From Eutreptiella sp. 'Long Island Sound 2002' (taxonomy: Eukaryota; Euglenozoa; Euglenophyceae; Eutreptiales; Eutreptiaceae), in the NCBI GenBank assembly GCA_964036045.1, contig OZ038381.1, positions 154,460,352-154,524,351 of the forward strand: 64,000 nt of DNA, written 5' to 3'. Both the position numbers and the translations under genes were made by a program. Shown here piece after piece: positions 1 to 64,000 of this stretch. Numbering within the stretch: the stretch's first letter is position 1; every line of letters starts with the position of its first letter. The notes below the pieces were generated by a model. The model was not told the origin of the DNA and searched no databases. It saw only the letters and a program-made list of their open reading frames with translations.

Positions 1-570
1 AGTGCAGATTGTACATGAGGGTCATGTACGTGGAGGGGGCTGGCTGCTGCTCGTCGGGGGTGGGGATGTCCCCCGGGACGTGGTGCCGGAAGTTGCTTAG
101 GGAGGCCATCCGGGCTACCCATGTTTCCCGCTCCCACTCTTTGGTGCTGTCCGGGGTGGCGTCGGGTGGGGGGTGGGCCATGTTGGGCTCGCGGTAGCGG
201 GTGCGGCCCCGGGTGCTGTCCCGCTCCGGCAGGGGGTGTCCGACCAGGTGTCGCCCCCAGTCGATGGGGGGCACCCAGATCCGGCTCCCCGTGGGGGGCG
301 GGCTCTCGTCGTCTGGGGTGGCGCGTGGGGGGCGCTCGTGTCGGGCGACGTGGAGGAAGGCGTCGAAGAGGAAGTCTCTGACGCCTTCCCCCAGGGTGGC
401 CGCCTGGACCAGGGTGGCCGCCCGGATGGGGGTGCTGGTGCCGGAGGTGCGGAGGTACAGCAAGACGTCCTGTTCCCCGAGTCCCCGGAGGTGCTGCCGT
501 CCCGCTGCGTGGTTGTGTAGGGCGTAGGGTTCGGCCGGTGCGGCGACTGGTGGTGCGGGGTGTGATGGGG
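1..570 (-). CDS. Partial open frame leaving the window at its left end
   Basis: Reading the minus strand with codons ending at positions 2-4, no stop occurs from about 570 down to the window edge, roughly 190 codons. The translation has a coding-like composition (for example RDFLFDAFLHVARHERPP, IWVPPIDWGRHLVGH and KEWERETWVARMASLSNFR), whereas the other open frames here are Ser/Thr/Pro/His low-complexity. Upstream it begins in a proline-rich stretch without an evident start codon. I do not recognise the family. The complementary plus-strand frame is also open over 173-520 because of high GC, so the strand choice rests on amino-acid composition. It could be the tail of another retroelement ORF. 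Confidence 0.35.
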
Positions 571-699
571 GGGGTGGTGTGGGTTGGGGGGGGTGGTCGT
601 CGCTGTCGTGCGTGGGGTCCGGTGATGGGGTCTCTTGTGGCGGTCGCGGGAGGGGGGATTCGCGGTGGCGTGTGTCGGCGGGGGCATTGACGTCGATTG

Positions 700-1285
700 G
701 CTGGTGCTGGCTGCCGCGTGTTGTGTCCGTGGCCTGGTCTCGGGGGGGGGGGCGGGGGGGGGTGGTGCGGGGGTGGCGCTGTTGGTGGTGGGGGGGGCGG
801 GGGTGGGTGTTGCGCTGGCTGGGGGTCTGGGCGTCCCTGTGGGTCGTGTGGTTGTTGCGTGTGTGCGCCGTGTGGCCCTTGCGTTCTTGACTGGTTTTGG
901 TGCCGGGGTGTAGGTGGGAGGCGGCCGCATGAGCGTCCGGGTGGGGCTGTGGTCCGTATGTAATGGGTGGCTGCTGGTGGATGGTGCTCGCTGGTATGGG
1001 GTGTGGGTGGGGGGGCTGCTGGTGGTGGTGGGGTGGGGGGGGCGGGGGTGGGTGTTGTGCCGGCTGGGGGTCCGGGCGTCCCTGTGGGTCGTGTGGGTGT
1101 TGTGTGTGTGCGCTGTGTGGCCCTTGCGGTTCTTGACTGGTTGCGGTGCCGGGGTCGGGTGGGAGGCGACCGCATGAGCCCCCGGGTGGGGCTGTGGTCC
1201 GTATGTGACCGGTGGCTGCTGGTGGATGGTGCTCGCTGGTATAGGGTGTGGGTGGGAGGGCTGTTGGTGGTGGTGGGCCGCTCCT
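700..1285. repeat. Tandem duplication, ~245-bp unit, G/T-rich
   Basis: The segment with GTGGGAGGCGGCCGCATGAG at 914 recurs at 1159 as GTGGGAGGCGACCGCATGAG, with matching flanks over roughly a full unit on each side. A further partial unit lies to the left. The sequence is strongly strand-asymmetric (G/T on plus), which opens long artefactual frames. Confidence 0.7.
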
Positions 1286-1286
1286 A

Positions 1287-2300
1287 CTAGGCCCTGGTGT
1301 TGCTGGTGTGCGTGCGCGGCTCCTCGCGGGTCCATGGGGGTGTACCGTGGCTCGTATGTCGTGGGCCCGTGTAGCGGGGGCGGCGGTGCTCAAGGAGGAT
1401 TTGCACGCCCCGCGGCGAAACCGCCAAATCTGACACGACCCAATGCGGGTCCGTGGCATCCGGAAGGGCGGCGGCGGCGCTCCTATTGGTCTCCTGCAGG
1501 GAGGCGGCGTACGCTGCCATTGGGCTTGGGGCTCCATGACCTCCATGACCTCCACGTGGTGTCCTCAAATGCGGGGCCAACATAACACCTTGGATCCGGC
1601 CTTGGTACCGGTGTGCGCACTCTTCTTGGTACCACGTTCGCGGCACACTCGCGAATTCAAGACCCCCAGGGCTTTGTGGCCCGTGGCTGCCTGCAGGTGT
1701 GTGTTTCCCGAGGCTATGGTGGTCCCAAGCGCGATATATGGCGCACCATACATCGACGCCTGGGTTTTTGTACCCGTTTAGTGTAAATATTGTTTTGAGG
1801 GATGCTTCCTTCTCTTCAAGTGGGGCCCACGTTGGCCCCCACGGTCCGTAGGCGTTGACCATTTTTTTATAACATCGTTGGTAGATAAGGAGAAGCGTGA
1901 GATGCGAGCCATGTGGTATATGGACAATTGCGGTGTTCTGATGCGGCCATTGGGCCCGTCGCATTGCACTTGTGAGTGGGAAGGCAAAAGGTGGCTTACC
2001 CATGAAATTTGGTTGCGGCGCTGGTGGTAGTTGCCATACCCACATGCATGAAACATCGCCATACGCACACGCACGAAGCATCCCCACACACCTGCTGCCG
2101 TTGTGGAGACTCCGCGGACCCCAATAGTGCTTGGGCTAGCACTTGCCCAAGCACGTCCATCATGCCCCTTCGAAGAGAGAACGCAATAGCTTAAAGTGTA
2201 TATCCCACACCCACTCACTCCTCCACTTCATCCTCCGATTCATTATTATCTGCATTGAACCACGCATATACAGCATCCACAATTTTTTGGTTCGTGCATT
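1287..2300. other. Anonymous sequence between repeat and transposase
   Basis: A 266-codon minus frame covers 1287-2087, but it shows no motif I recognise and its composition changes along its length. I see no promoter or RNA gene. It may be the 3' part of the transposon whose coding region starts at 4118, but no terminal inverted repeat could be found. Confidence 0.3.
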
Positions 2301-2304
2301 GCGC

Positions 2305-4118
2305 CTACCGCGTCTCGTTGCGTGCAATAATCGGAACAAAAAAATAGAGAAATATATATTGAAGAGTTTGCTTCATTGCCAAACACTCTCTACGAAAACG
2401 ATCCGCTACACCACGAGGGAGTGTAGTATCAACATGCGTTGAGCCTCCGCGGTTAGTCATGGTTAGAAAAATGCTTTTCAAAAGGTGGTTAAGGGACTTG
2501 GCACTATCTTGACAAAATATGCCAAGCCCAAACTTACCTAGTTTAGGGAGTAGTGTGGGGCACACAAACTGAAAAAAATACAAATAGTGCGATGCACTTG
2601 TAGGAACAATATGGGTTCGAAAGTTAGCAACCACACGTTGACAATGATGAATGGCTTCATCATTTTTCCATGTGCTATATAAGTGGCATAGGAGCCAACA
2701 CATGTCCTCACCACTCTTGTCGGCACGAGTGCCAACTGTACCAAGCCATTGTGCAATAAGAGGCCATGCATGTAGCATGAGCCTCCATGTACACTCACCA
2801 GTTGGCTTGGGGGTCTTGCCTAAGGACCCCCGTACTCTACACCTTTTCAAATTTTTGTTGATAGCAATGCCCTTACTATCATGATAGTTCTCAACAGAAT
2901 CCTCTATATATGTACAAATTAAACAACCTATGACCATGAGGCCATGGAGGATACATTGTACAAATCGCCAACGCTCCAAACGAATGAGTGGTGCCCTCAT
3001 ACAACCACGCCGTTGCATACAAGGACCACCACCCGTTCGGTATGTGGCTTCCGCGGCATTGGTACGCCACATGGCATCGGTGATGAACTTACGTTGGGCC
3101 CTTTGCCAAATGGCAAATGCATATACACTAGCGATCTCCCAATATTCCGATAATCCCAACCATCGCCGCAACCACGGCTTGTCGTCCCCAAATCAGACTT
3201 CGCAATGCTCCTTCTTCCAGAACCACTCAAGTGTTGCACCGTCAATGAGAGCTTGCAACAACTAGAAAGAGAAGAAGGTGCATTGTAAGTTGTAATGTTC
3301 AATCGAACGAGTTGAAAGTTCAATTCGTCAATTGAACAATTTGATGTGAATAACCACGAAGGACACATTGTAACACATACCTTGATATTTGCTTCCCAAA
3401 GGTTGGCAAGGATTGTAGCATCCTTGTCATCGCAATATGCCACACCAATGATGAATTGGTGTTCCACGTTCCGGGCCAATTGGCCCCAATTACCAAATGT
3501 TATGCATAATTGGGACCATTGAGTGCCCGCAACGGGGAATGCGTCCGCACGGACAATAAGGGTCAAAGGCATGCAAGTATCCCATGCACTATGTAACACC
3601 TTATGTCGTTGCATAAATTTGACAACCTCTAGGATACTCCATGATATCCCAATAGCTCCGTCTTCTGTAGTAAGTTTTGGAGCCTCTAGCCGCATTTCAC
3701 TACACAATTCCCTCCACTTATCGTTGACGGACTTCAACGAAGGTAAGCGTGGAGACCATTGTACACAGAGCTTTTGGGTAAATTTGTGACCGAAGTTACT
3801 TATGAACTCCTGTAGGATAGGATACCTTGTACGTGGCATCCTTAAATCCACAATGAGCTCTACCGCACGTATAGGTGTGCAAATAAGCGTACCATGGTCG
3901 TTCAACGCTTCTTGTGTACAACGTTGAACCATATTACCACCATGGGCCGTATCACACACCTTCTTTAGTAGGTTGCGGTATCGTGGTGTTTCTATGAAAA
4001 TGTCTGCAAGCACGTCAACAACGTCATCATCAAAGATGGAAGTTGCACGTGTTGCATTTAATAGGAAATCATGGAGTCCATGAGGGTCATAAATGTTTTG
4101 AGAGGCCATGATGTACAC
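2305..4118 (-). pseudogene. Decayed intron-bearing transposase, same family as the gene at 47.1-52.6 kb
   Basis: Exon 1 runs 4118-3381 and exon 2 runs 3261-2305. The 119-bp intron (3380-3262) has donor AAG|GTATGTG and acceptor CTTTCTAG. Exon 1 contains LTLIVRADAFPVAGTQWSQL and a block ending LWEANIK at the splice site. Exon 2 contains CILHGLMVIG and FCQDSAKSLNHLLKSI. These blocks align one by one with the transposon gene at 47,104-52,623, including the intron position. The conserved Asp of RADAF/RGDGY and an acidic-Asn block near the C-terminus suggest an RNase H-fold (DDE-like) transposase, but that is inference. An in-frame TGA near 3190 makes this copy defective. The ATG at 4118 or the one three codons later would be the start. 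Confidence 0.6.
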
Positions 4119-4439
4119 ATAAAAATTGAACGTGAGTAGCGCGCAGCATAGTCAATAGTGCGCACAGCAATTTCGGGCAAAACACAATTAACCTACATGA
4201 ACAGGATTGTATTTTATCACCACACACTGTGAAATCCTCAACTTTTATGAGCTTTAAAGTTGTCTGTGGCTGTACATGACGTCTTTTTGCGTCTTTTTGA
4301 CTGCGCGTGCGAGCGCCAAATGTCGGCGCGCTCTGTGTTCAATTTTGTCAATGTTCAATTTTATTCAATTCTGTTCAGTGGACAGATTGAATAGGGTTGA
4401 GTTGAGTAGAACGGCTTTGACCTTGGGACGCTAATCTAG
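4119..4439. other. Region upstream of the transposase, AATTGAA-rich
   Basis: No coding sequence is visible. It contains several degenerate inverted repeats built from TTCAAT/ATTGAA around 4330-4390, similar to hairpins in the intron of the neighbouring transposase. The 5' end of that transposon should lie here, but no matching terminal repeat was identified. Confidence 0.3.
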
Positions 4440-4740
4440 GGTATAGGGGTCTTGAGGTGGGGCACCACTAGGCGTAACCTCCAAGGCCTTAGGCATGAAA
4501 TGCCTACTTTTTTCGGTATAACCTCCATGAAGGAAGATACCTCCGCTCAGTTGACAGGTAGGGGTGAACTTCATGGGGGGCTAGGGTTATCACCCTAGTT
4601 ACTTTGAGAAAGTGTACTTGAAACTTCAAAAGAGAGATAAAATTGCTGAAGTAGGTCTCAGCATCAACAAAAGCGTTTTAGGGGGGGCTTGGCCTGGATC
4701 AAGACCTCCAAGAAAGACATGGCAGTGACTTTTTCTCACT
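4440..4740 (-). repeat. ~300-bp dispersed repeat, copy 1
   Basis: This block matches 27,124-27,420 over about 300 bp. Shared parts include GTATAGGGGTC at one end, GGTATAACCTCCATGA in the middle and GGGGGGCTTGGCCTGGATCA followed by a CATGGYAGTGA motif at the other. Both copies lie next to Ty3/gypsy-type coding remnants on the same strand, so it may belong to that element (LTR or internal segment) or be an independent insertion. On the minus strand it starts GTGAGT immediately after the RT codons RFKTK, so it could alternatively be read as an intron. Confidence 0.65.
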
Positions 4741-5098
4741 CACCTTGGTCTTGAATCGACACTTGGCGATTCTCTCAAGGGTGTTCTCAATGTTGGGGAT
4801 AGTCCCTGAGTGGTTGTGGGTCTTTTTGGTGACCTCACCATAGTCAACGACCAAGCGTATAGCAGTGGAGCCAGGTTTAGCCACAAGGAAACAACGGATA
4901 CAATGGCGGGGTTAGTCCCCGTATCTATATTCCTCAACGAGGCCAGCATCTATACATTCTTGGATCTGGCGTTCCATCTCGTCAATTCGGTCTTGTGGAC
5001 CGGGGTACGGATGCCGTCTTACCACAGACCCTTCAAACTCTGGTTTGAGTTTGAGGTCCATCTGAACTGGTTTTTGGCAAGACAAGGGTGGGGGCAAC

Positions 5099-5951
5099 TT
5101 AGGCGGCCGAAACAGGTACACTTTTGTACCGGGGTGTCTGCAAATTTTGACTCGGTAACTTGCCTCATATACTTACTTTTTGCCGAGGGAAAGCTTAAGC
5201 AGTCAGCTCTTTGGTCCAATTACCCCCAAAAATGCATGTTTTTGGCACAAAACAGCATATGCTGGATTTGGCAAATTACCTATATTTCTCTGGTAGAGGC
5301 CCAAAACCTGGGGTACTTTGAGTTACATACCCCACTTTGTTACTTTCGTACCTCAGAAGGTTTTGTCAGTATTTTTTTTCTTCAGCCGTTTCATGCTCAC
5401 TGACTCAAGAATGAAGGTAAATGATGCCATTTTCAATTTGTATTGCGAGGCCTCGCATTCCAAATTGAAAATGTAGGTATATCCCTTGAATTACCCACAT
5501 TCTGAATTGGAATGCGAGGCCTCGCATTCCAAACTGCGTAATTTGGCTACTTTACCCCCCATTTTCAGAAGGCATATTTAGAAATACACCTGTTTACATT
5601 GATAGCTGCACTGTGTACACACTGAACAACAACCAGATATTGGTGAAAGGGGGTCCTTTTACACATTCCCATTGACTGTATTGCGAGGCCTCGCAACCAA
5701 AAAATGTGGGTAAATAGCTTTCCCACAAGAAGGATGTTTGGATTGCGTGGCCTCCCCATCCCTGATGAGAAAGTGTGAAAAGACAGCCCTTTTGTACAGC
5801 CTTGTTGAAAACCTGACTTTTTTGAGACGCAGTCCCGCTTCAAAAAATTGTTGACAAAAAAGTGGGTGTTTGGTAGAGTTTACCCACCATATTTTTCTGT
5901 TCATTTTTTCAACGACCCCGTTACAAATGTGTACCTGTTTCGGCCGCCTAA
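5099..5951. mobile_element. TTAGGCGGC-type TIR element, copy 1 (853 bp)
   Basis: The ends are 36-bp terminal inverted repeats (5099-5134 and 5916-5951, two mismatches) starting TTAGGCGGCCGAAACAGGTA. They are flanked by a perfect 7-bp duplication GGGCAAC (5092-5098 and 5952-5958). Removing the element and one duplication restores the gypsy reading frame through ALPP. No transposase is encoded, so it is non-autonomous. Internally it carries three exact copies of the palindrome GCGAGGCCTCGC (5445, 5514, 5683) and a degenerate fourth near 5747. A second member lies at 47,379-49,085. Confidence 0.88.
5507..5532. repeat. Perfect 26-bp palindrome centred on GCGAGGCCTCGC
   Basis: The arms TTGGAATGCGAGG and CCTCGCATTCCAA are exact complements. 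The neighbouring copy at 5445 has imperfect arms with the same 12-bp core. The core recurs only inside the two TTAGGCGGC elements of this window. Confidence 0.9.
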
Positions 5952-6599
5952 GGGCAACGCTCCAAAAGCCTTCTGATATTTGTGCATGAGCTTACTGAGA
6001 CGAGGGTCAAGGTTCATGCTCTCCATTTTCTGAGCAAAATCTTCCTCGGCGTGGAGGTTGCTCTTCCCTTTTTCCTGTTTTTGCATGCACCCCATATTTT
6101 TAGGGGGCAGCTCATCCTCCCAGTCTTGGCAACATTGCTGTCACATAGTGAAGGCAGTATACGAGGGGTGTCTCAGGATCGGGGACAGTCATCGCCTCAT
6201 CATCCTCCTCGGACCATATCGACGTTTTATGGGACCTCTTGAGGAGGTCCACGTGGGTCGGTCACTTAATACCCTCAGCCTTAGCCCATGGAACGTGTTG
6301 AAGGTCCCACCTACGATTTTCTATTTTCGAAATCCCAAAACCACTAGTATAGCATGTTCATGTTATTTGGCCCTCCGGCTTGCCTGTTGCATACTTTTTT
6401 CAGCTGCCGTGAAGCCAGCTTTCAGGAAAACCTGATATTGAATTTACCGAGCTGCCAGTGGCCAAAGTCGCGGAATCCGGGCACATGGAATCTTTCAGTT
6501 CAAGGAAATCGGTCAATTTTCGGCGCAAACAAAAGCGCCGGGTTGTTTGAATGGAATGAAATCGATGCTTCAATTGAATTGACTGAACTTGCATGACAC

Positions 6600-7030
6600 A
6601 TTGACTATATGCCTCGGCAAAAAATACTGGAAGGTATGCTGCTGCTGCTGCCGGGTAGTACAAGAGCAACACAGAGTGACCCAGCCAGGTTCCAGCCAGT
6701 GCAAAAGTTTTTACAAGCAGGCCTGGGACCACAGGTTCAGCATGTTCCGCTCAGGTCGAAGTGCCGTGATTCATTCCGTCAGCCAGCCAACTGCAGTTGC
6801 ATGGGAGTCATGTCTATTTGAAAACATTATTATTGCGCACTTCACAAAATTCTTTCAGGCAGGCCTGGGGCCACCACTTTCAGCTCTCTTGTGTGCCTGT
6901 CTTCCACAATGCTTCCCTGATCAGTGCCACATCTGGACCCACTGGTATGTTGCGATCCAATGGGTTGGAGGAAGGGACTACACAGCACTTCGTGTCGTCT
7001 CGTCAAAGACATTTGGCACTAGAAAGGGCG
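6600..7030 (+). repeat. Dispersed repeat family R1, plus-strand copy
   Basis: The blocks CAGGCCTGGGACCACAG, GTGCCGTGATTCATTC, CAGGCAGGCCTGGGGCCACC and TTCCCTGATCAGTGCCACAT occur in this order here. They recur in reverse orientation several times at 30,960-32,345. No open frame is conserved between copies, so it is treated as a non-coding interspersed repeat. Confidence 0.75.
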
Positions 7031-7534
7031 GTATGCAGTGTTGAAGTTTTCCCATTGGTGCTGTTGCGGTGCTGCAGGGTATCATTTGTGTCTTTCCGAA
7101 TATTTGCAGGGAAACTGTTGGCCACCAAGTTCGATTTGTTTTTGCGGCAATGTAAACAGATTAGGCTGGATGATACTCTTGGTTTTTTTGCGAGTGTTTG
7201 CGCATCCATGTTTTTTTTGTGAAATACATATTCCGAAAGCAGTTTTGAGAAGTGACACTGAAACATTCTGCACACACTACAGGGGGTCGTAATAGTTCGT
7301 AAGCGTAAAGGTTCGTTTTGTAGCAGTTCGTTTGGGGTGTGTTCCGAACTGCTGCATGTAGAAACCGCCAGCTGTTACAAACCGCTGCAGCAACGAACTA
7401 AAACCGCGCAGATGCGTTCCAATTTTGGTCCAATTCAGGAGAGCAGAACAGAGGCTTTTGTATCGCGGTCTGTTGACGTTCTGTGGTCATAATAGTAGTA
7501 ATAATGATGATAGTAACAATAATGATCAATAACA

Positions 7535-8759
7535 TTGGTAATTTCTCTGTCTTCAGTCATGCAGCGCCTCCTCACAAAAGGAGGGCCGTCCATGAACGAC
7601 GCTCCGGCCGCAGTGGTGGAGGCTCAGAGCAAGAAGGTGTCCTGCAGTTCTAAGGCCCGTCAATACAAGAGTTCAGCGCCGAGGACTTGGCTAGAGTGTG
7701 CGCCAGCACAAAAGTCCCTTTGTCTGCAACTGTTCCTGGAAGGTAACTACAACAACGTTGTGCTGCGTTACGGGTGTTGAGCGCCGCCCCTTAACACGCT
7801 TCGCACCTGGCCAGGCAAGGTACAGGAGGGTGAGCCACTGGAAGGGTACGGCACCAACTCAGTTCTCAGCGGCACTTCGGAGGAGACCATTCTGAAGTTC
7901 ATCAAAGAGCTGAAGTATGAGGCTGCCGTGATTGACCTGGACACCATTGCAGCGCTTGGAAGATCAGTCCCTGAGAGGTCTCGTGGACCTGGTCTTGCTC
8001 CTGTATTGGATCGCCAATGGGCTGCAAACTTTCGTCGCAGGCACAAGATGGGTTGTCTCAAGAAGATCACGACGGAGCGGCTGCCTTCTACAGTGTCTGA
8101 CTTAGCCCTCGACAACAAATGGAGACGTCATTTCTTGGACCTCGTTGAGCAGCCCCAAAAGTATGGGGTGCGTATCCCTGAAGGTGAACCCCAATCGCTG
8201 CCGGTACGTCCAGTACGCGCCCAAGTTGCGCGGAGGGTATGCAGCCGGAGACAAACAGGTCAGACACTACAGCAGCGCTGACAAGCGACAGGCCACGGCC
8301 ACGCCTGTGGTCAACCGTGAAGGCACCGTAAAGGTACTACAAGTGTTGCAACGAGGAAAGACAAGTCGCTGCCATGCGCGTCTGGATCTGCCTCACGGCC
8401 CTCCATCCTACATGCACAAAGACCACGCGGAGAACAAGTGTCAGACTGGCGACACGTTCAAACGCCTGATGATCAAGGTCGACACTGAAGTGGCGAAGGA
8501 CAGACGCGGCCATGGCGTCGCGCAGAATTACCCGTGTGTCGTCATCATCGACTGGGTTGGAAGCCATCTCGACAATGACGAGTTGAAGCGCCTCGACGAT
8601 GCTGAAATAACGTTGGCCAACTTATACTATTTTGTGGTGCGGCCACACCTTTATGCTTTCTTTGGCCGCGCTTGTCGCAGCCATGTCAGCAACGTTGGCG
8701 ATCAGGTCATCAATCCAGGCATCAGAGCATGGTTGCGCGAGAGATTGACCATTGCCTGA
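7535..8759 (+). pseudogene. Broken pogo/CENP-B-like DDE transposase
   Basis: A first frame runs from about 7790 to 8185 and a second from about 8175 to 8759, so at least one frameshift separates them. The first holds a helix-turn-helix-like segment with QWAANFRRRHKM followed by KITTERLPSTVSD. The second holds GDKQVRHYSSADKRQATATP, QRGKTSRCHA and VVIIDWVGSHLD, and ends SNVGDQVINPGIRAWLRERL. These match the layout of the DDE_1 (pogo/jerky/CENP-B) transposase fold: an Asp before KRQ (8280-8282), an Asp before W.GSH (8550-8552) and an Asp in the VGD block (8700-8702). The catalytic triad may be nominally present, but the frame is broken. The family name comes from motif order only. Confidence 0.6.
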
Positions 8760-9240
8760 AGATCCACGATGGACTGCTGCCAAAGCACTCCAAGCTTGAT
8801 AGCAGCGAGCGTACCCTGAAGCCGCTCCTTGTAACCACCTATGATTTTAGCAGCTCTGTTTTCCCAAAATTCCAAGTCATGCATTTTCAGAAGGGCGATA
8901 TCAAACTGTACACAGTAGTACTGTTGTTTTTGTGTTTTCTCAAATTTTTGACAAAATTATGCTGTCGCTGGAGCTGGAGCCGCAGATCAACTGTCAACAA
9001 CTGCCGCGTACGCGAGTTTCAGATTCCCGACCGCCGTGCGCAATAGAAAATCGCCAAAAAGTCCACTTTTTTTCGCAGTTGGAAGCAAAGTAAAGGCATG
9101 AGCGTGTCCCCGAGATCAATACCTTGCTGCTGACCTAAAAAAATCCAGATTGGCAGGCACAGATTTTGAGAAATTCACACTTTTCTAACCAAAAACCACT
9201 CTTTTTCATGGTTTTAGGCTCTATGGAGGCCATGTAGAGG
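8760..9240. other. Sequence downstream of the pogo-like transposase
   Basis: No gene is visible. It may include the transposon's 3' non-coding region, but I could not find a terminal repeat matching anything upstream of 7535. Confidence 0.3.
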
Positions 9241-9249
9241 GCCTTACAG

Positions 9250-9810
9250 GGCTGGAAGAGATGGTATAGAGGTGATATATGAACAAATTGTCATCACCAT
9301 TGGTAGAAGCCTACATGACACGCGATGTTCTGCCTTTATTCTAGGCTATTCATCCCTTTCTCATGCACCATGGGGCCCAATATCCATATGGTTCATAGGT
9401 AGGGTTTTGATCACCTATCACCGTCCACACACATGTTTGGGGCTTGGGTTGGTATTGTATGCATTTGAATGATAAGAACTACATAAACTATGATACTATG
9501 TGCATAAGAATGGGATGAACGATGAACATTTGAGGTGTTTTTGGCCCTATTTTGCACCGTTTGTGGTCCATTTCCATATGGTTCATAGGTAGGCTTTTGC
9601 GTGCCTATCACCGTACACACACATGTTTGGGGCTTAGGTTGTTATTGTAAGCATTTGTATGATAGGTGCTACATATAATATGATAGTATGTGCATAAGAA
9701 TGGGATGAACGATGAACATTTGAGGTGTTTTTGGCCCTATTTTGCACCGTTTGTGGTCCAAAATCCATATGGTTCATAGGTAGGGTTCTGATCACCTATC
9801 ACCGTCCATG
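9250..9810. repeat. Satellite array, ~190-bp unit (type I)
   Basis: TCCATATGGTTCATAGGTAG recurs at 9383, 9573 and 9764 (spacing 190-191 bp). Each is embedded in the same unit (GTTTGGGGCTT, GGGATGAACGATGAACATTT, GGTGTTTTTGGCCCTATTTT). A further unit of the same type lies at 10,850-11,030 on the far side of a different array. Confidence 0.88.
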
Positions 9811-10849
9811 AAAAAAACGGCCAACAATGGCCATTTTTTGGTCAAAAGTTGGGATTTTTGGGCTCTCCCCTATTTTGAGGGCGCTGGATGCGAAAGAGCA
9901 GATTGTAGGGACACACAGATCACGCAAACACAATTTACAGCATCCGTACGCACCGAAATATGCCATTTTTCATGAAAACCGGCCAAAAATGGCGCTTTTT
10001 TTGTCAAATATTGATTTTTTGGCTTTGTACAAGCAGTTGAAGGACCCCCCCCCCTATTTTGAGGGTGCTGGATGCAAAAAAGCAAGTTGTGGTCACACAA
10101 AGATCACGAAAACACATTTTGTAGCATCCGTATGCACCACAATTTGCCGTTTCTCATGGAAAAAACGGCTAAAAATGGCCATTTCTTGGTCAAAAAATGA
10201 TTTTTTTTGGCCTCAAACAAGCGGTTGAAGACTGCCCCCCTATTTTGAGGGTGCTTGATGCGAAAAAGCAGATTGTGGGGACACACAGATCACGCAAACA
10301 CAATTTACAGCATCCGTATGCACCAAAATTTGCCGTTTTTCACGAAAAAAAAACGGCCAAAAATGGCCCTTTTCTGGTCACATATTGATTTTTTTTGGCT
10401 TCGTACAAGCAGTTGAAGGATCCCCCCCCCTATTTTGAGGGTGCTGGATGCAAAATAGCAAGTTGTATGCACGCACGGACTACGAAAGCACAATCTACAG
10501 CATCTGTATGCACCAAAATTTGCTATTTTTCATGGAAAAACTGCCAAAAATGGCCGTTTCTTGGTCAAAAATTGAGTATTTTGGCCTCAGACAGGCAGTT
10601 GCAGAGCCCCCCCCCCCCCATTTTGAGGGTGCTGGATGCAAAAAAAGCATGCTGTGTGGACACACCGATTGCCCAAACGCAATTTACAGCATTCTTATGC
10701 CCCAAAATCTGCCATTTTTCAACAAAATCGGCGAAAAAAAGCCAGTTTTTTATCAAAAATTGTTTGTTTTTTCCAGCCTGGAACAAGAAGTTGAACCACC
10801 CCCCCTCCCGATTGGAGGGTGCTCGTTGCAAAAAAGTGAAATACGCCAA
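9811..10849. repeat. Satellite array, ~184-192-bp unit (type II)
   Basis: Six units are marked by TTTTGAGGGTGCTGGATGC-like blocks near 9873, 10,058, 10,242, 10,432, 10,620 and (degenerate) 10,812. Each unit has a C-run just before the block and GCCAAAAATGGCC shortly after. The C-run varies from short to 13 bases. The array sits inside the type I satellite, so it has either been inserted there or arose there. Confidence 0.88.
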
Positions 10850-11030
10850 AGAACTACATAAAATATGATAGTATGTGCATAAGAATGGGATGAGCGATGA
10901 ACATTTGAGGTGTTTTTGGCCCTATTTTGCACCGTTTGTGGTCCATTTCCATATGGTTCATAGGTAGGACTCTGCGTGCCTATCACCGTACACACACATG
11001 TTTGGGGCTTAGGTTGTTATTTTTGGGGAA
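10850..11030. repeat. Type I satellite unit, detached copy
   Basis: It repeats the 190-bp unit of 9250-9810, including GGGATGAGCGATGAACATTT and CCATATGGTTCATAGGTAGG. Confidence 0.85.
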
Positions 11031-11540
11031 CAATGGGGGAGGAGGAACCCCCCTGCTATTCGGGGTATAATTAAAACAAAAGGTTACTTTTGGTCTTTTT
11101 GGGTACAAAACCTATTTTCATGTTTTTTCGTGCCTATATTATACTATACACGTACACTGGTGTGCAGCACTGTTCTGCTGCACCACCCTAGAGCAGACAA
11201 AAATACTCCAAAATAGGCCGAATTCCAGGGTTTTTGATGGTTTGGGAGAAAGCTCGGCCGGGAGGAACCCCCCCATCCCTATTTTGGGGCCAGAGAATCC
11301 AAAGAAAATTGGAATTTCTGTCGAAAGTCCTCTATAGGCAGGTACATTGGTGTGCAACACTGTTCTGCAGGACAAGCCCAGAGCAGGCAAAAATACCCCA
11401 AAATAAGCCAAATTTCAGGGTTTTTGAAATTTTTGGACAAGACTCGGGTAGGAGCCGCCCCCACCTAATTTTGGGGCCGTAGAAACCAAAAAAATAGGTC
11501 ATTTCTCGCGAAAAACCCCTTTTTGGTGACTTTTTGAATT
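11031..11540. repeat. Satellite, ~190-bp unit (type III)
   Basis: TGGTGTGCAGCACTGTTCTG near 11,157 recurs as TGGTGTGCAACACTGTTCTG near 11,348. GGAGGAACCCCCC plus TATTTTGGGGC blocks recur at similar spacing, giving two and a half units. The sequence is unrelated to types I and II but has the same unit length. Confidence 0.75.
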
Positions 11541-11574
11541 TTGGGAAAAAACAGCTGCTAAAATCATAGGTGAC

Positions 11575-11919
11575 TTGCTTTCTGAATGGGCTGCATCCCC
11601 TTCAACAACCACACACGTCCTCAGCACCTGGAACATGGTGTTTACAGAGGTGACAGTGACAGAATCTGCGGATGATTCGGACCTCCCCTGCCCTTCAGTA
11701 GCCATCCCCATGCCTGCACCTTTGCTGTCTGTTGTTCCTGGTCCTGTTTCAGATTCAAACGAAACCTCAGAGGCACAGGCAGAGGCAGATGAAGCCTCTG
11801 GGGCAGAGGTGGACGACAACATTGACGTGCTGTCAGTCCCAGACACACGATGTGTACAAGGAGCAGCAAAGAGGAGGGCTGAGACCCGGTTGGACAGACA
11901 GGCCAAAAGGTATCGTGCT
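11575..11919 (+). pseudogene. Open frame split by LINE A, 5' part
   Basis: The frame is acidic and Ser/Ala-rich and becomes basic near its right end (RLDRQAKRYRA) where LINE A is inserted. It resumes at 21,745 with KRFRAAPRDVHAQRVAREN. The codons at the break are the duplicated target, so KRYRA and KRFRA are the two copies of the same residues. The start is uncertain: the first in-frame codon used here is TTG, and the exon may begin at a splice acceptor near 11,555. The product is unknown. The basic Arg/Ala-rich stretch is reminiscent of N-terminal regions of some Helitron or DNA-transposon proteins, but this is a guess. Confidence 0.45.
11905..11919. repeat. LINE A target-site duplication, left copy
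   Basis: AAAAGGTATCGTGCT corresponds to AAACGGTTTCGTGCT at 21,745-21,759 (two mismatches). This brackets LINE A and indicates an older insertion than LINE B, whose duplication is perfect. Confidence 0.75.
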
Positions 11920-12188
11920 ACTTCCTGAGTGTCTGGTTTTTTTCGATTGACCCACAGAATTTATTTGATGGATCCACCAGTAGTCCAGTCTACTCGGTGA
12001 TTTGCAAAAATCCCCGGCTGTTCAAGTTCTGGGGCAAATCCGTGGATTATTGACAAAAACCCCAAAGCCGCAAATTGGAGTCGAGGCAAGCGGAACACCC
12101 TTGCCGTCATTTACTAGTTGCCTAGCGCAACAACTCACTCGTGAACACCGTCCTAGCCACCTTGTTTGACCACGCCGTTTTCGTGGCT

Positions 12189-13726
12189 ATGTCGCAATTT
12201 GGGCCCAAGAGGCGTTCCGCAACGTCCGATTCGGAAAGCAAGCAGCTATAGTCCGGAAACGTTTCATTGCCCGAACTCAAGCTAAAGTGGACGCAAAGAT
12301 GACTCAAAGTCGTCTTCTTCCTACGCTTTCGCCTTCAAAATACGAGAATGACCCACTACACCCACCACTCGATCTATCCCCGTCAGGCGAAGAACAATCA
12401 TCTTCTAATATTACTTCAGCCCGAACAACGCGAAGATGTCCAAAAGGACTCTTTCCACCCGCCGACAACACCGGTACCGCCGCTAAAGAAAAAGGAGCCC
12501 AAGAACAACAACAACAATTCAAACCGCTCACACTGCCAATCGGCACCGAGAACATTTTGGACACTGAGCCCGAGGATACACACATAAACACCAAGGGAAA
12601 CACTCATGTGATGCCCATGAGGTGGAAGTGGCGACTCCGTCGTTCTTTTCAAGCAATATGAAGAGCTCTCCGAGATCATCATTGTCTACCGACCACGAAG
12701 AACCCAAAGATGTCGCAAAAGAACTCTTTGCACCCGCCGCCAACACCGGTAACGCCGCCAAAGGAAAACCGTCATTGTCTACCGGTTCACTCCCCGTCTT
12801 TCCTCCTCCTCTGCCTCCTTCTAAAGAAGAAATTGTTCCCGGAGGCATTGAGAATCCGAGCGGAAAAGACCATCCCCCCGACGAAGTCCCGCTCTTTTGT
12901 CAAACCCTGATTCGCAATGGAGTGTTCGGTGGCTTTTGTGAACAACGAAAATTGCTCTTGCGTGAACACGATCAACAAGCTCTTTGGGCCGAACCTTATA
13001 ACGATGGAGAACTAGGCCTAGATGGAAACCAAATGATTCTCCAACATTACCACCGTCAACAAATCTATGACGCTATGCGCCAAACAATCGACTTGAGCGC
13101 AAGTGACGTTTGCACTTTTTTCACAAACCCCACCGCATACTCCACCGTCACACACAACAACTTCCACTCTCTCTCCGACATATTGCACCATCACCGACGC
13201 TTCTACATTTTCCCCCACCCGCAAGACTACTATAACAACAAGAAAAAGTTCGGCCACACTTGGTCCGAATGGGCAAAAAAAATAGGTGAAGTGCTCGGAG
13301 AAGCTTTTGAGTCCGGTGTGTTATAAGAAGGGTCCTTCATTCTGCCGGGCATGGAAGACAATTTCTCGGCCCAAACCTTGTACATGAAACATCTCAACCG
13401 AGGCATGATCTCATTGGCCCCTTGGATATGTGGCATGGATTGCCTACGGGACGCCCGCACTTACAACCCCACGGTCCATTCAGACGGCGTGGTTCGGCTG
13501 GTCTCTTCTTGATGACCCCATGTATCCCTACTTCCATACACGCTTGTCTACCAAAACCAAACACCATGTTTCCATTGCCTACGGCGACATCATGCTACCA
13601 GACTCGTCACTCCAATGGGCGATGAATAAGGTGAACAATGAGATCCGACTTCAAAGCGTCGAATCCCCGCTCCACTTTGAAATATCCCGCAACCTCTTAC
13701 CCAACTTCAAGTTCCTTCCTTGTCGG
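12189..13726 (+). pseudogene. LINE A ORF1 remnant without its AlkB-like domain
   Basis: The frame starts MSQFGPKRRSAT, matching the start of the intact ORF1 of copy B. It breaks within about 20 codons and resumes in shifted frames at 12,287 and 12,622, ending with a stop at 13,326 and a further segment to about 13,720. Conserved parts include the SPSKYENDPLHPPLDLSPS block, the ANTGNAAKGKPSLST repeat unit and GELGLDGNQMILQHYH. The sequence then jumps at about 13,715-13,727 from ORF1 middle to the ORF1/ORF2 junction. This copy cannot make the dioxygenase domain. Confidence 0.85.
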
Positions 13727-14489
13727 TGCTCACCCCTTGCCTCTCTCGCTCACCCTGACGCGCACCCTCATCCCCACAGACACGTGGATCCAGGCCAGAT
13801 GCGTCAACGTGCTGGACTCCACGACTCCACACGGCGATCCATCATGGACGAGGGGAAGGTGTGCGCTCTGTTGTATGTTGCCACCTGTCAAAGCATTACT
13901 TGCCCAACCCTCTGCAGTCCATATGGGATCCTTTTGAAGCCCAGAAGGGGCCCGCGTCGGGGGCGCTGTGGCGCAGAACAGAGATCAATGAGTACCGTAT
14001 ATCTGGGCTCTGCCCCTCGCAACGGGCCACCTGTCCGTCATTCTTTATGTGTGCCTCTTGGCATCACACACTGTTGCTCTGGCTACAAGCTGACTCCCCT
14101 TGTACACTTACATCCTTTCTTAGTCACCATGCCCCACCTCACGAAGACTTACTCCGAGTATTATGAGAACGTGTGCCGGCGTGGTCGCCCGCTTGGGCGT
14201 TACCGGGGGCCCCGCTTCGCAGCACCCTGCACAGAATTAACTCCGCTCCTCCCCCCGCTTCTGCCCCGACCACTTCTAGTGCACGCTTCCGCCAAACGGT
14301 CATCACCGACCACCTCTCCCCACCACCACAATTCTTTCCTCCATCTCCTCCCTCTGCAAGTCCCCTGCTACCGGATTGCCCAACCCAAGTCAAACCCCCC
14401 CTGTTAGTAGCCAAGCAAACCCCCCTTTCCCTTTACCACCCCAAGTCCATAACAAAGGTAAACCCCATTACGCCCGCCACTGCCTCCCC

Positions 14490-15810
14490 TCCATAACCTC
14501 CGTCACGGCCCTGCGGGTTCTCAGCATAAATGTTGAAAAACGCAAAGACAACTCTGGCATCATTTTACATTTTCTCTGCGAGGGTTATGACATAGTCCTC
14601 CTCCAAGAACTCAACACTCTGCCCCTCCTCCCTCAGCAGTTTTCTGTTGGTCTCGACAAAGCAAAAATGATGGAAAACGTGGTGAACAATCGACACGGCT
14701 CCGCCATTGTCTTCGGCCCCAGGATAGCAAAATATGCCACTTCGATTCCATGAAGGCCTCATCTTCGGAGCGGTCCTGACTCTCCCTGAAGCCCCGCCAC
14801 TTGGCATCTTTTCTGTCTACTCTCCCCCAGTGCCTACTGAAGCCCCTGCGCCTTTTCGTGACATCAATAAAGGTCACCTTGCCTACCTTTTCAACAAATA
14901 CCCCCGCCACATCAATTGCGTCCTTGACCCAGCCCTGGACCAACATGGCCTATCTGACCCTCATCGTTGGCCGTGGCCCTCCGGCGAGGTCACCTACGCC
15001 CCTGGTAGACTTGTCGACACCTTTCGCTCCCATCACCCCTCCGCCCAAGAGTACACCAGGTACAAATGTGCTCGATGGAACAGTGAGTCCAGGCTCGATT
15101 ACATTTTCTTCTCCCCCACCACAGTAGCCAAATTCCCCATTCTAGACGCTTCAATTCTTACCGACGGGGAATATTCCGACCATCACCCGGTCTCCGGGAC
15201 ATTCCAATGCCCCGCCCCCATTCTACTCGCTAAGCCACCCGCTGTATTCACCGCAACCCCTTTCGTTTACCAAAAACTCAATGAGGAAGAAAAATCCACA
15301 TACACCTCCCGACTCCTTCACTTGGCCACCTGGTGCCACAAGGCTAAAGATTTAGTTGACACAGTGGATGCCCACCAACTCATCCCTGCTGTTGACTCAC
15401 TTTTGTCACAGATGGCAACAGCCTTTCACAAGATCACGAGTCCTCGACCAAAACGTAAACACGTAGAGAACACCAAGCGGCTACGTTCCTTGGTACGAGA
15501 CACCCCTCCGCCCTCCCCTCCCTCCTTCTCTGCGCACATCGCAAAAATCCAGGACACAGTAGAGTCCCTGCGTGCTTCGGACGACTCCGATGCCATCCGC
15601 AAACTCCACAGGAGCCTGGTTCGCGGCTGTAAAATGAAAAACATAGTAACTGAAACCCTATGTCCCAACGACATGCATCCCACTGTGGTTTACAACCCTG
15701 CTACGGGAGAGTTGGAGCAAGATCTGGTGCGCGTCGCGAAGATCTTCGGCTCCACGCTACAGCACCTTTGGTGGGGACCCCTCCTACCAACCTCCGCCCG
15801 GGTTTGTTGA
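14490..15810 (+). pseudogene. LINE A ORF2: AP-type endonuclease and linker
   Basis: The APE-type endonuclease motifs appear in order: LSINVEKRKDNSG, VLLQELNTLP, SESRLDYIFFS and EYSDHHPVSG (intact Asp-His). The GGDFN motif seen in copies B and D is lost through a small deletion (here HINCVLDPALD). A second small deletion shifts frame at about 14,752. The linker to RT follows (EEKSTYTSRLLHLATWCHKA, ending near a frameshift at 15,770). The nickase would cut target DNA to prime reverse transcription, but this copy is inactive. Confidence 0.85.
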
Positions 15811-17365
15811 CGAAGTCCTCGCCTACTCCCCCTCCTGCCCTGCTCCGGCGGCACTGGAGACCAATCCCTATGTTTCATGGACTGCTTTCGCCGCCCACCT
15901 GAAGCACAGCAAACCCAGCAAATCTGGCGGTGGTGACCGTACCAATAATTATCTTTTGCACCTTGCACCTGAACCGATTGAAAATTTCTTTCACCGGGTT
16001 TTGAATAGGTTTCTAAGTTCTCCAATGCCACACCACTGGCTTGGGTCACACGTTTGCCTCCTCTACAAACGCGGCGACCCTTACCAAGCCACCAACTACA
16101 GACCAATTGCGTTACTTAACACAGTATACAAACTCGTTGCCGCCTTCACGTGTCGTCGGCTACAGCAACAAACCTTTAGCCACTCTCTACTTTCCCCCAT
16201 CGAACATGGGGATCTCCCCCGCCATCAGTGCGCCGACCACAAATACCACCTTCAGAGGTTATACGCTGGCTCTAAAAGCAGCTACTCCCTCTACATCGAC
16301 TTCAACAAAGCCTTTAATTCTGTTCCCCTGTCCACACTGTGGACAGTGCTCGAGCATTCAAACCTCTCTCGCGCCGCCATTACGTCGGTGAAAAACCCTT
16401 ACGCGTCCCCTGTAGACGCTCCCATAATTAACGGGCATTGCCCCCACTCCTATGTCCAGGCCTGCGGCCTGCGTCAAGGCTGTCCTCTGTCTTTCCTCCT
16501 TTTCATCTTATCTTTCAACGCCCTTTTCCCTTACTTCTTGGCCACTACCCCTCCGCCCGAACCAGGTCGCGTCACCAGCGACCACGCCTTCATTGACGAT
16601 ATTTTGATCCGCAGCGAGGACCCCTCCTACTCTCAGCGAGCCATCAACTTTTTCGACGGCCCGGCCAGATTGTGGGGCCTGGATATGAATGTCCAAAAAA
16701 CAGAAAACCAGGCCATGGGCCAAGCAGTGCAGGGCACCTTCGCCACCGCCGCGGGCAGCTCATTTCCCACTTTCAACCCCAAGCCTTCCCGCCCACGCAC
16801 CCATTATAAATACCTGGGAGGCTACATTTTCACTCAGCACCAAGCGGAAGGTCTAGACGGCATGACTCGGTCTGAAATTTTAAGCTATTTTCCCCGATTG
16901 TCTCCGCTCCCCCTAACTCTCAGTGAAAGGATACGGTTAGTCAACAGTCAGCTTATTCCTGCCGTCACCTACCGCTTAAGTGCACACCCTCTCCCGCCTC
17001 GGGGCTATTGCCTCGCTGGAAGACTTCATCTGGTGAGGCCTAGCAAAGCGATCCATGACACGCCTGGTCCCTCAAGGACTGGTATGCCTCCAGAGCCCGC
17101 GGGGGTCTTGCCATCAAATGCCTGGCCCACAGCGTCCATACAGCAACCATTCATATCGCTCTGCGTGCCCTCCACGGCAGGGCCCCATCCTCAGTTGGTA
17201 GCCTCGTCACTAACTCCTTATGTGGCCCAAACCAGCAAAGTTCAGACGAGCTTCAAAACTCAGTCATGGACACTGCGCACACCCTTGGCCTCTCCTTCCA
17301 CTCCATCGGCCCCTGGCGTCCCAGCGTATATGAGCACCTCCTGGTCGGTTCCACGGTCACAGTGA
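15770..17365 (+). pseudogene. LINE A ORF2: reverse transcriptase
   Basis: The translation contains NYRPIALLNTVYKLV, DFNKAFNSVPLSTLW, LRQGCPLSF and the catalytic box FIDDILIRSED (16,589 onward), followed by thumb sequence TLSERIRLVNSQLIPAVTYR. The order fits a non-LTR RT of an APE clade. Relative to B it has lost residues around 16,992-17,040, where the frame shifts. The C-terminal region after 17,100 is out of frame, so no functional enzyme is expected. Confidence 0.88.
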
Positions 17366-17689
17366 AATTGAAATCTGGCCCCAACACAGGCACAGTACTT
17401 CGCACCTCCCCCTTCTGGGCCAACGTGCAGTTCAATGACGGAGTATTTTCCATCCCCAGCGACGCTCATTTCACCCATCACCACCCCTGCCACTCTTTCC
17501 TTAACTACTCCCGCCCGCCCCACCAATTTGTCATCGCCACATTCATTTGCCCACAGGAAACCATCCCGGGCTGCCCGGATCCCCCACATGGTGCAACCAT
17601 CTGCTCAGTGACCGTGCACGGCCATCTATTCGACCTGCCAGGTGTCTGCCATCGTTTATACAAAGAGGATTTAAAAACCTGGGGCTGTC

Positions 17690-18053
17690 TGGGCGCCCTG
17701 TCCGGCCTACTATCCCCCCCTATAGAAGGAAAAAAGCGTATATGGGCCTACTCCGATGGATCCTCAGGTGCAGACGGACATGGCTCCGCCATTGTCCTAT
17801 TCCATCCGGATGGCTGGACCAAAGTCCTATGCCTGTCCTCCGCCCACCCATCTTCCCTGGGGGCAGAGCACTGGGGTGCGGCCGCTGCTTACCGCTGGCT
17901 GAGCAGGGAATTCCCTGATTGCGATATCATCCTTCTCATCGACAACGAACAGGTCGTTACCACGTACCAGTCGCTCCAAGCTTCGACCTGTAGTCCAAAT
18001 CCCATCTGCCCCGGTGGCACTTGGACCGCTGCGGTCCACGACGTTGTGCACGG
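17690..18053 (+). pseudogene. LINE A RNase H, first copy (interrupted)
   Basis: The RNase H fold is recognised from IWAYSDGSSGADGHGSA (first Asp), SSLGAEHWGAAAAYRWL (Glu) and DIILLIDNEQVVTTYQS (second Asp). The last motif (WIKGDAGFLGNKIADH) is separated from these by three SINE-like inserts and two duplicated RNase H pieces and is found only after 20,150. The 202-bp stretch 17,852-18,053 is the unit duplicated downstream. Confidence 0.85.
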
Positions 18054-18547
18054 CCAACAATCCGCCAGTCCATAAGCAGGCACCCTCATCTCATCCCCCA
18101 TGTGAACCGGCTGTCCCTATCAACTATGCACCCCATGCGCAACAGCAGGCTCTTCCCTGGACGTCCCACGCCAGCTACTGGTCTGTGCAAGTGTTGCCCA
18201 TTGCTAGGTCTTAGTTAACACACATCGGCAGCCCCCCCCCCCCCAGGACAAGCAATGCCACCTGCTACACCCCAGGCCCCAAGGACCAGCTGGTTTGCTT
18301 CCTCACAACCGTCCTTTCCATGTACCCTCCATACACCGTCATCATCCTGATCTCAACTTAGTTGCCGGTTCCTCCCTGTTGCACCTGTTTAACCTTGTAT
18401 GGTCTCTCCTCCCGAGTTATAACCTATGGTTCAACGTCTCTTCTTTGAAGCGACCCAGAACCGGTATCAAGCGCTCTGTACATATGCATGTTTATATGGG
18501 GAAGCAGCCCATGGACAAGTTGTGAGAACTTCATTCATTCATTCATT
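18054..18547 (+). mobile_element. SINE-like element, copy 1
   Basis: About 494 bp, ending in CATTCATTCATTCATTC. It is non-coding and interrupts RNase H. The family is shown by the reverse-orientation copy at 30,118-30,700, which shares GAACCGGCTG, TATAACCTATGGTTCAACGT and CATGTTTATATGGGGAAGCAG-like blocks. I see no convincing tRNA- or 5S-like promoter, so it could also be the 3' end of an unseen LINE. Confidence 0.7.
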
Positions 18548-18750
18548 CTTCCCTGGGGGCAGAGCACTGGGGTGCGGCCGCTGCTTACCGCTGGCTGAGC
18601 AGGGAATTCCCTGATTGCGATATCCTCCATGTCATCGACAACAAACAGGTCGTTACCACGTACCAGTCCATCCAAACTTCGAACGGTAGTCCAAATCCCA
18701 TCTGCCCCGGTGGCACTTGGACCGCTGCGTTTCACGACCTTGTTCACAGC

Positions 18751-19245
18751 CAACAATCCGACAGTCCATCAGCAGGCACCCTCATCTCATCCCCCATGTG
18801 AACCGGCTGCCCCTGTCAACTATGCACCCCATGCGCAACAGCAGGCTCTTCCCTGGAAGTCCCACGCCAGCTACTGGTCTGTGCAAGTGTTGCCCATTGC
18901 TAGGTCTCAGTTAACACACATCGGCAGCCCCCCCTCCCCCTGCAGACAAGCAGTGCCACCTGCTACACCCCAGGCCCCAAGGACCAGCTGGCTTCCTTCC
19001 TCACAACCGTCCTTTCCACGTACCCTCCACCCACCGTCATCATCCTGATCTCAACTTAAGTGCCGGTTCCTCCCTGTCGCGCCTGTTTAACCTTGTATGG
19101 TCTCTCCACCCGAGTTATAACCTATGGTTCAACGTCTCTTCTTTGAAGCGACCCAGAACCGGTATCAAGCGCTCTGTACATATGCATGTTTATATGGGGA
19201 AGCAGCCAATGGACAAGTTGTGAGAACTTCATTCATTCATTCATT
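18751..19245 (+). mobile_element. SINE-like element, copy 2
   Basis: Second 495-bp copy within the tandem array, nearly identical to copy 3 and ending in an ATTC tail. It starts at CAACAATCCGACAGTCC. Confidence 0.75.
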
Positions 19246-19448
19246 CTTCCCTGGGGACAGAGCACTGGGGTGCGGCCGCTGCTTACCGCTGGCTGAGCAG
19301 GGAATTCCCTGATTGCGATATCCTCCTTGTCATCGACAACAAACAGGTCGTTACCACGTACCAGTCCATCCAAACTTCGACCGGTAGTCCAAATCCCATC
19401 TGCCCCGGTGGCACTTGGACCGCTGCGTTCCACGACCTTGTTCACAGC

Positions 19449-19943
19449 CAACAATCCGACAGTCCATCAGCAGGCACCCTCATCTCATCCCCCATGTGAA
19501 CCGGCTGCCCCTGTCAACTATGCACCCCATGCGCAACAGCAGGCTCTTCCCTGGAAGTCCCACGCCAGCTACTGGTCTGTGCAACTGTTGCCCATTGCTA
19601 GGTCTCAGTTAACACACATCGGCAGCCCCCCCTCCCCCTGCAGACAAGCAGTGCCACCTGCTACACCCCAGGCCCCAAGGACCAGCTGGCTTCCTTCCTC
19701 ACAACCGTCCTTTTCACGTACCCTCCACCCACCGTCATCATCCTGATCTCAACTTAAGTGCCGGTTCCTCCCTGTCGCGCCTGTTTAACCTTGTATGGTC
19801 TCTCCTCCCGAGTTATAACCTATGGTTCAACGTCTCTTCTTTGAAGCGACCCAGAACCGGTATCAAGCGCTCTGTACATATGCATGTTTATATGGGGAAG
19901 CAGCCCACGGACAAGTTGTGAGAACTTCATTCATTCATTCTTT
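19449..19943 (+). mobile_element. SINE-like element, copy 3
   Basis: Third 495-bp copy. Its tail reads CATTCATTCATTCTTT before RNase H sequence resumes at 19,944. Confidence 0.75.
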
Positions 19944-21430
19944 CTTCCCTGGGGGCAGAGGACTGGGGTGCGGCCGCTGCTTACCGCTGGCTGAGCAGGG
20001 AATTCCCTGATTGCGATATCATCCTTCTCATCGACAACGAACAGACCGTTACCACGTACCAGTCCATCCAAGCTTCGACCGGTAGTCCAAATCCCTTCTG
20101 CCCTGGTGGCACTTGGACCGCTACGGTCCCCGACCTTGTGCACGGTAACCCTCCGTCCCTGCGGGCGGAATGGATTAAAGGCGATGCCGGTTTTCTCGGC
20201 AACAAGATAGCCGACCATTTTTCGCGATGGGCCGCAGATGCCTTCTGTTCTTTCTGAGCCTTCTGCCCCCCCCCCCCCTTGGGAACCTTCTCTGTGCGGG
20301 GACTACCCCTGCTTCACGAGGTGCGGTGCAATGATTTCCGCCACCTCCTCCCCCGCCACTCCCACAACAACATCGCTGTAAAACCAAGCTTCGTTTTTTC
20401 TGATTCATCCTCATGGTTGCAGGGGTACCCTTCAAATTTGCTTCAGGCACTTACAACATGCCGGGTTACCAGTGGAACAACAACCTTCACGATTTTGGGT
20501 GCCCGTGGTGCTCAAGCGCCCACCCTCTCGACCCCATCTCGTGCCTTGCTTTCTGCCCCCGCCTGGACGACCACCTACAGGCGTTTATCCGCGCATGACC
20601 AGCCCCTTTTACTTCGGTCGTCCAACACTGGTGGATCACGTGTTCCTCCAAAGCAGATAGACGGAACTTCGGGCGCACACCCGTGCCCACATCCCTATGG
20701 TCCGCCCTTCAAGTGCCCATGCCTGGACTTGCTGCTTCTACCCACTGTCTGGAGCTCGATTCAGCCCTGGTGAAGCAACGGCCCGCCCTTAAAGGCGCTC
20801 ACTACCATGCAAATGATTGGTTCCGGGACAACCTGCAGCCCTGGCACCCCTTTAACTCGGCACACCCGCTCGCCGCGATCAACCCTTGGCGCGTTCCGCA
20901 TGGCCCTTATAGTACTTCCACTCCTCCAACTATCCCCCACGCCAAGACGCAATATACCCCCCCCCCCTGCCCACAAAAGTGTCTACCCCCCCCAGAAGGA
21001 AACCAAACAACGGCCAAGCGAGAAGCCTCCACGCAAGCGGTCAACCCAGGGTAAACTCCAGGCTGCCCCCAAGCCCCCACGCGGCTCCCCACCCCCATGT
21101 GCACCCCCCTCCCTTTCCCCCACATGTTGCATTCCCACTTCGCTGCCTTTCCCTCTCCCGCGCAGATCGCAAGGACACCAGAAGCGCACTGCGTGCACCA
21201 CGTCTCACAACGGAAAGCAACAGCGGACCGACTTCCACTCCACAGCATCTCAATCCTCAATTTCTTCCGATAATCTAAAGCAAACAAGGCTTCCTTTTGC
21301 CCTCTCTTCCCGTCACCCTCCCCCCCGACTCTTCCGCCTCAGCTCCCCCCCGCTCAGTCCTTCCCAACATCCGACAGTTTTTTCGGCCCGCAACCCCCAT
21401 ACACCCAGCCCCCCCCCCCCCCCCCCCGAT
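19944..21430 (+). pseudogene. LINE A RNase H end and CCHC-like ORF2 tail
   Basis: The fourth RNase H piece continues past the duplication into AEWIKGDAGFLGNKIADHF, the last RNase H motif. A 13-base C-run (around 20,266) follows, then GTFSVRGLPLLHEVRCNDFRH. A frameshift leads to GYQWNNNLHDFGCPWCSSAH, where Cys and His spaced C-x2-C-x3-H-x6-C form a CCHC-like zinc-binding motif. The rest is proline/lysine-rich and ends near 21,054 or in overlapping frames further on. Copies B and C carry the same order. Confidence 0.8.
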
Positions 21431-21663
21431 TAGCCTAAGGCCCTGAAAGCAACCCAAAGTGCCACTATTCCTCCCTCTTCTTCGACTGATCCCCCCCGAG
21501 GGGTCGTCCCCCCCCTCCTCCCTCGTCAACTTACCGCCAGAGCAACCCACGTTTCCTCCACCTCCTCTAACCTTGAATGTCTTAAACCTCTCTCCCCCCG
21601 AGGGCAACAATTTCGGGCTCCGACAGCCAGGTATGCCCACACGGGCTGTACAATATACTCTAT

Positions 21664-21744
21664 TTGTACACACCTTCCGTGAACGGGGTCTCTCCTTGGG
21701 GGACGCCAGCCCCTGAACAACTTGTTGCGTTAAGAAGGTTTCAA
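21664..21744 (+). promoter_or_regulatory. LINE A conserved 3' tail with stem-loop
   Basis: GGGGGACGCCAGCCCCTGAA can fold as a GGGG/CCCC hairpin, followed by GCGTTAAGAAGGTTTCAAA at the end of the element. The same tail ends copy B and, in diverged form, the unrelated insertion at 54,332-56,744. In other LINEs such 3' structures are the recognition site of the element's RT, and the same role is inferred here. Confidence 0.65.
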
Positions 21745-21900
21745 AAACGGTTTCGTGCTGCACCACGTGATGTACATGCTCAGCGTGTAGCCAGGGAGAA
21801 CAGGCAAAGGGCAAGGGAGGCCCGGGGGGCAGTGCAGACTTCGGACGATGAAGGCACTCTGAGCTGGGCAGTGTTGCTTACCATGAGTGAAAGAGAGTAG
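21745..21900 (+). pseudogene. Open frame split by LINE A, 3' part
   Basis: It continues the frame of 11,575-11,919: KRFRAAPRDVHAQRVAREN, then NRQRAREARGAVQTSDDEG, and stops at 21,898. The stretch is Arg-rich and probably helical. Function unknown. Confidence 0.45.
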
Positions 21901-23090
21901 TACCTCCTGTTTCCTCTTGAATAACACCGAATCGATGAAAGTGAATATGTGGTTCATCCGTTGCAACAGCGACATGTCCTCCAAAGGGCAGTGAAGTCTG
22001 TAGGGTCGGACGATTTGCAAACGAGAGCAACGTTTTTTTTGGCATTTTTCCTAGGTCACGCGAGTTGCGCACGGCAATGGTGGTCCATCAAAAAGCAGGA
22101 GCTCTGGCCACTTCAGAGAAGAAAAACAATATTTCGGGAGATAAAAAAAAAACAGGATTTTCAACATAGAAGTGAGTGACTAAAAAAACAAACAATGTTT
22201 CAGTAGGTAAAAAAAACAGCATTTTGAATGCAGAAGTGAGTGACAAAAAGAAGGAGTGTAGGTTTTTCAACACAAAAAGGGATGCAGGTTTTGAAAAAAA
22301 AAGCAAGACAAAATTTTTTACACAAATAGCAAGAACGCATGGTGTAGAAAAAAAGGTGTAATTTTTTGGAAAAACGAGGACAGAGAAATAGTACCAGTAC
22401 TATACAAATGGAAACCCTAGGAGTTTTCGAAGAAGAAATAATGGTTCTACAGTAGAAGAATACTCCCTATAGAAGAAAAAGAAACATTCATCCAAAAGGA
22501 AGCATTCTGGTTTTTCAAACGGGACATCATAATGCATTCCAGATAGAAAAAACAAAGAAACATTAAGGTAAACAAAAGGGGAGGATGTTGGTACCAACCT
22601 TTACATGGAAAAACACCAGCCTTTTACCAACCCCTTCATGAAAAACACGTCTAAAATCACCTTTTACCCACCGCTGCATGTATGAACTATTACCACCCCC
22701 TGTAGCTGGAACTTCTGGTGCGCCAAATCTGGGATTCGAATGGCATATATCATCAACCGCTAACCTACACTAGTTATAGATGGTGCTGAATTCACGGTTC
22801 ATGGACACAAGAGCATTCCGTGCAAAAAAAGCACCATCCCCCCCCCCCCCCTGCAAAATAAAGCACATTGAATAGATTGAAACGGCGTTGGTTGCTGTGT
22901 GACTTTACAGAAAGTCTGAAATTCTACAATTTCAAGTTTTGGGTATTTTTGGTATTTCGGGGACCAGATGTCAGTGCGATGCCAAAGCGTTCAGAGATCT
23001 TTGGAAGATTGTTGCAGGAAGGATACCCACCAACCCTTCTTTTAGGGGTTGGGAAGTCAAAAGCTATCTTGTGTTAGCCCATATCATCAT
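21901..23090. other. A-rich anonymous region
   Basis: No gene is visible. 22,100-22,580 is purine-rich on the plus strand (AAAAAA and GAAG runs) with a loosely repeated AGAAGTGAGTGAC motif at 22,168 and 22,240. A C-run of 12 lies near 22,840. The short frames here are low-complexity. Confidence 0.5.
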
Positions 23091-23375
23091 GTTTGTGAAG
23101 GTTTCGATGTTTGAATAGTTTTGGGACGATTTGCCTGACAAAATCATAGGTGCCGCACCTTGTACCAAGAGACAGGCATGTTGTCGTGTGAGGGTTTAGC
23201 GCCAGGTATGTGACCTGTAGCGCCATCTGTGGCCCGCATTGAAAGCACAGCGTGGTCATGAGACCAGCCACGGGTGGACTCACCTAGATCCGGCTCTTTC
23301 ATAAGCAGCCGCGCTTCGCTTCAGTGTCAACACCTCCGGGCCTGCGGGCGGTATTGAGCTGGCGATCTCACTTAG

Positions 23376-24007
23376 GTGGTCGTCAGCATCAGCCACAGGA
23401 GTAGGGACGGCTGGAGTCTCCTGCTCATCGTAGCTCTCACCACTCGTAGTGGTGACCGAAGAATACTCGGATCTCTTCTTGAGATGCAGAAGAGTAAGGC
23501 CTCATTTTTCGGCAATCAACTCCTTGTGCACTTCCTGGTCAGGGTCACGCACTGGTTTTGTGAGCCATCAACAATGGACAAGAAACTGGTCCTTTCAGGG
23601 GCAGGCATGGTCTCCTTGGAGTCTTCAGGAACGTACATTGAGGGGTTGGAGAGTTCAGTTCTTCCAACACTCAGGCGCTCCAACAACCGCCTCCAAAAAG
23701 CGTATTTCCCTCTGGTACCCCGGTTGGGGGTGCACAGCACCACTCTTGCTCCTTCAACGGCAATTTTGGTCAACACCTTAGCGAGTTGGGAGAATGGGGG
23801 GTTAGCATAGCACAACCCCATCGATCTCCAGTAGACGTTATCGGCGTTATTGAGATGTTGCGAACAATAGAGCTGCATCATATGCTGCTCCTTACTCGCA
23901 AACAATGCCACCTGAACTTCATTCAAGTCTACCTGCAGGGCGGCCAGTCCATTTTCCAAGACAGGTCGCACCAACTGATATTTTTTGGTTCGATAAAACC
24001 GTTTCAC
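23376..24007 (-). pseudogene. Dam-like DNA methyltransferase domain of a gypsy-type element
   Basis: The frame contains VALFASKEQHMMQLYCSQHL, YWRSMGLCYANPPFSQLAKV and EGARVVLCTPNRG. The order Asp/Phe-Ala box, then W....ANPPF, then strand-rich VVLCTP matches the Dam-type N6-adenine methyltransferase domain found in DIRS-like and some other retroelements (NPPF as the catalytic NPPY/F-like motif). It lies just downstream of protease sequence on the same strand. A stop near 23,490 breaks the frame, with readable codons continuing to about 23,300. Whether it methylates DNA is not shown; some retroelement copies are degenerate. Confidence 0.6.
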
Positions 24008-24034
24008 ATAGCATATACGGGATTCTTTGCGTCC

Positions 24035-24404
24035 TTACAGCTCTAGGGGGACAGAGAAAAAGCCACTGCCAAAGTCGCAGTGCAGGGCATAGGGACGTTG
24101 CAAGGACAACAGTTTCACCTGGGGGTTGCGCCCCAGGAAATCTGTGCCAATGACAATGTCAAAGACGTCGGTGTCAAGCAGTTCGCAGTGCTGACTCACC
24201 TGTTCATCGTCCAGACACACAGTCACATCGATCCCCCCCAGGGAATGGACGGTTGGAAAATCCCCAACCCCTATGGCCACGGTTTTGGTTCTCCGAATCT
24301 TGGCTTGTTTTGGCAATCTGCGGGCCACGATTGAAAGTGTGGCCTGTGTCCAGGACTGCCTTGCGAAACTGATCACATATGTTTACGGTGATCCAGAAAG
24401 CCAA
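24035..24404 (-). pseudogene. Retropepsin-type aspartic protease, frameshifted
   Basis: One frame holds the active-site triad as KAVLDTGHTF. The adjacent frame holds the second signature as VFDIVIGTDFLGRNP, typical of the hydrophobic-hydrophobic-G-x-D-F-L motif of gypsy proteases. A frameshift near 24,300 lies between them. It would process the gag-pol polyprotein. It sits between the CCHC gag end and the methyltransferase-like domain. Confidence 0.75.
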
Positions 24405-24428
24405 ATCCTCTTCCTCGGAACCGCCCCC

Positions 24429-24971
24429 CTATCCCTCTTCAGCGAACTTCACCTCCACACAGGCAGCCTGAAGGCACCTGGAGTGCCAGTTGAGCTTACG
24501 CTTCTTGGCGTTCTCACCCTTGTCGGCACCGCCAGAGCCCTGGGAGGGGAGGGGTGGACTTGTCTTTTCATCCTGCTGCTCACCGTTGGAGGCAGGGTTA
24601 GGGGGTCCCCTTCCACCGTTGCAAGGGGCTGAGGATGTTCGTCTTCCACCAGGGTTTCCCTTACCAGGGGATCTCCCCGGGTTACAGCCTCCCCGATCAG
24701 GCTTACCTTTTCCGCCGTTCTTCCGGTCTTCTTCTTCCGCTTTCTGGTGTTTTTCGGATTTGCGGCGTTTTAGGTGGCATTCATTCTCGTAATGCCGACG
24801 CTTGCCGCAATATCCGCACGTAATAGTGCAGGAGAAGTGGTCTTGGTGTTTCACCTCTTGACCATCCTTGGTTTTCTGCTTGCGCTGAAGTTGCAGCAGG
24901 CATGGGCCTCGCCCATCACGGACGGGTGTGTGGCATGGTCCACCTCTGTTGTCTCTCGGAGAACGGTACAA
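24429..24971 (-). pseudogene. Gag nucleocapsid region with zinc knuckle
   Basis: The frame carries CGYCGKRRHYENEC, a C-x2-C-x4-H-x4-C knuckle that binds packaged RNA. A Lys/Gly/Pro-rich segment follows, then the C-terminal LNWHSRCLQAACVEVKFAEE next to the protease. It is one frame removed from the preceding gag segment, so a frameshift lies near 24,973. Confidence 0.85.
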
Positions 24972-24975
24972 AAGA

Positions 24976-25698
24976 TTAGGGGCCCCTTTGCCATTGGAGG
25001 AGTGCCTCCTGCATGTGTTTCAACTGCCCACCACGGCCCTTACGGAGGTTAGAGGGGGGTTGAGACGACCTCGCTCCAGGATTCCTCTCACCAGGATTCA
25101 CACTTCGCAGATGCTTGCGCAGGTACTTGTCCACGTGAGACTCGTTCTCCCTCTCCCTGGGAAGTTCGATCAGAGGTTCGATCAGATCATCATAGGAGTG
25201 CGTGCGAGCTTTCCTCTCGCACATCTCCCTGCAGCTCTCCCAAGTCTTGGGAGGAATCTTCTCTACGAGCCAAAGGGGAGGCTCAGTAGGACCATAGGAT
25301 GTGGTGTGCGTACGACCCATGAGCTCTTCCAGCTGTGCCACAAACTCTGAGATAGGGGCAGCTGATGGAAATTTGGGGAGTGAAGGCAACTCCTGGATTT
25401 CAGTACGGACACTTGGGTCCATCTCATAGACTGCAGACATCTGTTCTAGTTCCTTCAGGAAGTCGCTCCGGTTGGAGCTCTTCCTGATAGCGGTCTTCAC
25501 CTGCCACTGGAGAAATTTCTTTTTGCACGACTTCTTGATGAGCTTGCACTTTGTCTTGACGTCAGCATGTTGCTGACCCGTGGGGAGTAGAGCTTCGGAG
25601 AACTCCTCAGCCCACTTACGCAGATTTTTGGGACTGCACTCAGGGAGTGTGATCTGAGGGTTCGCTGTGGCGACTGCCTTCATTCCTCTACCAGGCAC
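24976..25698 (-). pseudogene. Gag capsid-like region of the same element
   Basis: 240 codons, predicted helical: NLRKWAEEFSEALLPTGQQ, SDFLKELEQMSAVYEMDP, SEFVAQLEELMGRTH, WLVEKIPPKTWESCREM and ESHVDKYLRKHLRS. This is the usual retrotransposon gag organisation upstream of a CCHC knuckle. An ATG at 25,698 is available, but the coding sequence extends further upstream, so it is probably not the native start. Confidence 0.75.
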
Positions 25699-25846
25699 AC
25701 CTGTGTCTCCTGGTCCACCTGAAGGGGGTGAGGGGTGTGTATTCGCTAATGGCGCCAGTGTAGCCGGGCCATAGCTCTTTAACTAAGCCTCGGAGGTGTC
25801 GCCTACACTACAGACAGGCACAGTCCTCGCACGGGGGCGGAAAGGG

Positions 25847-26350
25847 CTAGGAAAGGGCTAGGTGTCCATGGGGGAGCTGCGGATGCCTCCGTAGCTCTTC
25901 AGGTCCCGTCAGCAGTTGTACACTAGAAGATATGGTAGAGGGCGGCTTCTTCAGGTCAGACAGCCCCAATTCGGTTTTTTGTGCCGCGGACAAGGCACTC
26001 ACGTCCTCTTCACTGGCACCCAAGACCCTGAGGAGCTCCACGGTCTCATCGAGACCCAGTTTAGGAGTTACCTCTCGTGGGTGGAAGGATCGCTTGACAC
26101 ATACAGGTTAGGGCTCCTTCCTCAGTGAGGGCGTCGGCGCCCTGGACTCCCAGTCATGGAACATCTTGAAGAACTTGATGGAGACAGTGTGAACAACGTA
26201 AGGTGACTTCCACTCTGGATCCAACGTTTTGATGGTGTCAAGCACGTCTCTGCCTCGCCACTCCTTCACCTTCGTCCTTGCCAATTTTTCGTTGGCAGGA
26301 TCAGGATGAGTCGCGGAGGGAGTAAGAGAATGGCTTGAACGGGCCATCAT
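25847..26350 (-). pseudogene. N-terminal gag remnant
   Basis: Two frames, 26,350-26,108 and 26,041-25,847, read WRGRDVLDTIKTLDPEWKSP and ELLRVLGASEEDVSALSAAQ. They are separated by a frameshift or stop near 26,070. Composition and position fit the front of the same gag polyprotein. A stretch of about 150 bases between this and the capsid frame has no clear codons. Confidence 0.55.
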
Positions 26351-27123
26351 GGATGCTAAGGCGGCCCCAAAGTGTCCCTGCTCCCCAGCTTTTCGAGGTT
26401 TCCCGCCGTTAAGGGGGAACCCTCAGGGACTGTAGGGATGTCAGGGGGTATATATCGTGTCGCTCCTCTTGCTGTATGTTCTCCTAGAGAACCAGTATCA
26501 CAGGGAATCCCACTTGTAGATGATGGTACTGTCCTCACATTGCCACCCCTTGGTCTGGTGGTGATTGGTTCAGTTTTGGCACTGAAGGTGACAGACCTTT
26601 CAGAATTCCAGATACAAGTGTTCTTTGTCGTGTTGTGCTTTAGTCTTCTAGGGAGCTGTCCCCGCTACTAGAAAAGGTTTCTAGCTTACCTAATGCTGTG
26701 CTTGTTCCTTGTTTTTGATAGAGAAAACCTTGATGCTTTTCGCCAATACAAAATGAAGTTTGCAAGAAAATAGAGTAGGGCAATCCGGGCACCAGATCAC
26801 AATCCAATCAGGATGAAGTCCTTCCAATCTCAAAACATGAAGAGCAAAGAGGGGCTGCACAATGAACAATGCAGGTCTAAATACAAAGCTTCAGTCCTGT
26901 CTAAACAGAACAATTGATCTTAGAGTAAACATTGGCATGATTCTGGCCCCACGGATAGTCCGGAGCACTCATGTGCACAGTTTGACTTGCAATGGAGTTG
27001 GCTAGAAGTCAGGGGCAAGTACGTTGCCCCAGACCAAGGATATCGCTTGGCCAGCATGGCCCAGCAGCTGTATTCAGAATTCAGTTAAAAGGTAGAACAA
27101 CAATAAGTAGGTGAAACATTTGA
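26351..27123. other. Upstream region of the gag element
   Basis: No gene is seen. It probably includes the leader of the gypsy-type element, but no LTR pair or primer-binding site could be found. Confidence 0.3.
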
Positions 27124-27430
27124 GTATAGGGGTCCTGAGGTGGGAGACCACTAGGCTTAACCTACACGGCCGGAGGCATGGAGTGCCTATTTTGTTTCGG
27201 TATAACCTCCATGATGGAAGATACCTCCGTTCACTTCAGTGGTAGGGGTGAACTTCATGGGGGGGCAAGGGTTACAACCCTAGTTACTTTGAAACGTGTA
27301 CCTAAAGCTTCAAAAGAGTGATGAAAATGATTACGTGTTAGTTCCGATTACTTCCGAAAGCATGGGGGGGGCTTGGCCTGGATCACGTACCCCGCAAAAG
27401 ACATGGTAGTGAGTTTTTCTTAATCTGCAG
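27124..27430 (-). repeat. ~300-bp dispersed repeat, copy 2
   Basis: Matches 4440-4740 along its length (see that entry), with the same orientation relative to the adjacent gypsy-type coding remnant. Confidence 0.7.
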
Positions 27431-30110
27431 CCACAGTCAGAACCTCAGAAACCTGAAAACCTCATACAATACACAAAGCCCCACCTAGAGAGGGGGATTA
27501 ACATACGAACGGGGGACAAAACGGCGTAAGGCAGTTGATACTTGGTGATTGTCCCTTGAACTGTTGACTTGAACTCAATTTGAGTTGATGTACGGACTTC
27601 CTTCAATTGATTTTCAACTGAAACGTGGGATCAGCACGTTCAAACAAAAATACTTGTAAGGGGACACAAAAAGGTATGTGGGAGTATGACAACCTCCAGA
27701 CGAAAGGGGTTCCAAGTCCACTGATCACACCCAATGCTAGAGGACACCCTAGGGTGAAATATATCCAGCCAGGTTGATGGGTTTTTTTTTTTGCACTGTG
27801 TGTCCCCGCGTTACCCCCGGGGCACTGGGGGTCAGGTGGATGGGTATGGCATCGTTCAAACGTGACAGCACGAATGGCAAAAAACACGCAAATTGGAACT
27901 ATTTATGCACGTGCCACGCCAACACTGTGGCATCTTCAGAGCTTGCAATGGACTCTCATCATGGGGCAACCATGAATGAAGGGTAGAGAGCCTGACCTTG
28001 CAACAACACCACATGTTGCGGTCATGAAAGACGAACCAACACTGGTCGTGAAATACTGGAACTGCCCATACGTCGAAATTGATCAAATGTGGGGAGGACA
28101 TGGCCATGGCATATCTCCACGTTGAGGGGAAATTTTCACCTCAAAGGGGCATTGATGCTTCACCTATGAATGCATGTGCTCTGTGTCTCCTGACACCGAG
28201 CAAGTCATCTGTGGCAGGGAGTTAGGTCAAATCTGGTGCAGTGCAATTTGACAAAAAGCATGGAAATGACCTGACTTCGGCATTCATGCAGGGCATGAAA
28301 GCAGGGCGATATTCTTTTACCAAGTATGAACGTACAAGCATTGATAGTCTGTCAGCACGCATGCAACGTGGATTGGTAAAGAGCGCACTGGTTCACTGCT
28401 GTTCTACCGGGGTATGGTCCAATGAAATGGCACAAAACAGCAACATATGCACCACGTTCGAGACATGGAGATCACCATATGTCGAAATTCCTCCTCAATC
28501 GGCACAGGAGCACATACGAAATTGCATGGCGATTGACCCATGATCATATACTACAAGAATTCACCATATTTTCTGGCCAGGTCGCTGGCCATATGGAGGT
28601 ATGAAAATTCAAACATGGCTCGAAATGGGTATAATCGCTAAAATTAGCCGAAATTGCGAACACTCATGATTCAATTTCTGCAAGACTATGGCGAGTTAGA
28701 ACCAAAGCAAAGATGATATAAAAGCATGGGATCTATGTGTCAATACATGCACCCTACAAGCTCAAGATGTTGTCTCTAGCTATTTTTCTACCTAACAGAA
28801 ACATCGCACGTAAAAATTGACAAGAGGCAATATGCAACCAACCTATGATCATGGGAAACTCCAATCCAAAGGCAAGAATACATGGGGATATACCCTATTT
28901 GACGAGAAATTTTGCCCTTTTTACAAAATATGCCTCCCATTCAAAAACAGAAACATACAACCCCGGGAATGAAATGAGGGCAATATACATTCACGGGTGG
29001 GATGGGCAAAAATGGTAAAAACTGCCCAAAACTTGGTCCCACTAGCTTCCATATCTATTGGTAAACTTTGAAATGAGTAAAACCTAACTGAAGCAAGGTA
29101 ACCGTACACCTGAAGTCCCCAAGGAGCAACTTACATTGACTCAACCAGCCTCCTATCTATTTTTCACACTGAAATTGTCAATATTGGTCAAATGTACATA
29201 GTTCAAACTAAGGTACTTCGTGAAATTTTCACTATGACCTATACTCAAATTGAAGGTGGCATAGTAGTACTTTACAATTGTACTTACTTTGGGTGGAGTC
29301 GTCCATTCAAACTACAGAGAGATACAACAGCCAAATGAACGCATCCCAAAAACTCAACACTCGCTCTTGTGTTCACTTGCCAGACATATATAAAATACAC
29401 CAGGAGGTTAGATAAATCAAAAAACCAATGCACAAAGATGTATGTGGTCTCTATTTTACATATTGCCTTCATGAAGTGTCCAATTGACGGTGGGCTTTGC
29501 ACAATGCTCGAAAAAAATCCGCAGTTTCGCCCACATTCATGAAAAAATATGCACAAGTAGTAGACAGGCTTGTACAAAGATTATCAAAGCGCGAATACAA
29601 TCTTGAATTGAGACATAAATTGAAAAAACATCCCGCATGTTTGGTCTTAGGCACAACATACTCGCTTACGGCTGTGCACACTCACAATGCCACAAAGCTA
29701 GTATAACTCTACGCAAAAAGGTTCATGTAAAATCATGGTGTATAGAACCCCTTTTTTGGATATACATAGTATACGAAGAGAATAACGGTAAAAGTGGTAC
29801 ACCCAACCTAGAACATTACCACGGTGCAGAAAATGGAACATTGAGGAGGATTTGCACTCTTAATGTACCAATACTTCAAAAAAGACGGCTAAACTAAAGG
29901 AGACCTTTGGTGCCATTTTTCTGCTATACCTGTCGTGGAAGAATTCGGCTGAATAGCTCATCCTAGAGAGGACAAAAAGTCAATCAGTCTATACAAATCT
30001 CTTAGACCCTAACACAAACTGGAGATTTTCCTCTTACAACAAATGATCGGCGCCGAGTGGGAGAGCACGCACACAAGTGACTAGGAGTGCCTTTCTAATT
30101 GGAAGCAGAG
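27431..30110. other. Anonymous AT-rich region
   Basis: Only short frames with no recognisable product occur (the longest about 100 codons at 28,241-28,543). A T-run followed by GCACTGTGTGTCCCC and a CCCCCGGGG hairpin at 27,780-27,835 resembles 30,908-30,962 and may mark one end of a small repeat. Nothing else stands out. Confidence 0.4.
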
Positions 30111-30117
30111 AATTAGT

Positions 30118-30700
30118 GACAATGAATGAATGATAGTTCTCACAGCTTGTCCATGGGCTGCTTCCCCATATAAACACGTATATGTACAAAGCGCATGATA
30201 TCGGTCCTGGGTCGCTTCAAAGAAGAAACGTTGAACCATAGGTTATAACTCGGGAGGAGAGACCATACAAAGGTTATACAGGCGCAACTGGGAGGAACCG
30301 GCGCTTAAGTTTAGGGATCAGGTGATCAGTGGGTGAAGGGTACATTGAAAGGTCGTTTGATGTTGGCTGTGAGGACGGACGTCAGATGGATCCTGGTGGC
30401 TGGATTGAGGACAGTGGCACTGCTTGTCTGGGGGGGGGGGGGGGGCTGCCGACGTGTTTTAACTGAGGCCTGGTACTGGGCAACACTTGCACAGACTAAT
30501 AGCACGGGCGGAATCTCCAGGGAAGAGCCTGCTGTTGCACAGGGGAAACACAATTGACAGGGGCAGCCGGTTCGCGTTGGGGGGTTTGAGAGTGCCTGCT
30601 AACGGGCTGGTGGACACGTGACTGTTGCCATTGCCGCTTGCCTGTGGGTTGTTGCCTGTCCTGTGGTCTGTCATTGGCCAGTGGTGTTTGCAGTCTGACT
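30118..30700 (-). mobile_element. SINE-like element, diverged minus-strand copy
   Basis: Reverse complement of the SINE-like element in LINE A. It runs from GAATGAATGA (the tail) through CCATATAAAC, GTTGAACCATAGGTTATAAC and a run of at least 15 Gs to CAGCCGGTTCGCG. It extends about 90 bp beyond the ends seen in LINE A, so the LINE A copies are slightly 5'-truncated or this copy is longer. Confidence 0.75.
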
Positions 30701-30907
30701 AAAGCCTATTAACCAGTTGACCCATCACAGGATCACTCGGGCAGGCCTGGACCTTACTACGTGGGCCCCTGGGGCTGCTGACAGTCTGATGTAGCCAGCG
30801 GGACATCTCAAAGCGATCCAGACAGTTTGTGGGAACTTGCCAGCCCCTAGTTACAGCATTTTAGCGTACGGATTTCCAGACATGTGTTCGGTTGCCATCG
30901 TGGAGTC

Positions 30908-32345
30908 CCTTTTTTTTTTTTGCACTATGCATCCCCTCAATCCCCGGGGTGCTAGGGGATCGTGGAGTCCCTTCCTCAAACCCATTGTAATGCCACATAC
31001 CACCAGGTCCAGATGTGGCATTGATCAGGGAAGCAGTGTGGAAATCAGGCAAGCAACAGAGCTGAAAGTGGCGGCCCCAGGCCTGCTTGATAAAATTCCA
31101 TGAGGTGTGCAACAGTAATGTTTTCAGATAGGCATCAATCATCTAATTTCAGGTGGCTGACTGACAAAATAAATCACGGTACAGGGACCTAGAAATGTGC
31201 TGAGATCTGTGGTCCCGGGCCTGCTTGAAAACGTCCCATCACTGGCTGGAACCTGACTGGATCACTCTGTGTCGTAGGGTCCTAAAGTTGACCACTGTGG
31301 CTGTCAAAGTGGTGGCAAAGAGGGGCAGCTAGGTCGCACAACGTACTCGAGAGGAAATGAGCAGAAACAACAGCGGGATCTGATGAATGTCTGGGAGTCA
31401 CAAAGCATGGCGGGAGCGTCTCAAAGCCATTGGATGGCAACAGATCGCTGGGTGAGATGTGGCACTGATCAGGGAAGCAGGGCGGAAAGAGGCAACCAAC
31501 AGAGATGAGAGTGGTGGCCCCAGGCCTGCCTGAGAAATTTCTGTGAAGTGCGTAACAATATTGCTTTCCAAGTAGGCATGAATTCTATGCAATTGCAGTT
31601 GGCTGACTGACGGGTGAATCACGGGACGTTGACCTGAGCGAAACATGCTGAGGTCTGTGGTCCCAGGCCTGCTTGTAAAAATCTCAGCACTGGCTGGAGC
31701 CTGGGTGATGAATGTCTGGGAGTCACAAGGCTTGGCGGGAGCGTCTCATATCCATTGGATGGCAACATATCGCTGGGTCCATATGTGGCACTGATCAGGG
31801 AAGCACGGTGGAAAACAGACAAACAACACAGATGAGAGCGGCGGCCCCAGGCCTGCCTGAGAAATTTCTGTGAAGTGCGAAACAATAATTTTTCAAGTAG
31901 GGCAGAAACAACAGGCTGGATCGATGCAGCAGGTGGTACTCCCGGGCCGGCTGCTATCCCATGAATGCCAGTGGCTGACTGACTGGATGAATCACGGCAC
32001 GTTGACCTGAGCGAAACATGCTGAGATCTGTGGTCCGAGGCTTTTTGGAGAAAAAAAAGTCTCAGCACTGACAGGAACCTGGCTGGATCCCCTTGCGTCG
32101 CAGCCTGCCAAATCTGACCACTGGGGCTGTCAACGCTGCAGCAAAGAGAGGCATCTGGGTGGCACAATGTACTTCAGGAGGTTGGGAGAAACAACAGGCT
32201 GGATTGCTGCAGCCGGTGGTACACCCGGGCAGGCTGCGAACCCCGTGAACTGCAAGTGGCTGACTGACAGAGTGAATCATGGCACGTTGACCTGAGGTGA
32301 CATGCTGAGATCTGTGGTCCCAGGCTTGCTTGGAAAGAAAAAACT
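30908..32345 (-). repeat. Dispersed repeat family R1, several tandem-like copies
   Basis: Four partial copies (about 30,960-31,270, 31,390-31,700, 31,705-32,060 and 32,060-32,345) are reverse complements of the unit at 6600-7030. They repeat GGCCCCAGGCCTGC, ATGTGGCACTGATCAGGGA, GGTCCCAGGCCTGCTTG and GGCTGACTGAC. Their mutual divergence suggests repeated insertion or old tandem duplication. The minus-strand frames here are not conserved in register. Confidence 0.75.
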
Positions 32346-32579
32346 CCTGATATCTTGAACGGCCATATTTCCCTGGTTCTTGTTTTTTTTTGGGGGGGGG
32401 GTCAGACCGTCGAGTTGGTACCCTCACACCAGCCAGGACTCATGAGTTTACGGAGTCGGGAAGCAGGCTACGGCTCTGTTTGTGGTAATTGACGTGACAG
32501 CGGGCAGGACAGGTCTGATATGAAACCAGACGATGCAGCAGGAGCTGCCAAAACTGTGCAGTGAACAGGTAGGCATACC
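32346..32579. other. Spacer between R1 repeats and LINE C
   Basis: No feature is recognised. The 3' end of LINE C should lie at or near its right border, but the stem-loop tail seen in A and B was not found here. Confidence 0.3.
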
Positions 32580-32860
32580 CTAGGCAGGTGGGAGAGGAAC
32601 ATGGGCAGTTGCATTAGGGGGAGTTGTGAGTGCACAAAGCTGAGATGGCACCAAGGGTGGAGAGGGAGATGCCGCGGTTGATTCTGAGGCGGCTAAGCGC
32701 CAGGCCGTAGCCTCCCCCTCCGATTTCAGGGGGGCCTGTAGCGTTGGCGGTGGGATCCGCTTTGCCCCGCGGGCCCCGTCGTGGGGCGTGCTCCTCACCG
32801 GCGGCTGCGTGCCAGGCCGTAGCCTCCAACTGTGATTTCAGGTGGGCCGGGGCGGGGAGG

Positions 32861-33598
32861 TCAAGGACGTGGGTTGGGCCTGGGCGAAAGGGGCCAGAAA
32901 TTGTTAGGTTTCGGGGGTGTGGGGGCCCAGTAGGCCCCAAAGCGCGGAATGGCGGGGGGGTTGGGCTCGAGCGTGATGGTCACCCTGCCTAGGGGGACTT
33001 GCACGGGTTGTGGGGATGGCCTCGGGTGGACCACGGAGAGCCACCGGTGTTGCTTGTTGTAGCCCGGAGTGTTGTGCGGATCAGGATGGCCAGGACGTTT
33101 GACGCTTCTAGCGACCTCCACCTTGAAATGTGTGCGAGGTCGGGTGTTCTGTGCGGGGCTTGTAGATCGAGACCGCTTCCGCCGCCAGGGGCTGGTTGGC
33201 TGAGGTTGTTTCGGCTGTTGTTTTTTGAGCTGGCGTTCGAGGTCTCGGACTTTGTTCCGTAGGCGTCCGTTTTCCCTCTCGGTGGATTTGTGGGATGGTC
33301 CTGGGTGACGCGGTGGTGGGCATCCCATGGGATGAGGAGACGGGTATAGGGGCGGGAGGAAGGGAAAGGGGGGCAATGGGTACCCCATTATCGGCATGGG
33401 GCAGTGGCCTAAAGGGGGCCCGTAGGGTGACGCCCATGGTGATGGCACCGGCAATCCGGTGCGGTCGGCACACGGTGAGGGGCTGCGGCTTTGGGTGTCA
33501 GAGGAGGCGTCTTGCGATGAAGTGGTTGTGTTCGACGCGTCGGAGCGCGAGGGGGATGTTGATCGTTCAAGGGACGAGGAATCTGAGCTTCGCGACAT
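32861..33598 (-). CDS. LINE C downstream ORF overlapping the previous stop (TAATG)
   Basis: 245 codons starting at an ATG whose A is the last base of the upstream TAA stop (TAATG at 33,600-33,596). The N-terminus is Ser-rich and the middle Pro-rich (GYPLPPFPFLPPLYPSPHP). A charged predicted coiled coil follows (STERENGRLRNKVRDLERQL) and then a basic segment. TAATG overlaps in silkworm SART1-type LINEs drive termination-reinitiation, so coupled translation is plausible. I do not recognise the protein and see no equivalent intact ORF in copies A, B or D. It may be an accessory nucleic-acid-binding protein. Confidence 0.5.
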   Translation of the reverse strand: MSRSSDSSSLERSTSPSRSDASNTTTSSQDASSDTQSRSPSPCADRTGLPVPSPWASPYGPPLGHCPMPIMGYPLPPFPFLPPLYPSPHPMGCPPPRHPGPSHKSTERENGRLRNKVRDLERQLKKQQPKQPQPTSPWRRKRSRSTSPAQNTRPRTHFKVEVARSVKRPGHPDPHNTPGYNKQHRWLSVVHPRPSPQPVQVPLGRVTITLEPNPPAIPRFGAYWAPTPPKPNNFWPLSPRPNPRP

Positions 33599-34491
33599 TA
33601 TTGGTTGGGGCTGGTATAAAAGAGAGAAGGTGACTCAGGACGGGGGGGGGGTTCGGGATCAGGATGGTCAGGGGTGAGGGGGAACAGGGGGGCGGAAAAA
33701 ATGTCGGTTGTCAGGCGTGGGTGGTGGGTTGGGTTGTGGGGGGGGGGGAGACGGCGGAAATCGGTTGGCCTCGGAAAAGAGGCGGGGAGCCAGGCCTGTT
33801 TGTAGCGCTTTTGAGGGGGGGCGTTGGGTTGTGGAGTCTGTTGACCGGGGGGGGCGAAAGAAATAGTAGGCTGCATTGCGCGGCGGGTGTGCCAAGGGGG
33901 GGGGTCGGGCGTGGGCTTCCCTGGGCGCTTAGCGGCTTGTTTGGGGCGGGGGGCGGGTTTGGAGCCCGGTTTGTTGAGATCTTTGGAAGGGGGGGGTACT
34001 GGTTGGGGCCGTGCTTTTGGTTTTGGCTTTGGTTTCGGCTTGGGCTGCATCGCCGATGGTAATAGAACGGGTGGACGGTAAACTGGAGGTGGGGAGGGGG
34101 CGGAAGGGGAAGGAGAGGTGCTGAAGGGGCCGTATTTTATCCCCCAGGCGTTGTGGGGGTCGAGAGGGAAGGCCATCTTGATGGGGTCCCAGGGAGGGGG
34201 ATGGTTGCCTAACCATTTGGGTGCTCCGTAGATGGCCATTTTTATCTTTGGGCGTCTGTTGATCAGCGCCTGTTTGAGCAGCAGCATGTGGGCTGGCTTG
34301 GTAATGCCTGGTTGGAGAAGTGAGAGGGAGCGCCAAGAATCTTTTGGAACCAGTGTGCGAATGAAATGTCGGCGTTCCCCTTTGTTAGCGACGTGCCACC
34401 ACTGTTGTGTTATCAATGTAAAGGGGGGGGGGGGCAGGCCGCGACAAATGCTTGCTCGAGGTGTTCTAGTGTAGGGCAAAGGGCGACGCAC
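33598..34491 (-). pseudogene. LINE C ORF2 C-terminal region
   Basis: It aligns with the end of ORF2 in copy B: ITQQWWHVANKGERRHFIRT against VVQHWWIKCSTKADKRNFAR, and WDPIKMAFPLDPHNAWGIKY against the equivalent WDPI block. It continues as a Lys/Pro-rich repeat (KPKPKPKARPQPVPPP) to the TAA shared with the next ORF. A frameshift at a G-run (34,421-34,432) separates it from the CCHC-like segment upstream. Function beyond nucleic-acid binding is unknown. Confidence 0.7.
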
Positions 34492-35150
34492 GAGCGGGCA
34501 TCATGGGGGTGTGGTTGGGAACAGTGAACGCACTGGTTATGGTGCAAACTGTCCAGAACCTCGTAGCCGCTGACACAAAGGTTGCCAGAACTAAACTTGA
34601 AGGGCAAGCCCGAGAACCAGGACGAAGATGCATAGTAGTTGTAGCTGGGGGTGACAGCAATGTTGTTGTGTTCATCGCGTGGGAGAAGGTGTCGAAACTC
34701 GCGGATTTTAACTTTGTGAAAAATTGGAAGGCCGTGTTGGCTGAAAGTGCCGAGAGGGGGGGGGGGGTAGTGATCTGTCAGAAACCAGGGAGAATGCCCC
34801 CCAGTTGGCGTAGTGATCGGACACTTCGTTGCCCAAGAACCCCACGCGCCCTTTGATCCATGCCGGGTGTACATTTCATATACCACCGTCTGCTAGGAGA
34901 GATAGGAATGCTGCTGCCCGGGTGCCTGAGGAAAAAAAGAAGTCGTTGAAAGGCGTGAGGATGACCCGAGTGATGAGGTCAACTATCTGGGAATGGTCAA
35001 TGAGGAGGTGGATGCGGTGGTGGGGGCAGAGACGTCGGATGAGCTTTAACGCCGTGCATGCTGCCCAAAAATCTGCGCCTGCCGAGGTACGGAGGGGGGA
35101 AGTCTGTACTAGAACGTAAGTTTGGTCCCCCGGGAGGAAGATTGTAACAG
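34413..35150 (-). pseudogene. LINE C RNase H (second part) and CCHC-like motif
   Basis: Beginning at the LINE B target site, the frame reads FLPGDQTYVLV, SAGADFWAACTALKLI and IHLLIDHSQIV. In another frame it reads HPAWIKGRVGFLGNEVSDHY, the last RNase H motif. The position equivalent to the conserved Glu of A/B (GAEHW) is Asp here (GADFW). A 12-base homopolymer follows at 34,756-34,767, then CVHCSQPHPHDARSC with the same C-x2-C-x3-H-x6-C spacing as in LINE A. Frameshifts show it is dead. Confidence 0.8.
35135..35150. repeat. LINE B target-site duplication, left copy
   Basis: AGGAAGATTGTAACAG is repeated exactly at 44,873-44,888. Joining the two flanks restores the RNase H frame of LINE C (SDGWSGNVGHTAAVTIFLP). 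Confidence 0.95.
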
Positions 35151-35422
35151 CACACTTTCTGAGTGTCTGTTTTTCTTCGATTGACCCACAGAATTTATTT
35201 GATGGATCCACCAGTAGGCCAGGCTACTCGGTGATTTGCGAAAATCCTGGGCTGTTCAAGTTCTGTGACAAATCCGTGGATTATTGACAAAAATCCCAAG
35301 GCCGCAAATTGGAGCCGAGGCAAGCGAAACACCCTTGCCGACATTTACTAGGTACCTAGCGCAACAACGCACCCGTCAATACCGTCCTAGTCACCTTGTT
35401 TGACAACGCCGTTTTCGTGGCA

Positions 35423-38400
35423 ATGTCGCAACTTGGGCCCAAGGAGCGTTCCGCAACGTCCAAATCGGAAAGCAAGCAGCTAAAGTGTGTAAAAAGCTCT
35501 ATTGCCCGAACTCAAGCTAAAGTGGACGCCAAGTTGACTCAAAGTCGTCTTCTTCCTGCGCTTTCACCTTCAAAATACGAGAATGACCCACTACACCCAC
35601 CACTTGATCTATCCCCGTCACGCGAAGAACAATCATCATCTAATGTCACTTCATCCCATGAACAACCCAAAGATGTTGCAAAAGAACTATTCCCGGACAC
35701 CGACAGCACCGGTAACGCCGCCAAAGAAAGAGGAGCCCTAGAACAACAACAACATTTCAAACCGCTCGCACCGCCAACCGGCACCGAGAAGATTCTGGAC
35801 ACCAAGCCCAAAGACACACACATAAACTTCGAGGGAAACCACTCATGTGATGCCCATGAGTTGGAAGTGACAACTTCGTCATTCTTGTCAAGCAATATGA
35901 AGGGCTCTCCAAGACCGTTATTGTCCACCGACCATGAACAATCCGAAGATATCGCAAGAGAACACTTTGCATCCTCCGCCAACACCGGTAACGCCGCCAA
36001 AGGAAAACCTTCATTGTGTACCCGTTCACTCGCCGTCTTTCCTCCTCCTCCGCCCCCTCCTCTCCCCGACACCGCTAAAGAAGAAGTTGTATCGGGAGGC
36101 ATTGAGAATCCGAGCGGAAAAGACCATCCCCCCGACGAAGCTCTGCTCTTTTGTCAAACCTCCAACCCCGATGGAGTGTTCGGCGCCTTTTGTGAACAAC
36201 GGAAATTGCTCTTAAGTGCACACAATCAACAAGCTCTTTGGGCCGAACCTTATAACGATGGAGAACTAGGCCTAGATGGAAATCAAATGATTCTCCAACA
36301 TTACCACTGCCAACAAATCTATGAAGCCATGCGCCCAACAATTGACTTGAGCGCAAGTGACGGGTGCACCTTTTTTCACAAACTCAACACAACCGTCCCC
36401 ACCGCATGCTCCACCGTCACACACAACAACTTCCACTCTCTCTCCGAAATATTGCACCATCACCCACGCTTCTACATTTTCCCCCACCCTCAAGACTACT
36501 ATAACAACCAGAAAACGTTCGGCCACACTTGGTCCAAATGGGCAAAAAAAATAGGTGAAGTGCGCGGGGAAGCTTTTCAGTCCGGTGTATTATACGAAGG
36601 GTCCTTCATTATGCCGGGCATGGAAGACAATTTGTCGGCCCAAACCTTGTACATGAACCCTCTCAACCCAGGAATGATCTCTTTAGCCCCTTGGATATGT
36701 GGCATACACTGCCTACGGGACGCCCGCACTTACAACCCCACGGTCCATTCGGACGGCGTGGTCCGGCCGGTCTCTTTGAATGATCCCATGTATCCCTACT
36801 TCCATATACGCTTGTCTACAGAAACCAAACACCATGTTTCCATTGCCTACGGCGACATCATGGTACCACACTCGTCACTCCAATGGGCGGTGAATAAGGT
36901 GAACAATGAGATCCAACTTCCAAGCGTAAAATCCACGCTCCGCTTTGAAATCGCCCGCCACCTCTTACCCCACTTCAAGGTCCCTCCCAAATCCACGCTT
37001 GACAAGATGTCCAATAGGGAAAGGGGCGAGTATCGCCGCCGGCGAGGCAACGCCCCAGATTGTTTCGTGCTCATCAACCAACTTTTCCATTTTCACGATG
37101 ACAAAATCTTGGTACGCACCGACAATGCCAAATACCCCGAAGAACGCATACAACCACTCACCCCATCTTCCGAAAGAATGTTTCGCTTTCATTACACAAT
37201 CCCCAGCCCCCTTGCCAAGGAATTGTTAGGCAGGGTCATGAGCCAACCCTTGTGGACCATGGGAAAAGTCTTTGCTATCAACGGTGCCAACCTCGCACCA
37301 GAGATCACGTTCAAAATCACACCGTCCAGGGCTTTCAAACGCGCCTCCCCCGACTTTTACCCAGTCGACGTGTGGAGGGCCATTCTCACTAGCGAGGCTG
37401 CCCGCCGGTGTGGTGTTTTGGGAGCCATCCCCCACACTTACAACAAATTCTATGTGTGCATGGACTACAACCACATGCCAGTGATACCCAACAAAGACTC
37501 CCTCACCACGATGTCTTTCATGCTTTTCCAAGAAAACAACTTGGTCACCTACCGGGGCACAACAGGTGCAATGATCTCCTGGGGCGGTTACGCCTCATGG
37601 CGTGCTAAACACCCGGGGCTAAAAATTGACCTGCCCATCACACGCCACGCTCCCGAGGCACTGGCGTCCCCAACTACTCCCACTCTGACTCCTCAATATG
37701 TCCCAACGCCGAAACCAGAGAACCCAATGCTAGTGGAGGTCCACTCCCCGGCAAATACCCCGGACGTGGATGTCATGTTTGCCATGGGGTTGCTGGGCAA
37801 GATAAAACACATAACTCTCTACAGCTCTAAGATCGCCCGTGTCCGAGTCTATCATGTCACCTACGCGACCCGAGAGTCAGCTATCCTTGCCACAGGTTTC
37901 CGTGTAGGGCAAATTGTTTTTCACCCGGAAGTCCCCGACTCGCTGAAACGAGATTCCATGCTCGGCCCATCAAACCTGTTAGTGAACGAACGCTATGACT
38001 TTGTGAGCAGGATTCTGGCTGCAGCGGCGGCATATGGTAGTGCAGAACAACTCAAGGTTGCGAACGAGCACTATCTGACCCCTATTAACCCTCTAACACT
38101 CACGGAAAAGGTTTCTCAACTTGCGGTGCAAGATTCTGACGATTGGGAAACCATTGAGGGGCTCCCGGGCGCCTTTCTAGCCCCGGATTTTTTTTCCGAG
38201 GACCGAGAATCCCTCGTTACCGCGTGGGCAGAGGACCCTGAACTTGATTGGTCCGAAGAGGGTCAGCGTTGCCTCATCCATCACGGTCACACCTACGACC
38301 CTAAGCTTAAGTCAGTCACCGCTGTGGACAGACACCCCCCTGACTTTGTTGCGGCCATGGGTCTACAGGCGCATGAATCCGCTCTAACGCATACTCAGTG

Positions 38401-38776
38401 CTCCCTCCCCCCCGCCAACATGTGGTCGCTTGCCGAGTACGAACCAGGTTCCGGCGTCAAGAGCCACGTGGATGTGGGAGCCCCGGGCAGCTACCTCCTG
38501 AGTGGATCCTTCGGCTCCGGAGCCGAGATCGTCTTTGAGCCCAGGCCTTTCCCCAACACCGGGCCCCCTAAAGGCAAGAAGCGCATCTTCCTTCAGCGCC
38601 GTCCTCTCCTGCTCCTGACGGGTGACTCCAGGTCACGCTGGAAACACTTGATACCGGCTAGGGACTTTGACTTAGTGGAAAAGAAGAAAATCCCCCGCGA
38701 GAAACGGCTCTCCTTGCTGATTAGGAGTACCCATGAGCCACCTGGCCCTCATCCGCTGGCACAAGATCCCAGATAG
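35423..38776 (+). CDS. LINE B ORF1 with C-terminal AlkB-like dioxygenase domain, intact
   Basis: 1117 residues from the ATG at 35,423 (MSQLGPKERSAT). Residues 1 to about 250 are low-complexity, with an imperfect internal repeat around TGNAAK. A middle region (about 280-700: GELGLDGNQMILQHYH, FGHTWSKWAKK, SIAYGDIMVP, MGKVFAINGANL) is conserved in copies A and D but unrecognised. Residues about 915-1105 form an AlkB-type 2-oxoglutarate/Fe(II) dioxygenase: YEPGSGVKSHVDVG gives the H-x-D iron ligands (H1015, D1017), LLLLTGDSRSRWKHLIPARD gives the third ligand (H1075), and RLSLLIR gives the R-x5-R co-substrate signature (R1095, R1101). AlkB enzymes remove alkyl groups from bases, and plant RNA viruses carry similar domains. 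A role in repairing or demethylating the element's RNA or cDNA is inferred. Confidence 0.88.
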   Translation: MSQLGPKERSATSKSESKQLKCVKSSIARTQAKVDAKLTQSRLLPALSPSKYENDPLHPPLDLSPSREEQSSSNVTSSHEQPKDVAKELFPDTDSTGNAAKERGALEQQQHFKPLAPPTGTEKILDTKPKDTHINFEGNHSCDAHELEVTTSSFLSSNMKGSPRPLLSTDHEQSEDIAREHFASSANTGNAAKGKPSLCTRSLAVFPPPPPPPLPDTAKEEVVSGGIENPSGKDHPPDEALLFCQTSNPDGVFGAFCEQRKLLLSAHNQQALWAEPYNDGELGLDGNQMILQHYHCQQIYEAMRPTIDLSASDGCTFFHKLNTTVPTACSTVTHNNFHSLSEILHHHPRFYIFPHPQDYYNNQKTFGHTWSKWAKKIGEVRGEAFQSGVLYEGSFIMPGMEDNLSAQTLYMNPLNPGMISLAPWICGIHCLRDARTYNPTVHSDGVVRPVSLNDPMYPYFHIRLSTETKHHVSIAYGDIMVPHSSLQWAVNKVNNEIQLPSVKSTLRFEIARHLLPHFKVPPKSTLDKMSNRERGEYRRRRGNAPDCFVLINQLFHFHDDKILVRTDNAKYPEERIQPLTPSSERMFRFHYTIPSPLAKELLGRVMSQPLWTMGKVFAINGANLAPEITFKITPSRAFKRASPDFYPVDVWRAILTSEAARRCGVLGAIPHTYNKFYVCMDYNHMPVIPNKDSLTTMSFMLFQENNLVTYRGTTGAMISWGGYASWRAKHPGLKIDLPITRHAPEALASPTTPTLTPQYVPTPKPENPMLVEVHSPANTPDVDVMFAMGLLGKIKHITLYSSKIARVRVYHVTYATRESAILATGFRVGQIVFHPEVPDSLKRDSMLGPSNLLVNERYDFVSRILAAAAAYGSAEQLKVANEHYLTPINPLTLTEKVSQLAVQDSDDWETIEGLPGAFLAPDFFSEDRESLVTAWAEDPELDWSEEGQRCLIHHGHTYDPKLKSVTAVDRHPPDFVAAMGLQAHESALTHTQCSLPPANMWSLAEYEPGSGVKSHVDVGAPGSYLLSGSFGSGAEIVFEPRPFPNTGPPKGKKRIFLQRRPLLLLTGDSRSRWKHLIPARDFDLVEKKKIPREKRLSLLIRSTHEPPGPHPLAQDPR

Positions 38777-39377
38777 CCCCCAGAGCACCCTGCTCCACAG
38801 CTGCATGAATAGATCTTTCGAGCCCCACTGCGGCGCCACCAGGAAGGCTACCCTTGCCCCAACCCTTCGTTCACGCAACTTTGAGCGTTTCAACTGGTCT
38901 CCCCTCCGATGGCACTGGGATTTTGTGCGTCAGCGCTCACCCCTTGCCTCTCTCGCTCACCCTGACCCGCACCCTCCTCCCCACAGACGCCCGGACCGAG
39001 GCCAGATGCGTCAACGTGCTGGACTCCACAACTCCACACGGCGATCCATCATGGACGAGGGGAAGGTGTGTGTTCTGTTGTACGTTCCCACCTGTCAATG
39101 CATTATTTGCCCAACCCCCTGTAGTCCGTATGGGATCCTTTTGAAGCCCAGATGGGGCCCGCGTCGGGCGCACTGTGGTACAGGACACAGATCAATGATT
39201 CGTACAGTATACCGGGGCTCTGCCCCTTGCAACCGACCACCTGTCCGCCGTTCTTTATGTGGGCCTCTTGGCATCACACACTGGTGCTCTGGCCACAAGT
39301 TGACCCCCCCTGTACACTTACATCCTTTCTTGATCACCATGCCCCACCTCACCAAGCCCTCATTCGAAGCATTATGA
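38733..39377 (+). pseudogene. LINE B ORF1/ORF2 junction frame
   Basis: An ATG at 38,733 opens a 214-codon frame overlapping the last 44 bases of ORF1 (MSHLALIRWHKIPDSP...). It could be the start of ORF2. In copy D the equivalent ORF2 starts at ATGA overlapping the ORF1 stop, so overlap-coupled translation seems to be a family trait. The frame ends before the endonuclease, which is read from 39,382 in another frame. The part from about 38,935 is shared with LINE A. Confidence 0.45.
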
Positions 39378-39381
39378 GAAC

Positions 39382-40545
39382 GTGTGCCGGCGTGCTCGCC
39401 CGCTTGGGCGTTACCGGGGCCACGCTTCGCAGCACCCTGTACAGAATGAATTCCCTCCTCCCGCCGCTTCTGCCCCGACCACTTCCACTGCACGCTTCCG
39501 CCAAACGGTCATCACCGACCACCTCTCCCCAACCCCACAGTTCCTTCCCCCATCTCCTCCCATCTGCAAGTCCCCTGCTACAGGATTGCCCTACCCAAGT
39601 CATCCCCCCCCTTTTAGGAACCCAGCAAACCCCTCTTTTCCCTTACCACCCCAGATCCATAAAAAACATAAACCCCATTGCGCCCGCCACCCCCCCCCCT
39701 CCATACCCTCCCTCACGGCCCTGTGCATTCTCAGCATAAATGTTGAAAAACGCAAAGACACCTGTGGCATCATTTTACATTTTCTCCGCGAGGGTTATGA
39801 CATAATCCCCCTCCAAGAACTCAACTATCTGCCCCTCCTCGCTGACCAGTGTTCTGTTGGTCTCGACAAAGCAAAAATGTTCGGAAATGTGCAGAGCAAT
39901 CGACACGGCTCCGCCATTGTCTTCGGCCCCAGGATAGCAAAATATGCCACCTCGATTCCAAACCATGACCAAGAGGGCCTCATCTCCGGAGCGGTCCTGG
40001 CTCTCCCTGTGGCCCCGGCACTTGGCGTCTTTTCTGTCTACTCTCCCCCAGTGCCTACTGGACTCCCTGCGCCTTTTCGTGACATCATTGAACGTCACCT
40101 TGTCTACCTTTTCAATAAATACCCCCGCCACATGGTAGGAGGGGATTTCAATTGCGTCATGGACCCAGCCCTGGACCAACATGGCCTAACTGACCCTCAG
40201 CGATGGCCGTAGCTTTCCTGCGAAGTCACCTACGTCCCTGATAGACTTGTCGACACCTTTCGCTCCCATCACTTCTCCGCCCAAGAGTACACGAGGTACA
40301 AATGTGCTCGATGGAATAGTGAGTCCAGGCTCGACTACATTTTCGCCTTCCCCACCACAGTGGCCAAATTCCCCGTTCTAGACGCTTTAATCCTTACCGA
40401 TTACACATAGTCCAACCATCACCCAGTCTCCGCAACATTCTAATGCCCCGCACCTACTTTACTCGCTAAGCCACCCCCCACCCCTTTCGTTTACCGAAAC
40501 CTCAATGAGGAAGAAAAATCCACATACACCTCCCGACTCCTTCAC
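39382..40545 (+). pseudogene. LINE B ORF2: AP-type endonuclease, disabled
   Basis: Endonuclease motifs in order: LSINVEKRKDTCGI, PLQELNYLPLL, MVGGDFNCVMDPALDQHGL and SRLDYIFAF. The terminal Asp-His motif reads SNHHPVS instead of SDHHPVS, so a catalytic Asp is replaced by Asn. Stops occur at about 40,210, 40,408 and 40,443. The nickase is therefore doubly inactivated, although the insertion itself is recent. Confidence 0.88.
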
Positions 40546-42897
40546 TTGGCCACCTGGTGCCACAGTGCTAAAGATTTAGTTGACACAGCGGATGCCGACC
40601 AACTCATCCCTGCTGGAGACTCACTTTTGTCACAGATGGCAACAGTCTTCCACAAGATCACGAGTCCTCGACCCAAGTGTAAACACGTAGAGAACACCAA
40701 GTGGCTACGTTCCTTGGTACGCGACACCCCTCCGCCCTCCTCTCCCTCCTTCTCTGCGCACATTGCAAAAATCAAGGACACCGTAGAGTCCCTGCGTGCT
40801 TCGGATGACCCTGATGCCATCCGCAAACTCCACAGGAGCCTGGTTTGCGGCTACAAAATGAAAAAAGTAGTCACTGAAACCGTATGTCCCAACGACATGC
40901 ATCCCACTGTGGTTCGTGAACCTGCTATGGGACAGTTGGAGCAAGACCCGGTGCGCGTCGCGAAGATCTTCGGCTCCACACTGCAGCACCTTGGTGGGGA
41001 CCCCTCTTACCAACCTCCGCCTGGGTTTGTTAACGAACTCCTCGCCTACTTCCCCTCCTGCCCTGCTCCGGCGGCATTGGAGGCCATTCCCTATGTTTCA
41101 TGGACTGCTTTCGCCGCCCGTCTGAAGCACAGCAAACCCAGCAAATCTGGCGGTGGTTACCGTACCAATCACTATCTTTTGCACCTTGCACCTGAACCGA
41201 TTGAAAATTTCTTTCACCGGGTTTTGAATAGGTTTTTAAGTTCTCCAATTACACACCACTGGCTTGGGTCACACATTTGCCTCCTCTACAAACGCGGCGA
41301 CCCTTACCAATCCACCAACTACAGGCCCATTGCGTTACTTAACACAGTATACAAACTTGTTGCCACCTTCACGTGTCGTCACCTACAGCACCAAACCCTT
41401 AAACACTCCCTACTTTCCCCCATCAAACACGGGGGACTCCCCCGCCATCAGTGCCCCGACCACATATACCACCTTAAGAGTTTATGCGCTCGCTCCAAAA
41501 GCAGCTACTCCCTCTACATCAACTTCAATAAAGCCTTTAATTCTGTCCCACTGTCCACGCTGTGGACAGTGCTCGAGCATTCAAACCTCTCTCGCGCCGC
41601 CATCACGTCGGTGAAAAACCTTTACGTATCCCCTCTGGACGCTCCCATAATTAACGGGCATTACCGCCACTCCTATGTCCAGGCCCGCGGCCTGGGTCAA
41701 GGCTGTCCTCTGTCTCCCCTTCTTTTCATCTTATACTTAAACGCCCTTTTCTTTTACTTCTTGGCCACTACCCCTCCCCCCGACCAAGGTCGCGTCACCA
41801 GTCACCGCGCCTTCATTGACGATATTTTGATCCGTAGCGAGGACCGCTCCTATATACAGCGAGCCATCAACTTTTTCGACGGCCTGGCCAGAATGTGGGG
41901 CCTGGACATGCATGTCCAAAAAACAGAAAACCAGGCCATGGGCCAAGCAGTGCAGGGCACCTTCACCACCGCCGCGGGCAGCTCATTTCCCACTTTCGAC
42001 CCCAAAACCTCCCGCCCACGGACCCATTATCAATACCTGGAGGTCTACATTTTCACTCAGCACCAAGCAGAAGGTCTAGACGCCATGATTTGGTCTGAAA
42101 TCTTAAGCTATTTTTCCCGATTATCTCCGCTCCCCCTAACTCTCAGTGAGAAGATTCGGTTGGTCAACAGTCAGCTTATTCCTGCCGTCACCTACCGCTT
42201 AACTGCCCATCCTCTCCCCCCCCGGGCCATTGCCTCGCTGGAGGACTTCATCTGGAGAGGCCTGGCAAAGGGATCCATAATGCGCCTGGTCTCTCTCAAG
42301 GACCGGTATGCCTCCAGAGCCCGCGGGGGTCTTGCCATCAAATGCCTGGCCCAGAACGTCCATACAGCAACCATTAAATTCGCTCTGCGTGCCCTCCACG
42401 GCAGGGCCCCACCCTCGGTTGGTAGCCTCGTCACTAACTCCTTATGTGGCCCAAACCAGCAAAGTTCAGACGAGCTTCAAAACTCGGTCATGGACGCTGC
42501 GCACAACCTCGGGCTCTCCTTCCACTCCATCTGGCCTTGGCGTCCCAGCGCGTATGAGCACCTCCCGGTCGGTTCCACAATTACAGTGAAATTTAAATCT
42601 GACCCCAGCACAGGCACAGTGCTTCGCACCTCCCCCTCATGGGCCAACGTGCAGTTCGCTGACGGAGTATTTTCCATCCCCAGCGACGTTCATCTTACCC
42701 ATCACCACCCGTGCCACTCTTTCCTCAACTACTCCCGCCCGACCCACCAATTTCTCATCCCCACATTCCTTCGCCCACAGGAAACCATCCCGGGCTGCCC
42801 GGATCCCCCACATGGTGCGACCATCTGCTCAATGACCGTTCACGGCCATCTGTTCGACCTGCCAGGTGTCTGCCATCGTTTGTACGAAGAGGATTGA
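40546..42897 (+). CDS. LINE B ORF2: linker and reverse transcriptase, long open segment
   Basis: 783 codons without a stop; the first codon is internal to ORF2, so this is not a separate gene. It begins in the linker (LATWCHSAKD) and carries the RT blocks NYRPIALLNTVYKLVATF, NFNKAFNSVPLSTLW and LGQGCPLSPLLFILYLNALF. The catalytic FIDDILIRSED lies at residues 423-433, and the thumb contains EKIRLVNSQLIPAVTYR. It ends at a TGA (EED stop) where copy A reads on into RNase H, so this stop is a nonsense mutation. As part of a polyprotein it would perform target-primed reverse transcription. Confidence 0.9.
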   Translation: MATWCHSAKDLVDTADADQLIPAGDSLLSQMATVFHKITSPRPKCKHVENTKWLRSLVRDTPPPSSPSFSAHIAKIKDTVESLRASDDPDAIRKLHRSLVCGYKMKKVVTETVCPNDMHPTVVREPAMGQLEQDPVRVAKIFGSTLQHLGGDPSYQPPPGFVNELLAYFPSCPAPAALEAIPYVSWTAFAARLKHSKPSKSGGGYRTNHYLLHLAPEPIENFFHRVLNRFLSSPITHHWLGSHICLLYKRGDPYQSTNYRPIALLNTVYKLVATFTCRHLQHQTLKHSLLSPIKHGGLPRHQCPDHIYHLKSLCARSKSSYSLYINFNKAFNSVPLSTLWTVLEHSNLSRAAITSVKNLYVSPLDAPIINGHYRHSYVQARGLGQGCPLSPLLFILYLNALFFYFLATTPPPDQGRVTSHRAFIDDILIRSEDRSYIQRAINFFDGLARMWGLDMHVQKTENQAMGQAVQGTFTTAAGSSFPTFDPKTSRPRTHYQYLEVYIFTQHQAEGLDAMIWSEILSYFSRLSPLPLTLSEKIRLVNSQLIPAVTYRLTAHPLPPRAIASLEDFIWRGLAKGSIMRLVSLKDRYASRARGGLAIKCLAQNVHTATIKFALRALHGRAPPSVGSLVTNSLCGPNQQSSDELQNSVMDAAHNLGLSFHSIWPWRPSAYEHLPVGSTITVKFKSDPSTGTVLRTSPSWANVQFADGVFSIPSDVHLTHHHPCHSFLNYSRPTHQFLIPTFLRPQETIPGCPDPPHGATICSMTVHGHLFDLPGVCHRLYEED

Positions 42898-44187
42898 AAA
42901 ACCTGGGGCTGTCGGGGCGCCCTGTCCTGCCTGCTATCCCCCCCTATAGAAGGAAAAAAGCGTTTACGGGCCTACTCCGATGGTTCCTCAGGTGCAGACG
43001 GGCATGGCTCCGCCATTGTCCTATTCCATCCAGACAGGTGGACCAAAGTCCTGTGCCTGTCCTCCCCCCACCCATCTTCCCTTGGGGCAGAGCACTGGGG
43101 AGCGGCCGCTGCTTACCGCTGGCTGAGCAGGGAATTCCCTGATTGCGATATAATACTTCTCATCGACAACGAACAGGTCGTTACCACGTACCAGTCCACC
43201 CAAGCTTCGACCGGTAATCCGCATCCCTTCTGCCCCGTTGGCACTTGGACCGCCGCGGTCCACAACCTTGTGCACGGCAACCCTCTGTTCCTGCGGGCGG
43301 AATGGCTTAAAGGCCGCCGGCTTTCTCGGCAACGAGATAGCCGACCATTTTTCTCGATGGGCTGCAGCATGCCTTCATTTCAACCTGAGCCCCCCCCCCC
43401 CCCCCCTGGGAACTTTTTCTGCAAAGGGACTACCCCTGCTTCACAAGGTGCGGTGCAGCGATTTCCACCACCTCCTTCCCCACCACTCCCACAACAACAT
43501 CGTTGTAAAACCAAGCTTCGATTTTGATGATTCATCCTCATGGTTTGCAGGGATACCGTCAAATTTGCTTCAGGCAGTTACAACATGCCAGGCTACCAGT
43601 GGAGCAACAATCTTCACGATTTTCGTTGCCCGTGGATCTCAAGCGCCCACCCTCCTGACCCCATCTCGTGCCTTGCTTTCTGCACCCGCCTGGACGACCA
43701 CCTTCAGGCGTTTATCCGCGCGTGGCCCGCCCCTTTTACTTCTGTCGTCCAACACTGGTGGATCAAATGCTCCACCAAAGCGGATAAACGAAACTTCGCG
43801 CGCACAATCGTACCCACATCCCTATGGTCCGCCATTCAAGTGCCCATTGCCGGACTTGCTGCTTCTGCCCACCGTCTGGAGCTTAATTCAGCCCTGGTGA
43901 AGCGACGGCCCGCCCTTAAAGATGCTCTCTACCACGCAGATGATTGGTTCCGGGACAACCTGCAGCCCTGGGACCCCATTAACTGGGCACACGCGCTCAC
44001 CGCGATCAACCCTTGGCGCGTTCCACACGGCCCTTATCGTATTTCCACTCCTCCCACGATCCCCCGCGCCAAGCCGCAATACAAACCCCCCCCCCCCCCT
44101 GCCCACAAAACTGTCTACCCCCCCCCAGAAGGAAACCAAACAACGGCCAAGCAAGAAGCCTCCACGCAAGCGGTCAACCCAGGGTAA
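42898..44187 (+). pseudogene. LINE B ORF2: RNase H and CCHC-like tail
   Basis: After the nonsense codon the sequence still encodes the RNase H motifs (YSDGSSGADGHGSA, GAEHWGAAAAYRWL, ILLIDNEQVV, and a shifted GNEIADHFSRW). A 17-base C-run (43,390-43,406) and frameshift follow. A long frame from 43,540 then contains GYQWSNNLHDFRCPWISSAH, WIKCSTKADKRNFARTIVP and a Pro/Lys-rich end at 44,187. The first Cys pair of the CCHC-like motif reads C-P-W-I here, so that motif is degenerate. Confidence 0.82.
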
Positions 44188-44872
44188 ACCCCAGGCTGCC
44201 CCCGACCCCCCGCGCGGCTCCCCAACCCCATGCGCGCCCCCCTCCCTTTCTGCCACATGTTGCATCCCACTTCGCTGCCTTGCCCTCTCGCGCGTAGATC
44301 GCCAGGACCCCAGAAGCGTACTTCGTCCACCGCGTCTCACACCGGAAAGGGACAGCGGACCGACTTCCACTCCACCGCCCTATCAGTTTCTTCCGATAAT
44401 CTAAAGCAGACAAGGCTTCCCTTCGCCCTCTCTTCCCGCCGCCCCCCCCCCCCCCCGACTCTTCCGCCCCAGCTCCCCCCCGCTCCGTCCTCCCCGACAT
44501 CCGACAGTTTTTCCGGCCCGCCACCCCCACACACCAGCCCCCCCCCCCCCGGATTAGCCAAGGGTCCTCTCAGCAACCCACAGTGCCACTCTTCCCCCCT
44601 CTTCTTCGACTGATCCCCTCCGAGGGGTCGTCCGCCCCTCCTCCATCGTCAACTTACCGCGAGAGCAACCCAGGTTCCTCCAGCCTCTATAACCTCTAAC
44701 CTTGAATGTCCTACCTCTCTCTTCTCCAGGGCAACAATTCCTAGCCCGACAGCTAGGCATGCCCACACGGGCTGTACAATATCCTCTATTTGTACATACT
44801 TTCCGTGCACGGGGTCTCTCCTTGGGGGACGCCAGCCCCTGAACAAGTTGGTGCGTTAAGAAGATTTCAAAA
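44188..44872 (+). promoter_or_regulatory. LINE B 3' UTR and conserved tail
   Basis: Non-coding, C-rich, with several C-runs. The last 60 bases (TCTCCTTGGGGGACGCCAGC, CCCTGAACAAGTTGGTGC, GTTAAGAAGATTTCAAA) include a GGGG/CCCC hairpin. They are shared with LINE A and with the insertion at 54,332-56,744. Probably the RT recognition site for target-primed reverse transcription. Confidence 0.7.
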
Positions 44873-44928
44873 AGGAAGATTGTAACAGCCGCTGTGTGTC
44901 CTACGTTTCCCGACCAGCCGTCAGAATA
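44873..44928 (-). mobile_element. LINE C, 5' remainder beyond LINE B
   Basis: It contains the right copy of the duplication (44,873-44,888) and the first RNase H codons of LINE C on the minus strand (YSDGWSGNVGHTAA). LINE C ends here; plus-strand LINE D sequence begins within about 10 bases. Confidence 0.85.
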
Positions 44929-44935
44929 CATTCAC

Positions 44936-46709
44936 ACTGTATCTGCATCGGAAACGTGTGTCAGAGCCGCGGCGGCAGTGCAGTTCCAGTTAGTGAGGGC
45001 AACCTCGCTAAGTGAGTGAGCTATGGGGAGCGGGAAAAGGGGACCATGGACTCTTTCAACTGCCCCATCTTTTAGCCAAAAGCAACTTTGTGATACACCC
45101 ATCCAACGAGGACTACCGGCCCACCAAACAAATCGAATTCGGACACACCAAGAGAGAATGGGCCTCATCCATAGCGGAATGCTGCACCGACTGCGCCAAC
45201 CAAGGTCGGGTAGTCGAAGGTGGGTTCATCATTCGCGCTCCCCATGAACACATTCGGGCTAAAACCTTTTTCCTCCAATACCTTCCTCCGACCGTGCTCT
45301 TGCTCATCCCATGGATGAAAGGTGTTTACGTCATACACGGCTCCGACGTGTCCATTGCAACCCTCAATAGTGGCTCGGTGCATCTTCAATCCCAAGCAAA
45401 GATTTTAGAGCCCCACGTTTTTCTCCTCAGAACATCCCATGGCTCACACCACCACAAGGAGTGGGAATACCACAACATCTATGAGCCGTTGGATCAAATC
45501 CAATGGGCACTTAAAAAAATTAAATCCGACATTCCCTATGCACAAGCTACGCGCGTCACGCGAATTGAAGTTCACTGTAGCCTCTTACACCCTTCTTGGA
45601 CACGCACCGCGCTGACACGCCCTCAGAAAGCTAACCATCGTAAAACCGAGGGTAACCTTACGCAATTTTGGGAGTTGGTAAACCAGGTCTTGTGCAAGGT
45701 CCCCTAAGATGTAAGCTTGAGTTCACGGACCGCTGCCATTCCCATGGGCAAACTCACCCCACTTGAAGCATCTTCCGAAGAGTACTACCGGTTTGATTGG
45801 CTGCTCCCGACCCCATTTGCCCATAAACTACGCGAGCACGTCATCCACAGCGATTTCTGGAAACAAGGGAAGCTCTTTGGAATTGACTTGTCCCTATTGG
45901 AATCAGTGGTCCTGTACAAAGTGCAGCCATCCAGGGCGTACCTCAATCGGCACCCCAACACTCTCCTCCACGACCTCATGCAAAATGTCCTGTCCATGCC
46001 AAATATGGGAACCGCTATCACGCTTTTGGGTGCATGTCCCAGGAGCGAAGTGTCTATTTTTTTGGCCCTGGACATGTCCCGGATGCCCCGCCAAGGGGCT
46101 AGATCCCATGAAGGCACGCTCGCATGGAACTTTCACTCCGAAGCATACATGGTTGTCTTCAAACCATTGAAGGATGCCATGATCTTTTGGAATGGCCAAG
46201 CGTCCACCTTTGCACAGCACACACCTACCTCCCCTGCCACACCGCCACCTCCGCCCTTTGTCCCTACAGATGCTCCAAAACCCACTCGCCCACCCGAACC
46301 AGCCGACCCTCACACAGTAGATATAGTGAAAGGTGAAAGGTACACCCATGTATGACATCCAGATAGTCGCAGCACTATTGGGTGTTTTCACCAAGTTTTT
46401 CGTCGCCCAGGCATGGGCAGTCCGCAAAACGCGGTATTCGGTCCGGTATAAGCACGTCAAGGCGGCCGTTGCCGGGCATGGAGGCATGACCGTCACAGCA
46501 CAAGTTCCAGCTCTGGACCTCCAGAAAGAACTACTTCAATCGATATCCATCGACCCGCGTCAAACGGACGCTGAAAACGGTCGGGCTCAGGTCATTCAAT
46601 ACTGCACTGAACATGACTCCCGGGAAGCCATTCACCGCATACACCAACAATATGAGGCGCGCGCGAAAGAGCTGAACACCACGGAAAAAATGTCTTTGCT
46701 CGACCCGCC
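44936..46709 (+). pseudogene. LINE D ORF1, middle region
   Basis: It aligns with residues ~340-900 of LINE B ORF1: IEFGHTKREWASSIAECC with FGHTWSKWAKK, EEYYRFDWLLPTPFAHKLRE with the FRFHYTIPSPLAKELL block, and ALLGVFTKFFVAQAW with MGLLGKIKHITLY. Defects are a frameshift near 45,010, an in-frame TAA at 45,705 and another frameshift near 46,340. The frame at 45,012 opens with GTG and is not a true start. It is interrupted at 46,709 by the TIR transposon and continues at 52,968. Confidence 0.82.
46704..46709. repeat. Target-site duplication of the 6.25-kb TIR transposon, left copy
   Basis: CCCGCC is repeated at 52,962-52,967. Joining the flanks gives a continuous LINE D frame (DPP, then PPGAHYVEDA, matching LPGAFLAPDF in copy B). 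The duplication could be slightly longer or shorter than 6 bp. Confidence 0.6.
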
Positions 46710-47378
46710 ATCACCCCGCGCGCCCACTTGGTCCCTAGTTTCATCTTACCACAACTCAATATTCATCTTAAAATGTTTAAGATGAAAATCTTGAAATTAA
46801 ATCTTATTCATCATGCCTTCTTTTTTTCGGTCATATTGGTTCCAAATCTGTGGTTGGGTGCCTGCTGCAGATGCCGTGCGCGCGTGTGCGACTGTTTCTG
46901 CCTGTCGCCGCAACTTTTTGCACGGAAAGTTTTTTCACAGAAAATTCGTCGTACGAAGAATAATTTCGTCGTACGATGAAAGTTTACAATGAATTTAGCG
47001 CGCCGGAAGCGACATGCAAAAATCCGCACCAAAATCTGACACAGTAACAGTGAAAGTCGTAACAGTCGCTTCCAACACTCAATGGCAATCAAAATAGATA
47101 CGTTCAGTTGCCCTCTGCACCGTCAGGCGCTGCACCACTCGCACCTGCACCTTCTGACACCTTATCTGTTTGTTCCTCGGGCTTTTCTTGATGTGCAGCT
47201 GGTGCTGGTGGTGCAGCTGGTTCTGCAGCAGCTTCTGCCTTGCGTGCCTTGCGGGCTTCGCGCTCCTTCTGCTGCTGTTCCTTCATCTTGCGCTTCTTCA
47301 GTGCCAGCGTCATGCCTTTGCAGTAAAGCCCGGCTTCTTTGGGAGTGCGAAACGCGATGCGAGCAGCAAGGTATTGAC

Positions 47379-49085
47379 TTAGGCGGCTCAAGTTGCATGG
47401 TCAAAATCACACAAAATGCACCCAATTTGGACCATGCAAAAAAATAATTTTTCACAGGCTCTGTCTTTTGAAAACAGATTATTAGTCCAAAGAAAGTATC
47501 TTTCTTACCATTTGTGCCATTTCGTGCCTTTTTTCGGACAGCCGAAAACAAAAAAAAACTATAAAAAGAATAAAGAAATCTTATGATTTCAGTGGAAAAT
47601 GATGTGCTTTTGTTGGAAATTGGCCAAGAAATACATTTTGCGTTCCCCTTGTTTTTTGGATGAACATGGTCTGCAGAAAAAATGATTGCAACATCATTTT
47701 CTGTTCTGCATGTTCATTGCATACCTGGAAAAATGATGTATTGATCGAATTCTATGCGCGAGGCCTCGCGCTATCAAGACCAAGGATCATTAAAACAGAA
47801 GCATGGCGGATGCAATATCAATGCAAAACATATGCAACATGTGGTTCAAGGGCTGCCCCATGTGCGAGGCCTCGCGCATAACTTACTAAACCAAAAACCT
47901 CACCCGATTCATTTTCCTTTGGAAAGACGGCTTCAGGGTCGAGTGGTCTTAGTACCCACCCCACGGTTTGATTTTTGATTTGCACTGCCTGAAAAAAGAG
48001 GTATAGGTTGTGACTTTCAAGTTCTGGGACTGCATTGCAGTCCTCATTGCGCGAGGCCTCGCGGAAAAAAAAGCCCAGAAAATATATTCTTTGTACCATT
48101 GTGATGGGTTCTCATCTGATAGAGCTTGTGCAGAACCTTCACTGAGGCAACGAGTACCTAAATTGTCGTTGAGTCATTGAAATTTACCAGAAGCTTGCCC
48201 CCCCCGTAGGCGGAAAAACTCTTTTTGGGCTTGGTCAGCCCCTGCCCCTGGCAGACTGCTTCCCCCAAGGCACCTTCTTTCTCCAGCTATCGAACATCAT
48301 CTTGATAATTGGTGTCGTTTGCACTACATTGCATTTTACTCTCCAAAAAATCAGTTTTTTTGGCCAAAACAAACGCTCAAAAAACTGCCATGCATGGCAA
48401 ATTCATATTTTCTTTGCACATTTTACTTTGATCAATAGTCAACAACGGAAGGATCAATTTTTTTTTAGCGAAAGCTACAAGGGGGGTCCCTATCCATCTC
48501 AGCGGCATCTGTTGAGTGGACATGCTTCATGTGTTACCAGTGATACTCTTTTTTTTGCTTGACACTCCCCATAAGTTGTGGCAGGTGTGCATCATGAGCA
48601 ATGCTGAAGGATGCACCCTGTGCAACACCTCCAACGTATTTGCTCCTTTTGTTAGGAATGCAACAACATTTGAAATGATTTCTTGAGTCATCAATTAGAT
48701 TTGCAAGGGTTGTTTAGAGCACTGAATGTCCGCCCGCGTAAACATATTGTACAATGTGATCAAGTCAAGGGTGCCTGTAATGTCACTCCAGTGTAGGCGC
48801 CTGCTTGATTCCTCAATTGTACCATCATTACCTGACTTTGGAGGGGCAATGGACTGCTCCTTGCGCGAGGCCTCGCGCAAGGAACAGTCCATTGCCCCAA
48901 AAAGGGCATTTTTTGGACCCATCAGGACCAAGAAAAGGCCAAAATTCCTTACATAAGAGTCCTTTTGGTGTTCCAAAAACGGCTTGATTTTTTGCAAGCC
49001 AAAGAATGGTTCTTTTGATGTTTTTTGAGGCCGTGTATTTTGAGCACTTTCTGTCGTTTTATACCATGCAACTTGAGCCACCTAA
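47379..49085. mobile_element. TTAGGCGGC-type TIR element, copy 2 (1.7 kb)
   Basis: The ends TTAGGCGGCTCAAGTTGCAT (47,379) and its inverse with one mismatch (ending 49,085) are flanked by TATTGAC and GATTGAC (7 bp, one mismatch). Excision in silico restores the transposase frame of the host transposon. The element carries four GCGAGGCCTCGC palindromes (47,758, 47,864, 48,051, 48,865) and no transposase. Only about the first 9 bp of the TIR are shared with copy 1, so the family is defined by short ends, 7-bp duplications and the palindromes. Confidence 0.85.
48843..48898. repeat. 56-bp near-perfect palindrome around GCGAGGCCTCGC
   Basis: 28-base arms (GGGGCAATGGACTGCTCCTT, then GCGCGAGG, and the inverse) differ at one position. 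It could extrude a long hairpin. It is the largest of the palindromes in the TTAGGCGGC elements. Confidence 0.9.
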
Positions 49086-50577
49086 GATTGACCTTCCACG
49101 TTCCAGCTCTTGTCGGTCGCATTGTCAGGAAGCCAATAGATAGTGCTCTTAGTCCGCTCCGCTTCAGCCACTAGTTCGTCAGATACTTTCGTTCCTCTAG
49201 GCTCATAAAATCGACGAGCGATCCCTGGTGCCACCTTCCATTCGTCAGTGGCCTCGGCCTGGTATGGGACATACGAACACTTCATTCCTTTGGCAAAAGT
49301 TGTTTGGGTAACGCCTTCATCGCTGGCATTAGTGTCATCTTCCTCTTCCTTGTCTTCACCTTCATCCTCCTCTGCCAGGGCTCCTAGTGAACAGCCTTTT
49401 TCTGCTCATGCTGCATTGCTCTTGCTGCGTTCTCATCGGTCTCCAATGCTTGTAGCATCCCCAATGTTCGAGCTGGTGCACGTCTCAGTGAATTTAGGAT
49501 GCCTCCTGCAGTGAGAACATGCTGAACCCCAAGGTCAGTACCAATATTGCCCACAACAAATCGAACTCCTACAACTGAGCGCTCAACAGCTTCAACATGA
49601 GGAAAGAGCAATGAACGAACGACATTTTTCGTACCGTTTCATCGTACGACGAATTGTTTTCTTCGTACGATGAATTATTCGTCTTACGATGAATTTTTAA
49701 GATGAATCGTCGTACGTTACGCGCGCACCTCTTCACAGGTTGCCTACCTCATATTGGCGCTGCTTTGTCACATTCTCCTGGAGTGCAGCAGTCACGGCTG
49801 CCATCAACGTCGCGCTCCAATTTGGTGCTACTGCTACTGGTGATGGAGGCTCACTTGGTTCTTGTAATGGTGCAGATGTCGATCTCATAGCAGGTGGTGG
49901 CGCAGATGTTACTGGAGGTCTCCCTTTCTGCTTGCCCTCAGGGATAGGAATATTCCAAATGTCAGGTGCGGGGGTGCTGGAAAACCATAGCATCAATTCC
50001 CCCGCTTCAGCATGAAGCTCAACAACTCCATGTAATTTCCAGATGACTCGGGATAATTTTAGCAGGGCGGTTGGAGGCACCGGAGGCTGACGGGGTGGAT
50101 TATTTCTCTGCTTTTCAGTCAATGGGACACCAAAAGGTCGCTAGCCAGCCTGCTGATTTGCTGTAACCCAGGCATCCAGGCTCATGCTCTGGTGCTGCTT
50201 CGTAAGCTTGTTCCGACAACGACCAAAAGCATGATTGAGTGTCACGTGCACCATGGTAGGGTCCGTGTAAATGGGTGTCGACGGCCCAAGAATATCAACA
50301 TCATCCTCCAGGCACTTCAATAACATTGAGTTCACGTGGCGTTCCTCCACGACGACCTTCTCATGGCTAGACAGCTTGTGGCCAGACATTTCAGAAGGGG
50401 GCTGCCAAGTGCACTGCGTGGGCTATCCGTGGCACTGAGGTCAAGTTGTCGCACAAGGTCTTGAGCCAATTGTGTTGGTGTGTGAACCAATTGATCTGCA
50501 GCTGGCAGCTCCTTGCTTGGAGTCACCGTGGCTGCCGGAGCTTGTTTCAGGGCCTGAGGTGGCAGGAATGGCGTTGT

Positions 50578-50793
50578 CTGCAAAAAATACATTTTTTTCC
50601 GGTTTTGCAATTTTTTCTGTTTTTTCCGAATTTTTTCTTCGTACAACGAATTTTTTTTCTTACGATGAATATTTTCGTCTTAAGAAGAAATTTTAAGATG
50701 AATTTTCCCGACGAAAAAAATTTCAAAATTTTTTTTGAAAAAATTATTGTTATTATTATTATTGTTAATATCATCATTATTTTCACAGCATAC
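50578..50793 (-). other. Intron 2 with palindromic filling
   Basis: Donor GAG|GTATGC and acceptor TTTTTTGCAG. The 216 bp are almost pure A/T apart from palindrome-forming TTCGTACAACGAA, TTCTTACGATGAA and TTCGTCTTAAGAAGAA, plus an ATT microsatellite. The same motif class fills the other introns. Confidence 0.75.
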
Positions 50794-51827
50794 CTCTTTT
50801 CACTTCTTGAACTCCAGAAATTCTTTGAAATCTTGGTCCATTTTGGCTTCGGTATTGAGCGATCCAGTGATGCCAGACGTGATGTGCAGGGTCGTGGCAC
50901 GCCATGGGCTTCCAGATGTGCATGATTCAATAGAAAAACATGCAGAATGGTGTATCTTAGTGCAAAGGCTTCGCCCAATCCATATTCTGTTGCAGAACCA
51001 CCCCCTCTGCTGCTGTGCTGGAGGTATATTCCCTTCATAATTGCATTCATGGTTTCTGTCAGGTCGTTTGAAAACATCGCCAGACCGACTCCCAAGTTGC
51101 GACATTCGCTGATGATGGTTTTCATGTCATGGATGAGGATGTACAGATACGACGATTTGGAATGGGGAACACAATGCAACTGGAAGTTGCGTGCCGCTAG
51201 CTCCACCCGATCTTCCAAGCCGTCAACGGGGGGCCCAGAGTGATACAGTTGGCGCAGTACTTCACCCAGCTCCCGCACAGCCTCATCTGCTGCAGATCTG
51301 TGAATGCTCAACACATGTGCCACTGTATCCCAAGCGCAAAGCAGACGCTGGACTTCCTGGCCATCTGGTGCAGACTCCTTGTGCAACCCTCTCCATCGGA
51401 TGTTGGCAGCCTTGAACGTCGCTTTCAGCAGCCGCACCCTGTTGTTTGGCAAGTCCAGTGCAACCTTGCGTGTAAAGGATAAGATCGGCTTACCACAGAT
51501 CATCATGATGTGTAGAATACAAGGGAAAAATGATGATCTATCAGTGTCAAACATGGGTTCATATTTGACTCCCTTTCCAGCCTGTACAACAGGCAGTTTG
51601 CCTCTGCATTGTGCGTCCTCCTCAGGTGTTCTCTGCCTTTCCCACCCAATGAATTCTTGGTGCACATCAGACCAAATACCATAGGAGAATGGGGAAGGAA
51701 CCATCCAAGTTGTACTGAGTCCGAGGATACCACAGAGAAACAGCAGGTCGCCACCAAACTTGCAGGTACCCGGCACCATGCCACACCGCACAGAAATGCA
51801 ACCAGTCGTCAAGATTTGCTGAATGGC

Positions 51828-51924
51828 CTGCAGGGAAGAGAGAATTTTTTCTTCTTAAATTTTCTTCTTACAATGAAAAATTCATCTTACGATGAAACAT
51901 CACGAAGAATGCATCGCAGCACAC
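51828..51924 (-). other. Intron 1 with palindromic filling
   Basis: 97 bp, donor GAG|GTGTGC and acceptor CCCTGCAG. It contains TTCATCTTACGATGAA and CTTCTTAAATTTTCTTCTTA. It interrupts the coding sequence at the same residue as the intron of the relative at 3262-3380. Confidence 0.8.
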
Positions 51925-52961
51925 CTCCACATTGGTTTTCCAAAGAATCTTCAGGTCCTCCATGTCCTTGTCGCTTGCAAAGACCAGTGAAATCACCCAC
52001 ATGTGGCTGGTTGTCCTTGCATGGCGACCATGGTCCATGATGGACACATTTAACTGCGTCCAACTACGTCCCGCAACCGGATAACCATCGCCTCGGATAA
52101 TCAATGTGATACCATCCTGCGGGTCTGCAACAGTGTCCCAGATAGCATCCTGGGACTGCACATATTCCAACCATTCTTCGAGTGGCCAGGAAATTGAGAC
52201 GGTGTTGTTGTACCATGTAGGTGACTCCAATGTACAAAGGCTTGTGAGACTTTTCCATGTGTCCTCCACAGTCCGTCGACCCGGGAACAAATGGGGAACA
52301 CGAACCCCGGTGGCATTGAAGTAGGCCTGCTGCTTGGCACTTGCAAAAGACAGGAGGTGCCTGTATTTTGCCCGGGAGAGGCCAAGTGCCACAATCTAGC
52401 ACACAGCTTGTATAGGACTACACCAGTTTTTTGTGAAATCGTGCAGCTCAACATTTTTTGCAGTCATTTGCATCTTCTTGTTGATTTGGTGGAATAGGGA
52501 GCGACCAAGAGTAGAACAATCAAAGAAAGCCGCTAGTAACGTGTCAGCATCGTCACCATAAGCTGAGTATTGATGTGTTATCTTCTTGATTGCTGTTTGT
52601 AGTTGTTGAATTGCGGTTTCCATCGCTCTGAAAAAAACGGGCAAACAAAAGGCGGATGTGCACAACAATAGGGGGTGGATTTTTGATTTGGGCAAATCCT
52701 AATGATTAATCAAGCAATCCATCAACTTCATAGCTGCAATGATAAATGTAAATGTTTACAACTGCAAAGGTGCAAAGAGTCCCCAGAACTGTAAAACTAC
52801 AAAAAAGTGTAGGCAAAAAGGTGGAACCCAAAAAAAAAAATTCAGCAGATTATTCTTCTTATTTTTCTTCTTACTTTTCATCTTAAGATGAATTTTTCAT
52901 CTTAAGAAGATAAATTTCTTAAGATGAAACTAGGGACCAAGTGGGCGTGCGGGGCAGTATG

Positions 52962-53574
52962 CCCGCCGGGAGCCCACTACGTCGAAGACGCCATAAGCGG
53001 ATCCGTGCTAGAATCCGTCGTGTCTGCCGTACCAAAGGAAATAATGAAACACATCGGGCCCCGCGCCACAACAGATTATGGGTTCTCCTACGACCCAAAA
53101 TCCGAGCACATCACCCCAACTACACCAATTCCTCCTGTCTCCCAAACCCTCTTTGGCGTCGCACACGCCAAAGCCTTGCAGATAGACCCTTCTCTTGCCC
53201 ACCCGAACCAGGTCTCCATCAATTTCTATCCCGTCAAACCGGAACCTTCGGAAATCGGATACCACACCGACAAAGCACGGCTGGGCTCGTGGGTAGGAAT
53301 TTTTTCCTGGGGCTCCACCTGTAATTTTGACATGCACAAGCACAAGACGCCGCTGGAGTCGCCCCTCGATTGGTCCTTTTTCCTTTGGCCCGCATCCCTG
53401 CTCTTGCTCACAGGAGAATGTCGTCACCGCTGGAGCCACGCCATAGCGGCTCGGGACCACGACTTGCATGACAGCGTCAAATACCCCCGAGACGCTAGGT
53501 GGAGCATCGTCGTACGCAGCGTGGATCCCCCCTTCTCTGAACATCCCAGTCCTTCCCCGCCGGAGCAGCCATGA
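52962..53574 (+). pseudogene. LINE D ORF1: AlkB-like dioxygenase domain, readable to its stop
   Basis: About 200 codons, equivalent to residues ~905-1117 of LINE B ORF1. It contains YHTDKARLGSWVGIF (iron ligands H and D at 53,263-53,271), LLLLTGECRHRWSHAIAARD (third ligand at 53,437) and RWSIVVRSV (R-x5-R, 53,497-53,517). The signature residues are therefore kept in a copy strongly diverged from B, which argues for long-term selection on the domain before this copy died. The ATG at 52,924 lies in the transposon end and is not native. The stop TGA (53,572-53,574) overlaps the ATG of ORF2. Confidence 0.85.
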
Positions 53575-54331
53575 AGTCCCTTTCCACCTGCATGCCTCCC
53601 TCCCTCCAATCTAGGCTAGCTAACCTTGGCGTGCACAAACACGAGATCTCCACGCTTCATCCTCCAAAGTACCTCGCCCCGACACTACCTTCCCCCCTGC
53701 CAGAGCCCGATAAACGTCGTGCTGGATCCCCTCCCCGCCCTCTGCCTTTCGAGTCCTCGCCACCAGTCTCAGTCCCTCGACCATGGGGTTCATTAGACCA
53801 GTATCTTCAGCCCACTACTCCCGCCCCCCTCTCCAAGCCCCCTGTGCGGCTCAAAGCTAGAAAGCAGTATCAGCGACTCATCATTTCTCCTGCCCCCCCA
53901 CTCACAATGGTACGGATCATATCAATCAATTTTCGTAAAAGAGAAGATTCCAAGGAAAGCATAATCTTAAAGTACCTTCAGGAGGGGTCTGACATCATTC
54001 TTTGTCAAGAATTGAACTCCCCACCCCAAGTACCAATGGCGTTCGCCTCGGGCATGGACCGCGTCCGCATTTACCACAACACCACAGGACGAGCCTGCGG
54101 CGCGGCAGTGGTGGTCGGCCCATCCCTAAGCCTCTTCTCTCAGCCATTACCCACTTTCAAAGACACCCATGGGCTGCTGGCTGCATGCACCGTCGACCCC
54201 CCGGGGCTTCCCACCCTGGCTATAGCATCCGTCTACTGCCCCCCCCACAGACCCACTGACCCTGCACTCTACCGTGACACCCTCGAAGCGCTTCTCCCCC
54301 GCCTCGCGGCAAAATACCCCCTTCACCTACT
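53571..54331 (+). pseudogene. LINE D ORF2 start and first half of endonuclease
   Basis: ATG at 53,571 overlaps the ORF1 stop as ATGA, a typical reinitiation arrangement. About 115 Pro-rich residues precede the endonuclease, which begins MVRIISINFRKREDSKES and DIILCQELNSPP. The frame is intact up to KYPLHLL at the insertion site of the passenger element and continues at 56,761 with GGDFNAVLDP. Confidence 0.85.
54316..54331. repeat. Target-site duplication of the 2.4-kb passenger, left copy
   Basis: ACCCCCTTCACCTACT recurs exactly at 56,745-56,760, and the LINE D frame is continuous across it (PLHLL, then GGDFN). Confidence 0.93.
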
Positions 54332-56744
54332 GTTTTGTTGAATGTTCTTAACCACATCAACTTGTTCAGGGGCTGACGTCCCCCTAAGGAAGACGTCCAG
54401 AAATTTACAGACGATAGTTGTAGCTGTGAAATTGGCACAGGTCACAGAAGTAAAGGGTTGAAGACCCCGGAGCAAAATTCAGGGTCAGAGACCCGAAGTG
54501 GAACTCGCCTAGATGTCGTGCGGTCTTCTGTGTGCACTGGTGTGTGTGTGGTGTTGGTTATGTGTGTACTTGCTCCGTACGTGGGAATTCAGTGCAGAAG
54601 TGTGCCGGTGTGTGTTGTCTGTTGTGTTGGTGATGTGGCACGTGGTCTGTCGATGAAGTGAAAGGAGTGAGGACCTGTGTAAAATTAAAAGGACTTTACA
54701 AAAACAGATAGATGTAGGCACAGACTCTCTGCACTAAAGGTGGGTTGGTTTTCCTGCACACTCTGCAGTTTGCAAAAAGCCTTGCTTTCACCCCAAGGGG
54801 AAAAGGTCACAGGCAGATTGCAGCACGGCAGACTAGAGCAAGATAAGGCGTCATGGCACATCAATGTGCAGAGAAGCTGAGAAATGTCAGCAGTAGCACT
54901 AAGTAGCAGAAAGTCAAGTGCTTTCGAGAACCTTGCGCTGGCAAAAGAGACGAATCACGAAGAGGAGAGCATGGTAGTACGTTTGTCTCCCTGCCGGTCA
55001 TACCAACGAGGGCAGCAGATAGCGCTGCGCTCAATGCCCTGCACAGGACGCCAAAGAAAGTTGCAGTCGCACTTTGGATAGCTGCAGGTAGTTTGATAGC
55101 CGTGCCCTTTCACAATGGTGTCGTTACATAAGTGGTGGTGGGCAGAAAAACAGGCATCATCAAGCCAGTCAAAGTCCTCCAACACCGATGTTGCACACGA
55201 TTGCTCAAAAAATGAATAGCCATCAGCAGACCCCCCCTTAGCGAGGGAGTGAGCGCTGCTCATGGATGAGGCCAAAGAATCGTTATCTCAGAAACGGCCA
55301 TGTACTCCTGAGCTCGTTTCAGAATTGTTGTCGGAAAGAGGAGGGGTATCGCCGGATTCTGCAGAATGAGAGCATCGCGTAGGTTCAAGTGTACTGTCGT
55401 CAGGGAGAAGCGTGGAGGCTTGTCCCCATACGTCTCGATTCGGCGGAGGGACCGTGCCATACACCGTTACGCGTGCACGTTGAGCTCGCACTTTCTTCGC
55501 AGCGCAATAGCGCCGCCGATGAAACCGGGCGTGTGTAGGAACATCTCTAGAAATTTGAGTGCCGAAGTGTTCCTTCGTACACGTGGGCGTGAACCGTCTG
55601 CAGCGCTTAGTCCGCGCTGGGTACCAATGTCCCTGGGCGGTTGCATCGCTGTCGAAAGTCGCCCCATAGGTTACGGGTGCAGGAAGGGACTCACGGTCAT
55701 TCTCGTGCTCAGATTCACCAGCTTCAGAGACGGTCGTGTCTTGTCGAGCTGTAGCAAGGGCGTTTGTAGCGTCCAGCGACGACCAGTAATTTGCAGACAC
55801 ATAGGCTGATCCAAAGAGAGATTCGGTCTCAGACTCCTTGTCCTGGGAACAGCACTTGGGTAATTGGGTGGCAGCGGCGGCGCTGGTACTGAGTTGCTGA
55901 TGGCCAGCGTCCGGGGCAATTGTGACACCGCCGCACACAGATGAGCCCGGCGGGGGCTCACAGGTGGAGATGGCCGGCGTATTGTGGGTCTCGGCAATAG
56001 AAGCTGGGTGCACCCGAATCTTTACGGGAGAGTTATCGTAGTCAAAATGTTCTTCCGCGGAGTCCCCGTGGGCCACTGCAGGGTCCGGCACGTAGGGACT
56101 GTGGCACCATGGTAATGTCAAGGCAGACTCACCGGTAGGGCTCTCCTGCACGTTTACCGGTCTTTGTAGTGGTAGCTCATGCCCTACAGCCTCATCAGAA
56201 TTTGCTGCAGGAGCATAGGCATGCGATTGGTCCGTCCCGTCCGTAGTCCAATCTTTGGTAGCGGGCATATACAGATGTGGGAAGTATTCGAACCCTTGGC
56301 TCACGTAGGCAGTCTGGCAAAGGCCTTCGTCCCCGTACGTTGCAAGTTGAATGTCTTCGTCCCATCGCGGGATGAAGCAGTGTCCGCTAGGTGCTGTAGC
56401 ATCATGGCGTGATGCCCAAGACTCCTGTGGAGGACAAGGAAAAAGGGAAACATGCTGCGCTAGCGCAGAGGTAGAAATAGAGGACAGCTCCCAAGTAAGC
56501 AGCGCGTTGATTTGTGCACTTCTTTTCTGCAGCGCCACAGTCTGCATTAATGACTCCAGAAACTGTCCCTGCGTCGCTGCAGCTGCGCGTAGGCGCGCCA
56601 TAATTGAACCAGAGATAATTAGTTGTTCAGGGCGATTTCACGTGGGTAAAACCCGGAAACCCCCAGTGAAGGACGATTTGGAGTATTGTTTGCGATGTTG
56701 CAGGCGCGGCGCGCGCGATCCGCCCGCGAGTTTTAGTGCGTTTC
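54332..56744 (-). mobile_element. LINE-tailed non-autonomous retroposon carrying an unrelated ORF
   Basis: Bounded by a perfect 16-bp duplication, the same length as that of LINE B. Read on the minus strand, its 3' end is GGGGGACGTCAGCCCCTGAA, CAAGTTGATGTG, GTTAAGAACATTCAACAAAAC. This matches the tail of LINE A/B over about 50 bp. No RT or endonuclease is encoded. The body consists of a short 5' leader (143 bp), an open frame of 437 codons, a stop, a further in-frame Cys-rich segment and a ~600-bp 3' region. Best explained as an element using the LINE machinery in trans. Confidence 0.8.
54955..56601 (-). CDS. Unknown ORF of the passenger element (437 codons, TGA, then a Cys/His-rich segment)
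   Basis: ATG at 56,601 (MARLRAAAATQGQFLES). Residues 1-437 are Ser/Thr/Glu-rich and acidic, with a basic patch near residues 340-380 (ARTKRCRRFTPTCTKEH, HRRRYCAAKKVRAQRARV). At 55,290-55,288 is a TGA. The same frame then stays open for more than 100 codons, carrying FSAHHHLCND, TTCSYPKCDCNFLWRPVQG and SAICCPRWYDRQ, a likely zinc-binding segment. The frame conservation after the stop suggests either a recent nonsense mutation or readthrough. I recognise no family. A nucleic-acid-binding role is suggested only by the basic and Cys/His-rich parts. Confidence 0.55.
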
Positions 56745-56760
56745 ACCCCCTTCACCTACT

Positions 56761-57146
56761 TGGCGGTGATTTTAATGCAGTGCTCGACCCGTCAATGGAC
56801 TCCGAGGGTCTGACATCCGACCACACATGGAAGTGGCTCACAGGCCAGGCTTCCACCTGCCCGCCCAATTTAGTCGACTCTTGTAGGCACCTGCACCATC
56901 ACAACCGAGTTTTCACACGATATAGAACGGAGTACTGGGATAGCTCGGCCCGACTGGACTACATCTTTGCCTCCTTAGACATGCACCGGGCCCTGCCCAT
57001 CAAAGAAGCATCGGTCCTGCAGGACCAGACGTTTTTTGATCACCCCCCCGTCACAGCCTCCCTCCAGCTTCCCTCGCCCATCCTTCTTCGAACTCCCCCC
57101 CGCCGCCCATGGTGTTACGTGCCCTGAAACCCCAAGAACATATATC
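56761..57146 (+). pseudogene. LINE D endonuclease, second half
   Basis: It continues GGDFNAVLDPSMDSEGL, then SSARLDYIFASLDM and FFDHPPVTASLQLPSPILL, the catalytic Asp/Asn/His motifs of APE-type endonucleases. The frame is intact to 57,127, where a TGA follows, just before the TIR element inserted at 57,147. Confidence 0.85.
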
Positions 57147-57319
57147 GCACGAAGTCGCCCCCCCCTACCTTGGAGGTAGGGGGGGGGTTGGGGGGGGTAG
57201 GGGGGGGGTAGGGGGGGGGTTGGGGGGGTAGGGGGGAGAGGGGGGTGGTAGGGGGGGAGGTAGGGGGGGGGTACGGGGGGGAGGTAGGGGGGGGGTCGAG
57301 AAGGTAGGGGGGGGTATGG

Positions 57320-57880
57320 GGAAGGAAGGCGGTGCACACACAAGGCGGAACACACAAAAGGCGGCCTGTGGCCACCGCAGGAGTCTTGTTATTTAAGGGG
57401 CCACAGGCAAGGCAGTGCACACAGAAGCGGTGCACACACAAGGCGGAACACACAAAAGGCGGTGTGTGGCCACCGCAGGAGTCTTGTTATTTAAGGGGCC
57501 ACAGGCAAGGCGGTACACACAGAAGGCGGTGCACACACAAGGCGGAACACACAAAAGGCGGTCTGTAGCCACCGCAGGAGTCTTGTTATTTAAGGGGCCA
57601 CAGGCAAGGCGGTACACACAGAAGGCGGTGCACACACAAGGCGGAACACACAAAAGGCGGTCTGTAGCCACCGCAGGAGTCTTGTTATTTAAGGGGCCAC
57701 AGGCAAGGCGGTACACACAGAAGGCGATGCACACACAAGGCGGAACACACAAAAGGCGGCCTGTGGCCACCGTAGGAGTCTTGTTATTTAAGGGGCCACA
57801 GGCAAGGCGGTACACACAAAAGGCGGTGCACACACAAGGCGGTCTGTGGCCACCGCAGGAGTCATGTTTTTTAAGGGGGG
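57320..57880. repeat. 99-bp tandem array (about 5.5 units)
   Basis: GAGTCTTGTTATTTAAGGGG starts at 57,381, 57,479, 57,578, 57,677 and 57,776, with a shortened unit at 57,859. Because 99 is a multiple of three, both strands show long repeated open frames, which are artefacts. Units are nearly identical, indicating recent expansion. Confidence 0.93.
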
Positions 57881-57939
57881 TGCGGGGGCTGGCTCCCGCG
57901 TCGAGCGAAGCGAGCCGTCTGTCGAGCGAAGCGAGCCGA

Positions 57940-58152
57940 AGGTAGGGGGGGGGAGGTAGGGGGGGGGAGGTAGGGGGGGGAGGTAGGGGGGGGGGTAGGG
58001 GGGGGGTAGGGGGGGGGTTGGGGGGGGGGTAGGGGGGGGGTAGGGGGGGGTAGGGGGGGGGTAGGGGGGGGGTAGGGGGGGGTTGGGGGGGTAGGGGGGG
58101 TAGGGGGGGGGGGTAGGGGGGGGGGGGTAGGGGGGGGGTAGGTAGGGTGGGG
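57940..58152. repeat. Poly-G minisatellite (GTAGGGGGGG)n
   Basis: Some twenty units of GTAGGGGGG(G)n with occasional GAG or TTG. A shorter block of the same type lies at 57,171-57,320. G-quadruplex formation is likely from the sequence. Confidence 0.95.
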
Positions 58153-58191
58153 AGGTAGGGGGGGGCGACTTCGTGCATACTATCCCAAGAA

Positions 58192-60525
58192 ATGGAAACG
58201 TTCACAGAACAAGTGTCTTTTTTAGCAGACTGGTGCTCATCAGCCTCCTCCTCCCTGGCAGCAGCCCTCCCCGAAGAGCTAGAGCAAGCGGTTGCCTCGG
58301 TTCTTCGACAACTCACTCAGGCCTACCACTCCGTCACCAGCCCCTCCCCGGACACAAAAACTAATAAAAGGAAGCGTGCCCTAGCCGCACTCCTTCGGTC
58401 CATCCCCCCCCCAGATGACGCTGGCTTCCGGCCGCATATGCGAAAAATCCAAGAGATGTCAGATTCCCTAAACGAGGACACCAAACGGAAGGCCGTCTCA
58501 GCCCTCCACCGCAGTATGATCTCAGGCACATCCCTCAAACCTTCCATCTCCGCGGCCTTGCAACGCCCGGAGCCTCAGCCCATGATCGTTCGCGACCCCA
58601 GCAACCCATCCCTCACCCTGAACTCCCCTAAAGACGTGGCCCAAACCTTTGCCCACACCCTGCAACACTTGGGAGGCGACCCCGATTACCACCCTCCTAC
58701 ATCCTTCGTTTCTAAAGTATTGGCACACACCCCCCAATACCCCACCACTGCCCGCGACACCCCTGTCTCCCTTATAGCATGGAAGGATTACACCGCTTTT
58801 CTTCACCGTGCAAAACCTACCAAAGCAGGAGGTGAAGACCACTCCTCTTCTTACATCCTACACATATCTCCTGAGCCAATCAAGCGCTTTTTCTGGATCG
58901 TCACCAATATTTACCTGTACCGGGAGCTCCGCCCTACATGGCTCACGGCACGGGTTTGCCTTTTGTACAAGAAAGGAGACCCGTTGAACCCCGTAAACTA
59001 CCGCCCCATAGCACTACTCAACACGATTTATAAAACAATATCCGCCCACACAGCACGCCATCTCCAGAACCAAGCACTCCAGTACAAAGGGCTCCTTCCC
59101 GTTCAACACGGCGGGTTGCGCAAACACCAATGCAGTGACCACATACTCCATGTCAAGGCGAAATACGCCAACGTAAAAGGCTCCTATGCACCCTACATTG
59201 ACTTCAACAAAGCCTTCAACTCAGTACCACACCGCGAGCTATTCCAAGTTCTAGAACACAATGGCTTCTCGACAGCTGGAATCGACATAATCAAACGACT
59301 GTACTCCGCGCCGCTGGACGCACCCATTATCAACGGACAAAAACCCGTGCGATACTTTCAGCGCCGAGGCGTCCGCCAAGGCTGCCCCCTATCCCCCCTC
59401 CTCCTTATCCTCTACCTCAATGCTCTTCTCGCTCACTTCATGGCTACACCCCCCCCCCCTCCCAACAAAACCTCAACACAACATGTCTTTGTAGATGACA
59501 TACTGATTCAAAGCGAAGACCCTGAGTACATCCAGTCCACACTAAATTTCTTCGACCACGATGCTCGGGTCTGGGGACTTGATATGAATGTCTCCAAAAC
59601 CGAGGTTCAAGCGGTTGGCAATTCCCCCCAACGCAACTTTGTCACACGCCACAATATTTTTTCCACCATCAACCCCAACACGGGACGCCCCCACAACTTC
59701 TACAAATACCTTGGGGTGTACTTGTATACCCAAGACCAGTCCAAACAGCTCACTTCGGCCCTACGCGCTGAAATTGGAGCCTATTTCGCCAATATCGACC
59801 CCCTACCACCGACACTGTCAGAAAAGGTTCGGTTAGTCAACAAACAACTGCACCCTATGATCGCATACCGGCTCTTAGGACACTGCCTACCTGCCGAAAC
59901 TCTGAACCTTTTTGAAAAAGACATTTGGAGAGCACTTCAGCAGTCCTCCATCACCCCCAAAGTATCTCCAATGGACCGCCCTCACCCCCGCTCCCAAGGC
60001 GGTCTGGAGATATCCTCCCTCCCTATTATGCTCCACGTACAGATTGTCAACTCAGCACTACGATGCCTCACTAGGGTCGCCCCGGTGGCGGTCGCCGGCG
60101 CGGTCACTGCGTCATTGTTTTCGCATACCGCCAACCCCCTACAAAACATGATCATTGATAGCGCTCATTTCCTACAGCTCAGTTACCACTCTATGGGAGT
60201 GTGGCGGCACACACCTGTACAGCACCTCCAAGCCGGAGAAAATCACGTTGTCCATTACCGAAGGCGCGGGCAGTGCGTTGGCCAGGTCTCTTCTACGTCA
60301 TCCAAAACTGCTACCCTCCAGTTCCACGACGGAAGGGCCACCATCAACAACGACACCAACTTCACATCACATTTTCCAGTCCACACGTACCACCCATACC
60401 CCTGTCTGCCACACCAAATTCTGTCTCCAACTTTCTTACGCCCTCAACAACTCATCCCTGACGCCCCCCTCCCCCCCCACGATGGCGTTCTTCTAGACAC
60501 CAGAATTAGTTACAATTGGTTATGA
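58192..60525 (+). CDS. LINE D ORF2: linker and reverse transcriptase, open
   Basis: 777 codons. The ATG at 58,192 is internal to the original ORF2. The linker (VSFLADWCSSA, RALAALLRSIPPPDD) aligns with copy B. RT blocks are NYRPIALLNTIYKTISA, DFNKAFNSVPHRELFQVLE and VRQGCPLSPLLLILYLNALL. The catalytic FVDDILIQSED starts at residue 433, and the thumb reads EKVRLVNKQLHPMIAYRLL. The C-terminal part follows copy B up to the PPHDG block, and then the similarity ends: RNase H and the 3' tail are absent. The frame is surprisingly free of stops for a multiply interrupted element. Confidence 0.9.
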   Translation: METFTEQVSFLADWCSSASSSLAAALPEELEQAVASVLRQLTQAYHSVTSPSPDTKTNKRKRALAALLRSIPPPDDAGFRPHMRKIQEMSDSLNEDTKRKAVSALHRSMISGTSLKPSISAALQRPEPQPMIVRDPSNPSLTLNSPKDVAQTFAHTLQHLGGDPDYHPPTSFVSKVLAHTPQYPTTARDTPVSLIAWKDYTAFLHRAKPTKAGGEDHSSSYILHISPEPIKRFFWIVTNIYLYRELRPTWLTARVCLLYKKGDPLNPVNYRPIALLNTIYKTISAHTARHLQNQALQYKGLLPVQHGGLRKHQCSDHILHVKAKYANVKGSYAPYIDFNKAFNSVPHRELFQVLEHNGFSTAGIDIIKRLYSAPLDAPIINGQKPVRYFQRRGVRQGCPLSPLLLILYLNALLAHFMATPPPPPNKTSTQHVFVDDILIQSEDPEYIQSTLNFFDHDARVWGLDMNVSKTEVQAVGNSPQRNFVTRHNIFSTINPNTGRPHNFYKYLGVYLYTQDQSKQLTSALRAEIGAYFANIDPLPPTLSEKVRLVNKQLHPMIAYRLLGHCLPAETLNLFEKDIWRALQQSSITPKVSPMDRPHPRSQGGLEISSLPIMLHVQIVNSALRCLTRVAPVAVAGAVTASLFSHTANPLQNMIIDSAHFLQLSYHSMGVWRHTPVQHLQAGENHVVHYRRRGQCVGQVSSTSSKTATLQFHDGRATINNDTNFTSHFPVHTYHPYPCLPHQILSPTFLRPQQLIPDAPLPPHDGVLLDTRISYNWL

Positions 60526-60985
60526 CGGATCAAAATCGCACCGTTATGTATACAGTTGAAAACTATACATTCTGTACTATAACGACGGACTCAAGCCAGT
60601 GGACAAAAAAGACGTCGTCGCACCAAGCTTCATTGCTCTTTACAAACGGGCCACAAAGGCGACATAAAACAACAACAAGATCTGGCTATGCTATGGTGAG
60701 TACGGGGATTTGACACTCCCCCCCCCCTAGCCCAAGACAATCACTTAAAGATCTGGACTGGATCCAAGACTTGATTGCGGTGTCTTCGAGGGAAAGAGTT
60801 CACCCAAAAGCACTGGGCACACGTGATTCATGGCGGCACGCACAAAAATTGCAGATACGCACTAAAAGTCAGCCTGCACAAAGCCCAAGCACAATCATGG
60901 GCAGCAGAGGCAGAGCACCTGCTAACACAGCTCGTAGTTCATGCAGATTGACATTAATTTTGTTGCGCGTATTTAATCAGAGGGA
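60526..60985. other. Sequence after the LINE D truncation point
   Basis: No gene is seen, and neither RNase H nor the LINE 3' tail can be found. A C-run (60,716-60,728) is present. Confidence 0.35.
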
Positions 60986-61245
60986 TGGCTGTAGACCTGT
61001 ATACCACTGTATACCTGTGACCATGACCGTAACTCTATACGTCCTGTATACTCTATATACATTGTAGATTGTATACCGTATACGGCATCCTCGCTGTATA
61101 CTCATGGTATACGGAGACTGTATACCTGTAGACTTGTAGACCTGTATACCTGTATATCTCTGTATACTAGCTGTATACTATAGGTATACGGATCTGTAGA
61201 CCGTGTCTGTAGACATTTGGCTCTAGGCCAGTAGATCGGTAGACC
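60986..61245. repeat. Cluster of TGTATAC/GTATAC motifs
   Basis: More than a dozen TATAC copies, many as CTGTATAC or GTATACGG, interspersed with TGTAGAC variants at irregular 8-25 bp spacing. GTATAC is self-complementary. No consistent unit length is evident, so it is either a decayed short tandem repeat or a cluster of binding sites. Confidence 0.7.
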
Positions 61246-64000
61246 ATCCATTTGACTTTCATATGTAATATATACTACGAAGACCAATGACTGTACATAT
61301 GTGTTCATTGATGTATGGGTGCAAGGAAGGACGTGTATATCACATGTGTATGTCATGCAATAGTGTTTATGTAGTCTCGAACATGAATTCTCATAGAACG
61401 ATCAATCTTTTTTGGTAATGGGGTAGTGTGCACCCCCGTACACATATATTGCCACGTGGAGTCATATAGTGCACCTTGACTGCATCCATACACGAACTGT
61501 AGTGTAGCCCCCCCCCCCCCCCCCCTTCAAATGATGCATGTGGCCCCATGCTGGGTAGCGCCATCTGGCCGGCATCATTTGGAGGGCATGTGGAGCTTAA
61601 AATGAGATACTCACTTCAGTAAGTACGACCTCAATGATAGTGAGGCGCGGTCCCGATGCCCGGAATCCCAAAGACGAACAAGCAGATGAACAGCAGAAGA
61701 GGTAACGCAACGAACAAGTCGGTCAGCACGACCCACGTTGACCATCACCTCACTTCTCGCAGTATCCACACGCATACGCATGCACGTCATGGTCTTTCTG
61801 ACAATGAGCAATGGTGTCTCGCCGTCGACCACGTGTGTCCGTAAATAGTGTACGCCTCCAACCAACTGAACACGTAAGTCAACGCAGTACATCGCTCGTT
61901 TGGTGCCTCCATCACCAAAAACAAGCCAGGCCGCCGAATAACGACGCCCGATCTCCGCCACATGTGGACCAAGCAGGTGTTATCTTCATTCGTTGAGCAG
62001 CATGCTCCCTTGTGCCCGATACTATCTCATTCCCTTGCACGGGTTCCAGAGATGGAAAGTGTGAGGGTTAAAAGTGCCAGGTTTGAGGTTCCGCACTGTT
62101 GGTGTTGTCCATGGCGTAGTGCTTGTGCTTACGGAAAAAAGAGTTGGTGTTCCTTTTTAGCTTGCCTGCTTTGTTTCTTTGTCTGCTGCTACTTTTGTCC
62201 ACAAGGTTTTTGAAATAAATCCAAAAGAAGGGCAATGCAGGTAGTCCAAAGGCACCAAGAAGGATCCAGTCTAAGCACAAAGGGCGGTGAAAGATACCGT
62301 GAAAAAACATTTACACCGTGGACATGAAAAACGAATCACAATGAATAGTTTAATGCAGAATTTGAGAGATAGTCTAGTTTAAAAAAAAACATTGAAACAA
62401 TGCTCTACATCACTCCCTCTTGGTTTATGGTTCACCTTGAGAGGTGGACCCTTTTGTTTTGGGCCATATTTGCTGAGGTGGCTTGGCTCTGTGGCGCGGA
62501 GGTCAGTGCAATCTCACCTCTGTCACACATGGCTGGTTCCTATTTAGTTAGGCTTACTGGGATTGGAACCTCAAACTCTCAGAAAAAAAAAGAGCCTAAT
62601 ATCCTGAGGTGCATACCACCAGGATAGATGGGATACCCATGAAAAAGACAGACAAAAACTAAATGGGGCCTGCCCCTATGTCAGTGTGGCAGCTGAGCAG
62701 AGCTGTACACAACGGGCTTGATTAAAACACATTGGCTGTGATTATGGGACTAGTCTAGTCTCCAATGAACTAAAAAAATAGATAAAAAGTTGTTTGGGAC
62801 AGAAAACCAATGAAAACCGATGCAGGGTTTCACCAATGCAAAAATAAATAGAGATACCACACACATTTTCAATGAATACAATAAATAAAAGAAATAAAAA
62901 CTAATTTGGATGACTCAAAGAAATATTTTCAATTGGTTTCCACTGGGTTGACAGGCTAAAGTGAGAAAGTGTTAAAGCCATGGTAGGTTCAGGATACATA
63001 GACTGTTTTACAAACAAATACAATACTCAGTCCATGCATAAACGACAAACCGTTGAATGCCACAGCCATAGCTGTCTTGCTTTTGCGCGGTGTTCCCAGT
63101 TCATAGCGTGGTCATCTTCACCTAGGCCTTGGCCGGGCCGTAAATGTTGCTTTGTGTCAAAAAAGCGCGGTCATCTTCACCTTGGAAAAGATGAGTGTCG
63201 CATTCGCACTGTGGTGTGTGTTCTTTCGAAAACAAAAGCAAAGTTTCAACACATTCTGCGGGATTCAGGTTTTGCGATTGCTCGTCTTGATGCCACCCGC
63301 CTGGTAAGTGCAAAAAAACCACCGTGGCGGCCCCTATGTCTAACCAACGAAAAAATAGGTAGCAACACTTTGTGCAAGCCAAACATTTCGATCTCTTTGG
63401 CCATTCTTCACGTTTTTCTGAAAAGGTGTTTTATGCGATGTGGAGACGGTGCCTTGTTTTCCAAAACTTATGATAGTGGAAATCTCCCATGGTGCACTGT
63501 TGTTCGGCTCAGGCAGGACCGAGCTGGGTCCATTGAAGACAATCATTGGAGACTTGGTTGGCACACTGGTGATCGTTCTGAACTACCAGGACGATTGCCC
63601 TGAAAACTGCCTCAAAACAGGCCAGAAACGGCCATTTTTCTACACTAAACTGGCCATAGAATGGGTTAGACGGCTTGAAATTGCACAAAACTTGTTACAA
63701 ATGATGCGCATTTGCTTTGCGGTCGTTTTGAGCTACTTGGATGCCGTTTTTGAGCCATGGAGTGGGCAAAAAAGACTTTTGACCCGCCTGCTTGCTTGCT
63801 GCTGCGGCTGCTGCTTGCTAAAATGTGTTGCTCACCCTGGACCCTAAATAGAGTTGTAAAACCTCGACAGCGTAAACCCAGCTCGGTCACCACACACTTA
63901 TGTTGCCAATGAACTGCAGATTCCCCAGAACATCCATACCTTAGAATTGTAGCAACAAACATATCATATTCCATGACATGCGCACAATACCAGTGTACCA
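61246..64000. other. Anonymous right end of the window
   Basis: No confident gene. One minus frame (61,611-61,961, 116 codons) reads HVVDGETPLLIVRKTMTCMR and may be a fragment of a retrotransposon aspartic protease, but the active-site DTG is not visible. A long C-run lies at 61,508-61,524. AATAAA-rich sequence occurs at 62,840-62,900. The 207-codon plus frame at 62,980-63,603 shows no motif I recognise. Confidence 0.35.

Follow-up and report, generated by a model that had tools for sequence, protein, structure and literature searches.

The C-terminal domain of ORF1 in a lineage of APE-type non-LTR retrotransposons is an AlkB-type dioxygenase. The components are each of a known kind, and what we rate as new is the way they are combined, in a LINE whose ORF1 carries a conserved AlkB domain. 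The elements lie in a window of 64,000 nucleotides, the whole stretch of DNA analysed here (G000:C4:154460352-154524351), within a searched genome of 2.28 Gb in 2205 contigs. The copy that we call LINE B is made up of the following parts.

35396..38776, + strand: LINE B ORF1, 1126 codons from a TTG, or 1117 residues from the ATG at 35423
38168..38776, + strand: AlkB-type 2OG-Fe(II) dioxygenase domain of LINE B ORF1, with H1015, D1017, H1075, R1095 and R1101
39382..40212, + strand: endonuclease part (APE type) of LINE B ORF2; Exo_endo_phos 15.2 bits, below the cut-off of 24.5
40546..42897, + strand: reverse transcriptase part of LINE B ORF2; RVT_1 80.3 bits
42898..43500, + strand: RNase H-like part of LINE B ORF2, past a further in-frame stop, placed by eye against the copy L018

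The ORF1 of LINE B has a low-complexity N-terminal part, then a core, then the AlkB domain. The first-pass annotation, whose 1117-residue numbering counts from the ATG at 35423, had placed an AlkB-type domain at the end of this ORF, and the open frame, the profile scores, the match with ALKBH8 and the predicted fold agree with it. Indeed, positions 38168-38776 translate into 202 stop-free residues, in frame, which close the ORF. The profile check proposed at that stage gave a divided answer: against PF13532 (AlkB, 2OG-FeII_Oxy_2; curated cut-off 31.2 bits), LINE B ORF1 itself stayed just under the cut-off (28 bits, E 3e-06), whereas the AlkB domain of a second element of the window, LINE D (59 bits, E 9.4e-16), the family-E copy L032 (47 bits) and the ENA protein P0003 (41.5 bits) were all over it. 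The top match of the LINE B domain among PDB sequences was ALKBH8 (3thp, E 8.7e-08), with which the H-x-D motif and the third His align, and in the alignment with Ofd2 both Arg were also matched. The double-stranded beta-helix of AlkB proteins, named beforehand as the fold to look for, is present in the predicted structure of the LINE domain; a structure prediction from 8 rows (pLDDT 37.5) was set aside. In the alignment of the B, D and E domains, 50 of the 199 gapless columns are invariant, including all five catalytic positions (chance 0.0009). In a 29-row alignment the second Arg fell outside the columns conserved at 90% or more, and not every relative has the full site: P0142 has Glu in place of Asp, and P0135 Gln in place of the second His. 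None of the B, D and E domains matched NCBIfam at E up to 1. Apart from PF13532, the Pfam match of LINE B ORF1 was TMEM171, at chance level (E 0.45), and its core had no Pfam match. When ORF1 residues 341-1126 were made into a profile, the PDB sequence search returned nothing at E up to 1; this says little about the core, because that profile also missed the AlkB structures that the domain alone had found.

We then considered the element as a whole. In LINE B, the endonuclease part closes at an in-frame stop in this copy, and the RNase H-like part alone had no Pfam match. The ORF2 of L018, a copy of family E, whose ORF1 is 53-55% identical to that of LINE B, scored 114.3 bits for RVT_1, 26.3 for RNase_H (cut-off 25.8) and 24.7 for Exo_endo_phos (cut-off 24.5). 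Twenty family-E copies were taken from the ORF1 matches, mostly stop-free ones, and all 20 have an ORF1 to residue 1112 or more, then the endonuclease, then the reverse transcriptase, L020 losing the element part-way through the latter. DNA identity among these copies is mostly 96-98%, and lower in L020, L022 and L031. With L018 as the reference, the 5' end was common within 3 bases in 17 of 19 copies and the 3' end lay at a short poly(A) in 13 of 19, for an element length of about 9.35 kb. Target-site duplications of 8-18 bp were found in 11 of 13 copies (12 bp or more in 10), as against a longest common word of 7 bp in 156 pairs of mismatched flanks; L017 counts as a miss, its 5' flank having fallen inside the element where the alignment began late. 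The poly(A) tract was 6-14 in the 11 of 13 copies with the pattern parsed. Altogether, the order of the parts, the common ends and the duplications are hallmarks of target-primed insertion of an element that included its AlkB domain. The fusion of AlkB to a non-LTR ORF1, as first read from LINE B, is also found in family E. The likeness to L1-type LINEs lies in the endonuclease, reverse transcriptase and RNase H of ORF2 (L018), the poly(A) and the target-site duplications; human L1 ORF2p, the top PDB match of ORF2, is a best match that says nothing of clade. Unlike L1-type LINEs, the element has an ORF1 of about 1120-1140 residues, a core with no Pfam match and an AlkB domain. One family-E copy (L034:3690-4925) has an extra stretch of about 1 kb, in which ORF1 residues 710-1125 match a second time.

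LINE D is a diverged and broken copy that keeps its parts in the same order.

45012..46713, + strand: LINE D ORF1 core and linker, in pieces, with one stop and one frame change
46714..52954, no strand assigned: 6.2-kb insertion with 35-nt terminal inverted repeats, splitting LINE D ORF1 just before the AlkB domain
52954..53571, + strand: LINE D AlkB domain; PF13532 59 bits, tblastn 34% to the LINE B domain
53541..54338, + strand: start of LINE D ORF2 with the endonuclease part; tblastn 38% to the LINE B endonuclease, E 5e-24
58159..60522, + strand: reverse transcriptase part of LINE D ORF2; RVT_1 104 bits, 45% to the LINE B reverse transcriptase

The core matches LINE B residues 359-739 at 27% by tblastn (E 1e-42). 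The LINE D ORF1 is not one continuous frame; it is split by the 6.2-kb element, whose inverted-repeat arms of 35 nt are 97% complementary, and in P0150, another D-family copy, linker and AlkB read through without this insertion. The earlier claim that LINE B and LINE D both hold all five residues (in LINE B, H1015, D1017, H1075, R1095 and R1101) stands, but the start given for the LINE D domain, 52,962, is out of frame: the correct frame is that of 52,960, within an open frame at 52,906-53,571. No Pfam match was found at 53772-54338. ORF2 is broken at least twice within 54338-58159, and between its endonuclease and reverse transcriptase parts a short tandem repeat was seen by eye at 57397-57942. 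The inserted element has minus-strand frames at 50550-51854 and 51871-52395 with no Pfam match, which resemble, by eye, frames at 2308-4151 on the minus strand.

The fusion is not confined to the window. When LINE B ORF1 was searched against its own genome, all of the best 41 of 3217 candidates scored reached residue 1117 or beyond, and therefore include the AlkB domain. A search with the LINE D domain (150 of 1440 candidates scored) returned, besides the window copy, at least 20 D-type pieces at 64-91%, at least 128 matches at 33-37%, which include LINE B and of which the rest are taken as family E, and a single match at 42%, L046 (G000:C3:159226450-159227100), a decayed copy of a fourth LINE AlkB family (F). 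D-type core and AlkB pieces were paired by position: among the matches listed, 10 of the 11 other D-type core loci have a same-strand AlkB piece downstream of them, as far as about 17 kb away where there are insertions in between, and the one without is C2:157942918. PF13532 gave at least 151 matches in the genome (150 of 1107 candidates scored), those listed all over the cut-off. Its eight best loci, L001-L008, showed no LINE ORF1 by tblastn and, judged by their ORFs, look like other AlkB genes of the genome; L003 has a 683-codon AlkB frame with an apparent CCCH zinc finger, seen by eye, and L002 is a non-LINE AlkB frame on a 14.7-kb contig. All of these copy counts are lower bounds.

A dN/dS check on the domain had been called for at the outset, and its outcome speaks for selection. 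In the 20 family-E copies, single-base codon changes were sorted into those seen in one copy and those shared. The singletons gave N/S values of 0.35-0.54 in ORF1 and 0.46-0.62 in ORF2; values below 1 mean that the choice of intact, high-scoring copies biases absolute values low, and given this bias the regions can be compared with each other, and shared with single changes. Shared N:S counts (N/S per site) were 9:15 (0.18) in the AlkB domain, 11:44 (0.07) in the ORF1 core, 7:19 (0.12) in the linker and 19:15 (0.36) in the N-terminus. For ORF2, with L020 dropped (19 copies), they were 10:15 (0.22) in the endonuclease, 9:16 (0.17) in the reverse transcriptase, 11:22 (0.16) after it and 15:14 (0.33) in the RNase H part. 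The AlkB domain shows no difference from the reverse transcriptase (Fisher p 1.0); its point estimate is less constrained than that of the core (0.18 vs 0.07), not significantly so (Fisher p 0.16), and the difference from the loose N-terminus is not significant either (Fisher p 0.19). Shared changes in the domain (9:15) compared with single ones (56:32) gave a Fisher p of 0.034, uncorrected for the eight regions tested, and a binomial p of 4.9e-05 comes from site counts without a mutation model. In family D, dN/dS was 0.17-0.70 over 45 pairs, formed by the window copy and nine older ones (L037-L045; L046 was left out as too distant), and 0.17-0.26 in the nine pairs with dS over 0.5. No dN/dS is given for B against E, since synonymous sites are saturated (pS 0.72-0.81); B against L010 gave 0.43 for AlkB and 0.82 for the core, a weak comparison because L010 is a decayed copy. 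According to these results, the AlkB domain is under constraint like that of the reverse transcriptase, and it looks as if selection kept it intact during the spread of the element through the genome.

The same copies bear on whether the domain has lost catalysis and serves ORF1 for RNA binding or docking instead. Such a domain would supply the RNA binding that ORF1 needs, in a protein where Pfam shows neither an RRM nor a zinc knuckle. However, the domains of the LINE families are about 36% identical to each other and nonetheless keep all five catalytic residues, and within family E the H, D, H and first Arg are present in 20 of 20 copies and the second Arg in 19. We therefore regard a non-catalytic fold as improbable.

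Where the domain came from was addressed with a tree in which 8 LINE rows stood beside 7 further AlkBs from this genome and 4 database relatives, without an outgroup and with long branches on L002 and L006; L007, a broken near-copy of L001, was left out. All LINE rows fall on one side of a branch (96/96), apart from the 7 other AlkBs, and adjoin the 4 database relatives (89/93 for LINE plus relatives), to which the LINE domain is 23-27% identical and one of which, P0177, bears the name 'alkB family protein 8'. B pairs with E (98/97), and D with family F, that is L046 (99/98). This topology fits a single AlkB capture that would predate the split of at least four LINE families. A role-less passenger, a host AlkB gene caught by chance in or beside a LINE, is at odds with that grouping away from the other AlkBs of the genome, with the presence of the domain in all of the best 41 of 3217 ORF1 candidates scored and, among the matches listed, at 10 of the 11 D-family core loci that lie elsewhere in the genome, and with the constraint on it. 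Captured fragments do occur, as in P0023 (733 aa), where an unlike reverse transcriptase (PF00078) is joined to the ORF1 linker and AlkB; this type has one member and is probably a chimera from an insertion. We give the passenger explanation hardly any credence.

We also asked how far the element extends beyond this genome. ENA matches were considered as coming from other species, and this was rejected: P0003 is 100% identical to L036, P0142 reads as L038 and P0150 as L039 except in short indel stretches (by eye), and the remaining ENA matches are taken to be of the same origin as these three. On this reading, the matches do not show the element in any further species. One other ORF1 source was met, P0046, a 1154-base JGI contig that encodes part of a family-E ORF1 and is 99% identical to L018 over 288 residues. 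Scans of viral contigs with P0003 and of genome contigs with LINE B ORF1 found no relative, and over the ENA and contig searches the element was found in one genome only. Contig C2205 of this genome encodes an intact 475-residue rubisco large chain, with 1gk8, a Chlamydomonas enzyme, as its top PDB match; since the large contigs C7 and C2 hold matches that score equally or nearly so, a stray contaminant is unlikely. From this we take the host to be a green-plastid alga.

What would such a domain do in a LINE? The ORF1 proteins of LINEs bind the element's RNA, and a dioxygenase at the C-terminus of an RNA-binding ORF1 protein would sit on the template of reverse transcription. We propose, with moderate confidence, that the AlkB domain demethylates the element's own RNA and thereby aids full-length cDNA synthesis. 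The ORF1 protein would coat this RNA, and the domain would act on it in the particle by oxidative removal of methyl groups. It might repair bases whose lesions or marks block reverse transcription (m1A, m3C), or it might take off the m6A by which the host recognises the transcript, and each route would raise the yield of full-length cDNA. Alternatively, the domain may act on DNA, at the target site or on the new cDNA, by demethylating N6-methyladenine or repairing alkylated bases; this would make target-primed reverse transcription easier or help the element to evade a host DNA mark. We see this as unlikely, if worth keeping in mind.

The nearest proteins to the LINE domain by sequence are ALKBH8 and S. 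pombe Ofd2, whose Fe ligands align with its own, and the best match of its predicted fold is ALKBH6, a weak match by sequence (7vjs, E 0.0098). These are cellular enzymes, and structural alignments with the LINE domain show 22-27% identity (24% with ALKBH8). Neither ALKBH6 nor ALKBH8 is known as a general RNA-repair enzyme, a point against the reading proposed above. A role like that of ALKBH8, on host tRNA or other host RNA, with an effect on the translation of the element or on the host response, would be in keeping with ALKBH8 as the best PDB sequence match and with the name of P0177. However, 24% identity to ALKBH8 and 23-27% to the database relatives is too low to name a substrate, and, unlike ALKBH8, the LINE ORF1 showed no RRM or methyltransferase in a Pfam search of LINE B ORF1 and P0003. 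There is, in our judgement, a small chance that host RNA is the substrate, and demethylation of the element's own RNA stays the reading that we prefer.

AlkB domains also occur in plant positive-strand RNA viruses (closteroviruses and others), within a replication-related polyprotein, and such polyproteins appear in the structure search with the LINE domain. The LINE differs from them in genome type, and its viral fold matches are led by giant-virus and phage proteins, with plant-virus proteins lower. The closest parallel in a retrotransposon is in orchids: Phalaenopsis Ty3/Gypsy elements, LTR elements of about 25 kb, have an extra ORF for an AlkB (2-ODD) domain that is homologous to plant RNA demethylases and was shown to bind RNA and to demethylate m6A in vitro (PMC9289625). 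A retrotransposon AlkB can therefore be an m6A RNA demethylase (PMC9289625). Both are retrotransposons with an AlkB-family domain; ours is an algal non-LTR element with AlkB fused to ORF1 and nearest to ALKBH8/ALKBH6. Among the matches listed from titles and abstracts of the open-access literature, the orchid Gypsy was the sole transposon-borne AlkB, and there was no AlkB-bearing LINE. It is a real possibility, if a little short of probable, that a LINE lineage, independently of the orchid Gypsy, made a nucleic-acid demethylase part of the protein that coats its RNA and retained it while at least four families diverged, as epitranscriptomic self-protection against host RNA (or DNA) methylation. 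Alongside the orchid Gypsy and the plant RNA viruses, it would add one more separate case of an RNA-using genetic element that captured AlkB. The finding bears on whether hosts curb transposons by RNA methylation and whether transposons respond to it. The presence of an AlkB domain in ORF1, constrained like a reverse transcriptase, in well over a hundred scored copies of one genome points to long-standing selection for such an activity, and it is a directly testable enzyme.

No tRNA was found in the window, and two further pieces of LINEs were seen in it. One lies upstream of LINE B:

12162..17670, + strand: LINE A, a B-type copy without the ORF1 residues after 531, AlkB included (tblastn coordinates)

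The missing second half of its ORF1 probably reflects a deletion. The other, at 31622-34892 on the minus strand, appears by eye to be the 3' part of one more LINE of this kind.
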